Positions 1 to 64,000 of a stretch of 64,000 nucleotides of DNA are shown piece by piece (positions within the stretch are counted from its first letter, which is position 1; every line of letters starts with the position of its first letter). The notes below the pieces were generated by a model, which was not told the DNA's origin, did no database searches, and saw only the letters and a program-made list of their open reading frames with translations. Source of the stretch: Polytrichum commune (taxonomy: Eukaryota; Streptophyta; Polytrichopsida; Polytrichales; Polytrichaceae); contig OX485809.1 in NCBI GenBank assembly GCA_950295325.1, positions 2,604,001-2,668,000 on the forward strand, given 5' to 3'. Both the position numbers and the translations under genes were made by a program.

Positions 1-765
1 GAAATTTTTGAAGTTGAGAATGAACCGAGTTTTCCTTTTGCTGATACAACAATATATGTACTAATTTCTTTTTCATTTCTATTGATTTTCTTATGGACTC
101 TTTTTCTTACCTCAAATTATAAATCTATTCTCAACATAATCTTGAACTTTCGGACAATCATTTTATTGTATATATTCATCGCAATTTTCTTGAAGTTCAA
201 TGATTCTAATTTGATTATAAACAAATCATGAAAATCACTAAATACTACTACCATAATTATGTAATCTTAAAATCATCAACAATAATTTCTCTTTTAGGGT
301 TCAACAAAGATCAAGCTCTAGAAAGCTAACATGGTGATCTAACGAAACCACAATATGCTCCAAGAAGTTAAGTGTTAAACTTGGGTACCCATCAATTGAA
401 AAATTGTCAAGATTTTTATTTCCCACGGTACGGCATGTAGATGATTTTCAAGGGCCCTTAGGTTTTGATGGTCACGGCTCTTGGTATGTGTGTAAAGCGG
501 CCTAAGTCATGAACAAAATCGGCCCGTCCTAGAGATTCCATTCTCCATGTGACCTTGGGCATGCAGATATGCCCAAAGGATTCCCCCCTTGGAAATGTGT
601 TGCGTAAAGGAGAACAATAGTGAATGTCTAGGTGTAGTTGTGCAACCCAAGTTAGTTGTCTTTATCCCAAATGGCGGGCAATGGAGATTGACTATGTTAG
701 CCAGATGCTTGAGAGTTTGACAAAGGAACTATGCATCGGTTACAAACCCATTGGAATTGGAACAC
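1..765. other. AT-rich intergenic stretch
   Basis: No exon chain or recognisable protein is visible. The part from about 440 to 530 resembles about 29300-29385: both carry 'atggtcacgg' followed by a run ending in 'tgtgtgaag/tgtgtaaag' and 'ggccctaa/ggcctaa'. It is therefore probably part of an old dispersed repeat. Nothing else is supported. Confidence 0.5.
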
Positions 766-1466
766 AGGGAGGTCACTTCATTGTCAAGTTGACACCACGT
801 GCGGACAAAGTTTGCTACCCCTATATTACATGCCATATATAATTTTAAAATTTATGATATTTTTTCTACATATACATAACCATTGATAGTATCTTTTTCA
901 TATTTTTTTGAAATTTTTAGTCATCTTCATATTTTTTAGTAATTGTTTTAGTTCAATTATGTGTCATTCTAGTTAGAAACGGTATGGTTTATGAAAAAAA
1001 AATCATCAAATTTAGTTACCACTTTTAACTATGTCATAGGTACTGTGTATATCTACTCATGAAAAAAAAATTGATAAAATTTTGACCCATTTTGGTGGTG
1101 CAACTTACCAAAAGAAGATTTTTTTTGGTCGCATGCGGTGTTCAACTTGACATCACCACCTTAGTCCACCCAACTATGGTGGGGGGGTCCTTGGACCTTG
1201 TTGTATGGGTACCTCAAAGCCCTTTGGGGGGATACCATGTCCGGTATCTTCAAGGCACTAGTGGCTAGCTAGGAACTTGTATAGTGTGTCACTATAGTGT
1301 CCATCCTCGAAAGGGGAGAGTAGTATTTGTCCCAATGTCCCCTTGTCCAGTGGGCATTGGGTCATTGGCATTACGAACGGACACTTTATTCACGCCGGCC
1401 CCTTGCTAAAAAGGGACCGGAGTTTCTCTCTCTCTTCAACTTGACAATGGAGTGATCCCCCCGTGA
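766..1466 (+). repeat. Dispersed repeat, copy 1 (interrupted)
   Basis: From about 766 to 1152 the sequence is nearly identical to 38592-38983, in the same orientation and about 37.8 kb away. Both copies contain a short open stretch ending GGHFIVKLTPRADK...CHI and a stop at 842 or 38672, followed by the same T/A-rich tail. Copy 1 is split by a 282-bp insertion at 1153-1434 and resumes at 1447 with 'atggagtgatc', as in copy 2. I do not recognise the shared peptide. The close similarity means the duplication is young compared with most repeats here. Confidence 0.8.
1153..1434. mobile_element. 282-bp insertion with 12-bp target-site duplication
   Basis: The segment is flanked by exact copies of ttcaacttgaca at 1141-1152 and 1435-1446. 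The paralogous locus at 38971-38983 has that site once (with one extra t) and no insert, so it represents the empty site. The insert starts tcaccaccttagtcc and ends in a (tc)n tail. Its second half, from about 1310, resembles 57400-57530; both contain 'tacgaac' followed by 'acact.tattcac.cc'. A 12-bp duplication fits a retroposon (SINE or LINE end) better than a cut-and-paste element, but no clear Pol III B box was found. Class is uncertain; the insertion itself is well supported. Confidence 0.75.
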
Positions 1467-3160
1467 ATTGGAATTGGACTTTTCGAAAGCGGTTTTAACA
1501 TTTGGTGTGAGAGGGATGTGCATCAATGGGGACCTTTATGAAAATGTGTCATCTAACTTCTTAACCAAGACACCAACCGAGTCCCGGTGAAGAGTTTCTA
1601 TAATTGTGCTCATGTTGGCAAATATAGATGTTATTTTTTTTCGGTTTTGGTATGAGTAACGTTCAATGTTGTTATCGAACATATGTATATGGTAGGCCCT
1701 TCTACTAACTGAGGTACGTGGCTCTGTTGTAGGCAGTTCCAACTCCGCATATAAAATTTGGTCATGGGATCCTTCAATGCGAATAACAATTACAAATCAC
1801 GAAGATTGTCAAGAATTGAGATGTGAACTCTATAAGAGATCAAAGTGAAGTTTTTTTTTTTTTTAAATAAAAAAATAAATTCTCTTCAAACAATCACATT
1901 AACTCTCCTCAATGTGGTGGTTAGGAAATATTAGGGGGGGGGGGGGACTCTTCATTGGGAACCTAAATGATGTGTGTGGGTCATTATGAAGCTAAACCCC
2001 CTATATATGAGAAGTTCGTAGAGAAAAACAAATGTATATATACTAATTGCAGGCTAGAAAATGGACTCATGTATTTATACTAAGCCTATTAGTTCAACGT
2101 GATGAATGCCTTCACTACATATGTAAGGTATGAATTGTGAATTAAATATGCCTTTATTACATATGAAATCCACTGTCACTTTCCAATGAGAAAATCATCG
2201 ACCATTTTTTCATCCGTAGCATGCAACTCAACAATTGCACCAAATAAACAAAGACAAAAGCACAATGACTTTAGCCAAGATGTGAAGAGGAAAACTCAAG
2301 GGAACCCAAGAGCACTCCAAAAGCCAATTTTTTAAACACCTAGAACCCAAAATGCAAACCCTAACAAGAATGGACATGGTAGTCATTAAGGACTATTATG
2401 CTACGACAACATCGGATGACATTAACACATCTATTGTCAAATTTTTCTCTAAACCTTACGGCCCCCTTTTGCACATCTGTCTTTACTTCCAAATTCTAAA
2501 TAGCCTTTTTGGATGTACCCACTAGAGAAAACACAATACGGTCCTCTCTCTTACGTATATTGTGTATGCTAATGCCCAATACACCCCCCCCCCTTACGTT
2601 AATTCATATGTGGTCTGAAGAGTCCACCCTCTGGGCTTAGATCGTTGTCCTCATTTTGAACACATAATCCAATCACATATGTACCACATGTTGTTTTGAC
2701 ACCCATTCAAATACCGGCCTCCGGTTATGAAGAACGATCACGGTAGGCCCACAAGACGTTACTCATGTCTCGAGGTGAAGGACGAGTTTGCGGCGACATC
2801 CACCCTAATTTGTGAAATTCTCAAGGAATGTCCAAAATATCTACCCAAAAAAGTATATATTGGTCACTAAGTGACAAAGGCATTGGGAGTTGATCCCATG
2901 ACTTGCTCAAATACAAACTCGTTCACGACCACGTCTATATATAGGTGGGTTAGTTCAACTGCCAATTTCTTTAGGGTTTAGGGTGGAAACCTCACAAATC
3001 TCCAAATTGGTTTGACAAAATTGGTTTGATATCATCCATAACATTCCTAGGAGTGGGCCCGACGTTTGGCATGGGTTTACATGGGAATATTGGGCGTGGG
3101 CCATTGCAACTCATATTCAAGTAAATCTAGACATATGATCATCAAAATCCAAACGTTTTG
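1467..3160. other. Intergenic, no gene seen
   Basis: AT-rich sequence with homopolymer runs: a 13-G run at 1934-1946 and a 10-C run at 2584-2593. Short open frames occur on both strands but show no recognisable domain and no consistent splice pattern. Confidence 0.5.
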
Positions 3161-3169
3161 GTTGCTACA

Positions 3170-3480
3170 ATTGGGTAGATTCGTCGATACATTTTTTGAA
3201 ACGTGAATTGCATAAGAGATGTGTGAATACTTAGTGTTTATTTGAATGTTATGTTTTAAAAATATGATGAATTAAACAACATATCCTTTTTGATGTTAAA
3301 TCTATTAAAGTACATGTTGAATTGTGAAAAATGTAATCGAAACAACTGCTATAATATTTTCACAATCAACATTGCATATTCTATGGTAGGATCCTACCGT
3401 ACCATCGTATCACATGATCATGTGACATATTTCAACACATTATAACTTTGGACTTTGGACTTAGTATAATTTTATTTGAG
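3170..3480 (+). repeat. Diverged dispersed repeat, copy 1
   Basis: This stretch aligns collinearly with about 49150-49470. Shared landmarks are 'gtgaaaaatgtaatcgaaacaa' against 'gtgaaaatgcaatcaaaacaa', then an imperfect palindrome around a 'ctatggtagg' or 'ctatgatagg' core, then 'acttagt.taattttattt'. The other copy has expanded the core into a 13-bp tandem array; this one has a single palindromic core near 3380-3405. Superfamily not identified. Confidence 0.6.
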
Positions 3481-6400
3481 TTAGTTTTGTACCCAACCCA
3501 ACATACTCCAACCCATATCCAAGTTACAAGACATATTGGTGTTGTATGAATTTAGAGAGTTATGTCATATAAATAACCTACTAATCATTGGAGGAATGAA
3601 ACTTGAACATGCTATAATGGACCTTACACTAGCAACTCATGTTAAGGTGCCCTAGGCTAAATCACATTTGTGTTCGGCTGGGCCCCGCCCCTCCCACGCA
3701 TATTTGCAAAAGTTGGCATAGAATACCATAAATGTGCAATTGAACTTTGCAGTCACCTTTGTAGTGCTTAACTTATGAATACTTGACAACTTGTAATAAT
3801 TAATTCCACATTCAACTGAACATGTGGTGGTCGTGGTCGTGGTTGTCACCCCATTGTTTCCCACCGTTCTTGCCCAAAGAACCAAAAAGAATCCAAAAAA
3901 TAGGCCACGTGTCAGAAGATTTTTCACATAAAAACATAGACAAAAACAAACATGTGAGCAAAGAAAGAGGGAACATGTGTAGAAAGGTGGGGGCAACCCT
4001 GGGAGAGGTGGCAAGTATGGAGCCAAGGTGGTGGGCATGGCATGTCAAGGGAGACGATGATGGGTCATGAGGGGCTTGTGAGCATGGGCATGGGGGGTAT
4101 ATGGACATGGGGGCATATGGTTGCATGGGCTTTTGGGGTTGGGTTGACCCAATATATCAATTCATATGCATTGGCGCAATGAGTTGGGACGACACATGTC
4201 CAAGCTAGTAATATGTACGTTGGATCATATTTGTTAAGCATCATAGTTGTAAGGTAGGTGGACCTCTCTCGGGTTGTGACCTATTGTGGAAACCTCAAAT
4301 TAACGGTATAGTGGACACAAAGCATATCTTGAACTAATGGTCCTCAAAAGAATCAAAATCAAGGTAAGGCTTGGCATGACCTATAGGCACACACATGCAA
4401 GTATACCGTGACATAAATAGGTGCTCATGGAGGCTCCAAGTGATCGTATTGGCCATGCATGGATTTGTCAGTGTCACACTTAAATGAACCATATATTAAG
4501 CATTAGAAGCAAGCATGGTAGCCACTTGTGGTCCCACACTCTCACAATTATGAGGTGCTAAGGTAGATGTGCCTAATTCAGATACCTTTCTCTCTACACC
4601 CACCTCTAGTAAGACATGAAACATACAATCAGTGCTAGATGATTTGCAATTCCAAATCGTGCATGTAGCCATTTGCCTTGTATTTTTTGGAGCTCATATG
4701 AACATCTTATTCATTATTAAAGTGAATCTCTTGTGCTCATATAGTCTCCCCCCCCCCCCTCCCCTTTATATTCACTATTGAGCCTATAATAGTTAGCATA
4801 GTTTGTGCACATAGTCCAATCTCTTGTAACACATGTTTGTTTGGTGTCCATTCTTAGACCCACACCTAACCACAAACCACTTAATATATGTGTCCAAATT
4901 ATTGTCATGTTGGAATTGGGCATGTTTACCTTAGGTAAGATCATGATAGGTTCTTCAAGAAGCATTTTATCCCAATAAAAAGCAGGCCATGACCAAGATG
5001 GGTAGCACAGATGGATGACCCTACGTGACCACAATGGGGCATAGGAACTTTAATTCACTTTGAACTTTGGTAAGAAGTTGAGATATGATTTGATTAGTTT
5101 AACTTGCATGGACTCCAAATGGGTTCCAACTCCACTTTGCATCGCTATTTCCAACAAGACAATTGGCATACAAATTTGATAATACCCAAACTCACCATAG
5201 TGTCCACAATAGGTGTGGTTGCATTAGATGCAAAGACTGTTGCCCAACCTAAAAGAGCTTCATGACAACTTTAGAAACATGTGATTGAAGTCTTAGGAAT
5301 CCTCGTACATGACGAACTCACACATGACTGAAATAAGCACGAGTGAATCTTAATGATGAATAGTTTATCTTTTAAAGGGAAACCAAGGGACAAATACCTT
5401 GGATTGTTATAGGATTCCTTCTAGACATTAGTCCTCATAGACCAATCTTCCTTGATACTTAGTACCTTGGGTTTTGTTATTTTGATTCATACCAAAAACC
5501 TAAGTACAAATGGTAATCCAACCGATGAAGGCCACATGAAGGGTTCAAGAAGATGCAAGGAAGTAAAACATGATCTCCAACATACGGTCTCGAAAGCATG
5601 GTTGCTTGTAAGATATGGTGCGAGGTTTGGGTGAGGATCATGTGTATGTCATTCCACAAATAAATTTTCAAAGCTCAAATATGAAGATTAACCGATAATG
5701 ATAGGAGATTTAATTTAACGTCAAATTTTGCCAACTTAAACATGGAATATCTAAGTTGCTCAAATACTATGTGAGGTATACAACCCACATATCTGCATCA
5801 AATTCAACGTGGTCGAAATTGATGTTAAAGAGACTTAACATTTGGCTGGAAACTTTTTCCATAACATCTCTGTTATGACTATTGCAGGTCTTGCAAGATA
5901 TATGGAGATATCTTGCAAATACTGATACATAATCACGGAAACATCACAAATGTTGTTGCAAACGCTAACTACAAGCTCACCAAAAGGAGTTCCTTAGTCA
6001 ATATGCTGGTCCAAATGCAAAGTAACACCGTGTTCTTCAAAATTTGGGTCATCACCCACTTCCAAAAACCACAAGACGAAGGCATATTTATCCACCGTTG
6101 AATTTCATAAGTGCATGTCGATTGGTAACTTCGTAAATGAGCATGTGTCCTCTCAAAAACAATCGATGAAAGCAAGTTTTTAGTGTCATGCTTCCCTAGG
6201 TCACTATCAACGTAATTTGTCAAAAAAAAAACTCCAATTACCACTTTAAGAATCCCAAAGGAAGAGTTCATGTCATGCGTGTCCTTCAAAGTCCACAAGC
6301 TCGGGGCACGGATTGCATGGGCACCTCAAATCAAATAATCAAGTCAGCATCCCGCAGCATTGACGTCACAAGTTCAAAAGTTCTTATTACTTGCACAAAT

Positions 6401-8300
6401 TAAAATTTCATTCACCATGCATGGTACCTTGACTGGTGTGACTATTGTCAAGAATTGAAGCAACTATTTACGATGAAGCAACACGAATTACAATCTTCCT
6501 TCAACCTTGCACATTGGCCGCCACTATGCAATGCATGATCTTCATAGTGCCAACTCGGCAATTGACATTCTATAAAATGCCCACTCCCTCATTTTACAGT
6601 CTCAATGATTTGCGTATACATTGCAACAGTCCGATCTTGGTTGGTAGAATCTCACAAGAGAAGAAAGCCGATCTTGGTTCCAATCAGGTTGTTCGTTTAT
6701 GGAATTATTGTTGATTTGATAGTCCCAATTGAGATGCGACAAAGACAGTGAAAGGAACTTAGCAAAGCTATTTTTTGCAATTTATTGTCAAGCACTTCAT
6801 CAATGAGGAATATACACAGAAATAGATAAATTATTGTCCGAAGGAGAAATGATGACATGTTGTTCACGCAGTTGATGGCCATGATCATCGCACAAATGAT
6901 TGCAAAATTGTCTTCACGTGGGCTTCAATCAATCAAAATGTGACAGTGATCAAAACAAGTGCAAAGTGATTGCGGAGGAAGTTATGAAATTGAATGACAC
7001 TTCAATTTCTTTCCAGTCATTAGATCCATTGTCCATAACCTTCTCATAGACCGAAAGTTGTGCATGCATATTTGACAGTTGGCAACAGAAAAATGCGCAA
7101 TGTGCAGAACCCTTCAAAAGAATTGGGTTCCGGCAACAATTGTGAGAAGATTCCAGACGTAGAATCATTTGCCTTTGGAAAGGTTGGCAAGGTAGATTTT
7201 TTTTATTGCAAAATCTTGTTGTTGCGACACAATTTGTTTCTTTTCTTTTGTCCATCATGATGATGTAGAAACTCTTGATATGTGAATGTGTGTGCATTTG
7301 CATATGACGCATATGTTGCAAAGAACTTCATCAATGTAGGGTTTTGATTTCTACCTTGCTCCAGTACCATAGCATTATTCAATTAAGTGACTAGGTTGGG
7401 TGGAGCCGGGAATATGCCATGTAAGGTGCTAGAATTATACCTTATGAATGCTTGTCTAAGCAAATTCAACTTGATTAACTGTGAATTATTCATGTGAAGC
7501 ACTATCACTAAATATTGTTAGAATGGAACGACTCGTAACAATTGAGTAATGTTATGACAACGACAAGATCCTGAGCAACATGATGCAATCCTAGAAACTT
7601 TAAACAAACAAACAGCATTGGGTTATTTTTTCGCACACACATGATACATGTAAAGACAACACACAACCTCTAATGCTCCAATGTAGCAAGCTTTAGAGTA
7701 TTTTTTTGCTCGCATCTAGATCTTCACCCTGTTTCATTGTTGATCTATTGCGGCCTTTGTAGATATACTTGTGAATTTATTTCATGGTCTTCATTATTGT
7801 TCAGAAATTCAACACATACAATTCAGTCTTCTTTTGCGGGGTCATGAATTTTATTGGCTGGTGCAATATAACCAATATAAATATACGAGGCAATTGTTCA
7901 TTCAGGAACACTGTGACATTGAATAAATAAATTCAGCCCATGCACGCTCGACGATATCCCATATCAAAGCGTCATATTTCAAGTCAAATATTCATACAAT
8001 AATATTCGGCTGATCAACACCGGTCTGTCTGGACATCTAGACCTAAGGACCTTTTATATTTCACATTAATTGGGAATGGTAGTCATAGTGCCCAAATTGT
8101 CAGGATGTTGATACAACCTAGTGAAAGCACAAGTTTTGAAACAAGTCAAACATGTTGTGGGAACTACCAATGTATGAAGTTAAAAAGAATTAGTCTCCCA
8201 ATACTACAAAGATTCAAATTGTCATCTACGTCATGCTCCACAACGTCGGCAAGGCCATAATGAAGTTTAGCATGCAAATCGGCTTGGCCATGTCAAATGA
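3481..8300. other. Intergenic, no supported gene
   Basis: Open frames appear on both strands at 3650-4130 and at 5450-7320, but they overlap in several frames and match no family I can recognise. A 12-C run lies at 4748-4759. The minus-strand frame at 5969-6298 faintly recalls a Copia RNase H region and was not accepted. Confidence 0.45.
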
Positions 8301-9240
8301 ACTCCAACCGATTTTTGTTTTGTCACAGTGCCAAGCATCAGCAATGAATTAGGCACGTCTACCTTAATGCAACAGTAAATAAGCAAGATGGTGTTCCTTA
8401 ATGCAATGTTTCACTCAGATGTTGGCCATCATCACCCAAACGCAACACAACATCTTGCATACCTTGAGGAACATCTCCCACTCTTGGCAACAAAACCACA
8501 ACGCCACTACCGAAAAGATAGCACTTTCGACCCATGTGAATCTCAAAGCATATATCAAGAGCCCAACCGCCTTGCTTTTGATTGAATTCTCTAAGAACCT
8601 CATGCACTTGTGTAATGTATAAAGGAAGCGGGATGAATTCTCAATATACCTTGAAGCTTCACCATTGAAAGTTGCATACAATTGGGGATCGTTTGAGGAT
8701 TGTCGTTCTTTACACGCTGACGATATAAAGTTGCAAATTAACAAGATGCCACACTAAGGTTTGGTGACGACGACTCTGCAAAAAGGTGTCTAAATTTGAA
8801 GGAGAATTGAGACATCTTTTTATTTGCAACTTTAAAAACGGAAAGACCGAGTTTTTTGACTTGTGTGACACTCCGCAGAAGTTTTGATAGAAATTTTACC
8901 TGACATTCTTTAGATTGTGCATCATCTGCTTGAAAGCAATGGAGGGGGTCTCTGGGAGAAAGGAATTGAAGTCTTGCCATGCCAACAGCAATCAACAAAT
9001 TTTGGATTGCACATAGAGGACGTTGTGATTCTGTCACCAAGCCAAAACGAAACAATACAATACACACATGATTCATTGATTACATGCCAATAACTTTCTT
9101 CCATGAAGAATTCTCTCTCTAACCTTGTAATCTTGCTCAACTTCCACCTGGCTAAAACATAACCTTCAACCAAATACTTCCTCAAGAAGTAGGCTTTGCA
9201 AACAAGTCGGAAATGTAGGACTTTGTTTCCTGTTTTCACG
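8300..9240 (-). other. Unresolved open-frame cluster downstream of the receptor gene
   Basis: Minus-strand open frames at 8415-8744, 8738-9076 and 8922-9239 overlap end to end. They could be a decayed coding region or the 3' flank of the receptor gene, whose stop codon lies at 9671. No catalytic motif, repeat or family signature could be identified, and no splice pair joins them convincingly. Low confidence that anything is coded here. Confidence 0.2.
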
Positions 9241-9670
9241 TGGAATGATCCACCTTCCAGGACAGTAGAATAATGCCTCTTGATGCTTGGTAGGCTTAGA
9301 ACTAAAGTGTGAAATCATCCCCACAAAGACAACTCCCTAGTGTCAAGTGGCAAGACAATTCAGAAATCGCTGTAAAACAAACTTACAGTGCAAAACCTCT
9401 GTGGAGTGAGTTTATCAGACCAGATTGATCCAATAGATACATCCAAGAACTATTTTCATTTGGTGCAATATATAACAAGCTTAATGACCTCCTATACAGC
9501 TCTATCATTCTAAACACGTGGACCCTCTAGCTATGAACTGGATTCAAATTCCTGTGAAGGTGGAGATGCTACATATAACAACAATTCGAGTTACACAGGA
9601 TTGATGAACAAAAATTATTTATAAGAAAAAGGGCCTCTCAATCTTGCTACTCTATAGCTGTCTAGACATT

Positions 9671-12600
9671 CTACTTCTGCATATGTTCTATTATTCTAGA
9701 CATAGACTCGGACCTCGACACCTGATTGTTTGGTCTTCGACGATATAAGTATATTGCACCTCCGAGCAATGCCAGTGTTGCCACAACAGTGGCAAGAGTG
9801 CCTACAATGATTCCTGCCTTGGTTTTCGATGACATACTGTTTGGATTAGGTCCAATGTAGGTCTGCAAACACTGTCCTCATTAGCAAATGGTATGGATTG
9901 ACAAATTCAAAGATTCTGAAAGTCCTATAGTGCTGTTCAAGACTTTTGTAATAACCAAAAGCTTAGGCCCCCTTTACACTAATGAGGTTGAGAGCTCAAA
10001 GAAAGGAGCCTTATCATTGGCATAAAGGAGCCTCTAGCCCATGCTTGTTCACTCAACTCCACTTCACACATGAGCTTTCAAATTGAGAGCTTGAACTTTT
10101 TACCAGGCATACAATGCTTAGATGGCATAAGCCTTGATGGATCCCATGTGGAATGACTAAGACAAGCTCTCAGTCATTCTTGACAAGCTCTTGGTCGAAT
10201 TCCTAAGCTACCTCAATGACGGAGGCAGCTTAGGGTGGTCTGAGAGTTTGAGCTCTCATTTTGTGGGCCCCAAAGCAATGGGCTTTCAAGCATTCATTTG
10301 CTTGTCATGAATGCTACTTTGTTTAGTATCATTCCACCCTTCATACGTCACTTTGAGCATGGCCACTTTATACTTGCTAAAACTATTGAGAGGTTGAAGC
10401 ACACTATTAAAAGCTCGAAGCTTTCAATAGGTTGAACTTTGGATGAAAGATTGTCACCTCCAAGTATTGAACTCCCAAATGTTGCAAGTTTGAGCTCTCA
10501 ACTCAAGCTCTAGGCAAATTACGAAGGGGGCCTTATTAGTCTTTGGTGACATAAATTGTAGCTCGTCCAACTACTGTAATACCCTCTTTATTTTACAAGG
10601 TTGTTCAATCTAGAGGCTAGAGAGGCACTTTGCAAGTTCTTGACGACACATATCCTGGTGTACATTGCTTCCAAAATGTGGTTCTAGCAGAGGGGCTATT
10701 CCAGATAGTAGGTCCATGTGAGTAATCTGGGACATGAGTAATCTGGGACACAAGCCTTTCCTCTAAGAAAATACTAAAATTCCACACTCAAATAGTCCTT
10801 GATGTTCTTTGTGATTGTAATGAATATTGAGAGTATCCGAATCTCACCGAGTTTGGACCAAACTCGCTCCCAGGTTGTTGAAGAACTTGAAGATTTTGGA
10901 CAGTTGTGTTCTCAATCTGGCCCTTGATCTGCATGCATCAAATCGTGAGGTTTAAACAAAATTGTGCCGGAAATTGGTAACCGGAACCCACATTGGAATT
11001 GCTTGTCTAATTGGCAACCACCTCAAATGTACTGTCTCAAGAGTGGTTGTACATCACATTATGGCTCTCATTGTGGGCAGACTATCTCAAGAACATGCAT
11101 CACCAGGATAATGTTTCTCCAAATACTCTTTTCCAGATGAGAAGCTTCATGGAGATTCTCAAACATATTGTATCCTGTCCTCCCATCCGAGCAATGGAGA
11201 AATTACAATAACATTAATTGTCACTCACCTCCCAGTACTCAGAAGTAAGTGCGACAAGATCGTATCCAGGAACCTGCGTTGCTACACTGCGGCTTCCAGT
11301 GATTGGGTCAAATGAGACTGTGCCAGAACAACCCTCAAACTGTGGAATTCCAGGACCAGATCCATTGAGTGCTGAGTAAATATTCTGTCGGGTGACAGGC
11401 ATCTTGGCTTTGATGAGGTTATCAATGATTACATAGTAGGTTTGCACAGCATCAATGAGGTGCGGGACATAAGAACGTGTTCTGTTCTTTCCTTCAGAAG
11501 GAAAACCTGTATAATTTTTTGCTTTCCAGTAGGAGTAGAATTTCTCACAATTGGTGTTATTTAAGATGGTCCCACCTGAGACACAAAGGTACCATTGTGA
11601 GTTTGTTTAACACTTGAGGAAGGCAAGAAAATATCTCTAGAACCTGACATTTCCTATATAACACACAAATTGCGACAGTAATGTTGCAGGCAAAGAGAAT
11701 GTATGAACCAACTCTTAGTTTTTACTCTTACATAGAGGCCAATAAGTGTACGAGCCTTGATTTTGAAAGTTTACTCTTCTAACTTTCAATTATTCAATAA
11801 GCATCACTGGACACGTAGAACATAAGAAAGGCACTAGAGGGTAAAACTTCAGAGTTCGATGATAAGAAGTTTATTAAAACATACCATCTGGGGCGACCCC
11901 AATCTCTCCTTGCAAAGCATTTACCAGGTCGGGATCTACAACAACCATGACATGGAAAATAAAATTCAGGAAGTTCTTAATTTCACCGCTCTGAAGTGAC
12001 ACTCCAGTTATTGGTAGGCATTGCAAACCAGAACAAAAGAGGTGCAAACCAGAGGAGATCCTTTCCCTTCAATATGGAGTAACTACACTCCAATCTGATT
12101 AAGCTGCTGTATGCACATTGGGCTCTAATAGTGTGTTCATCATGCACCATCATCTCTTCCAGATAGGTCAGCATCTTCAAAGTAGAGAGCAACAAAGTAA
12201 ACAGGAAAGAGCTACAAACAAATTTTGCTTTAAAATGTCAACAGGGATTTATGCAAGAATGAAGTAGGAAAGTCATTCTCCAGAAATGCTTAAGTACCTG
12301 TCACGTTGGTATCTACAGGATCGAAAGCAGTTACCCCATCCGACCCAAAGTACCAATATGGATATCTCAATTTATTCTGTTCACATAGGAGCGGAATCAG
12401 AAGTCATATTCCCAATTTCTCAACTCCTGCCCACTTCAAATGCTCAAGCAGGGACAGATCTATAATGAAACTTGGAGCTCCACCATTTGAAGGTCAATCC
12501 CTTAAGAGAGTGCTGACACTTAAATGCATCTGAAAGTAGTAACAAGATGCAACAGGGTGGAGGTATACCAGACTGCGAGCTGCTGACCATATATCATAGG

Positions 12601-15224
12601 CTTGAAGTGGTTGCACAGCCATGATAACAAACTCATCATTGGCAACAGAATCTAAGATAATTCCAAGCTGGGTGCTGTTAACAGTTGAATTATCTCCAAC
12701 ATCCAGCATGTATATACGAACTGTGGCATATGAACTTACAGTCTGCAAGCAACAAATTCCATCACAAACCACTCGTCGAAGATACAGGATCTTGAAGAAA
12801 ATTTCTACAAAACAGACGTAAAGAGGAAATTTGTGTGAACTTGTAACTGATTTTTAAGAACTTAAATATTGTTGAAGGTTCAACACTCCTTGTAGTCTTC
12901 AGCAACTGGTTATGCCAGATCTGTCTGGGAGGGGTCTAGAAAGTCCTTAGAGAGACCTATGATTAGTTATTTGATTTGTGTAAAGCTTGCGGGTACTCAG
13001 CCTTCAACATGTTCGGGGTTGATGCTCGGTTATTCATGCATCACAATGCGAAAATTTATTCCTCCAAAAAAATAGCAGGCATTTTAATCATAGGGATACC
13101 ATCAATCAAGTAGGTGTAGCTTCTAGGCTCCTATTCTAGACCCTGTATACATAAAGAAGTGACTAGCAATGATCGGTGGACACTACATCCATTTCATTCT
13201 CTCCTAATCACATTGATCTTAGTAATTCTCCTAATTAGTAAAAGGTGGCAATCTGAAACGGTATGAACATGCATTTCTTCCCTGAAATCGAAGCAGTGAG
13301 GGGAGCCAACGGCCTGTAATCATCATTAGTTGAGAGACGAAGTATAGACGTTGTGGATTATACAGTTACTACACGTAATTCTTAAATCCATTGTGACTCA
13401 CTAAGTATCGTGCTCTTAAGATGAGAGCATTGGTAGTCACGTGCATTTTTTAATAACAATAGAGAAGCAAGGAATACCTGGGCAAGAATGATTTTCATAT
13501 ACATGCACGTGTACAGACACGAAAGAGACTTCAAGAATTTTACATACCTCATTTATGCTAGTCGCCAAGCTCATGCTGTAGTACTTCTGGACATACAGCA
13601 ATGTGACCTTCTTTATGCCTAACTTCGCTACCTGCTCATCCATTTCACAACCTCGATTCTTTAATTAATCGGAACTTGGAAGCACTATAACTGGAGAAAG
13701 GATGTATCACTGAACACAGTAGGAACCCCACCTTCTCCCAAAACTCTGAATAATGAACATCAGTCTGCACCCTGTTGATAATAAATTAATGCGAGTAAAT
13801 CTCAAAGGCAGAAGATCCTCCCTCACACCCTTGATGGAAAATTATGTTGCTAAAAATTAGCATAGAAACTTGGTTGTCTATTGAAACCAACTCAGTCTGC
13901 TCTTACACATTCAGGTCACAAGTAATAGATTTGTGCAGACAATACTGTAACCAGTATCTGTTACAACTATTGGAGACCAATTTCAGATGAGGACATGGTA
14001 GGACATCGATTAGGATTTATTGCTTCATTAAGTGGTATGTTCTATCACTCAATGATGGGAGAGGATAGAAGAGAGTGTAGACCACCTACACTGGCTGCTA
14101 TAGCTGCTGCTTGATACTTATCACTAAATCTGCAGGAGAAAAGAAACAGAGGATCGTAAGAAATCGTCAAACATAGTTCAAACATTGGGGTACTTTATCA
14201 GAGAAAACACTTCTGATTGACAGTTAGGAGGTACAACAATTCCGTTTGTTGATTGAAAGACACTACTTCCTTGAATGGTCTACTCCTAACAGTAATAACT
14301 TGATGTAAACTTATAAGAAATTTGAGTGAGGTTAGCAATAGAGTAAGAATTCCCTGAACGTCCAGACTCTGAAATGATGACCCCAGTTGCCAATCAAAGA
14401 TATTTTAAACAGAATCATACACAGAAACATTATGTCATCTCAAAAACATGCGTTTCCCCCTCACCTTTGGGCAAGTTCTGAACTGTGTGCTTACACTGTG
14501 CGGAAGAAATTCGGAAATATTCCTCGGCTTGAGAGAAGCTCTGACGTGGCAGCAAATGATACGAGAGTGTAATTACTATACAGAAACGTTCTGGCAGCTG
14601 ACATAGCTGCATCACTGCAAGCAGGGCCTACAGCACCGATTAATTCAGGTACCACTGCAGTGACCATCATCTCTGCCGCCAGTTGCCCTTGTTGCCAATC
14701 ACATTCAGTGTTCTGAGGACTAGAGACAAGTTGATATGTTCTGTTTTCGGCATTTAAAACCTCCATGGCCACTTGGAATGCTGACCTCCTGGCACAGTAG
14801 CCCATAAGCAACGTCAAGTTGCATAAGCTGCTAATACGCCGATGCACAATCAAGTATGGAGGGGTATTCCATCCAACACAACTTCTTGTAAACACAAGGG
14901 TCTACAACTAACAGCACAATTATTCATATCTGAAGAAAAATTCCTGATCAAGGAAAAACATAGTAACACGCAGAAGATGGTCCTTCTGATGATTATTGTC
15001 TATCAAGAGCAAAAGCTCTAAAACATTTTTTAGTAATTACTGACTGTAAGGGTGGTGAGAACGTACCATTCAATTGCCAGGCTGCTGGGGATGGAGGAAT
15101 CTGGTGAAGGCGCCAGGAAACCAAGCCTATATGTTGTTTTGTTGTCTGCTTCGCCATTCCTCACAAAAGCACAGAGGAATATTACAAGAAGGAGAGATGA
15201 TACATTATCCACTTTCCTTGCCAT
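9671..15224 (-). CDS. ANF-receptor-type ligand-binding, single-pass membrane protein
   Basis: Eleven exons in coding order: 15224-15067, 14788-14495, 14129-14090, 13764-13732, 13631-13548, 12742-12569, 12376-12298, 11935-11885, 11575-11229, 10928-10848, 9862-9671. All junctions are GT/AG and in phase, giving 510 residues. Residues 1-26 form a signal peptide. About 30-420 is a periplasmic-binding-protein fold of the ANF_receptor type: the block at 104-153 (GAVGPACSDAA, then SFAATSELLS and FPNFFRTV) is typical of natriuretic-peptide, GABA-B and glutamate receptor ectodomains. Cys82/Cys110 and Cys314/Cys387 are placed like the family's disulfides. I count 13 N-glycosylation sequons before a membrane helix at about 463-487, then a 23-residue basic tail starting RRR. 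There is no kinase, cyclase or Lig_chan domain, so it resembles a clearance receptor more than a plant GLR. Ligand unknown. Intron 10 holds a MITE. The alternative of a truncated GLR is unlikely because the stop follows a complete helix and tail. Confidence 0.85.
9966..10532. mobile_element. PIF/Harbinger-like MITE in an intron
   Basis: The 567-bp element starts GGCCCCCTTTACACTAAT and ends ACGAAGGGGGCC, so the outer 9 bp are perfect inverted repeats. A second inverted match, gttgagagctcaaa, lies about 20 bp in on the left and about 35 bp in on the right. TTA is duplicated at 9963-9965 and 10533-10535, as expected for PIF/Harbinger. No transposase is encoded, so it is non-autonomous. It lies inside intron 10 of the receptor-like gene and leaves the splice sites untouched. 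Confidence 0.75.
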
Positions 15225-17090
15225 GGTTCTAGTCCTCCTTTGAGGCCCTGCTTGAGCGAACACAAGAAAATTCCTACAAGTTCAAAGTAACAGAAAAATG
15301 GGTATCAGGAACAGAAAAATGGCTCAGGTTAAGGAATTCCAGAATCATACAGAGCAATTTGTCCCTGCCAGCTGTACATTGACTAGAACATCAAATGCTG
15401 AATACCAGCATAAACGATCCTAAACCAGGATGAATTGCAACAACACATTTGAACTCTCGATACAAATACCTCTTGCAATTTGCTTCTCAATAACACAACC
15501 AGGACTGGCGTGAAAATTTCTTCACCATCCTTAACTTCTGATCATCCTCAATTCGCATGAGAAAGAGTTCATAGCCTCACCTTGACTCGGGACAAAGAGA
15601 GCAATAAATAGGTTGACAGACAGGCTTCTGGTGCTCCGGGAGTCTACATCGCGTTTCAGCTTGTCAGCAGAAGCTGGGATTCCTCTGCAGCTGAAATATA
15701 AGAGACACTACCCACGTGTGAGCTGTGAGAATGACAATCTTCAGGCGGAGAACCTTCAGTGAATTTGGATCAAAACAACATATTGATATGCATATATTTA
15801 TACATGGTCCAGAGTTCCTTGACTATCAAGGGAAAGAACTCATGGTATGATCTACACAAGAACTATACAAGCACTCCATGTGTTTTTTGAACGATAGATA
15901 AGAGTGTGTCCATGAGTGGGACAGAAAAATCCCTGGGTGTACACAAGTAGCCCTAATACTGTGATTATAGATACACCGAGAAAATTCCTATTCAGGGTCA
16001 GATGTAATCCAATTCGACCACAACAATGGATTACCGATATGGTTCGCTCGCTGCCGATATGGGACCTAGTACACTGTTGTGCAAACGAACTCAATCTCTA
16101 ATTTTTGGTGACTTTATGCCAAAACCTAAATGAAAATGGCTGACAGAACAGATAAGTAGACTCTGAAATATTGAAAGTTTCAGAGGAACCAAATGTGGAC
16201 TCACCGTAATCAGTGAGGGAGATGAGGAAATTAGGCACATTCCAGGTTGATTACGCATCGTAATCTGCAAGAGATTCCACGAAGGTATTGAAACTTTGAT
16301 TAAGATGTAATATATATCTCAGCTCCAAGTCTCAATGCGCCATGGCTAATCATAGTGGACTCATAAATTAGCAAGTCACAGACACGGATAAGAAGAGTGT
16401 AATGGGGTTTCTTCATAGATTAGAGAGGAGTTCAATACCACCGGCATGAATACTCTAGAGCGGAGCTAGAAAATGCGACAAGAGGTTAAGTAACAATAGA
16501 ACTGGAGCTCACAGTCTAATGTGCAACCTCGTTCAATGTTGTTCACAATGATAAGAGCACATGCAAGATGCCTTTGTATGCGGTAAGAGAACATTGCAGT
16601 GAAGACGAAGAAATTGTTACCAAGAGAGCACAGTCAGCAACCACAATACTAGTAGCGTTGCCTGGAAATTCGTACTTAAAAAAAGACAACCTTATGAAGC
16701 TAGCTGAAGTGGAAACAGTCCATAGTTGGATTCCTCAAATTAAGAGAAAATTAAGATAAAACGTGACGAGCTATTATCACCAGAAAACACGTACATAAGA
16801 GTTTAAGTGTTATGGTTGCTTCTACAGACGCTGTGCTTACTCGGCTGTTCTTTCACGAAGCCTGTACTTTAATAAAGTCATTAAATAAAATTGCTCTGTC
16901 CAAGAGAACTGTGCATGAAGTACCTTGTCAATGCGACTAATTTTCACTCTGGACGATACAGATAGCAAGAAAAGAGATGAACACAAGGCTATCACTCTTT
17001 GCTGCAGGTCTCAAATGACCAGAAAGGATGCTATGACCCAGTGGACACCCTGAGTGCTCGCGATTGCAATAATTCCTCGGCAACCTCAAA
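15225..17090. other. 5' flank or leader of the receptor-like gene
   Basis: No protein-coding exon is supported here. The interval separates the first coding exon from the GC-richer island at 17.1-17.8 kb. It could contain untranslated exons and introns of the receptor gene: several CAG acceptors occur on the minus strand near 15250-15290. The transcript start cannot be placed from sequence alone. Confidence 0.35.
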
Positions 17091-17099
17091 TGGATTGCC

Positions 17100-17790
17100 A
17101 CTCAAGACGACATGCAAGCTGCGAATCGTTCACAAACAGGGAAGTATTTGGCAAAAGCCAGAAAATTATTATGCAGGCTGCCCTTTCTTCCCAAATCCAA
17201 CAAAAATTGCTGCACAATCCCGCAAATCTCACACGGCCATGAATGCGATCGACAAGAAAGATCCTACTCACCAGAGAAGTGCGAGCTGCGCATAACTCCG
17301 TTGGTCGCTTATAGAGTCCTCGAAAGCTGCACCGAGCGAGAGGGGGAAAACAGTGATGTAAACAGTTTTGGAGAGCTGCTTTTTTGGCTGCTAAAACCAG
17401 CATGTGAGGTTCTTGCTCCACGGTGAACGGAATCTGTCGATTAACGTGTCTGCGGGTAGCACGGGGGGAGAATTTGGCGATGGGATGGTGGAGTGGAGGC
17501 CGGCAGCAAACAACAGCAGCAGCAGCGATTCATCAGCAACGGGTCCAGGGCGATGGTGGAGGAGCTTGGAAGTGAGCGGCGATAGCGGAGGGAGAAGGGG
17601 GGAGTCGCCTACGACCGAGACAACCTTGGCCCCACCACCGTGCTCACCAATCATGTTCTGCCACGTCGACATGCAGAGCCCTGTAGCTGGGTCCGTCCCC
17701 AATAATGGCACTGGCAAACACATTCATGCCCTCTTAGGTCGTATGTTTATTATTAGTGTTTTGTTATTCCCCCTCAGTTTTCCAGTCAGG
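17100..17790 (-). promoter_or_regulatory. GC-richer island, possible promoter/first-exon region
   Basis: Base composition rises clearly above the AT-rich surroundings, as it also does in front of the MTP and GDSL genes. Open frames run on both strands (minus 17391-17723, plus 17404-17805), which is expected in GC-rich DNA. Neither translation shows a domain. On the minus strand a GTGAGC donor follows a short ATG frame near 17660. I infer a promoter and leader for the receptor-like gene; a separate small gene cannot be excluded. Confidence 0.3.
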
Positions 17791-18350
17791 ATGAGCCTTA
17801 ATTAACACCATCATGTTATCATAGCCCAATCAGTGGTCAGGACGTTCTCTTGCACATGATGACTTGGCGTCAGGAATGCCGTGTAAGCTAAGCTTATGAA
17901 TATGGGGGGGGGAAGGAATTATCGCATACGAGCATACCTCTCATTCATCCACGATAAATGCAAAGAAGTCCCGAAAGAGTATGCAGTCCAAAGGTTTTTT
18001 TGAAGTTGTCTGGACACTGGAATCAAAGTAGAGGCATCTGTAACCGATCACTCAAGAGATTCCGCGCCAACTCTGGAGAAGTATAAGGTGGTGTAATTTC
18101 TTCCCCGTGTAGGAAGATAAAGAAAAGGAGGACTGCCATTTTTTCGGTAATTTATTCCTTAGAATGAAATTACTATGAATTTTTGAAGCCAGAAGTCGGC
18201 TTAAACACATTACCAATGTCTAGAGTCTCCCATAACTGCTCATTTTGAGACAAAATCCTCCTCGCTTTAGCACTCAAAACCGGGGACATGTGGCATGGCG
18301 CTATTGATTCCATGGTGAACCATGATCAAAGTTGAAGACTTAGGGATAGT
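17791..18350. other. Intergenic with a solo MITE end
   Basis: At 17913-17950 the sequence ggaattatcgcatacgagc followed by acctctcattcatcc matches the terminal repeats of the MITE family at 55.4-56.3 kb. No partner end was found nearby, so this is a solo or truncated terminus. A 9-G run precedes it. Confidence 0.45.
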
Positions 18351-18459
18351 TTCCATGTAGGCCACTTCGCCCCCATCATATTCTAATGGAGGTGTAGATT
18401 TCACCTGGTGGCATCTGCATTTCCACTAGAATTTGGTGGACGAAGCAGCCTACATGGAA
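18351..18459. repeat. Short inverted repeat, 19-bp arms
   Basis: Arm 18351-18369 (ttccatgtaggccacttcg) matches the reverse complement of 18441-18459 with one or two mismatches, separated by 71 bp. It may be a miniature foldback element or a chance hairpin. No target duplication is apparent. Confidence 0.5.
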
Positions 18460-18665
18460 TTCAACCTTAGAAAACCATGAAATGTGGAACCTTGTTTTAA
18501 CCACCCACAAAAAGAAATTATTGAAATCAAGCTGAGCCGAATTGAAATTAAGGAACCCTATATATTGCAAATGGGGTCCTAATTGGGAATGGCCACCTCT
18601 ACTCTAGCTTCAAAGACCCTGAATTGTCTTCTTGAAGTAATTTCAAATGAATCGGCAGCAAACTT

Positions 18666-19170
18666 AAGGTCAAGGCATCCATAGTTGACCGTGTCCATTT
18701 AACCGCTCACTATGGTCATGTAATGTTGACATGGATGAGATCTATGTTTTGTTTAGGCCAATGGAGTTAAGGTTTATGTGGTGGCGGCTTGTGGTTAATT
18801 ATCCTCATAAGATTTTTGACAATTGTCACAGCCAAGGAATAGCATTGAGATGAGTGGTTATGGGTTGACGTATAGATCAATTATGTGTAACCCTAAAATC
18901 CATGCCTGGAAATTAGTAATCAAGCACGAGCCGCCACCACATACCTTAAGTACGTTCACATGAAAAATATAGATCTCATCCATGTCAACATTACATGACC
19001 CTAGTGAGCAGTTTAATGGAATTGGTCAACTATGGATGCCTCGACCTTACCCTCATAAGAGTTTTGACTTAGGCCGTAGCCAAGCATTAGCATTTAGATG
19101 AATGGTTATGGGTTGACCTACAAATTGATTGTGTGATATCCTAACTTTACCGCTTGGAAATTTGTAGCAA
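18666..19170. repeat. Compound inverted plus direct repeat
   Basis: Arm 18666-18793 is the imperfect reverse complement of 18925-19049 (about 125 bp each, sharing 'catgtaatgttgacatgg' and 'gtggtggcggct'). The segment after each arm is also duplicated, but in direct orientation: 18802-18920 and 19048-19169 share 'ctcataaga', 'gccaag', 'gttatgggttgac' and 'cttggaaatt/cctggaaatt'. The result is arm, spacer, inverted arm, spacer copy. Transcription through it would give a long imperfect hairpin. No protein is encoded. Confidence 0.75.
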
Positions 19171-20141
19171 TTTCCATATTCATGACATTGGATAACAAAT
19201 TGCCAAATTATTGTAGAACTATATATGTTTAAATCCTTATTGTATAAACATTATATATGTCAACTAAGGTAGTATTGGGTTACCTAAACGATAGTAAGAA
19301 CATCCATGATTTGTGGAAAATGAATCGAAATGCTTTGATGGTGTAAAGTTGGTGTGGGGCTCACAACACTCAATTGAGGATGTACATGAAGAAACCCTAG
19401 CCTTATTGTTTTACTTGCAACAACAACTCAACTAAGGGATGTCTTACACATGTGACCCAAGGGTTGTGAGAAAAAATGATTTAGGATATCTCATGGTCAC
19501 GGTCGACAGTCCGATGACCATGACCAAGAGAAATATACGTCAATTTTTAAAGGACTTGGTCATGAGACATAATGCAAAGCGGACCTAGACATGGATGTAG
19601 TATTTTTAATGAAAGTTGAAAAATGAGCAGTTCTTCTATTGAAATAACAGTACCTTAACATTAGAGTAAATATTTTCTTCTAATATGGTCACCTTATTTT
19701 CCATTGAGACAACTTATTCGGGTTCTCTCGTTGCAAAATGCATGTGACTAGCAAACATTATCCAGTTTCGGACATGTAGGACTCCATGTCTCTTTCTCAT
19801 CCATGCTCTAGCATGTGCACCCATGGCCACTTTTATTTTTGGTGACCTTGTGAAAACGAAAAGGGATGGTCACTCATGTCTCGACCGGTGATCATGGTCA
19901 TTTCAAAAAGCAGTGGTCATGGTCACCTCTTACCAGTGTAGACATTCCTTGGGGATTCACATGTAGGGGAGTTAATTCATCATTTGTGCATCTCATATAC
20001 ATCATAGGTTGGTACATGATTTGGTACATGGTTTGGCACATGTCATAGTTGCGCCACATAATCAACATAGTTGTGTCACATGATTAATCAAGTTTATGAA
20101 ATGATTTTGTAAGTAGTCATGCATTGATTTTGCACACCGAT
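19171..20141. other. Intergenic, no gene seen
   Basis: AT-rich sequence with several 'atggtcatg' or 'ggtcacg' motifs around 19495-19925, suggesting decayed repeat units. No coding exon is supported. Confidence 0.45.
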
Positions 20142-20459
20142 TAAGGGTGGGTTTACATTTGCTCCACGTCTAAGAAAATCGGGGTCTAGAATACCCACTT
20201 GTGAATATCTTACTTTGAACTCAAAATTTAAGCTCAAAGTAAGTTTGGTTTCAGAAAACATGGGTGGTGTGTTTTCTTGAGTCAAAACCAACAACATGTG
20301 GTGGGAAAGAAATGCACACATTAGCAGTGCATCACTTTCTTGTATTTTGGATTCATGTCCTAGTGTAAACTCTTTAGGTCCAATGTTGCTCTCTACATGT
20401 AACATAGCTCAAATTTGGTGTTTCTTTGGTCTTGGACCTTGATATAAAGCTACTCTAAG
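20142..20459 (-). mobile_element. MITE family 'GTGGGTTTACA', copy 1
   Basis: The left end aagggtgggtttaca and the right end ...taaagctactctaag are imperfect inverted repeats. The right end includes gtttctttggtcttggacc, which is the reverse complement of ggtccaagaccaaagaaac at 56374-56392. A second internal match is 'agtgtaaactctttaggtcca' against 'tggacccaaggagtttacact'. It is therefore an inverted relative of the element at 56353-56752. Superfamily unassigned. Confidence 0.6.
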
Positions 20460-20769
20460 TTGTAAGACTTGGGAGGAAAGCCTTAACCTATATACAAGTG
20501 CAATTAAGTCCATAATGCATGTGGAATATGTAAACTTGAGATTAATCCTCAATACCTACTTCTTTTGTTTGTATTTGCGCATAACCATGCAAAATAACTC
20601 AAACTTCAAAATCTAATTTGGAGGTGAGTATTGGGTTGACATTTTAGATTTTGTTTGTCAACACCACTACCCAAAAAATAATATAATGTATGTATGTATG
20701 CAAAAAATGTGCATATCATGTTCCAAAATTTGCTAATAGCACGTTTCTTCTTTAAACCTTCGAACTTTT

Positions 20770-21200
20770 TGGAAAAATTGCTAAGATTTGTTCATATCTT
20801 ATGCTAAAAGACTTCATATCACAAAAAATACTTTCAAAGATGGTCAATTGTTTAATTTTCTTAAGTCTCTTAGTGGTACACATTTCAAGGTAAAGTTCAA
20901 CTTATATGTGCAATTAGAGTCTTTCATAGAGGTTGGGGAACTCTACAAATAGCTCTATTTTGATCCTTCTTTGAGAAACTTCCTATTGCGAGCTCGTTGG
21001 GTCATTGAGTTGTGAAGCATATTTTGAAAGTTGGGTGAAACTTTTAAGACTTCCACTTTCCACCTCTCAAACTCTGAAATAATTTAAAGATCTAAGTTAA
21101 AGTATATGCATGGAATCCATTGACCTAGATTTCAAATTGGCCTATGCAATGCTAGCTTGACCCATCCATTCTAGTAGAACAAACTAGAAAACCGGTTTTA
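20770..21200 (+). repeat. Dispersed repeat R, copy 1
   Basis: Contains 'ttttgaaagttgggtgaaac', 'ccacctctcaaactctga', 'cctatgcaatgctagcttg' and 'cccatccattctagt'. The same order recurs at 21480-21680 and, inverted, at 25620-26090. Family unknown; it encodes no recognisable protein. Confidence 0.6.
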
Positions 21201-21479
21201 ATATCTCGACACCACTCTTTGTGTATGGTAATTTAAGCAATAAGAAATCCAATAATGAACACAATTGGAAGGACCTTTGTATCCAATCAAGAAATCAACA
21301 AACATGCACTTTTGATAACCATGACTAGATGAGGGGAGGTTCGGTTTTCAATCCGGTTGTTGCAAATGTTTCATCATAGATAAGAATGCAAGTGCAACAC
21401 GAGTTTTGTTATGTAAATCTAATAAGTAGAAGTAGGACAACATGAAAAACAAACCGAATAACACCCACATACCTTTAAG

Positions 21480-21680
21480 AGCCCACTAGCTCATCATGTA
21501 TAGGAGACCCTATTTTGAAAGTTGAGTGAAACTTTTGGGACCTCCTCTTTCCACCTCTCAAACTTTGAGAGAATTCTAGGATCCAAACTAGGGTATGCAT
21601 GTGAGACCCACCGTCCTAAATGCTATATCGGCATATGCAAGGCTAGCTTGCCTCACCCATCCTAATAAGACAAGGGGAGG
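21480..21680 (+). repeat. Dispersed repeat R, copy 2
   Basis: A shorter relative of 20770-21200, sharing 'ttttgaaagttgagtgaaac', 'ccacctctcaaactttga' and 'gcatatgcaaggctagcttg'. It ends about 90 bp before the pogo-like element. Confidence 0.6.
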
Positions 21681-21770
21681 ACAAGCTAGGGACAAGTTTA
21701 GGTGAGTTTCGAAATAATCCACTTGCCCACCAGATTCTAGTGAGAATAAGGACAAACTTGCCCAAATGTA

Positions 21771-22344
21771 CAGTCCACCCTCTATAAATGTTAACCCTCT
21801 CTAAATGTTAACTTTCTTCTACTCCCCACATATTGCACACTATAAATGTTAAACGTGTTAATTGTTAACAAAATGGTACTCCCTTCTTTGTAAATTTGAC
21901 TCTATAAATGTTAACGAATGAAATACAACCATAATATGGATGATAAAAACTACACATCCAAATTATAGTGACTTGCAATCTAGTTTTGGTACCATTAGAA
22001 GGTACATTGAATCACGTTCATGTGATGTGTCCAAGTATGTGGGTTTGTTGGTGCAAATTGAGAAATATTTGCAAGTTGTGCATGCAGATGAATCTCACCA
22101 AAGAACCATTGATTCATACTTCACATGTGATTTGTAAACTTGATATTGAATAAAGTTTTGATTGGGTTTGCAATTTTATGAATGGTATTCTCTCACAAGG
22201 ACTCTTCACAATTGCTTATATTTATAAATGTTAAGATTTGTATATTGCTCAAAAAAGTAATTTTATAATTGTTAACTATTAACACCTCTATAAATGTTAA
22301 CTTTGATCTACTCCCGAGGGTTAACATTTATAGAGGGTAGACTG
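21771..22344 (+). mobile_element. Pogo-like (Tc1/mariner) deletion derivative
   Basis: Ends are CAGTCCACCCTCTATAAATG on the left and, read inward from the right, CAGTCTACCCTCTATAAATG: 28-bp inverted repeats with one mismatch. TA flanks both sides (21769-21770, 22345-22346). This matches the CAGT...CCTCTATAAAT termini of plant pogo elements (Emigrant/Lemi1). The motif (c)tataaatgttaa recurs about seven times near the ends, as expected for transposase-binding subterminal repeats. An open frame at 21940-22137 ends with residues QRTIDSYF, a PIP-box-like motif found at the C-terminus of pogo-type transposases, and the preceding helix-rich residues fit that tail. The DDE core is missing. At 574 bp it is a non-autonomous internal-deletion derivative. 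Confidence 0.75.
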
Positions 22345-22399
22345 TAGTTGGAATATAGTGGGGTAGGGTTCGTATGTGCCAACTACTTTGAATAGGATA

Positions 22400-22759
22400 T
22401 GTAGCGTCATATGGTATTTTATGTCACTATGGTAACTTTTTGGATGACACTTCTTATGAATAACTGCACAAATATTGTCATGGATGATAGATGAGTTCAT
22501 CCATTGGTCAAAAAGTACCTTCTCTTGTCAGCCACTTGTGATTGCCATAGATGATTGAAATTTGAATGAAAAATCCACTTTGTAACTGACAGTAATTGCA
22601 ACACTATAAATCTATAATCCCCCCACAATATTTTTTTACAAGGAATGACGAATAATGCTGGGTTAACATTTAGTGTTGGTGACACTATATTGTGGTGTAC
22701 AATTAGTACCGAGCAAGACAATTAGATTGGTGACACTAAACATCATTTCTAGTGTAGTT
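22400..22759 (+). mobile_element. CACTA-like MITE, copy A
   Basis: Relative of 51224-51632, 55826-56191 and 56941-57309. Landmarks in order: 'gtcatatggtattt', 'gtcactatggtaac', 'gatgacacttctta', 'gattgaaattt.aatga', 'acaaggaatga', 'gttaacattta', 'ttggtgacactaaacat' and a terminal 'agtgtag'. The best-preserved family end is ctacactaaatatgatattt followed by agtgtca. Starting with C(A)CTAC, it is reminiscent of CACTA termini; the assignment is tentative. No coding capacity. Confidence 0.6.
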
Positions 22760-22859
22760 ATTCTTACCATCTCAAATCTAGGTCCACCTACTAACCTCCT
22801 CCTCCTTCTCAAATCGGTCTTCAAACCTTCGGTGACTGACACTTGTAAGTTTTTTTTTT

Positions 22860-25619
22860 AAAAGTGTTGTAGCGGATGTATGAAAGTCTAGCAGCCCGTG
22901 ATCATGGCCCTCCACATTCTAGCATACCTCCATAATGTGGTTGGTTGACGGCTTGTTATTCCTTAAACGTTAGTGAATCTTTGGACAATATATCCCAACA
23001 TTCATTGGCCGAGCATTTCCATGTTGAATAGGAAATCAACAAAATTATGTGAGATGTGCATTGTTGTCACACATGCAAATTAGAATGCGGTGATCATCCC
23101 ATTCGTCCAATTTTGAGTGTTGTGCAAGTGTGCATATTGATTGAAACAAATCTCAAAAGCATGAAATCGTTGGGGTTTAGGGTTTGGCTGCTAAACATAT
23201 GCTAGCCTAAACGTTTAGCTTAAATACGATCTTGTCAAACCAATACCAAAATGCTTATGCAAATCAAGAAAAGTGCATTCTCAATTAAAAATTAAACCCC
23301 CCCCCCCCTCCCCCTCCTTTGAAACTTCAACTTTGCCCTATTATTGTGCCAGCCATTGACTAGTATTTTGCATGCGCTTCATGCAACAAAACAAGCATGC
23401 TTCTACATTGATGGGGGTTTAAATCCTATCTTGTAGTGAGTGGGTTTTGCTGACTTCGTCAATGTATGGGAACGTGCCTTTAATGCACACAAGCAAAGTC
23501 CCTTTGGAGTTACATGTCTTTCATATGAAAAAGCCGCATAAGCCGGGAACACCAACTATTAACGTTTGTATAGCCCACATTGATCTTACATGGCTCACAA
23601 CACTATTTGGCCATGTGGGTCGATTCCATGACCATGAAATATGTCAATTATACCCCGTGCCCCTGAATAAACTCATAATATTCAATCACTATTTATACAT
23701 TCAGGTTGCATCTGGCAATTTGGGTGGAGTTACACTCCCGACACCATGTGTATGAATTATTGTATTGTAAATCTTTAGAATACTCACAGAAAACATTGTT
23801 CATCCCAGTACTATTCCACGAAATTATTATCACTAGCAACACTAACGTTGAAAATACCGACACTATTCACAATATTCTTATTATTCAAACCGACACTTTT
23901 CATTATTCGTATCGGCATCAGTTTCTTCCTCTTTTCTTAAGTTTCTTCCGATGAAGATAAGATAGTGGATGCCCATGTTATATGCTAAATATAGAATGGA
24001 GCACAACCATGTGGTTGAATAATGTTATAGTGAATCTTCAAATAGTCCATGAATAATAAGGATAATATCATCGAGAAAATATCCACGCCAATTATGAATG
24101 TGTTAGTTGTCATCGCTCACATTATTTGGGAAAGTCTAAGAATTAAAGTGATACAAATCAAATTATGTTGATTAAAACTTTATCTGTTTTCAAACCGTAC
24201 CAATTAATGCAATAAGAGAGACTCCTTTACTTTTATGTAGTTATTAGTAAATGCAAGTAACTCAATGTGGCCCACTTGGCATGGTAAGTAACACCAACTT
24301 TAATCCATGTTTTTAACAATATATTCAATGTAGTTGTATTTCCACTATACACATCCATGTCATAAACTTGTAAACTAAAGAATAGTCCACTCGCCATCTT
24401 CATTGAACCACCACTATATATACTATTGAAGGTGGAGGAATTAACATGCTTTCATCCATCACACATATAGTATGCAATATATTGAGTGTAAATTGTCATA
24501 TATTACCATTTGCAAACCATTGGAGCATGTCGACCCTTATATGTTTTTGTATGTACATATGGGCTTGGATTGAAGCGTCTATGTAAACTCACCCTTTGTG
24601 GATGAAGAGGCTCCACTAAAAAAAGTCCCATGCAAGATTGAGGACTGATTCATTCCAATTTGACTTTGCTAGACCAATTCAAGGTTTCTAACTTTATTTT
24701 CAGTGTCAAATAGACTAATAAATTCACTTACATGCTAAAATATAATTCATGGCGTTCTCACCTTCGCAATGGATGGGTTTATGTAGACACCACTTACCCT
24801 AGCCATACATGTGAGGCACATACATGTATGGCTCACCTCTACACTTGGCACATCTATAATATCAAACTCTTCAACATGGAAAGGGGGGGGGGGAGTTGCA
24901 TTTGCTACAACCATGAGACAAAATTTGTTAAATATGGGTTCTTGCTTCATCCTCCTCATCATCCTTGGTGTATAAAACTTGAATTCTTTACAATATTGTA
25001 GAGAAACAATCTTCATAATGGTAATACTCGGTCTCATACATAACATTATTCAACTACATGCTTATGTTCCATTCTATATTCAGCATCCAACATAGGCCTC
25101 CACTATCTTACCTTCATGGGGAGAATCTTAGAAAACATGAAGAAATTGATGTCAGTACGAATAATGACTAGTGCCAGTATGAATATTATGAATAATGTCG
25201 ACATTTTCAACAATATGGATGCTATTAATAGATTTGCAATGAATAATAACGGGATGAACCATATTTCATGTGGATAATGCTAGGGATGAATAGTTATGGG
25301 AATATAACACCACCTAAATCTCCAAGTGTCAACCTGTATGTACAAATAAATCTTTGTTTGTTTGGGGGCCCACATAATATAATTGACATATTTCAGGGTC
25401 ATGGAAGTGATCCACATGGTTGAATAAAGTTATGTAGGATAGACAGCTTATTATACACATCCACTTGATCATAATTGAATGTTGTTGCTTGTGTATATTA
25501 TTTACAAGTCATTTAATCTATCCATAAAGTAAAGCATATCAAGCCATGGCTTTAGTCCCAAACCCCAAGTTTATGAGACTCAATACAAAGTCAACCAAAT
25601 GTTCTTAAAATAGCATGTA
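22860..25619. other. Intergenic, no gene seen
   Basis: AT-rich, with a 12-C run at 23297-23308 and an 11-G run at 24883-24893. Open frames such as 23447-23755 and 24732-25001 have no recognisable content. Confidence 0.45.
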
Positions 25620-26090
25620 CAAAATTGGTGTCAGATTATTAAAAACCAACTTTCTAGCTTGTTCTATGTACTAGGATGGGTTGGCCCATTTAACTTTGCA
25701 TAGGCTGATCTGGGGATTTAGGACAATGGATCTCATGCACACACACTACGATATTTTAGATTCTAAAACTCTCACAAAGTTTGAGAGGTGAAAAAAAATA
25801 AAGTACCAAAAATTTCACCCAACTTTCAAAATAGGCTCCAATACACGACGAGCTAACAACCTACCAATATGAAATTTTCTAAAAGAAGAATCAAACCCAC
25901 AGTTTCGTCCTTCTTTGAGGGACTCTACATATAACTCTACTACTCGAATGTTACAAATTTCCCACCCATCATTTTTGTTTTCTAGTTGTGACCAACACAT
26001 GTTAACAAGATCCTTGTGTTCATTGTTTGGAAGTTCGCATGAATAAGATGTGATATGTTTGCAAAGATTAGCTCTCAAATACCAGGGTTC
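25620..26090 (-). repeat. Dispersed repeat R, copy 3 (inverted)
   Basis: Reverse-complement relative of 20770-21200: it contains 'ctttgcataggctga', 'tctcacaaagtttgagaggtg' and 'ttcacccaactttcaaaata'. It directly precedes the hAT pseudogene, so it could be part of that element's flank, but copies 1 and 2 have no transposase beside them. Confidence 0.55.
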
Positions 26091-26279
26091 CCCTTTTAGG
26101 GTTTCGTAGTTAGATTTCAGCAAATATGACAACAACTTTGGTTCAATATGAATGGGGAGGACATGGTTTACCAAGAGGAGAGTTTTCCAACACAGAGCCA
26201 ATAACAACAGAAAACACACACAACACCATTGCGGATGTTGGAGTTACAACAGAAGAGTTGCATGTTACAGAGGAGTTGG

Positions 26280-28495
26280 CAGTTTGGCGTGTGCGACTCA
26301 CTCATCTATAAGACAACCACAAGTTTTGGATACCTTATCATAGAACCTCTTTAGTGTGGGCATTTTTCTTGTTACATCCACAAGTAATAAAGTTTGATGT
26401 AAAGGTACCACAAACAATGAGGTGTGTTTTGTGTCATCCAACATCATCCACTCCAATTATGTTTGAAGGGCAAAGCTTCACTATCTCATAATCTACTACT
26501 CGTTCTAGAAAAAATATCCTTAACTACAACCTTGCACATGGATCTACCTCTATGATGAAACATGTGATGAATGACCATGTTGCTGATATGGAAAGATATA
26601 AGGAAGTTGTGACAACTACTGATGTAGTGGGAAAAAAATATAAATGCAAGAAAATGAAACATGTGAACCCTAGTGCCATAATTGAATACTATGGTAGTAC
26701 TAGCCCTTATGGAAAGAATAATATAACACAATAAAGGTTTTTGGAGGATCTTGTTCTTTAGATTGCAAAATGATACATTGCATTGTCTGCAGTGGAGAAT
26801 CCATGTTTGCGGTGTTTGGTGCTGCAACGCGATCCGAAGGTATGGTTTCCCACACGAAAACAGTTGGTGAAAGAGATCATCCCATTTATGTTGCAAAAAA
26901 TTATGGAACGTTTTGTGTGGCCAACACTAGCAAGTTGTGCAACAATTGCAGTGACTTTCGATCCGTAGATGGTGCGTATGGGAGTGGACACATTCTGTTT
27001 GGTTGTGAACTTCATAGATAGCGATTGGGAACCCCGACATATCATTGTAGGTATTTTTGAAGCATCAGATATTGTAGGAGCAATTTTAGTAGTTATTGTG
27101 AAGATGTTGCTTTCAGATTTCCACCTCACATACAAAGTAATTTCGTATGTGAAAGATGAAGGTAGTATTTTTTCAAGTGAGAACTTGAACTTGAACTTGA
27201 ACATGTGGCTTCTCCTTCTTCATTTCTTCTTCTTCTAAAAGGGTACCTAAAACGGAATGTACAATGATTATAAGAAGTGTTTGGTCTTGTATGTAATCTA
27301 ATGTGTTTTCTTCCCTCATGGCCTACTAATTGCTAACTTAACAACTATAATGACCATATAATTATGAAGAATGACCATGTAAGACGCACATAACTTATTA
27401 AATTTTGTTGTTATGTTGCAGGAAACATAAGAATATGCAACGGCTATTAATATATGTTATGGTATGCCGTTGCATATTCTTATGGTATGCAGACTGCAAC
27501 CTTGCAAGCCCAAATCCCAAGTGGGTTGACTTGGGCTGTGGCAAAGGCGGTTACAAAGACTTTGCACCATGTTGTGCAACAATGCATTTTAAACCAATCT
27601 CGCGGGTATTGGCTTTTGAGCAATGCATTGTATGCAACCTACTATATAAACATCCAGCTACAAAATGAGTATCATCGAAGGATACATGTGGTGCCAGTAC
27701 TTCAATGTGGACAGATGGACTCGGAACTGCAACTACTTTATGGCCGCATGACTTTTGAATCAATTGAAGTTATCAAACCATGTCTTGCATTTGTAGGTGA
27801 GTTCACTCGTGAGAAGGCACATAATATGTTGTCTTTGATATTAGACCCTAGGTATAAGGGGTTGCACGTGATCATTGACTATGCGGGACGCGAGAAGGCT
27901 ATACACATTGTGGCAAAATATGATCAATTTGTTTTGGTGCCTTTGCTTGTGAAGGTGTCACGGTTGCTGAATCCGAGCTTGGAGAATAACTTGCCACCCA
28001 CATTGGAGGCTACCACTGATTCTTTTTTTGGGCACACGAGTTCTACAGAGGAGGCTAGTGAGGGCATGCTGAAATCAGAGCTCATTTTGTTTCAAAAGTT
28101 TTTTGTACCTGCAGATAAAGACATTATTGCTCCACTTGCATGGTGGAGGGATAATGCCCCTCGATTTCTGCACATATAATTTTTTGTGAGGCAAATTTTA
28201 GCAATACCAAATTCTGAGATCGAGACAAAAAGAATTTTTAAGTGTTGCTGGACTTTTGTATGCCTTGCATCATTGTAGGTTGGGCATCCAAAATTTAGAT
28301 GCACTCGTCATGATACTTAGAAATTGGCCCATAGATGCTAGAGATGAGTGCAACTCTTTTGCAAAATATGATCTTGGTGAATTTTTTGTTGACGAGGTTG
28401 AATTAGTGGATGCTCATGAAGATGAATTACAAGTAGCAGGTTGCTTTGAGGAAGACCGTACTTGTTCAGATGACGAATTAGATGAGTATAATTAG
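26280..28495 (+). pseudogene. hAT-family transposase (BED finger), disrupted
   Basis: Decayed coding sequence in several frames. A BED-type finger is visible around 26400-26580 (RCVLCHP, later KHVMNDH). Next, 26770-27180 reads like the hAT core (ENPCLRCLV, RKQLVKEIIP, VVNFIDSDW, YVKDEGS). An intron-like CAG acceptor lies at about 27420. The longest open part, 27454-28179, has LILDPRYKG and ends PLAWWRD, the start of the C-terminal dimerisation domain. That domain continues after a stop as VRQILAIPNSEIETKRIF, then a frameshift leads to RLGIQNLDAL at about 28270. In-frame stops lie near 26490, 26732, 26968 (a tag where the family has Trp) and 28177. It cannot encode an active enzyme as it stands. 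Element ends were not identified. Confidence 0.8.
27426..27484. repeat. Perfect 19-bp inverted repeat inside the hAT pseudogene
   Basis: cataagaatatgcaacggc at 27426-27444 is exactly the reverse complement of 27466-27484; the loop is 21 nt. The direct repeat ttatggtatgc flanks the second arm (27457-27467, 27480-27490). This fits a local inverted copying event within the transposase exon, just after its apparent 3' splice site. Confidence 0.85.
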
Positions 28496-29670
28496 TATAA
28501 CGTCTAGTTCAAGATGTTGGATGGCCAAGATGCATTTTTGTTTTTTTTTATTTTAGACAAATGAAACATTTTATTTCATCGCCAACAAACCAAGATGCAT
28601 TTGTTCACCACTTGTATTTGTATGTTCACATTTATAAACAAAATTTGATGAAGTTTCATTTGTTTTGGAGCTTGAAAATTTTATTGAACTTCACCATGCA
28701 TTAAAAAGTAAGACTTAAAATTATAACAAACCATTGTTTAGCCTTGGATGTTATCAGCAAGGCGCTTGAACTGGTATTTGATATCATTGCAGAGCCATAA
28801 TTCTTGCATGTTTAATATTATACCAAGCTCTACATTTCATGACCCCCCTAGTACCTTGACAAGGCCTAATAGTGAGCTACAAAGTCATTGCATACAAGGA
28901 CCCACTGGTATCATAAAATAGTAATATCAGTCCAACACTGGTCCTAACACACCTCCAAAATCATGTAGTGTGGTCATGGACCCTCAAGTGTAGTGTGAAG
29001 TTATATGTGACCGGACCCTCAACCAAATGTTATTTCAATGAATTTCTAATCATGTGGGTCCTCACTCATGATAAAATAAAATAAATCAACGGTTCTGAGT
29101 GTTTGGAGTGCCATGGTCTCCCGGTTTTATGTTAAGCCTACCTCCAAGAGGTGATTTTGAATATAATCCAAGTGAACATGAAACATGATCCATTATGCCA
29201 TGTAAGAATCCATGTAGACTTTACATCCATCTTGCATTCACATACTCCGTTGGCCCCTCAAGCGTAGTGTGAAGTAGCGAACTTGGACCGGCTCCGCCTT
29301 TTCCACCAATGAGAGGGCTTGAAGTTTAATGGTCACGGGCTCTCAGTCTCATGTGTGAAGTGGCCCTAACTGGCATCGTAAACGGTGGGGGGGGGTGTCC
29401 CAAAACGAAACCATTTGTCGGCATGTCATTGTTGCCAAAATGTAGCCAAATTGCTTAAGATAGAAGCTACCCCTAAGCACCAAATGCCAACATTTAGACT
29501 TTAACCTTGGATAGAAAGATGAATGTCATGGATAGAAGTTGTCCACCCATGCGACTATGCCATGTTGCCAATAATGTATGTAAATGGTTATACATTCTAC
29601 ATTTTTCCTCTCGTCTTCTATCATTTCTTCAATATTTTGGTTTTCTCAAGCATGTTCTCTTTTAATCATA
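28496..29670. other. Intergenic, no gene seen
   Basis: Contains two related 'cccctcaag.gtagtgtgaag' or 'accctcaagtgtagtgtgaag' segments at about 28980 and 29255, a 9-G run at 29387-29395, and the relative of 440-530. Looks like old repeat debris. Confidence 0.45.
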
Positions 29671-30562
29671 GGTGAGTTGGCCTCTTTGTTTCTAGGCATG
29701 TAACCTTAAAACTCTCATTCAAACATGATTCAACCACAAATTGAGCTCACATGTGATTGAGTGTGGCTGCATCAACTTGTATGTGGATAGGCATCTTTGA
29801 TTTTCGGCATTTGATCCAAAAATTGCATTCAAGTATGTTTCAACTACAATATAGGTTTATATGTGTTTGTATGTAGTTGCATCTAATTACATGGGAGTTG
29901 ATGCCTTCGATTCTAGGCATAAATGATAAAATAATAATACTAATATTAACAACATGTCATTTAAATATACATAGTGGTACTTAACACATTGAGGGGAGAA
30001 AATAACCAACAAATCATGTAATGCAAATAAAATTGAAATCCAAACTGAACACACTCACAGTCGCTCACATGAGGATGAGAGACATCTAGATTTACATAGA
30101 AATGAGGTGTTTTAAACGAGTTTAAGAAAGAAAAAAATTACATTTATATTTAATTAGTAGGCTTAGTTATCATTCACTTCGCAAGTAATAAATGAATGAG
30201 AATACTTTTTTCCCACACGTATCTCGGACCTCACCCACATAAGCCTCATTGGCCAAGTGTCACGTTATAAAGTGGAGTAGTTATGTCAAAGAATAAAGCT
30301 CATTCCAAGTGGTCTTTACTTCAATACAACACCAAATGACCATGGACGCAATGTTACATGACATCTAAATTAGGTATAAAACTCAACCACAACATGAGGG
30401 TACACGTGAGTATGATTACACCAAATCACATGTGAATTGGCGTGCTTGATTATAGGCAAGTAAGCTAAAAATTTCATTCAAATGTGATTTAACCATAACA
30501 TAAGCTTACATGTGATTAAATATGATTGCATCTCATTACATGTGAGTTGGCCTCTTAGACCA
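29671..30562 (+). repeat. ~110-bp tandem repeat, interrupted
   Basis: Units begin near 29671, 29780 and 29890, and again near 30428 and 30538. Each has a 'tgtgagttgg(c)...ttgattctaggcat' start, an 'attcaaa.atgatt.aacca.aa' middle and a 'ttacatgtgattgaatgtgattgcatc' end. The spacing is about 109-110 bp. A stretch of about 460 bp at 29935-30395 interrupts the array. No coding content. Confidence 0.65.
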
Positions 30563-33560
30563 AACTTTGTACACATGTCTAAAGGGATGTTACATCCTTC
30601 TTGAGTTGATGCTCACCCGAATTTAAACGGGTCGTATGGGGAAGCTACTATCAAATGAAAATGCTATGTTCAACTGAAAATATATCTTAATATGCATGTC
30701 TCTAATGAGATTTTTGGATATTCAAGAGGAAATTCAAGAATATTGGAATATTTGTTGTGCATTATTCCAATATTAAGTTGTAATTATTATTTTCTTTCCA
30801 CGGTTGTGCATTATTGTTGTATATATTTGTTGCTACCAAAGATCATATATTTGATCAAATCCTAATGAATCTTCATCTTCCATTATAGATCATAACAACT
30901 TACCCTCTAAACAAACCATGAATTTTCATACTCCAAGGCCAATAGAGGGTTTATGTGGATGAGGTCTGGGTGGTAGAGTGGAGATAACTTATTCTAATTG
31001 GCTCATTGTTTGCCAAGCAAATGATGAATGAGCTTAATAATTAAATTTTCAAAAAATGAAACATTTTCTCTTAAGATCATGTAAATCACCTAAGTTATGT
31101 GCAAATCCAATCGTTTCTCACCTTCATGTAATCCATTGCAAATGTGTTCATTTTGCATTTCATTTTGATTTTTATTGCATAACTTGTTGATTAACATTCA
31201 ACTCGATGTATATTTACACACCATGGATTTTATCTTTTATGTCTAAAATCGACGAGGCCAACCTGCATGTCATTGCCCCCATTGAAGAGGCAGTCCAACC
31301 TCTTATATTATGATTTTACTTTTAACATCGTAGTGTATTGAATGGTAGCATTTCAAGCTAAAATTGGAGATTCACAATGATTGGTTTGGTCTTGAGGATG
31401 ATTGTGGCATGTTTGTAGCAATGACAACTAGTATGTGTGGGACACATGTGCATTATGCCATGACTATACATCTAGGGCACAAAGTCCAAATACACTGGAC
31501 TCATTGAGCACTAGATTATTGATTGGGTAAGTAGTGTATTTACGAGTGACAATCACAAATGCATGCACTATTATTGAGAGTTTTTGAAGTTTTCATCCCT
31601 AGAATAACCTATAAATTACCATATCAAACCATAAACAATCTAGAATAAACATATTTTTACATCTTTTAGGGGCAACCATGGTCAAGTATGCGGAAAAATG
31701 CTCCAGTATACTAAAACCAAATTTTTGGGGGTCAAACGCCTAAAAGTAGTAGCAAAGTGTTGTTTGAATTGAAAGTTTTTTGCCCTTCATTGTGGGGTTA
31801 GGTAGTCATTTAGAATATCAAGATGAGATCTTCAAAACTTTTCATTAAAAGTATTGCTTAAAAGGTAATGGCTAATTTTGGTTTTCATGACCTTGAATAT
31901 TTTGAAGTTGGATTTTTTTTTTCATATTCCTTGAATTTGTTATAAACTTGAGGACATTGTTACAAGACTTTACAGAAAATCACCATTCAATGTAGTTTTA
32001 TCAGTGTTTTAAACAAATTCTAGGCAACTACATGTTGAATAGATCTACTTGCACATTACTCGCACCGTCTTCTAAAATATATAGACTTTTTCTTGAAATT
32101 TGTTTTGGCAACATAAATTGCTTGGCTTTGTAGATCAAATAATGTTTTCAATGTTCATGGTTTTTTCCTTCACAAAACTCAAAGTTAGTACATAGTATCA
32201 CCTTCGCTTAAACCTATGTAAGGTACTAGAGTTGTGTACTTGACCGTGCTTGCGCCCTTCACTCTTTTCGATGTTAACAAACAAGTGATTCCGATTCAAC
32301 AACCATGTCCAATTTGCTTGTTCTTTTAAAAGCTTTTTCGTTTATTAATTTCCCACATCACTTTGCTCCCATGTTTTCATCTACACAAATACAAAAGAAA
32401 ATCCTTCGTCCCAATTTATTCATTCAAGGTAGACACAATGACTCTACCTTCGATTCCAACACAAAGTTGAGGACCGAATGGCCGTTTCCACAAAAATACT
32501 CTAGTGGTTGAGATTATGTTTCAGTCCATTGTCAACCATAACTTAATTTATTTTGTGTACACATAAGGTGTCATTGACGAGATGATGATGAGATAAAATA
32601 GTTATCTTCCAACAACCAAAACTCTCAAGTTAAGTGCTTACATGAGATGAAATGTTCATACCTTCTAACTTATTCTCTCATCTCCCACATCGGTAAGAGT
32701 AACATCTATCGATCTTCATATCCTAATGCTTGATGTGTAAGCATGGTGAAGTGCAAAGCTTACATTGTAGGATATTGTGAGTGCCCTTATTAAAACCCCA
32801 TATATATGTAGAGTTTTCATGGCCAAAAGGAAAACTATTCATAATAGTCTCATATATGTAGACGAGAATTCTAATCTTCTAAAGTAAAATGACTCAATTA
32901 TGTATAACAACAATAAGTGAGTAGAAATATAGGAGGCATTATCCTTGTACACATGCTTGTGAAATGTTCTAATTGACAAAGTTATTGAACTATGACACAT
33001 GGATGACAAATATTGCTTTATGAGGGGTATAAGGTAAATACGGATGAATATAAACCCTATTGTGGAAGACCTTCGCTAGGTTGACCACGTGCATGCACCT
33101 GCTTGCGCCCACGGGAGGGGCGGGGGGTGCTTTGGGTGCAATTCAATGTTGGGTGGGTATTTGATTTTGTTACTAGCATTTAGTTATGATTTTTGAATAC
33201 AAATTAGAAGCAAAGCACCTTCAGTTTTGATGTTTTAAGAAGGTTATTTGCTAGGTTTAGATTTTATGAGAACCACCGTTATGAGTTGCATAAAGTTGGA
33301 TTAGGTTTCTTTGGTGTTCTCATTGAAGCACGCAAGCATATAGTCTAGCTATTTGAAAATTTGAGAACCACTGTTATAAATTTAAAGAATATCTTCATAA
33401 TTGGCGATGATTTGGTGCCAATTTGAATAGTACGCTTACTCCTGCTATAGATTTATACTATCTAATGCATTTCAGGTGGAACAATACCTGTCTCATATGT
33501 ATAAATTATAAGCCAATCTCTCATTTAATACCTTTTACCACGTACATGTTGTATTGTATA
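30563..33560. other. Intergenic, no gene seen
   Basis: AT-rich, with only short open frames and no recognisable family. A G-rich patch lies at 33112-33128. Confidence 0.45.
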
Positions 33561-33567
33561 CACGAGT

Positions 33568-34225
33568 GCACAAAGAAAGGGTATTAATTTGAAATTTGTC
33601 ATATCATGAATAAATTTGCTACACAAATCATAACTCATAGTTATGTACATGTATGGAGGACCTTTAGAAAATATACAATATTTGTGTTTGTGTTGTCACT
33701 AGACTTTACATCATAAGTTGTTTATATATATATATATATAATGGATGAAACTAGGATGAATAAATTTCTCATTTCCTTATCTCATCGGGCATCATGTGTG
33801 TATGGAGGCACACTTGAAGCTAAAATTGTAAAAATAAAAAACAGTAGACAAAAAAAAAAAACTCCAACTAAGGTCCAATTTGTTGGGAGGGTTTATAGGA
33901 TAAGTAGAAAGTTCAGTAAACATTGTGTGGAGTATAGCGATCCAATTGACATGATGAACCAACCATCAAACATGGATATTGGGTTATGTTGGTATCAAAC
34001 TGGGGGTGTGCACTAAACTACAACCGTATGATTATCTGTGAGTTCACAAAGGGTATTAATTTGAACTTTGTTGTACTATATATACATATGCTACACAAAT
34101 TATATATGTCATTAGGTACATGTATGGAGGACCTTTAAAAGTACGTAACAATTGTACTTGAATGGTAGTGTAACTAGACTTTACACCATAAGGTTTTTTT
34201 GGGGGATGAAACTAGGACGAATAAT
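33568..34225 (+). repeat. Direct repeat pair, ~190-bp units
   Basis: 33568-33760 and 34041-34225 share, in order, 'gggtattaatttgaa.tttgt', 'tgctacacaaat', 'gtacatgtatggaggaccttta', 'actagactttaca.cataag' and 'ggatgaaactagga.gaata'. Unit 1 carries a (TA)n tract at 33724-33741. An open frame at 33741-34016 lies between them and has no recognisable domain. Confidence 0.7.
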
Positions 34226-34491
34226 GATGAGCATGACAATCACATTCAAATCCCCTCTTATTCTAATGTGAAGTCCATTGTGGATTATGTAGAGGTAGGG
34301 AATTCTTGGTGCACCCCTGGGATAGTGTCGAAGAGTTGTCTTTTGGTTGATGTTATGGGCCTCTTCTATGTGCATTGATTGCGTGGAGTTGTTAAAGCAT
34401 CTTTTATACTACCTCATGATAGAATCAATCATTCCAACCATACCATCTACTTCTTTTGCAAGATAATGGCCATTTCTATATCACTACACCG

Positions 34492-34705
34492 TTTATGGTA
34501 TTTAGTGGCACTTACTATTTGGAGTTACGCAATGCTATAATTATTTATCAAGAATAAAATATTTCACCAAGCAAAGTCATTTATGTTCTATAATGTCCAG
34601 ACAACCTATTCAACTTTCGTTGGTGAAAATTGAACTATGGAGTAAGAAGTTATTGCATCACGTAATTCCAAATAGTAAGTGACACTAAACACCATAAACA
34701 ATGTG
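34492..34705. mobile_element. ~214-bp MITE with long terminal inverted repeats, copy 1
   Basis: Left end cactacaccgtttatggtat... and right end ...accataaacaatgtg are inverted repeats of about 45 bp. They share gtttatggt, tttagtg.cacttactattt and gga.ttacg..atgc. A relative lies at 49498-49710, and a right-end fragment at 39585-39640. The CACTAC start suggests a CACTA-type miniature element; no 3-bp target duplication is clear. Confidence 0.7.
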
Positions 34706-36740
34706 CCAATTCTTGGCACTTCCTATCATGTTGTTGACTTTCCCTACTGGTGCATGGTTTTACTCATCTACCAGCATGTCTCTTTTGTCTTGGTAGGATT
34801 GTTACCTCATCATTGTACACACCCTCATCTATTGCATGTTTCCAATAGCTAACGTCACTACCGTACTATATCCAACAAGTGAGGGAAGCTAGCATGTGAG
34901 CAATAACATCAGCTATAATTTTTTCGTTTTTAGAATATGTTTAATTTTAATTTTAATAATTTGGCTATAAATGAAGAGCAAGAGACATTTGACATTCAAG
35001 AAATGAACCTTAAAATCGTGGAATCCATGCTCTACATATTGTCAAGGGATCTATTACCATGTAGTCAACTTGGCATTTGTATATCTAGAAATAAGCTTTA
35101 ATATATTAGTATAGCTTGAATGTTAATAAGTGGGCCTCAAAAATAGCTACAATTACCTTCACATTTGGAAAGTTCATCAAATATTTGTATCAACAATGTA
35201 CTAATGTCACATCTTGATCATGTAATTATTGATTATTAGTGTTTGACAATTGTTGCAACCCTATATGATGCGGGTATGATGTACACATGCTTTGTTGTAG
35301 TTTAAAGATATGGTTGCATACATGGAGGCGTTTGTCATCACGTAGTCAACCTTGCATAGATACATGAATACATGATACACATGTTTTTATAGTACATAAC
35401 CCATTGACATTTCTTTCCCATCGTGGCATACATTGTAAGTGTTATACTCTCTCTCATTTGTTCATATGCTTTGCAGTATGTGCATTTGGATTTTGCCAAG
35501 TTGTTTTGGAAAACCGAGTGGTGGAGTGTGTGTATGAATTGGATGGAACTTAGATATGAGAATATAATTAAAGATGTTTGAGATAAATTCCAATTTGATG
35601 TGATGATAATATCCTCATATTTGTGGAGTTGGAAACCAAAATCTACTAAAACAAATACCTCATCCCCAATCCACTTTCGCTTTCAAATTTCATAAAGGCA
35701 TTAGAAATGTATTTTTTTATGCATATGATGTAGCTCATGATAATTTGACCATGCAACATGTGTCATTGAAGCCAGGGAAATAGTAGCATCTAGATTTACA
35801 TACAAATGCTTGCTTAAGTCATAAAGGTCAACACATATATTGTCAAAATTTTCTCTAAACTTTAGGACTATGATTTGTACATCTACCTCTACTTTAAAAT
35901 TTCAATAGCCATTATATTTGTAGACAACAACAAATTATAGTAAACAATAACTCCTCCTTAAGTATATTATGTATATCAATGCCTCTAAAAATCCCATATT
36001 ATCCACTCATGTTATTTGATTTGTGGTGTCCAAAGAGCATACTGCCTCCTCCCAAAAAAGTCATAGCACCCTAAATTTAGGTGCAACAATACCCCTCCCA
36101 TCTATATACTTTGTAAAACGAATTGCACAAATTAGAAGCCTTTGCTACTAGATTATAATGTATGTACTTTGTGTATGTTATGTTGGGTTTTTGGATGCAA
36201 GCACATATTGTCTAGAACAACAATAGTTAGATAAATTCCAACAATTAGAGCATGCTATGAACTTACATCTTCTATACGATCTAAGTAACAATAGCATCAA
36301 TGCAATTGACACAAAATGATGTTATGTATAACACTTGCATGCATTCAAAATCATTCCTTCTTAACACATGTATATACCACAACACATACTATTTGTCCTT
36401 AACAAGAACCTACCAAGAGCATGTGATTACTTTATTGTTTATAACAAAAAGGCCACAATCTTAAATTGTTTTAAGAGATTGTGGAAGCCTTCCTTTGGCC
36501 ACACTAGAATACTACCACGAACATAGAGTGACATGGTATTCTGTTTCAACATCCTCCATTGTATTGTGTGCAACTAATCTTTGCAAAATTTTGTGTTGAA
36601 AGCAAAACAACAATTGCATGTGTTTTGTGGTGATCTTGTTGGCATTAACCACAAAAGACAAATTACATTCATAATCCTATATGGCTCCAATGTAAACTTG
36701 AGAGTTGTGAAATTTTCACATTCCAATCCACTTCACACAA
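34706..36740. other. Intergenic, no gene seen
   Basis: AT-rich with no supported exon. The 36581-36811 open frame overlaps the start of a repeated block and has no recognisable content. Confidence 0.45.
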
Positions 36741-36764
36741 AAGGGATGGTTCCCAATATTTTGA

Positions 36765-37000
36765 ACACATTAAATTTGGTTTCAATTTTACTAAGTTTTT
36801 CAAAGTTCTAAAAAAATGACAATGCCAACGCTTCCTAGGGCCTTTTGAAAAGTGCTCAAAATGTTGAAAAACACCTTCTCGCTGCTAGGGCATTTTCCAA
36901 CATTTTGGGACATTGAAGTTGGTTCCAATTTTTACTATTTTTTCAAAATTCTTTAGTGATGATGTTGCCAACACTTCATAGGGTCTTCCTAGGGTTGTTA
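36765..37000 (+). repeat. Two ~143-bp related units
   Basis: 36775-36850 and 36919-36996 share 'ttggtt.caattttact', 'tttcaaa.ttct' and 'tgccaac.cttc.tagggcct'. They directly precede the larger tandem array and may be a divergent edge of it. Confidence 0.55.
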
Positions 37001-37039
37001 TCTGCTATTGGTTTTTTTAAATAATTTTTTTTTAGTAAA

Positions 37040-37970
37040 TGAGTATCTCGTCAACAAGAGGGTCATTTCCAACAAAAAATGAAACTTCGTGATTTTATTT
37101 CAATAGGAAAAAATCAATTCAAAAGTAATAAAATGGTTATACAAGACCCTCAAAATGTTTTGCAAACTGTTGTCAACTCTTGGGGGTCCATTTTTTTCTT
37201 TTCCAAATGATATCTTGTCAATGAGAAGTTCATTTCCAATCCAAAGTGGAATCTATGAACCTTTTTCCCAATGGGAAACCTCAAATTGGAAAACACGTAA
37301 TGGTCCTTCAAGGCCTTAACAATGTTTTTTTTGTTGACTATTAAGGGTCCAATTTTTTTTGATAATGAGTATCTCGTCAATCAAATGGTCATTTCCAATC
37401 CAAAGTGGAACCTATTAACCTTTTTTCCCCCAATGGGAAATCTCAAATTGGAAAGCATAGGATGGTTCTTCATGGCCTTAACAATGTTTTGATGTTGACT
37501 ATTGGGGGTCCACTTGTTTTGTATATAGGTATTTAGTTAACAAGAGCGTCCTTTCATATCTAAAGTGGGTACCTAAATGTTTTTATTCCAATGGGAAAAA
37601 AATTAATACAGAAAACACAAAATGGTCGTTCATGGCTTTAATAGTGTTTTGCTACCGACTATTGGGGTCGATTTTCTTTGGGTAAAATTGGTATCATGTC
37701 AATGAGAGGATTATCTCTAGTCCAAACTGGAATCCCTAAACCTTTAGTGGAAAAACTCAATTCAGAAACATAAATTGGTTCTTCAAGGCCTTACAATGTT
37801 TTTTTGGTAACTTGTGGGGTTCTGTTTTTTTTATATATAGGGTTATCTCGATAACGACTGGATCATTTTTAATCCAAAATGGAATCCCCAAAGAAATTTC
37901 TAATGGGAACATTTGAAATTGGAAGCACGTAATGCTTCTTAATGGGTTATTTCTGATTGGGCATTGTCAA
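37040..37970 (+). repeat. Satellite-like tandem array, six ~161-bp units
   Basis: Unit markers (tatctcgtcaa and variants) occur at 37044, 37210, 37370, 37530, 37692 and 37854, giving spacings of 166, 160, 160, 162 and 162 bp. Each unit contains 'catttccaatccaaagtggaa', 'cccaatgggaaa', 'aaattggaaa.cac', 'ccttaacaatgttttg' and 'gactattgggggtcc'. Units differ at many positions, so the array is old. The period is near nucleosomal length. No coding content. Confidence 0.85.
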
Positions 37971-38591
37971 GAGCAATGAATGGACCCAAATGTCACGTAT
38001 GAGCCTTTTGTTTTGTAAGAAGGTTGGGGGGGGGGGGGGAGGCTTGGTTTATGACTGCCCACTCCATCCAATAAGCTAGAATGTGGGAGAAAATATTCAA
38101 AGAAATAAAGAGTTATGGAAAATGTTTTTTGTTGTTTTTTTGGTCAGCCTTTTGTGCATTCTAGAATTGTTGTTTGCATTACATTTGGTTTATGCAAGGG
38201 AAATGGAGGAGGTCACTGAAGCTACCTATGAATCTTGGAATGAACATTGGCAAATCATCAATAATTCTTATAAGTTACTCTTGTCCACTAATAATGATTT
38301 AGGTGTGATCATGCATTAAAAAAAGGTTTGAGTGTGGGAAGATAATTAAGTATAATCATCTATTAAAATTAGTATTTAGTATAATTATAGGGTTAGTGCA
38401 TGGCAACAATCACATTGACCATCTCCATTGTTACGTCTCCTCCCATATTTGGAAGTGGAGCACACATTATCTCCTTTGACAATCACGACACTCTCATTCA
38501 GAAGGTTGCAAAGCAATATTTCATTAGAAGTTGTTGGAATAATTATTGCCAAACTATACTTTCTTTGATGCCATCACCTAGCCATTCAAGC

Positions 38592-38995
38592 ACACCGGGA
38601 GGTCACTTCATTGTCAAGTTGACACCACGTGCGGACAAAGTTTGCTACCCCTATATTACATGCCATATATAATTTTAAAATTTATGATATTTTTTCTACA
38701 TATACATAACCATTGATAGTATCTTTTGCATAATTTTTTGAAATTTTTAGTCATCTTTATTTTTTTAGTAATTGTTTTAGTTCAATTCTGTGTCATTCTA
38801 GTTAGAAATGGTATTTTTTATGAAAAAAACAAATCATCAAATTTAGTTACCATTTTTAACTATGTCATAGGTACTGTGTATATCTACTCATGAAAAAAAT
38901 TTGATAAAATTTTGACCCATTTTGGTGGTGCAACTTACCAAAAGAAGATTTTTTTTGGTCGCACGTGGTGTTCAACTTTGACAATGGAGTGATCT
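38592..38995 (+). repeat. Dispersed repeat, copy 2 (uninterrupted)
   Basis: Near-identical partner of 766-1466 without the 282-bp insertion. It keeps the GGHFIVKLTPRADK peptide in an open frame (38400-38672) whose upstream part differs from that of copy 1. Hence only the last 25 or so codons and the noncoding tail are shared, which argues against a real protein family. A 14-G run lies upstream at 38026-38039. Confidence 0.8.
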
Positions 38996-40425
38996 ACCTG
39001 TGTTCAAGCAAGAACAATATACACATAATCCAAGTAGATAACAATGTTTATTCCATCTTGGAGATAACCTTTCAAAATGCTAACTCAAAATGGCCACACC
39101 TAGGAAACCTATTGTTCCTTGCTCAAATGCTATCCTAAACATAATCAAATTATTCCTAATGCTATCATCTTTGTGACCACTCACTCAAGCATGTGGGTGT
39201 TTCTTTAACATAACCTTCTATCTTATCCTTCCCACCTTATCTTTGAGATACTTTAGATAAATACTACTTACTTAGTTTTGCAATCCTTATCCTATTGTGG
39301 TAAGACTAGCTCGAACCATTCACATAAGTGGTTCATGCGTTTTGCAAGCCTTGTGCATGTTCAAGACCCACATTTTGACACCCGCTTTTACTAGAGGAAT
39401 GTCCACTATAAAAATGTGGAACCGAATAAGCTTAGATACTTCCACATTTCCTCGAACTTTGAATGATATTGAACACATATCTGATATAGGGGCTTTGGGC
39501 AACTTGCAAGGTAGGCAATTATGTATTTGTCCAAACAACTAATTTGACATTTTCTGGTAAAATATGTGATATATATAAACAAATACTACATTAAATAATT
39601 TCAAATAGTAAGTGACACTGAATACAATATTTAGTGTAGTTGTGTCAAGCCCGCTCTCTAGGAATTTATGAACATCATAAACAAATCTAGATTGGGTCTA
39701 TCCTATCCCAATGAAGTGAAACATGACAAAATAATGTGAAATGTAATATATAATGGGGTTACATGCTTAAAAACACTTAACAACCACAAAGTGGTTAGTT
39801 TCTAGTCAAATGGCCAAATTATCAATCCCCAAACTTATGTTGGAGATAATCCTTTTGTAAGATGCTTAAGTTAGATTACAATGCACCTTTTGACTGTTGG
39901 GATTGAGCAAAGGACTTAATTTGTAGATTCTACATTGTTGAGAAAATTGAAATCAATTGCCCATAATGCAAACCAACTTCTAGGGATGCTTCAATTATAT
40001 GCATCTTATAACTTTTTCTTTTAAACTTGCTGACCTACTAATGAATATATATTATCTCTACCACAAATGAAAATTGGATGAAATTCATGTGAATACTCTA
40101 TTTGTTTACAATTTTATTGTGATCTACATGGATGAATTCATAACTAATCTAGATATGGTCTAGTCATGTTGAAAATTGGTTTCAAATTCAATATATAAGT
40201 TGCCAACTTATGTAGGATCTTACTTTAAAATTTGCACTCCTTCAAATAGACAAAGAAGTTACTCATATCCAATGCTTGGACTGTTTGGAACTAGGCCCAT
40301 ACATTCAGGGGTTAAAATTACACATGCACAAACATATCATACAAGCATGTGTGTGTAATTTTGTCATGGACCTTTTTATAACTCATAATATGATGTGTAA
40401 AGGACCACATAACATTATTTAGATT
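38996..40425. other. Intergenic with a MITE end fragment
   Basis: 39585-39640 matches the right end of the MITE at 34492-34705 (ttcaaatagtaagtgacact). The rest is AT-rich with short uninformative frames. Confidence 0.45.
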
Positions 40426-40526
40426 CATAACATTGTTATGTGGGATTGACAATATTCCATGGAATATTCCCAATATATTCCCCACATTCATACTTAATAT
40501 TGTCAGTCCCACATAACATTGTTATG
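40426..40526. repeat. 31-bp near-perfect inverted repeat (hairpin)
   Basis: 40426-40456 pairs with 40496-40526 with two mismatches (cataacattgttatgtggga against tcccacataacattgttatg); the loop is 39 nt. The core itself contains ccatgg and aatatt palindromes. It is the size of a short hairpin precursor or a minimal foldback element. No transcript evidence is available from sequence. Confidence 0.8.
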
Positions 40527-41126
40527 GATCCGACTAATGTTATGAAATGGTTATAATAGTGCATCCTTTATCATCCCTCATAAATAAGCAAAGACAATAA
40601 ATCACAACCATTATGTGCAGATGTAACAATTCCTAGAGACTTTATTGGGCTATATATTTAAACAAGCGCAATATTGTGGTATGATTCTCATGGAAGTTCA
40701 AAGAATGTTGTACTATTCCAAGGTTTATTGCTAACACATTCCATATCACATGTCGATCGGGGAGCTCTATGCTCCGTGAATCAACTTTGCTCTATCCCAT
40801 CTCAATGAAGAATCTCAATGTGGCATGTTAGCATTATGTAAAATCCAAGTTATGTTCATTGAAAAAAGAAAACTTGAGAGTTATATTACACATGCAAATG
40901 GATCTTGCCAAGCATATGCATGTAATTGTGTTATAGGCCCTTTGACATAATGACCATCTACAAATCATGTCAATTAAAATTGTGCAAATACTAAGGTTTA
41001 TAGTGGGACCCTTTCCTCTCCCTCAAAAATAGAGACAAAGAAAATGAAGTAGTATGTTTGTAAGTGGCTAGAGCTCAACTGATGTTTGAGGGTTAACACT
41101 ATAACAATCTACGATAGTCTTGAATG

Positions 41127-41707
41127 CTCATTTCCGGGTACGCAATTCCCATATTATATGGCCCTGCTTATGATCACTTATAATGCATTTTAGTCCAATC
41201 TCCAGTGATATAAATTTTTTTAATGTAGGAAACTCTTGTAGCCCTTATAACAAAGAATCCAAAAATGTAATTATACATAGGAAATGAACATTCCTTGAAG
41301 CATATAATTATATTAAAAACCTACTTATATGAGCTTTTCTAATACATGTAGCATAGGCCAAACTATCCAACTTTTTGGGTTTTTTAAAATAAAATTTAAT
41401 GTTTTAAAATAAAAAATAAAAAATTGCTAATGAATTTTAAATGCTATTGGACGCAACTACTCCAATTAAAATAAGTTTAAAATAGGTATTTCAATTCTTT
41501 ATATACGTTGTAGAGTTAAATAAAAAATAAATATGCAACCCAAGTTTTTCTACATCTCATTTTATTTAATTAGGTCTTCACCCAACTTTTTGGTTCTTTT
41601 ATTTTTGTATAATATGATATAATTTTTACAAAATCTGTCCTCTAAGCCGTTTTAATGTTGATGCCCCCTGCGTATAATATGGGAATTGCGTACCCGGGCG
41701 TTCATTA
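41127..41707. mobile_element. Element bounded by inverted repeats
   Basis: 41127-41162 (tttccgggtacgcaattccc then atattatatgg) is inverted at 41672-41707 (cgtataatatgggaattgcg then tacccgggcgttc). About 25 of the inner positions match exactly. The 510-bp interior is very AT-rich and noncoding. This fits an old non-autonomous DNA element; no target duplication was recognised. Confidence 0.6.
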
Positions 41708-42363
41708 TGCTCCCAATACAAAGCATTGTCCATGCTGCCTATGATAGTTACACATGCCAACATATCTTGCCAAAATTTGCGTGCAATCTTGTAATGAATC
41801 CTTGACAAATCAAAGCGTTGTTCAAAACCGTACAAACACTAGGGTTTCCCTCGACATTGAATGCTAAGCCTCATGCTTCCTCATTTTTATTAAATAAAAG
41901 AGATGCCATGCTCAATGGACCCTAGGGGGGAGGGGAGGGGGGGGGGGCACCCTTCACCTTAATTTGAGTACCCCTATATACGGTTTTTTTGGTGGACAAA
42001 AATAAGGATTTACATACAAAAGGATAGCCAACTTTACAATATTGGATGAATATCCATAAATTAAATGAAATATGAAGATATTGGATGGTTGTATCCAACT
42101 TAAACCCTACCTACGTTTCTATTATCTCCTATGTATGTATGCCCTTGTCATATGTAAACCATTGTACCCTAAAGCATGACATACCCATAACAATACCCAC
42201 ATTGCCAATAAAAAAGAATACTCTAATCCTATCATGTGCATTTCGTAAACCATGTTCATTAGTAATACCCCTTATGTGCACCCACATACTACATGCACGA
42301 AGTCCAGTGCGCCACGCAAACATGGAAACCTTCCCGTGGTACTAAAAGTTAAACATACATTTT

Positions 42364-42938
42364 TTTGATAATCATAACATGTTTGTTCCCAACCCTTGGC
42401 TATATTATTCTCATGATCCCTAGAATAAGGAAGCATGAAGCTTACCACGGTTACGTACTGTAGTACCCCCTCCGTATCCCTCAGAAAAACCGAAGTAGAC
42501 AAAAGAAAATAAAATTGTAGCCACTGGGAAACACGGCCATAACCAGGCCGGTGCTCGCCATACAATAGGTGGAGATTCCAATGAGCTAATGTACTTATAA
42601 TAGTCGGATGCGCACCTTGGCTTACTAGACCTTTCCCATGCAAACCCTGTTGTGTTGCATTGTCACGAGCTTACTATTTTGTGTCACATTATTTAGTAAG
42701 AGTTAAGCCGACATTGTTTTGAGAATTGCAACATGTTTATTCCCAACCCTTGTCTATGTTACTCCTCTTATTATCCCTAGAATAAGGGAGCGCAAAGCTT
42801 AGCACGGTTACATAGGGCCCCTTCCATATCCTTAAAAACAGTCAAGTAGACAAAAAGAAAGAGAGAGTAAACTATAGCCATTGAGAAACATGGTTATAAC
42901 CGGGCCGGGACTCACTTTTGGTGGAGATTACAATGAAC
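42364..42938 (+). repeat. Diverged ~215-bp direct duplication
   Basis: 42364-42587 and 42714-42938 align collinearly: 'acatgttt.ttcccaacccttg.ctat', 'atccctagaataagg.ag', 'gctta.cacggtta', 'agtagacaaaa', 'tagccattgagaaaca' and 'ggtggagatt.caatga'. They are about 350 bp apart, in the same orientation. Noncoding. Confidence 0.75.
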
Positions 42939-42959
42939 CAAGGTTTGTTTATAATTCCA

Positions 42960-43150
42960 TGCCACGTGTCGGTCAGAGTGTAATTTAAGCTTACATTTAA
43001 GGGTGTGCCCGCCAGGAGGCTGCCACGTGTACAGAACGGCTCCCGATAAAGATTGTCGAGCAGTGTGACAGAGCTCCGAAGTCCAAGGTTCGAACCCCGA
43101 TACTGCCACCTAGCTGGGGCCTGAGTTATTACTACAGAGCCACCACCTAT
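42960..43150 (-). mobile_element. tRNA-derived SINE candidate (remnant)
   Basis: Read on the minus strand, tggctctgtag at 43142-43132 resembles a Pol III A box, and ggttcgaacc at 43096-43087 a B box, about 45 bp apart, as in tRNA-headed SINEs. No cloverleaf with paired acceptor arms can be built, so it is not a functional tRNA. The B-box core is palindromic, so the plus orientation cannot be ruled out. No A-rich tail or target duplication was identified. Confidence 0.35.
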
Positions 43151-43199
43151 GTAACTCAAGCTCTGGGGAACATGCATACAGCTTTTTTGACCCTCGGCG

Positions 43200-44412
43200 A
43201 ATGATGAGAGTCGTCCCGATGAAAACACCGGCGAGGTAAATCCTGCATTAATTAGAGGCGAAGCACGTGTGCGAATCGTGCGCTTGAAACGGTCTTAAAC
43301 TACAATCCCCAGGAGGGCGACGGAACTCATCAGGCGCTTTTGGTAGTGCTTTAAGCAGCGAGATTGACGGTGGAAGTTGCATTGCAGAATTATCATCTAC
43401 ATCAGGGGCGGGCCGGTGTGGAGGAGTTAAGTTAGAGCTCTGGAGGTGCTGGTGATCGAGGGAGCAGAGGAGGAGGCAGTACGGGTAGGACTCGGGCGGA
43501 TGCAAGCAGGGTCGGAGCTGGGAACTCTGCCGGGGCAGATAGTACGAGCGGCCAGCTTGTAGGTGAGTTTTGGTGAGGGCGCTGCTCTGTCGGCGTTTCT
43601 GGTAGCACGTTTGGAGGTACTTTTGTTGTTGTTATTGTTGTTCTTAACGTCGCTGACGTACGTACGTAAGTCGAGGGAGTCGAGTCAGCGACGGAGGTCC
43701 TGGAATGAGTGGTGTCCCTCTGATCACTACGTTACTTACGTAGCGGCTCATGTGGAGGTGGTTTGAGTTAGCTGCGGGAAGTTTACAGAGGCTTCATCAA
43801 GTTCTCGCTTTATGTAATGATCGGGTTGATATTTCGAACAAAAGGAAGAGTTTCTCGAGATTCTCTCTCTCTCTCTCTCTCTCGATTCTGGACACCAAGA
43901 GGTGCAAAGTACTGTAATGAATTTCCCCCCCTCTTAATCGCTGATCAATGTGTATTAAAGGCTATGTAACTGTGTTAAGCGAGATTCTACATCACCTAGC
44001 AATATGAATGCGACGTTAAGTAGTCTTGCGTGATGGATTCCCTCTCTCTTTCTCGGCTCGTTTCTGGAAAGTAACAGCTACGAGGCTTGTGAGGAATCTT
44101 TCGCGCGCAATCGCTGTTCCAATATGTGAAGGCTATGGAGGTGGTTTCAAGAGGTAGCTGTGTTGGAAATGAAGACGGAAAATTCGATGTTCTAATCGCT
44201 TATCGTTTTGGATGCAAAGAAGCCCGCGAGAAGTAGTATCCTATCTCCCTCGCTCTCTCTCGGTATGTTTCTGGACAGCAAGAGCTACATGATGTGGACA
44301 GGACATTGTGTTGTTCGGTCACAGGAAAGGCGCACGTGGCAAGGAAGACGAAATCTCTTCTTATTCGTATCCGAGCTATGTTTTCTTATTAGCAGGGTGG
44401 CACATATCCATC
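43200..44412 (+). promoter_or_regulatory. GC-richer 5' region of the MTP gene
   Basis: Base composition rises sharply at about 43.2 kb and stays high up to the start codon at 44413. A (CT)11 tract occupies 43862-43883, and another pyrimidine-rich patch lies at 44040-44055. The region probably holds the promoter and an untranslated leader, possibly spliced. Short open frames here (minus 43248-43505, plus 43563-43766) carry no domain. Confidence 0.4.
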
Positions 44413-47400
44413 ATGGGGGAGGTGGTGGAGAATCAGGATGTACCGAGGCAACAGCAGGCTGAGGACAATGCGTGGCGGCTGGACATTAATAAATTCAAAC
44501 CTACGAGGCCCGAGGCTTCGCAAAACCCCAAGGCCCACAGCGGCTGCCTGAACCAGCGCTTCGGTAAATCCTGCTACATGCCGAGTTATTTGTTGTTTTC
44601 ATAATAACGTCGTTCGAAATCAATATCTATCCATACTTTGATGGTTACTGCGGAATGGTCTGAATTTTTTTGAAATGGCATGTACCGACTTGTACGATTT
44701 CAGGTTTTCGTTCAGTATGGGGTCTATTGTCACATAGATCGACCTTCAGATCGGTTGTTCGAGATGACAGTTCATGAGTTCTGATGTAATATACATTGCT
44801 GTTATTATCAACTATTCACGTTCTTGCTGCTTCCTCTCAGTTCAGCACACCCTTTCTTGTCAGGGCGGGCTCCTAGCAACTTGATGTGATTGCCCCCCTT
44901 GCATTTGCTGCTACGGAAATGACGTCGTGGGACCGAACACATTGCCAAAGCATAGGAAACCTCAAATCCCTTGACCTTGTGTTTGTTCCTAGAGCTCGTA
45001 AAAGAAGGCAGCTAATTGAGTGGTTGTGCATCTTAAAGCCGCCGTGGATGCCCTTTTGTGTGTGTCTTCATGAAAGGTCGTGCGTCTTTTGCTGCAGGGA
45101 AAGCAAAGAAGGTCAATAAATATTATGAGCACCAGCAGGAGCTTTACAATGGATACTCAGAAGTGGATAAATTGGACGGAGTGGATGCAAGATGGGTACC
45201 AGACACCACACAGGTAAGGATTCTAATTTGTTGGCCTAGTTTATGACGCCAGTGTTGGCTTCATGTTTGGTTACGATCTCTGTTGTGATGGTAGATCCTG
45301 TTCCAAGTACTCACTACAGTACTTGATGATTCATTTTTGGGATGTGGACATGGGTTTCCTTGCGGCTACGCCTCAACGCTGGCAGTGAGATCCTCTACTG
45401 GATGTCACCACGAGGGAAATTGTGTCTATCCACATGTCCGAATCCCTCAAATTGCCATTATTGAAGACTGCTTTTTTTTTGCACTGGAGCTCAGGTCGAT
45501 GCACGCATGTATCACTATATTCGGTAATCGGAGACTTTTTAATGATTTTGAGACTATTTTAGGATGTGATTTTCAAATAGATAACAAGAAAAACACAAAA
45601 TATATTCAATGTGACTTAATGATTTGCATGGGTGGCAGTAACCAACTTGGCACAAATACATGTCATCAGAATAAGAAATTGAACTAGATATTAAACCATT
45701 TGGGTTTATTTTGAGACTTTCCAAAGTCTCTAATTAACGAATGTAGTGATCTGACAGCCACTCTTCCATGATCTGCGAGGGATTATAAATCTGCAAGTAT
45801 TTTCCAAGCGTTGCACATTAAGTTGTCATTTATGATTAGCTGCAGACAAACACGTTCACGAGAACCTGCCGAACCTCCACCTTCCAAGACGTGTTTTTAG
45901 CATACCATTCGCTCACAATGCAGGGCCCATCACTAGATAGACTGAGTGTATCACAATCGGCAAGCCTTTTGGGATATCATTTGCACACGTTTCTAGCAAT
46001 CAAGATTCTGTCGTCATTGTGAAAGGTTTCGCCTGCTTCTTGTGCAATCAACTGGGACTCATTTTCTCCGTATTTTTGCACATTGAGTAAGTGCCTAAAA
46101 TTTACTTTACATATGGAGGACTCGTCCAGAGTAAGAGATTGGATTTCCTACTCAGAGAATTTTTAGCTCTGAAAGTCGGGGACGGTATGAGAAGCTCTTG
46201 ATTAGCTTATGAACAGTAAACCTTTTCCTGTAGATGAGTCTACCAGTCTGGGTGTTTATAATCTTGCATTGTCAACATGTTGAATTGCAGGAAGAGCGAG
46301 AAAAGATAAAGAGGGGGGAAAGATTCGCCGTTCGACTATCCAATGGTTGTAACATAATAATCTTCGTAGCTAAAATTATTGCAAGTGTGAAGAGTATGTC
46401 ACTGGCAATCATCGCCTCAACGCTGGATTCATTCCTGGATTTATTGTCGGGCTTCATTTTGTGGTTTGTGACTCACTCAATGCGCAAGAGGAATCCTTAT
46501 ATGTATCCAATTGGCAAGAAACGAATGCAGCCATTGGTATAATTTTCTAACCAGTCGAAGATGTCCTATTGATGCTTGAGGAAAACATATTTCATGGGTT
46601 CCGACCTCTTGCAAGATTTCAGACTCAGAGTGTACAATGATTTCACGTTTCGTACTGTTATATGTGTTACCAAGTTCTTGTTAAACTTCACCAATGGTCT
46701 TCATTTGGTGTATTTCAACATAGCATGCAGCTAGCAGATGAGTGCATTGTTATGTTGAGAATCAAGGATTTTGTAGCATACTCATGTAACCAGATTTGTG
46801 ACTGCAGGGAATTCTAGTATTTTCTGTGATTATGGCCGCACTTGGACTCCAGATCATTATTGAGTCCGTCCGTGAGCTGCTATCTTCTGTAAGTTGCTCG
46901 AGAAAAATATTGAAACACCGCACTGTGTTCCTCATGATCTCAAGGGTTGAACTCTGCGATTGTTACAACTAGGACTTCTTTCATTCTTGTAGTTTCATTG
47001 TTTTGTTCTATTACATCAGGTGGATGTGTATTCATTATCAAACCCTGATCTGGCAGGGACCACATAACATGGACCTCAAAGGCGCCAAATTGCCCTGGGT
47101 GGTGAGTATAATGGCTGGGACAAGCGTTGTGAAGTTGGGGTTGATGTTGTACTGTTGGACTTTCAAAAATCAAATTGTCAGGACGTATGGTAAAGACCAT
47201 ATGTTTGACGTCATAACCAATGTGTTAGGTCTTGGGGCAGCACTGTTGGCAACTTGGTTCTACTGGTGGATTGATCCTACGGGTGCTATTATTGTAAGAG
47301 CCCCTTCCAATCTCTTCTGCTAGTTGTCCTCGAGGCTTGCATTTTCACACAAAGACTGCATGGTGTCATGTGAAGTGTCGGATATCCGGGTCAGTGTGTT

Positions 47401-48058
47401 CTGATGGTATGAATATTTTTTCAAATATCCTTCATACCAAGAACGCATACCTTTGAGATCTCCTGCCGATTCCTACAGGTTGGGAATTTAGATTTGACTT
47501 GTTCCTTGTGTATCGTGGACGCAAAAAGTTATCTCGTACATGAACCTTGGCTTTTAAGAAATACACACAAATTTTGGACAATGAGAACAGATCTAGTCTG
47601 GCTCTGCTATTGTTTTTTTTAACTAGGATTGTTCTAATGAAGTTGGTCAGTGATGGCTGCAGTTGGCACTTTACACGATGCGAACTTGGTCAATGACAGC
47701 GGTGGAAAATGTTCGTGCACTCAACAGTAGGACAGCAACACCTGAATTTCTTTCAAAACTCGCCTACCTTGCTTGGAACCATCACAAGTCCATTCTGAAG
47801 ATTGATACCGTGCGAGCCTACACACTTGGGACTCACGCTTTTGTTGAAGTGGACATCGTGCTGCCAAAGTATATGTCTTTTCGCGAAACCCACAACATTG
47901 GTGAGAGTCTGCAGAACAAAATAGAATCATTGCCAGAAGTTGAGCGTGCCTTTGTACATCTAGACTATGAATATGATCACCAACCTGAGCATGCGGTACC
48001 TGACTATGAATTGAACCTGAACCTGCCACAACCGCCAATGGAGCGAAGCCTGGAATGA
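44413..48058 (+). CDS. MTP: Mn-type cation diffusion facilitator (metal tolerance protein, group 8-11)
   Basis: Six exons: 44413-44563, 45098-45213, 46291-46536, 46808-46888, 47057-47293, 47663-48058, giving 408 residues, close to plant MTP9/10/11. The family exports Mn2+ from the cytosol into Golgi/prevacuolar compartments or vacuoles by proton antiport. Visible here: N-terminal WRLDINKF and [17 protein letters not shown] blocks typical of this group; six membrane segments within about 108-280; the metal site DSFLD (Asp135, Asp139) and its partner DHMFD (Asp245, Asp249). The second motif is DxxxD, not the HxxxD of Zn transporters. The C-terminal cytosolic domain has [15 protein letters not shown] and [13 protein letters not shown] further 19 residues or so follow the usual end. 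The ATG at 44413 is preferred over an upstream GTG in frame. Exon 5 must begin at 47057, because the CAG at 47019 leads to a stop. Subfamily number cannot be fixed by eye. Confidence 0.93.
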
Positions 48059-49149
48059 ATAAGAGACTCTTCAGCCATGGGCATAGGCTAGACTCATATG
48101 TAAGCTTGAGGGCCTTACGGTGCTAGGTGGTAAACCTGCCAGAGTGATAAACTTAAATTTGCAGTTCTTTGTTGACATACTTATCATAGTTTTGTTCTGG
48201 TCTTCAAAAATGTATACTATAGACAAGAGTAGTTGAACTTATAGAGTTGTGCCTCGTTATCTACCGCAAGGTAGATCGTAGTTTTCAAAACAATTTATTT
48301 TGGAGGAAGACCACTAGAAGAACGATGGAAATTGTTATATACTTACTTTGAGAAGTGGTGTTACTCACAAATAACACTGTCAATGTAATATGTAATTAAG
48401 ACGTGTTTACAAGAAGAGATATAGTCCACATCCAAGGCTAGCTTCTCCATTTCTGTCATAAGGCCCTGCAAATAGGATTGCATGTGTAAAGTTTCATAAT
48501 GTCCAAAATCCTAATCACAAGCTTGAGTTTATTAGTACCCTGTTTCTCATTGCATTGGACCAACATACAGTAGCCCAAATCCTCATCACAAGTTTCCGAA
48601 GACAACTCAAGGCCACATCATGAAAATCAACGAGTTGGGTTAAAGCTAACTTTGGCCTTCAGGGCCAGACAGAAGGATTGGGATCAATTAACATGTTGCA
48701 AGGAGATGAAGGTGTAGATACGAAGGCAATCTTCTCAAGCTAGTCAGTTAGGATTCCTCAAGTTTTGGGTCTCTAAACTCTTTGGCTAGAGCTTTGTTGA
48801 TCTCTACCTAAACTCATCCATGATTGGGATGGTGTTGGTCTGTGTAACGTTACATCTACTATTAAAAAACAAATTGATTCCAATGGCATTCGAGACTTTG
48901 AGTTAGTTTATTGAAATGTAGTTGGATTGAATCGGTCCTCAACCTATAGGGGCCTTTTGTTTACTAGAACCCCTTCTTCCACCACAAATGAGTTTAACTA
49001 GATGCCACTAAGTCTTTATATGAATACATAGAGGGATTGTGATAAGGGTGAATGAGGTATTTAAATAAATCTAGACATATTTTTAAAATTTGGATTTTTT
49101 AGTTGTTTCAATTTTATTAGTGGATCCATTGATATACTATAATTTTATG
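48059..49149. other. 3' flank of the MTP gene, intergenic
   Basis: Probably the 3' untranslated region followed by AT-rich spacer; no unambiguous polyadenylation signal was assigned. No coding exon supported. Confidence 0.45.
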
Positions 49150-49475
49150 GGAGCTGTGTCTATCCTTAATGATTGCTTGAATGTTAAGCTATTAAGATAT
49201 AATGAAAAATCAAATGATCTATTTTTAATGTTTAATGTATATAAATAGATGTTGGTTAGTGAAAATGCAATCAAAACAATTGTTATAATGTTATCATAGT
49301 CAACTCTAGATTGCTATTGGAGAATCTTACCATATAGTCCTATGATAGGTTCCTATGATAGGTTCCTATGATAGGTTCCTATGATAGGTTCCTATGATAG
49401 GTTCCTATGATAGGTTCCTATGATAGAACTCAACATGTTATAATTTTGGACATGGACTTAGTCCAATTTTACTTA
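49150..49475 (+). repeat. Diverged dispersed repeat, copy 2, with expanded core
   Basis: Collinear with 3170-3480. Its centre has become the 13-bp tandem array at 49338-49426. The downstream arm 'aacatgttataattttggac.tggacttagt' matches 'aacacattataactttggac.tggacttagt' in copy 1. Confidence 0.6.
49338..49426. repeat. 13-bp palindromic tandem repeat, ~7 copies
   Basis: Unit tcctatgataggt repeated 6.8 times without a mismatch. Each unit contains cctat-g-atagg, perfectly palindromic around a central base, so every unit can pair with itself or its neighbours. Confidence 0.92.
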
Positions 49476-49497
49476 ATTATCAATTATGAGTAGGACA

Positions 49498-49710
49498 ACA
49501 CATCATTTATGGTCTTTTGTGTCACGTAGTATTTGGGTTTACGCAATGCTTTAACTAGTCATTATAAATCTCATTTTCTACCAACAAAGGTCGAATGAGT
49601 CGTTCGGACATTATAAAACACTAGCATCTTTACTTGGTAAGACCTAACATTAGAGCACTGCGTATGTAACTCCGAAGAGTAAGTGTTACCAAATACCATA
49701 AACAGTATAC
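49498..49710. mobile_element. ~213-bp MITE, copy 2
   Basis: Relative of 34492-34705 with the same length and end structure: left acatcatttatggtc... and gggtttacgcaatgc; right gcgtatgtaactccgaagag then accataaacagt. More diverged than copy 1. Confidence 0.65.
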
Positions 49711-50608
49711 AGTTGTCCATGGATGATAGATGATGAATTGGTGATGAAACTCAGCAGACATGATGCTATGAGTTGCAGTTTTTGGCAGGCTTAAATTTGA
49801 CATGATAGACTAGGTTTGCATTGGTTTGCTTTGCCAGACTAAAAGCTTGCATTGCAAGTTACATCATTATGAGAGGAGATTGAAATTCTGGACCCTCGCA
49901 CAATATATGTGTTTTTGACTGTCATGGATCACTCTTTGGCAAAAAACTTAAAGTTCAGATCAGGGTGAACTTCGACATCACCATTATCAGTCATTCTTTG
50001 GGGATGGCGATGGGGATGGGCTTCAAATTTGACGTTAATTCCTTGGTGCTTGGAGCCTCTTAAAAAAAGTCAACAATTTGCGATCAATTCCACAACATTT
50101 GAAGTGCATCAACAAGCTGGACTTGTACGGTAACCAGATTCACAAACCGGCACCTTTGTTCATTCATAGCTGAGAGCCGGCCAAGAATCATAATCACTAA
50201 CATCAATTCCGAAATTCTCATTGATTGTTGAATGAAGGTCCGTGGGCAATGAATCACCAATGCTGAAACCAAGTTACAACCAGGTCGCTCAGCATGGTAT
50301 AATAAAGTTTCAGCGAAATATGAGTCTACTACGAAACAGAAACATCTATACAGTCAGATTCAGCGAGTCTAGTTATATACTCGCTGAACTAACAATCTTA
50401 TGGCATGGGTAGTTTCTGCACAATAAACGTAAAGCTGCCTGGCTCGCACATTTGCGCCAGTAATTTCAATAAGAAAACGGTTTCCGGTGGCATGAGTTGC
50501 TCACACACTTATATGCTCGTCATCGGAGCTAGCTGGCTGCTGAGTTTTGAGGCTCCCTAGTCGGTGCAAGAATGTCTGTGCCTTGGGTCAGAAGATTAAT
50601 TGATAAAA
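49711..50608. other. 3' flank of the GDSL gene, intergenic
   Basis: No exon recognised. It may contain the 3' untranslated region of the minus-strand GDSL gene, whose stop codon is at 50609-50611. Confidence 0.45.
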
Positions 50609-53600
50609 TCAAGCGAGCTGGGTGGTGTTGGCCGTGCAGGAGAAGCTGGGAGTGATGTATTTTCCAGCATAGAAAAGGTTGATGGCGGCTTTGTTGATTG
50701 TGTGGGAGGGATGGATTCCATCCCAGTTCGCATGGCCACCTGGATTGTCACAAGCTGTGGTCAAATTGTATGTATTTTTACCCACCGTGCCAATCTCTCC
50801 GCACAAAACCTCCTTGTTGAAGTTGTAGTAACCCCCAGCACCACAACATGCCTTCAATGTCTCTGTGATATCTGATGCATCAAATTTTAAATCAACATGA
50901 TCAGAATGACATTAGTATACAAAGTCCCCAACTGTTCCCAAAACTACTACGAAATAGGTAATGGGTCTGAGCCAGCCTACAGAGTTTCGTAGCAGTGACG
51001 GTGGTACTATTTCCGTATTACAACTGACAGGAGGGTGAAACATGTTCATTATTGGACGTAGGGGTCAGTTCGTGACCAAGTCATCAAGTACGAGTGATAA
51101 TGTGCCTCCTCTTGTATCTTATCAAAAGTAGACACGGTAGTGAAATTGGTGGGCCTGACCACTAGGAAAGTTCATCTGTGACATTGCAGAAAACTACTGT
51201 CACAGTGCTAAAGTTTGAAACAACTGCACTAAATATGATATCTAGTGTCACCAATTCTAATTGTCTTGCTCAATACTAAATTGTAAACCACGGTATTGTG
51301 TCACCATCACTAAATGTTAACACCACATTATTTTTCATTCCTTGTATTTTTAATTAATTAATTAATTAATTAATTTGGGGTGTGTGTGGCTATAGATTTA
51401 CAGTGTTGCAATTACTATCACTTACCAGGTGAATTTTCATCCAAATTTCAATTATCCATGACAATATTTTATTAGAAGTTGTTTACAAGGGAACATAGGG
51501 TTTTGACCAATGGATGAACTCATCCAACATCCATGACAGCATTTAAAAATTTATTCATAAGAAGTGTCATCCGGAAAGTTACCATGGTGACATTAAATAC
51601 CATATGACACTAAATATCATATTTAGTGTAGCAAATATCCAAAAGCAAGTAGTCCAAGTTGAGTCTGCAACCTTTTAAGTGTCCTTGGGAGCTGTGAAGT
51701 ACTACCGTAGTACCTATACGACTTCAGCTATTTATAAAAGAAATAGCATCATATGTTCTATTTTTGGATTCGACAATCCCGCATTTAAATATTTTAAACA
51801 AGAAAATTTCCAAAAATTTGGTTTTCCCTAAAATAGTTGAATTAGTGTCAAAGTGGTAAAGGCACTATGGTATAGTTAATTGCAATGGCTATGTACTGGC
51901 TAAAACAAGAGAAAGAGAAAGAAAAAAGAAAAAGAAAAAGAACTGCTACTAATGTTACCAAAATATGAATGATGATTTACAAATCTTTTTCCAAGTGAAC
52001 TACGACATACTATTGATGTGCAAAAGTATGGAAGTTGATATCCGCATGAATTATGTTAGCCTGTTGATGTGCAAAAAGCATGAAAGTTGACATCCTTATG
52101 AATTGGGTGATGTATGCGAAGAGCCTTGCCACGGGCTATAGAAAGGCTCCAAGCGATGGCATGTTCATTACAAGACGTAGTGATCATGTCATGACTGGAT
52201 AATCTTCTACTACGGGCATGCACCTCCTCATATCCAATTAGGAATGTAGTCCACGTTAGCAAAACCACATGACCAAACCACTACGGACCACATAATGGGA
52301 CGAGAGGAGAGTGAATGATGAGCAACGAGACATCCATTGACTCTTGCCCATTATGAGACACATAATCACATAAACCGATCTGCTCATTTAGATGTAGACT
52401 ATAGGACGAAGTGTGGCCCGTGTAAATAGAAACGTGCAAGAGAGTTGTTGGAAGTGTCCTCCACTTGAAGGAGCGACCGGTTATGCATACTTGGAAGGCT
52501 TTGGAGTAGGAGGAACATAAATTTAGAAGGGTCCCTGAAGCAACGAGGATACTTACTGTAGCTGCTTGGGCTGCTCAAAACATGATTGTAAACGCCGTAG
52601 AAGTCGGCTAAGTAGAACTTGATGCTTGGGTGTCTGGCTCGGAAGGCAAGCACCTTGGCTTCCAGCTTCTTGTTGTGGGAGACGCTGATCTGGTTGAACT
52701 CCGACAGGCATCCGAAGCGGTTATACTTGTCGAGTTTCCCAGGGTACAAAGTGAGCAGGGCCGGTGTGCAACCCAGCGGTAGAAGGTTGCCAACCAGAAT
52801 TTCCTTGGCTCCGAAATCCACAAGACCCTATAACAGCAGGGCACGAGCACCACAAAGTTGGGAAATTAATGATTGAACCTGGACTAGTCTCTCAGAAGTT
52901 ATGCCTCCCAATAATTCCTTCCTCACAAGTCTCTCAATCTCTGACATCAGTCGACGGTGGAGTGATTTTATATAAGTCCAGCTCTTCAAAGTCTCAAAAA
53001 GAGAATGGCCACGTAGTTGTCATGTGTGTTGGTATTCGAGAGCATAGTCCTCTACTTTCTAGGCATATGAAGATTGATAATGAATGCAGTGTAAACAGGG
53101 GTCCGAAAAATTCCAGTCTTTGTGATGCAACACTAACTTAGTGAATGGGAGATAGCAATCAACCTCTACCTCAAGAAAATCACTGATGGCTGATACGACA
53201 AACCTAGTTGTGTGGATGCTTTCAGAAAGCACAATACTCTAATCTTCAGGCATACTAGCCAGCTCTAAGAAGATTGATATTGAATGCACCAATAACACAA
53301 GGCTCAAATATCCCAGTTTTGTGATGCAACACACAAACTTAGTAGATGGATAGGAGACAGCTTTAATCAACTTTACCTGAATAAAATCACCGATGGCAGA
53401 TACAACAGATTCAACTTGGCCGATCAACTTGCTTGCGGTTGCTGTCCCATAGAATAGCGGATGAAAGTAGTCCTGGAATCCAGCTTGCACAGCGTACATA
53501 GAGGTGTTGAGTGTGGAGTAAGCAGGCAGCTCCTGTGTAACATCTGGTCATAGAAACAAAACGCAACTCGAGTGCTTCAATTATGCATACGAGAACCAAA

Positions 53601-54759
53601 GAGGAGAGTGACAAATGATTAGGAGTCCCCCCCAAAAAAAGCTGAAAAAATCCTTATAGATAGAGGGGTCATTGCAAAAAAATTGAGTTGTGTCGATCGA
53701 CTTACAGGTCTGTTTGTAGTAGAGATCCAACCGAACCTTGTAGCGGCGCAGCCATTGCAGCTGGTAATTGAGGGAGTAAGGGGTTTGTAAACCGGTATTG
53801 GGGTACCAGTAGTCAGTCCAGTTCACGGCGGTCGCTCCTGCAACTGCAAAGTTTGTTCCCCATTGTGGTGACGTCGCAATGCTTCGGAGCCAGGGGTAGG
53901 TCGGGCCCAAGCTCAGACTGAAGGCTGTCATAAAATAATTTATTTATAGCAAAAAAGTGAGTTCACCCTTACTCTTCCAATATGCCAGAATTGGAGAACA
54001 ATGAACACTACTCCTGCGCAGTAAGGCTTAACCTTTCTCAGTGAGTGCAGAACATGAAAGTCAGAAGCAATCAAGCATGTCAAAACTCATGATGGTAATT
54101 AAGTCAAAGTCGATGATGACGACGAATAAAAATTCAGTACATCGACGTCAGTATACCCATAATTTCCAACATGCCAATGCTTGAATTAACACTTCGGTAA
54201 TGGATTTCAGAAGCCTTTCAGCATGTCAAAAGGCATGATGGTAATTAAGTCAGAGGCGATGAAGATTAAAAAATTCAGTGCACCGATCTCAGTATACCCA
54301 ATTCCAATATGCCAGATTTGGATCACAACACTCCCATTATGTCCAGTAGGGTGAGTGATGCAGAGCATGCAATTCAGAAGCAATAATTAATGAAGCGCAT
54401 CTCAAACACAACACATGAGATGGCTTAAGTCAGCGGTGACGACAATGATGAAGAATGTGGATTCATATGAATGTAAATGCTGATGTGGGCTTACAAAGGT
54501 AGTCGATGAAGTTCTTGCCATCGCACCAACGATCCGCGCCATGTCCAGGCCAAGTGATGCCGTAGGGATTCATCTCCTCATACTTAAACTGGATCGGGAA
54601 AGAAGCAATGGCGTTTCCATTCTCGGCAATGGAGTCCCCGAACGCATACACAGCCGGGTAACTGCATATGGACTTCGAGTCCACCGCCTGAAACAGGCAA
54701 CAACAACTGATCGCCACAGTTACTGCAAGCACCGACATCATCCCCACCACTCTCGCCAT
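50609..54759 (-). CDS. GDSL-type esterase/lipase, secreted
   Basis: Five exons in coding order: 54759-54495, 53924-53706, 53543-53377, 52827-52557, 50871-50609, all GT/AG and in phase, giving 394 residues, usual for plant SGNH/GDSL enzymes. A hydrophobic signal peptide covers about 1-26, implying secretion or cell-wall location. Block I is YAFGDSIAENGN with nucleophile Ser43; block II NFAVAGAT has the oxyanion Gly118; block V WDGIHPSH supplies Asp358 and His361. Other family landmarks are NPYGITWPG, LLPLGCTPA, FYGVY and KACCGAGG. Block III is unusual: AGFQD has Gln185 where the family has the oxyanion Asn (GxND). Exon 3 must start at 53543, because the nearer CAG would create a stop. The start at 54759 is followed at once by the signal peptide. 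Substrate cannot be told from sequence; reduced or altered activity is possible. Confidence 0.92.
51224..51632 (-). mobile_element. CACTA-like MITE, copy B, in GDSL intron 4
   Basis: Left end ctgcactaaatatgatatct and right end gacactaaatatcatattta then gtgtagc are inverted repeats. They match the ends of copies A, C and D, in opposite orientation to A. A (taat)n microsatellite at 51351-51374 has expanded inside it. Both ends are the best preserved of the family. It lies well inside the 1.7-kb intron 4. Confidence 0.75.
53047..53410 (-). repeat. Duplication including the end of GDSL exon 3
   Basis: 53047-53208 (within intron 3) is a diverged direct copy of 53258-53408, which includes the last 30 or so bases of exon 3 and its donor. 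On the minus strand the intronic copy reads VVSAISDFLE followed by GTAGAG. The true exon reads VVSAIGDFIQ followed by GTAAAG. The extra copy keeps frame and a GT but has no partner acceptor that improves the protein. Confidence 0.7.
53971..54460. repeat. Three tandem units in GDSL intron 1
   Basis: Units begin at 53971, 54163 and 54302 with 'ttccaatatgcca' or variants. They share 'cagaagcaa', 'gcatgtcaaaa..catgatgg', 'taattaagtcagaggcgatga', 'aattcagt.ca.cga' and 'cagtataccca'. Unit length varies from about 140 to 190 bp. They fill most of the intron. Confidence 0.7.
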
Positions 54760-54801
54760 CTCTCCAAAAACCGGGCCAAAACCTTGCAAATTCTTCCCTC
54801 G

Positions 54802-54807
<6 letters not shown>

Positions 54808-54854
<47 letters not shown>
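54808..54854 (-). promoter_or_regulatory. (GA)n tract in the GDSL 5' leader
   Basis: A 47-bp uninterrupted CT run on the plus strand (GA in the sense strand), 49-95 bp upstream of the start codon. GA tracts near plant starts are typical binding sites for GAGA-binding (BPC-type) factors; that role is inferred. A tatatc box lies immediately beyond it. Composition is GC-richer up to about 55.3 kb. Confidence 0.55.
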
Positions 54855-54859
<5 letters not shown>

Positions 54860-55400
54860 ATCAGCTCACAATCCAGTAGTACCAAGAAGTTGGCACTCAA
54901 TCGATCCCTCTCTCCTGTCAGACCCACAAGTGCAAGATGTTGATCTGCACTTGTTGTGAAGAGGATCGAACTTCTGGAGGTTGTGTGTACGATCAGACCC
55001 GTGAATCTGATGCTTGAGATTTGTTGGGGTGGGTTGAATAAAATGTGTGGGAATGGAGGAGGGTGATATAGTGCTCTCCCTTGGCGGTCCCACAAGCTGA
55101 CAGATTGTTCCATCCGAGTCTACTAGGTAGTCAGTACCGCTGCATGCTTTCCTTTCCTTTCCTCTCTGTCTGTCTGATTGTCTTGCATTTTGCTTTGATT
55201 TTCTCTTTTGCTTTTTCGTTTTTGTGTTTTTGCGATCTGCCCGAGGAGGAACCGCGCGGTTGCTCCATCGCTCCGTTTCCTGCTCCCTCCTCTCCACCTT
55301 CTCCACCTGCTACGTTGGGGTAAATTGTGGTATGCGTTGGGTACAGTGAAAGCCTGGGGCGTAGGCCAACTTTTAGACGCTAGAGGCTAGCTAGAGCTTG
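54855..55400 (-). promoter_or_regulatory. Probable GDSL promoter region
   Basis: GC-richer than the flanks, with open frames on both strands that carry no domain. Its position directly upstream of the GDSL leader suggests the promoter. No defined TATA or start site could be assigned. Confidence 0.35.
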
Positions 55401-55646
55401 GGAGGAGAGATGAGATTATTGTACACCAGCGTACCTCTTGTTCATCCAACATAAAAGCGTTAAAATAGTGTGCATCCTGGACGTTACTTATTGTGAGCTG
55501 ATTTAACATGTTGGAAATAGCTTTAAAGACCCCAAATTAATCTACTCAAGGTCATTTAAGATGACTCAACAACAAGTCTGCAAGAGGTCAAATTCTTAAG
55601 TTGGGTTGATGAGAGGTACGCTGGTATACGATAATTCCCTCCCTCC
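55401..55646. mobile_element. ~246-bp MITE, 'ACCAGCGTACCTCT' family
   Basis: Left end ggaggagagatgagattatt then gtacaccagcgtacctct; the right end, read inward, is ggagggagggaattatcgta then taccagcgtacctct. Nearly 40 bp of inverted repeat. The family recurs at 55701-56308 and as a solo end at 17913-17950. Confidence 0.75.
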
Positions 55647-55700
55647 ACTTCTCACCAATGGCAGATTCTAAGATTCAAAGGCCATGGCCCCTCCAGCTCG

Positions 55701-56308
55701 GAAAGAGGGAATCGTCGCATACGAGCGTACAGTCTCTCATCCATCCAACGCATATGAGAAGTTGACCCCTGCATGTTTTTTGCCAAATCATCTCAAATGA
55801 CTCGACAAAATTGGAGTCCTTAAAACTACATTGAATATTCTATAATAGTGTCATTTGGTATTTTATATCACCATGGTGAATTTTCTAATGACACTTCTTG
55901 TAAATATGTATACAAGTATTGTCTTCCCAACTTGGTAAATTGTGCATCGTAACATTTTTGTGATGGAATATTGTCATGGATGATTGAAATTTGGATGACA
56001 AAGCGCTTAGCACGTGACAATAGTTTCAATGCTGTCAATCTAGAATGCCCAATTTCTTTACAAGGAATGAAAAATAATGTTAACTTTACCTTCTTTTTTT
56101 TGAGTGTTGATGACACTACACAGGCAGTTTACAAATACTATTCAGCAAGACAAATAGGAATTGGTGACATGAAATACAATATATATTGTAGTATTTCCGA
56201 TGTCAAATCAACTAAAAAAAGGAACCTCCTGGTTGCATACTATTTTAGGATCTTAGTGTTGGATGGATGAGAGGCAATACGCTCGTGGACGATGATTCCA
56301 TGTCTCTA
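55701..56308. mobile_element. Outer MITE of the same family, host of copy C
   Basis: Left end gaaagagggaatcgtcgcat then acgagcgtac and ctctcatccatccaac; right end gttggatggatgagaggcaa then tacgctcgtgg and gattcc. The ends are inverted repeats of about 45 bp. The interior is interrupted by the CACTA-like MITE at 55826-56191, leaving about 240 bp of its own sequence, the same length as its neighbour at 55401-55646. Confidence 0.75.
55826..56191 (+). mobile_element. CACTA-like MITE, copy C (nested)
   Basis: Begins ctacattgaatattctataa then tagtgtca and ends ttggtgacatgaaatacaat then atatattgtag. Collinear with copies A and D (gatgattgaaatttggatga, acaaggaatgaaaaataatg). Sits inside the MITE at 55701-56308. 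Confidence 0.75.
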
Positions 56309-56352
56309 TGAACAATTCCTAGATGATGAGATCGTCTCATTTTGCTTTCCGC

Positions 56353-56752
56353 TAAGAGTGGGTTTACACCAGGGTCCAAGACCAAAGAAACTCTGAAATC
56401 AAGCGATCCTTATTGGTGGAGAGAAGGTGTTTTTGGACCCAAGGAGTTTACACTAGGGTTTGGGTCCAAGGTATGAGAAAAAATTAAATAAAGTGACACT
56501 AATGTGGCATCATTTCCTTGCCAAATTTTAGCGGTCCCAACTCAAGAAAATACTCGTTGATTGAGAAAGCAATCCTCAACCTTGGGGTTCAATCTTGAGT
56601 GTCCATAAGTGAGGTCCACTAAAGGGATTTTTTGCCTTAAGTTTCTTGAACATGACTATCACTTTGGAGAGTAGAGAAATGTTGTACATTGGGGAGGGGT
56701 GATATGGACCCCAAATTTCTTGGATCCAGATTGCAAGTATAAACCCACCCTT
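56353..56752 (+). mobile_element. MITE family 'GTGGGTTTACA', copy 2
   Basis: Left end aagagtgggtttacacc and right end ...tataaacccacccttgat are inverted repeats. Internally, a diverged copy of the left end recurs as 'ggagtttacactagggtttg'. The relative at 20142-20459 is in opposite orientation. Confidence 0.65.
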
Positions 56753-56940
56753 GATCTCACTTGACTAACTTAGGGTCTTTGATGCTATTTATGGGGTCAA
56801 ATATACTAAAAAAATGAAATATCCAAGCTACAAGGGGTTCCCAACGTTTTCACCTTTTTGAACCTAGTACTTGCATGAGATTTGGCACAAATCCTTGATC
56901 ATAGCCTGGTATAATGTCTACTAGAATCCATAAAGAAAAT

Positions 56941-57309
56941 TACGCTAAATATTGTATTTGATGTCACTATGATAACTCTTCTAATGACACTTATGGATAA
57001 ATTTACAAGTATTGCATGGGTCATTAAAATTTAGATGAAATCTATATCAATAATTGAAACAAAGTTTGGTATATTTTGCATCTAAACATTTCTATAATGA
57101 GATATTGTCATGGATGATTGAAATTTAGATGAAAGGTCACATAGTCAAAGACAATAACTGCAACAATGAAAATCAATAATGCCAAATAAATTCTACAACG
57201 AACGATGTTAGGTTCACATTTGGTGATGGTGACACCACATGGGCGGTTTACAATTAGTATTGAGCATGACAAATAGAATTGGTGACACTATAAACAATAT
57301 TTAGTATGG
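56941..57309 (+). mobile_element. CACTA-like MITE, copy D
   Basis: Begins tacgctaaatattgtatttg then atgtca and ends ttggtgacactataaacaat then atttagta. Shares the internal gatattgtcatggatgattg block with copy C and gtgatggtgacacc.cat with copies A and B. Confidence 0.7.
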
Positions 57310-57359
57310 ACTATAGTACTTGGAAAGTTCCATCATGTTAAAGTTCTTGTAGGATGTAA

Positions 57360-57545
57360 ATTATGGCGAGATCGAGAAGTGTTAGTGTGGGGGGGTTTAG
57401 TGTCAGCTCCTTGTAAAGGGTGAAGTAGATTTATGTCCAATGTCATTCCCTTGAGAGTGACCACAAACGTTCTACGAACACACACTCTATTCACTCCAAT
57501 CTCAGCCTCCTTGAGACTGGAATCCCTCGTCTATCGTAGGGTTTT
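57360..57545 (+). repeat. Relative of the 282-bp insertion
   Basis: 'tatgtccaatgtcattccctt', 'tacgaacacacactctattc' and 'cctccttgagactggaatccc' align with the second half of 1153-1434. Diverged; boundaries unclear. Confidence 0.45.
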
Positions 57546-60500
57546 ACGAGTCGGAAGATGCCAAGTCAATTCCGATTGAATCAAAGACAATGTTGATGTG
57601 GACTAGTAGGTGAGTCATACGGGTGCGAAATAAGTATGCCAATCAACATCCTCAACCAAGGGTCTTTCATAGCGACCGTGTATGTTGAAAACGACAACAT
57701 TGAACACCCCTTGCCTCACATTTGAGTAAAATCCGACCAAGGCCCGACACCGATTTACAACATGCTTGAGTTGCATGGTAGGATTCTTCCGAAAGAATCG
57801 CACAATGTAAACTCGACTACGATGTAAAAATAAATGTGATCACTTCTTGTCTTGGTCATGAGCATGGCCACGAGAAACCCTAATTTTTATTATCATTTGT
57901 AATTTTGTCTCTGAGCCCTCCGCCACGTGTGTATAAAACAGCCCTCAGGTGGTTGATCATTGGGATCATCTGGGAATAACAAGAAGCCCCAAAAGGTGGA
58001 TTTCTATGTTGAAAGGAGCCTTAGCTAGGCCGGATGGGAAATGTATAGGAAATGACTAGTCTAATCATTGACCTCGGGTGAGGTATGTGATGCGGGTGCT
58101 TTTAGGCAACACTCCAATATTCAAAAACATTATGTGATGGAAAGGTGGGGGCATTTCGTGCAAAGGGATCATAGTGTGTAGTGTTATATACGTACCTTAT
58201 CCCAACATAGCAAGAATATGCACACCTATATTTGAGTGGTAGGTGGTTAGGTGTGGTTCTAAGAATGGATGTCAAAAGACATTGGTTTAAAAGAGGTTGA
58301 ACTACATGCCCAAAATCTGTTAACCATTTTAGGTTCAATAGTCAACAAGATTGGGGGGGGGGGATATAAGACCACTTAATGAGCACGCGAATCTTCACTT
58401 TGTTAATGAGTAAGATAACTGTGAGGCAAATAGCTACGGGCATGATTTGGATTTGGATTTTACCTTGCATTATTTTTGTGTTTCAAATTTTACGAGAAGT
58501 GGGGGCGAAGGTCAAAGGATTTGAATAGCACACGTCTGCCATAGTGCAGAAAAATGACTTCTCTATACAATGATGTTAGATAACATGTGATAACATTATT
58601 ACTAATGTAGGCGAGCCTATGACAAATACTTCCATTAGGTTTGGCCAAGTCTCCTAACGTGCAACAAGTTCAAGGGAAAAAAACCCAATCAATCAACAAA
58701 TCTTGTACAAATCCAAATGTTATAAGAATGATATTAGGATGATTGAACATCTTGTAACCCAAAAATGAATAAAATTTGGGTTCCATTTTTTGGGGATGAC
58801 AAGGATGATAAATAGATTTCATCAAAGTTCAATTGGACCATAAACATTATCCCACATAACTCTAATATTTTACCCCTTTCTTGGTATGTTATAATATTTT
58901 TTGCTATTGTTAATGCCCACATATTTGTAGGTGTAAAGTAAATACTTATGTTTTTAATAAGGCCATTTTTTTCATCAATAAAGGACTCTATGTTCACTTA
59001 CAATACGCTTTTCTATTTTTTTTTCCTTCTTAGGATTTGGACCCTATTTTTCAACTTACCTAGTTTCCTAATTTTCTAAGTGCCCACCCCAAGGTCTATG
59101 CTTGATGCTGCAATTATTTTTTATCCTTGTCTAGGGGTGGTCCCTTAAGGAGCTTAACAACGTTATGTAAAGTGATTGGAGGCTTTCTTTAAATATTTTC
59201 CACCTATTTTGACCAAGACTAATTTGTTGGTCTAAGTTTGGACAACCTACGACACAAATAAGTCATAAACATCTTGGCAATTAGTACAACCTTTACGTGG
59301 AAGTTAATGTAGGATAAGTGACAATTGGGTTGGTGACTCTCTATACCATAACAAAGGAGTGTAATACTCATGTACAAAAACATGGCTTGATTGTTGCATT
59401 CAAAAACATATGACAATAAAAGATACACAATAATACGATAGTCATAGAAGTTATTTAAGTTATTCTTAGCTTAAACTACTTGGCATCAAGTGTTCAATTC
59501 TACATGGTGGGAAAATATTAAGTATTCAACTAAAGGTTGCAACAAGTGATGCTAAAATAATGCAGACAAAAACATGTCCAATGAACATGGTTTATTCAGT
59601 AGTACGAAGACAATCATAAACAAATCAAAACCAAATCAAAATCAAATAAACATCTATTATCTTCATTTCCCTCCTTTGCCTCGTTGTTTACGTATGGATT
59701 GTGAACCAACCGTTGGGACCTACGAAGAACTAGCGTCGAGGTGGTTGCCATGCTCTGCATATGTAGAGAGCATCATCAAGCTGGTAGGTGATGTTGTTTC
59801 TTCTATCATGCTTTTGATGACACCAAATCCAACAGTTAGATGTTGGAACCAATATGAGATACAAACCCACAATCACATCCAAGACAAATCGAAATTTGAA
59901 TTCACATCCAAATTTTACTTACTAATGCATCATCAATTTGCCACCTTCCGAACACGTGCGTCCTCGTCAGTGAGGGATGTAGTGTGAGGCACACTTCCAC
60001 ACACACATGAGGATTAGCTTTGCACAAAGGTGTTAATATTGCATCGAATATAGTTGAGTCTCCCTCCAATGCCACCAAGTGTCGACCACTTCGTCTACAA
60101 GTGTGGATAGAAGCCCCTAGGAACCATATTACAATTGGCAACATCCCACAAGGCATGATCCTAAAATTTACAAAATGGTCCTCTTAGGCTTTTGGAAAGA
60201 AAAAGGAAATGGGTGTAATGCATACATCTTCATTACGTGTTTAGATTTTTGTGCAAGGTGGATTACGACAATGACAAGTTCATTTGCACTCCAACGCATA
60301 CCTACAACGAGGTCATGCAACTCACGGGTAGATCACTTAGTGCATTTAAAAAACGATGTGCGGCATAATATAGAGAGGATTAAAATCATTTGAAATAAAA
60401 ATTATAAAGGAATTCCAAGTAATGAAGGGGCCATTAAATGTAGACAATCCCATTATAAGTAAGTTAGATGGACATAAAACGTGGGCCATTATTTTTTTGT

Positions 60501-62170
60501 AAAATTAATATAGGGGCTGAAGATAAGGATCCTAGAAGGTATGTTTAGTATGGTATGTAAATGGGTTTAGGACTCACGGGGATGAATGATAATTGGGATT
60601 TCCGTCTGTCCAAAATTACTTAAAAGGAATATAGAGTACAAAAAATTGCAATGACTTGGACAATATAAGTAATGAAAGGGTGCAAACAAATGGGCCATTT
60701 TTGAAATTTAAGCAATTATAGGGAGGCTTTAATTCAGCCCTTGAAGGTAAATAGCCCCAAAACAAAAAAACCCCCAGCCGCACGTGGTGCACAAAAATGC
60801 CTTAGAGTGATCTACCCGTGATGCAACTACTTGAACTTGGTGGTATTGTAGAGCATGGATATTGTTCCAAGTGTTGTGTTCACCTGCATGTTTAAGAATG
60901 TCAGAAAATGACATGAATTAATTTGGATTGTTCTTAAAAAAAATTCAAAAATGGGTTGAATTTTTTTCAACGATACATGGTAATAGGCCCCCTTCACTAT
61001 TTGTTCATTCAAAATCATAGTACTTTATGATTGAATAATTGCAATCAATCTAGAGCCAAATATAGAGTATGAACTATAACTAATGCATATTTACTATATT
61101 TGGCTTCATCGCTCACATGTATTATTGCTCATTGCTCATGTCTTAGCTTCCCTCATCATGGAAGATTCTTGGAATAAAAGCTATGAGACATTCGATCGGT
61201 TTAGCAATGTCAACTACCATGGCCCTTAAAATTCATCACTTGCGGCTATGAAAATGTTCTAGTTCAAGGCCAACATGTTAAATCAATATATAGCACTACA
61301 AAGTGTTAAAGACCCATAAAATTGATTTGTTAGAATATTTCAAGAGCTCCACCGTCGAAATACAACAAACAAAGTGGTAGTGATAGTGTCGTCCCTCCAC
61401 CACTGTTCCAAAAATGTAGGGGGATCACATAAAAGGCGAGAAGGACCACCTTTAAGTGGTGTGTTATTATGCACATGTACAAAGCACTAGAATGGCACAT
61501 GCCCTTACTATTAGGTTCCATGTTGTGTGGATTCCTACAAAGTGTGTATATATCGATCGTACATTGAGCCCCTTAGACCTTTAAGGGTTGAGAAGTGTGA
61601 CGTTCAATGAGACATCATGTTTTAGGCTTGTGGTTGATGGCCGTGATGCTTGTCCTTTGGGAATCCCTTTTAGTAAATATGAATATCGAAAAATACTACC
61701 TAGGTATGACATCCAAAAGGTTGTACCATATGTTGACGGAGCCACCAATTCCTAGATGAATCTTCAAAGGCCTTCCTAACCTGAGCATGCAACGTACCAT
61801 ATCATATTGGGGATTATGTAGAAGAAATGAAACATACTCCCAAGTTTGTGGCTTTCCGGCATTGCCAACTAGCTAGACCTTACCAAAGTATAAGGGAAGT
61901 TGGATAAAGGATGCCAATCCCAACTTGAATAGGTAGAGTCCGAGTTTGAAGCATTTCTTATTTTGATTGCCTAGAGGTCCACCAAAGAGTCTCCAAATGT
62001 TGTTTCAAATTTCTAAGACTTGTGGATATCACTTGGAGCCTTGTATAGTGAGGACATAATATGGTACTTAAGAGCTTGGAAGTTGGATTGTTACCTTTGG
62101 CTACTAGTAAGGAATAAAGGGTCATTCTCTTGGTTTGAACATAACATTATTTAGCCTCCCATCTATTTGC
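57546..62170. other. Intergenic, no supported gene
   Basis: AT-rich with an 11-G run at 58353-58363 and scattered open frames (59574-59987 is the longest at 137 codons) without recognisable domains. At 60779-60825, gcacgtggtg and agtgatctacccgtg match the end of the dispersed repeat at 38962-39000, so a fragment of that family lies here. Confidence 0.45.
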
Positions 62171-62830
62171 GGTGGGCCCACGTATTTGTCTAACTTGGGG
62201 GGGAGGGGGAATTTCTTCCTATGTTCGGGGAAAACCGACGGCTAGTTCATTATCAACCGATGGATTTTCCCTCATGGCCGGTTCAAATTTCCAACCATCG
62301 GATGGCAATCCGACTGTAATTTCAATCCTCCGGCAATTAGCCGATGGACTAGAAAATGTCCCGGAAATGTAGCCGATTCTTCTTGTGAGTTACTGGATTT
62401 TAGCCGGAAGCATCTAGAGCGCTATTTGTCTGGGGCATCTGATGATGCACTTGAGGAAGTGTGAGGCCAAAACCACCCCCCTTAGGCGTCCTAGTCCGGG
62501 TGATGGTGTTGAGAATCACATGTATTGTTCGTATCGAAAGAATGATCTCTTTGCATCCCGAGGCATACATGTCATTTTGAATCACTTTGTTTATTAGTAG
62601 TGACCTCTTGGCTTGTGACCGAATTGGCCTTCTCAAGAGTCCAACCGGCGGCCTTGGCAACACAAGCTCTTAAGGATATCCCCCTTTGGCCTTTGATTAT
62701 TCTCTTCGTTACTTGACCATTGCTAGAGTCTTCCGCTTTCTCCATCTTTTTATAAGTGATCGATTTTCTACCAAAAAGGATGTAAGTGTTGAAAAACACT
62801 CCCTTAATGGTTAGACACGCCCCCACACAA
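62171..62830 (-). other. Unresolved GC-richer open region
   Basis: Overlapping minus-strand frames at 62400-62663 and 62572-62826 in a less AT-rich patch. It could be a decayed retroelement or the edge of a gene, but no motif could be named and no splice pair joins the frames. Confidence 0.2.
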
Positions 62831-63004
62831 TTGCCTTGCGGCCACCCTTAATTCTAACTATACTAAAAGTCCTAACTACTTTCTCATGGCTAATTAAGGT
62901 TTAAAAGAATCTAATGTGATAGATGCTAGAATATGTTTGCGCCTTATTGATTAGTGCCAACTTCAAGTAGCATTTGTAACCTTTTAATTTAACTAGCTTA
63001 TAGC

Positions 63005-63385
63005 CTCGGCGCTCCAGGGCCTTAGCCCAGACCTTGGTGCTGCAAAGGCTTAGCCCAGACTTCGGTGCTGCCAGGTTTAACCCAGACTTCGGAGTTGCCA
63101 AGGCTTAGCCCAGACTTAGGTGATCCAGGGCTTAGCCCAGACTTCGGAGCTGCCAGGCTTAACCCTGACTTCGATGCTGCAAGGCTTAGCCCAGACCTCG
63201 GTGATCCAGGGCTTAGCCCAGACTTCGGAGCTGCCAGGCTTAACCCAGACTTCGGTGCTGCAAGGCTTAACCCAGACTTCGGAGCTGCCAAGGCTTAGCC
63301 CAGACTTAGGTGATCCAGGGCTTAGCCCAGACCTTGGTGCTGCAAGGCTTAGCCCATACTTCGGTGATCTAGGGCTTAGCCCAAC
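63005..63385. repeat. 27-bp minisatellite, ~13 units
   Basis: Unit of the type cttagcccagacttcggtgc followed by tgcaagg, mostly 27 bp with occasional 28-bp units. Variants ending gatccaggg, gctgccagg and gctgcaagg recur in the order D-E-F twice in succession (63115-63275), an 81-bp higher-order period. Because 27 is divisible by 3, long open frames arise on both strands (9-residue periods such as LSPDFGAAR and APKSGLSL). These frames are a by-product of the period and are not called as genes. Confidence 0.9.
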
Positions 63386-63560
63386 CGAACTAAAATCTAC
63401 CACAATCCACCTAATCACCTAGTTAGTCAAAGGCTCACATGCGAGCCTTTCAACTACACACTAAATGTAATCCTCTCAAGATGCTTAATCGGACAATGGA
63501 TAACTCTTTTAGTCTTTGACTAATAAACTAACTAATTAACTAACAACACTAACTAATCTA

Positions 63561-63775
63561 CACACGTGGTTCCAAGCTCTAAGAGCTCACCTCCTTGAGG
63601 GAACTAGAGAGAGAGCTTAACTCCTTCACTTCACTAAAAACTAATCAACCCACACACGTGGCTCAAGCTCTAAGAGCTCACCTCCTTGAGAGGACTAGAT
63701 GGAGAGAGAGGAAAATGAGAGAGAAAACACCTTAAGTAGCAAAGAGGGAGAGAGGGAGAGAGGGAGAAAGAGGTG
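63561..63775 (+). repeat. ~55-bp direct repeat plus GA-rich tract
   Basis: 63561-63615 and 63653-63706 share 'cacacgtgg', 'caagctctaagagctcacct' and 'ccttgag.g.actaga'. A purine-rich stretch with (gagagg)n repeats follows at 63700-63775. May belong to the same repeat block as the minisatellite. Confidence 0.7.
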
Positions 63776-64000
63776 AGGATAGGGTGAGAGGATTAGCACC
63801 TCCAATCACAATCCCTTAACCTTCACCTTCAAAGTAGGGACTAATCCCCATCCACTAAGCTTCCTTCTTCCTAAACTACCAAGGTGGATCCAAAAGTGGG
63901 CATTTAACCCGTGGAGCTCACCTTGCTTCACCTTACCCCTTACTCACATAATCAAGGCATTATCCTATTGAACTCAACCCTTGAAATAACCACCCAACAC

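Follow-up and report, generated by a model that had tools for sequence, protein, structure and literature searches.

The locus at positions 15224 to 9671 on the minus strand raises the question of what a plant does with an ANF-type ectodomain that is followed by one helix and a short tail. The window, i.e. the whole 64,000-nt stretch of DNA that was analysed, was covered in Pfam searches by 20 of its 92 open reading frames of at least 80 residues and by read-through frames of selected stretches (1-9670, 15225-25001 and 50000-54500 on the minus strand; 25800-28603 and 43000-52500 on the plus strand). No Rfam families or tRNAs were found in it.

From the start codon at 15224 to the stop at 9671 this is a real gene of ten exons and nine introns, each of them GT-AG, that encodes 499 residues. 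Chance is excluded by far because of the E-value of the ANF profile, the nine GT-AG introns and a paralogous gene whose nine introns occupy corresponding sites. All exons lie on the minus strand. Exon 1 (15067..15224) resembles exon 1 of this paralogue and carries the start codon, the signal peptide with hydrophobic residues 8-26 and the first strand of lobe 1, while exon 2 (14495..14788; 46% identity with exon 2 of the paralogue) encodes the lobe 1 core with Cys82, Cys110, Ser111, Thr134 and the FPNFFRT block. The following exon 3 (14090..14129) has 40 bases, carries Asp154 and agrees with its counterpart in length, position and phase; exon 4 (13548..13631) carries Tyr182 and agrees in length and phase. 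Exons 5 (12569..12742) and 7 (11885..11935) belong to lobe 2 according to gene model and paralogue, and exon 6 (12298..12376) contains Asp263 within the FGSDGV block according to gene model, alignment and paralogue. The ANF domain ends in exon 8 (11229..11575; 48% identity with the paralogous exon), which includes Cys303 and Cys376. Gene model and paralogue assign the stalk near the membrane to exon 9 (10848..10928), and exon 10 (9671..9862) encodes the end of the stalk (YxGPNPN), the single transmembrane helix with a GxxxG motif, a basic tail and the stop codon TAG.

The initial annotation had recognized the gene, its architecture and its number of sequons correctly but had assumed 11 exons and 510 residues. 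The 11 surplus residues would sit between Cys110 and the third cysteine of the ectodomain, which was numbered Cys314 in that model and is Cys303 here; Cys82 and Cys110 keep their numbers. These residues are disfavoured since they cannot be accommodated when the protein is aligned with mGlu1 (154 versus 155 residues between the same anchors) and since the junction of exons 3 and 4 in the paralogue is that of the 499-residue model. A preliminary model of 507 residues with a weak acceptor at exon 4 was dropped on alignment length, and the paralogue backs the 499-residue model instead.

The encoded protein shows a simple order of signal peptide, ANF_receptor domain, one helix, a tail of 23-24 residues and the stop. 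Apart from the hydrophobic leader there is only one further hydrophobic segment, located C-terminally, so that the proposed signal peptide and single membrane passage are confirmed. In Pfam the ectodomain matches ANF_receptor (PF01094) with an E-value of 7.5e-26 and 91.4 bits (cut-off 25.4) over positions 2-336 of the 353 profile positions; Peripla_BP_6, a family of the same fold, is the only other match at E-values up to 1 (32 bits, cut-off 31.7). Among the 499 residues neither Lig_chan nor 7tm_3 was recognized, nor any kinase or cyclase, in agreement with the predicted ANF-type receptor devoid of channel, kinase and cyclase. The ectodomain cysteines 82, 110, 303 and 376 are all four common to the paralogue. 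There are 14 sequons, 13 of them outside the signal peptide (the number given before) and seven common to the paralogue, which has ten. An AlphaFold model of the exon 2 peptide alone was all-helical with a pLDDT of 49.6 and was discarded. When halves of the protein were searched against the PDB, one half gave one chance match and the other half none.

The paralogue is intact and lies at a distance of 35 Mb on the contig that carries the gene itself, where it occupies positions 38150399-38159523 (contig C7 of this genome of 408 Mb in 64 contigs). It encodes 498 residues of the same architecture (ANF_receptor at 8.5e-27, 94.6 bits) and terminates behind its tail with a separate stop codon. Both proteins are identical at 229 of 485 aligned residues (47%), and all nine intron positions and phases coincide. 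The pair has diverged to a dN of 0.47 and a pS of 0.73 with dS near saturation. Judged by these sequences, the two genes found in the genome are members of an old family under purifying selection and no fragments, because the paralogue is intact with the same introns and architecture and dN is 0.47 versus a near-saturated dS. Helix and tail are less constrained (dN 0.80 versus 0.44 for the remainder). Both tails comprise 19-24 residues without an enzyme domain and only four of 19 residues are identical between the copies, so that, with helix and tail less constrained, no tail-borne signal is visible. No relatives were found in the viral and prokaryotic contig collections (no pattern matches in the viral contigs and 27 in the genome contigs, none of which was a relative).

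The putative ligand pocket can be compared with that of mGlu1, in which five residues (S165, T188, D208, Y236 and D318) bind the ligand by its amine and carboxylate groups, a motif and role described in PMC2680970. By alignment, all five are present in both copies and correspond to S111, T134, D154, Y182 and D263 of the 499-residue protein. Pairwise alignment under nine settings matched S111, T134 and D154 every time, Y182 seven times and D263 six times. Four of the five residues occur in AtGLR3.4, three in T1R3 and three in each of two GLRs of the same genome, while NPR-A has one and NPR-C none. A branched-chain amino-acid binding protein gave a sub-threshold match (8.8e-6, 25 bits against a cut-off of 477).

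We tentatively suggest that the protein acts as an apoplastic sensor of amino-acid type that forms dimers and passes its signal on by way of a partner, a reading that we consider plausible though short of an even chance, with ligand and partner both putative. The sequences of both copies show a signal for secretion, the complete ectodomain of Venus-flytrap or type I periplasmic-binding fold, a single helix and a short tail, as in type I single-pass proteins of the cell surface. The clamshell, of the kind used by taste and glutamate receptors of animals, would face the apoplast and close on an α-amino acid or a close derivative, since the five residues that hold amine and carboxylate in mGlu1 are present in both copies. 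Dimerisation might be aided by the GxxxG motif, with which the helix begins and whose position agrees between the copies; GxxxG is frequent in helices generally. A partner is invoked because the protein has no signalling part of its own. Perhaps it acts on an effector-bearing protein such as a GLR channel or a receptor kinase, and its role could be that of a co-receptor or ligand-presenting subunit. Two GLRs are candidate partners in the genome.

Among the other explanations a decoy, scavenger or clearance receptor, which would bind an extracellular ligand and remove or sequester it like NPR-C, survives best and is nevertheless unlikely. NPR-C clears natriuretic peptides and has a single helix and a short tail. 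Fold, one helix, short tail and missing effector domain fit such a function, kinship with NPRs is not rejected (AU p 0.424), and the cysteine in the GPxC turn is found also in NPR-C, NPR-A and GABAB1. Against this, pairwise similarity to NPRs is near background (z 3.3 for NPR-C and 0.4 for NPR-A; T1R3 reaches 18.5 and GLR3.4 15.9), the NPRs keep none or one of the five pocket residues, and neither tail contains a YxxPhi, NPxY or di-leucine motif. The lack of canonical endocytic motifs, although no proof, and the near-background similarity make the clearance reading of these sequences a weak one. From the interpretation given in the initial annotation, a plant single-pass receptor with an ANF ectodomain and no effector domain is supported, but its clearance-type likeness is not.

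Rather improbable is a structural protein of the wall or matrix that has kept the fold and lost the binding of small ligands. The numerous sequons (14 and 10) and the little conserved tail would suit such a protein, yet the five pocket residues are kept although the copies differ at 53% of the aligned positions.

Very improbable is the possibility that the 499 residues are a short form and that, in a larger receptor, splicing to another final exon would connect the helix with a kinase or channel encoded further downstream. Four donor-like sites lie inside exon 10, the best placed of them (CAG|GTGTCG at 9723) after the helix. However, no Pfam family exceeded its cut-off in the 9.67 kb that follow the gene on the minus strand, where small exons could be missed since a control scan of the gene itself recovered exon 2 only; a single sub-threshold match, Cap15_CD_rec, was seen there (E 0.05). 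In addition, nothing was matched at E-values up to 1 in the 7.3 kb downstream of the paralogue, which ends after its tail as well. The expectation that the gene does not continue past 9671 into a channel or kinase agrees with these scans, within their limited sensitivity.

The idea that the gene arose by recent truncation from a GLR, or is a pseudogene of one, is almost negligible: the fold is common to both, and a tree with the protein as sister of the three GLRs together (the two own ones and AtGLR3.4) is not rejected (AU p 0.226), which leaves room for an ancient shared ancestry with the amino-terminal domains of GLRs, but the protein is only 21-24% identical to GLRs that share 45-47% across species, it lies outside the GLR clade (support 99/99), nesting with the own GLRs is rejected (AU p 0.028, 0.011 and 0.011), the introns of the latter differ from those of the receptor pair, and the frame is intact and under purifying selection. 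Tree and introns indicate that the gene is no recent truncation of this plant's GLRs. The two GLR genes contain the only two matches of the genome search for Lig_chan, and their identity of 45-47% to AtGLR3.4 supports the plant origin of the DNA.

When plants respond to glutamate or other amino acids outside their cells, GLR channels are generally made responsible. A separate Venus-flytrap pair that has the full recognition motif for amino acids, is kept under selection and lacks a channel would represent a second candidate sensor, or could supply a subunit that such a sensor still lacks, and would be open to knock-out and direct assay. It would also bear on the question which ectodomain heritage of class C type the green plants received. 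With more reserve, some land plants might possess a second, GLR-independent Venus-flytrap family whose single-pass stem carries an amino-acid pocket of metabotropic type, possibly a class of co-receptors for amino acids or signals derived from them that would be new to plants. Among the matches listed in PMC (titles and starts of abstracts, with subscription literature mostly outside this scope) there was no ANF-only plant receptor.

The deep relationship to known systems can be reconstructed in three ways, since none of the rival groupings with GLRs, class C GPCRs or NPRs was rejected by the AU test. The amino-terminal domain of AtGLR3.4 (PDB 7lzh) has the same fold, is the second-best kind of PDB match (2.1e-8) and shares 22% identity over 167 columns besides the four pocket residues, but in GLRs this domain is followed by Lig_chan and a pore whereas the protein described here stops after one helix. 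NPR-C (PDB 1jdn) has the ANF fold and the cysteine of the GPxC turn in common with it; its identity of 14% is near background and none of the five amino-acid pocket residues is present. Among class C GPCRs T1R3 is the best PDB match (6.4e-9), mGlu1 shares its five amino-acid-binding residues with both copies and GABAB1 the cysteine of the GPxC turn. In contrast with their seven-helix domain, the protein has one hydrophobic segment besides the leader and no 7tm_3, a family that was not matched in an exon-wise search of the genome in which the control was silent too. The Venus kinase receptors of invertebrates differ by their tyrosine kinase, but according to PMC2680970 they carry, as here, a Venus-flytrap ectodomain on a single helix, and one member is stimulated by L-Arg.

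The gene of the ANF-type single-pass receptor is encoded on the minus strand and runs from 15224 to 9671 in ten exons, which are separated by nine GT-AG introns and yield a stop-free frame of 499 residues. The initial annotation had counted 11 exons and 510 residues; this count does not hold, because the 11 added residues would sit where the alignment with mGlu1 has no space. The type of protein it had described, single-pass and devoid of channel, kinase or cyclase, is supported. A hydrophobic leader is followed by an ANF_receptor domain, which scores 91.4 bits (E 7.5e-26, cut-off 25.4 bits) and spans positions 2-336 of the 353-position profile, then by a single strong hydrophobic segment (approximately 450-476) and a tail of 23-24 residues with RRR at its head and TAG at its end. 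Channel, seven-helix, kinase or cyclase domains were not matched in a Pfam profile search of the protein.

A search of the genome to which the window belongs as C7:2604001-2668000 (408 Mb, 64 contigs) with profile PF01094 gave seven exon matches in five places, namely two GLR genes (contigs C1 and C6), a 24-kb contig (C21), the window gene and a site at 38.15 Mb of the same contig C7. At the latter (38150399-38159523) a complete second gene could be assembled, with ten exons and 498 residues comprising a hydrophobic leader, ANF_receptor (8.5e-27), one helix, a 19-residue tail and a stop. The two proteins are identical in 229 of 485 aligned residues (47%), and all nine introns, including that at the exon 3/4 junction, occupy identical alignment columns in identical phases. 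With the paralogue as query at least 13 exon matches were obtained, every one inside these two genes. Judged from their sequences, both copies consist of leader, clamshell and single helix without an effector; the presence of this predicted early-stop architecture in the paralogue too shows it to be ancestral to both. Nei-Gojobori estimates (dN 0.47, pS 0.73, dS 2.7) indicate purifying selection on the pair over a long time, with only the direction of dS being safe since at this pS it is near saturation. The ectodomain is more conserved than helix plus tail (dN 0.44 versus 0.80, pS being saturated for the latter). In intron 4 of the paralogue (approximately 6480-7150 of its locus, L008) a long inverted repeat is apparent by eye, perhaps a small hairpin transposon. 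The C21 contig carries long Ala/Arg-rich frames of bacterial look, one matching the ANF fold, and has probably entered the plant assembly through bacterial contamination.

In mGlu1, according to PMC2680970, the alpha-amino acid is contacted by Ser165 (carboxylate) and by Thr188, Asp208, Tyr236 and Asp318 (amine). The residues aligned with them here are S111, T134, D154, Y182 and D263, and all five recur in the paralogue. S111, T134 and D154 paired with their mGlu1 counterparts in all nine pairwise alignment settings, Y182 in seven (Tyr 203 being aligned instead in the other two) and D263 in six, the remaining three local alignments stopping short of it. AtGLR3.4 keeps four of the five, T1R3 and each of the two Polytrichum GLRs three, NPR-A one and NPR-C none; GABAB1 has two, of which the fifth-place Asp adjoins a gap and is untrustworthy. 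That all five residues persist although the two sequences have diverged at every second site speaks for a ligand resembling an amino acid. Some caution is advisable because the motif is partly common to GLR amino-terminal domains, for which PMC11479355 presents amino-acid binding as not demonstrated.

In the most likely mode of action the clamshell would sense an alpha-amino acid or a derivative in the apoplast, the receptor may dimerise, and the signal would be passed on through a partner bearing the effector. A GxxxG at an equal place in the helices of both copies is suggestive of dimerisation. As the genome has GLRs, a GLR channel would be the most natural candidate partner, a receptor kinase being an equally open candidate. 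In the 9.67 kb beyond 9671 no Pfam family exceeded its cut-off when frames were scanned with stops read through, a procedure that in the control recovered only exon 2 of the window gene itself above the cut-off, so an effector domain spread over small exons could escape it. A scan of this kind did pick up exons of the neighbouring cation-efflux gene (approximately 46234-48055, plus strand), a CDF-type metal transporter gene with Cation_efflux and ZT_dimer exons. For 7tm_3 the genome search was silent, as was its control. Among the papers listed in literature searches no plant protein of this kind appears, which is weak evidence of novelty.

The window further contains plant GDSL esterase/lipase-like frames (approximately 50612-53943, minus strand; Lipase_GDSL 0.0017 and 0.0013, both under cut-off), hAT transposase remains in a read-through frame (approximately 25800-28600, plus strand; Dimer_Tnp_hAT 1.1e-4, 22.3 bits against a cut-off of 21.4) and two tandem arrays, one at 63004-63383 (27-base unit, 13.3 copies, with a 190-base period also seen) and one at 49338-49426 (perfect 13-base unit, 6.8 copies).

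The protein is not clearly an NPR-type receptor of the clearance kind, a likeness to clearance-type receptors having been proposed in the initial annotation. Its Cys in the GPxC turn is also found in the NPR and GABAB1 rows, and in the AU test (177 columns, ten rows) grouping of the pair with NPRs is unrejected (p 0.424); as to deep origin the test does not separate this grouping from those with all GLRs (0.226) or class C (0.18). Against clearance stand the pairwise z-scores (background of 500 shuffles of the window segment), only 3.3 for NPR-C and 0.4 for NPR-A versus 18.5 for T1R3, 15.9 for GLR3.4, 11.6 for GABAB1 and 9.2 for mGlu1, and neither tail has a YxxPhi, NPxY or di-leucine motif.

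A recent truncation of a GLR of the same genome, the alternative origin named in the initial annotation, is argued against by the identity gap over approximately 170 clamshell columns (21-24% between the window protein and AtGLR3.4 or either GLR, versus 45-47% between these GLRs and AtGLR3.4), by separate clades (100/100 for the pair, 99/99 for GLRs) and by the AU test on the same 177 columns and ten rows, which rejects forcing the pair with both GLRs (p-AU 0.028) or with either one (0.011). The paralogue is 16-20% identical to these three GLRs.

Both GLR genes carry Lig_chan, for which the genome search gave at least two matches, these two genes only among the matches listed. By reading of the alignment, the GLR genes have a phase-1 intron five bases from the third intron of the window gene, and they possess an intron ahead of the GPxxS block, whereas the window gene is continuous there.
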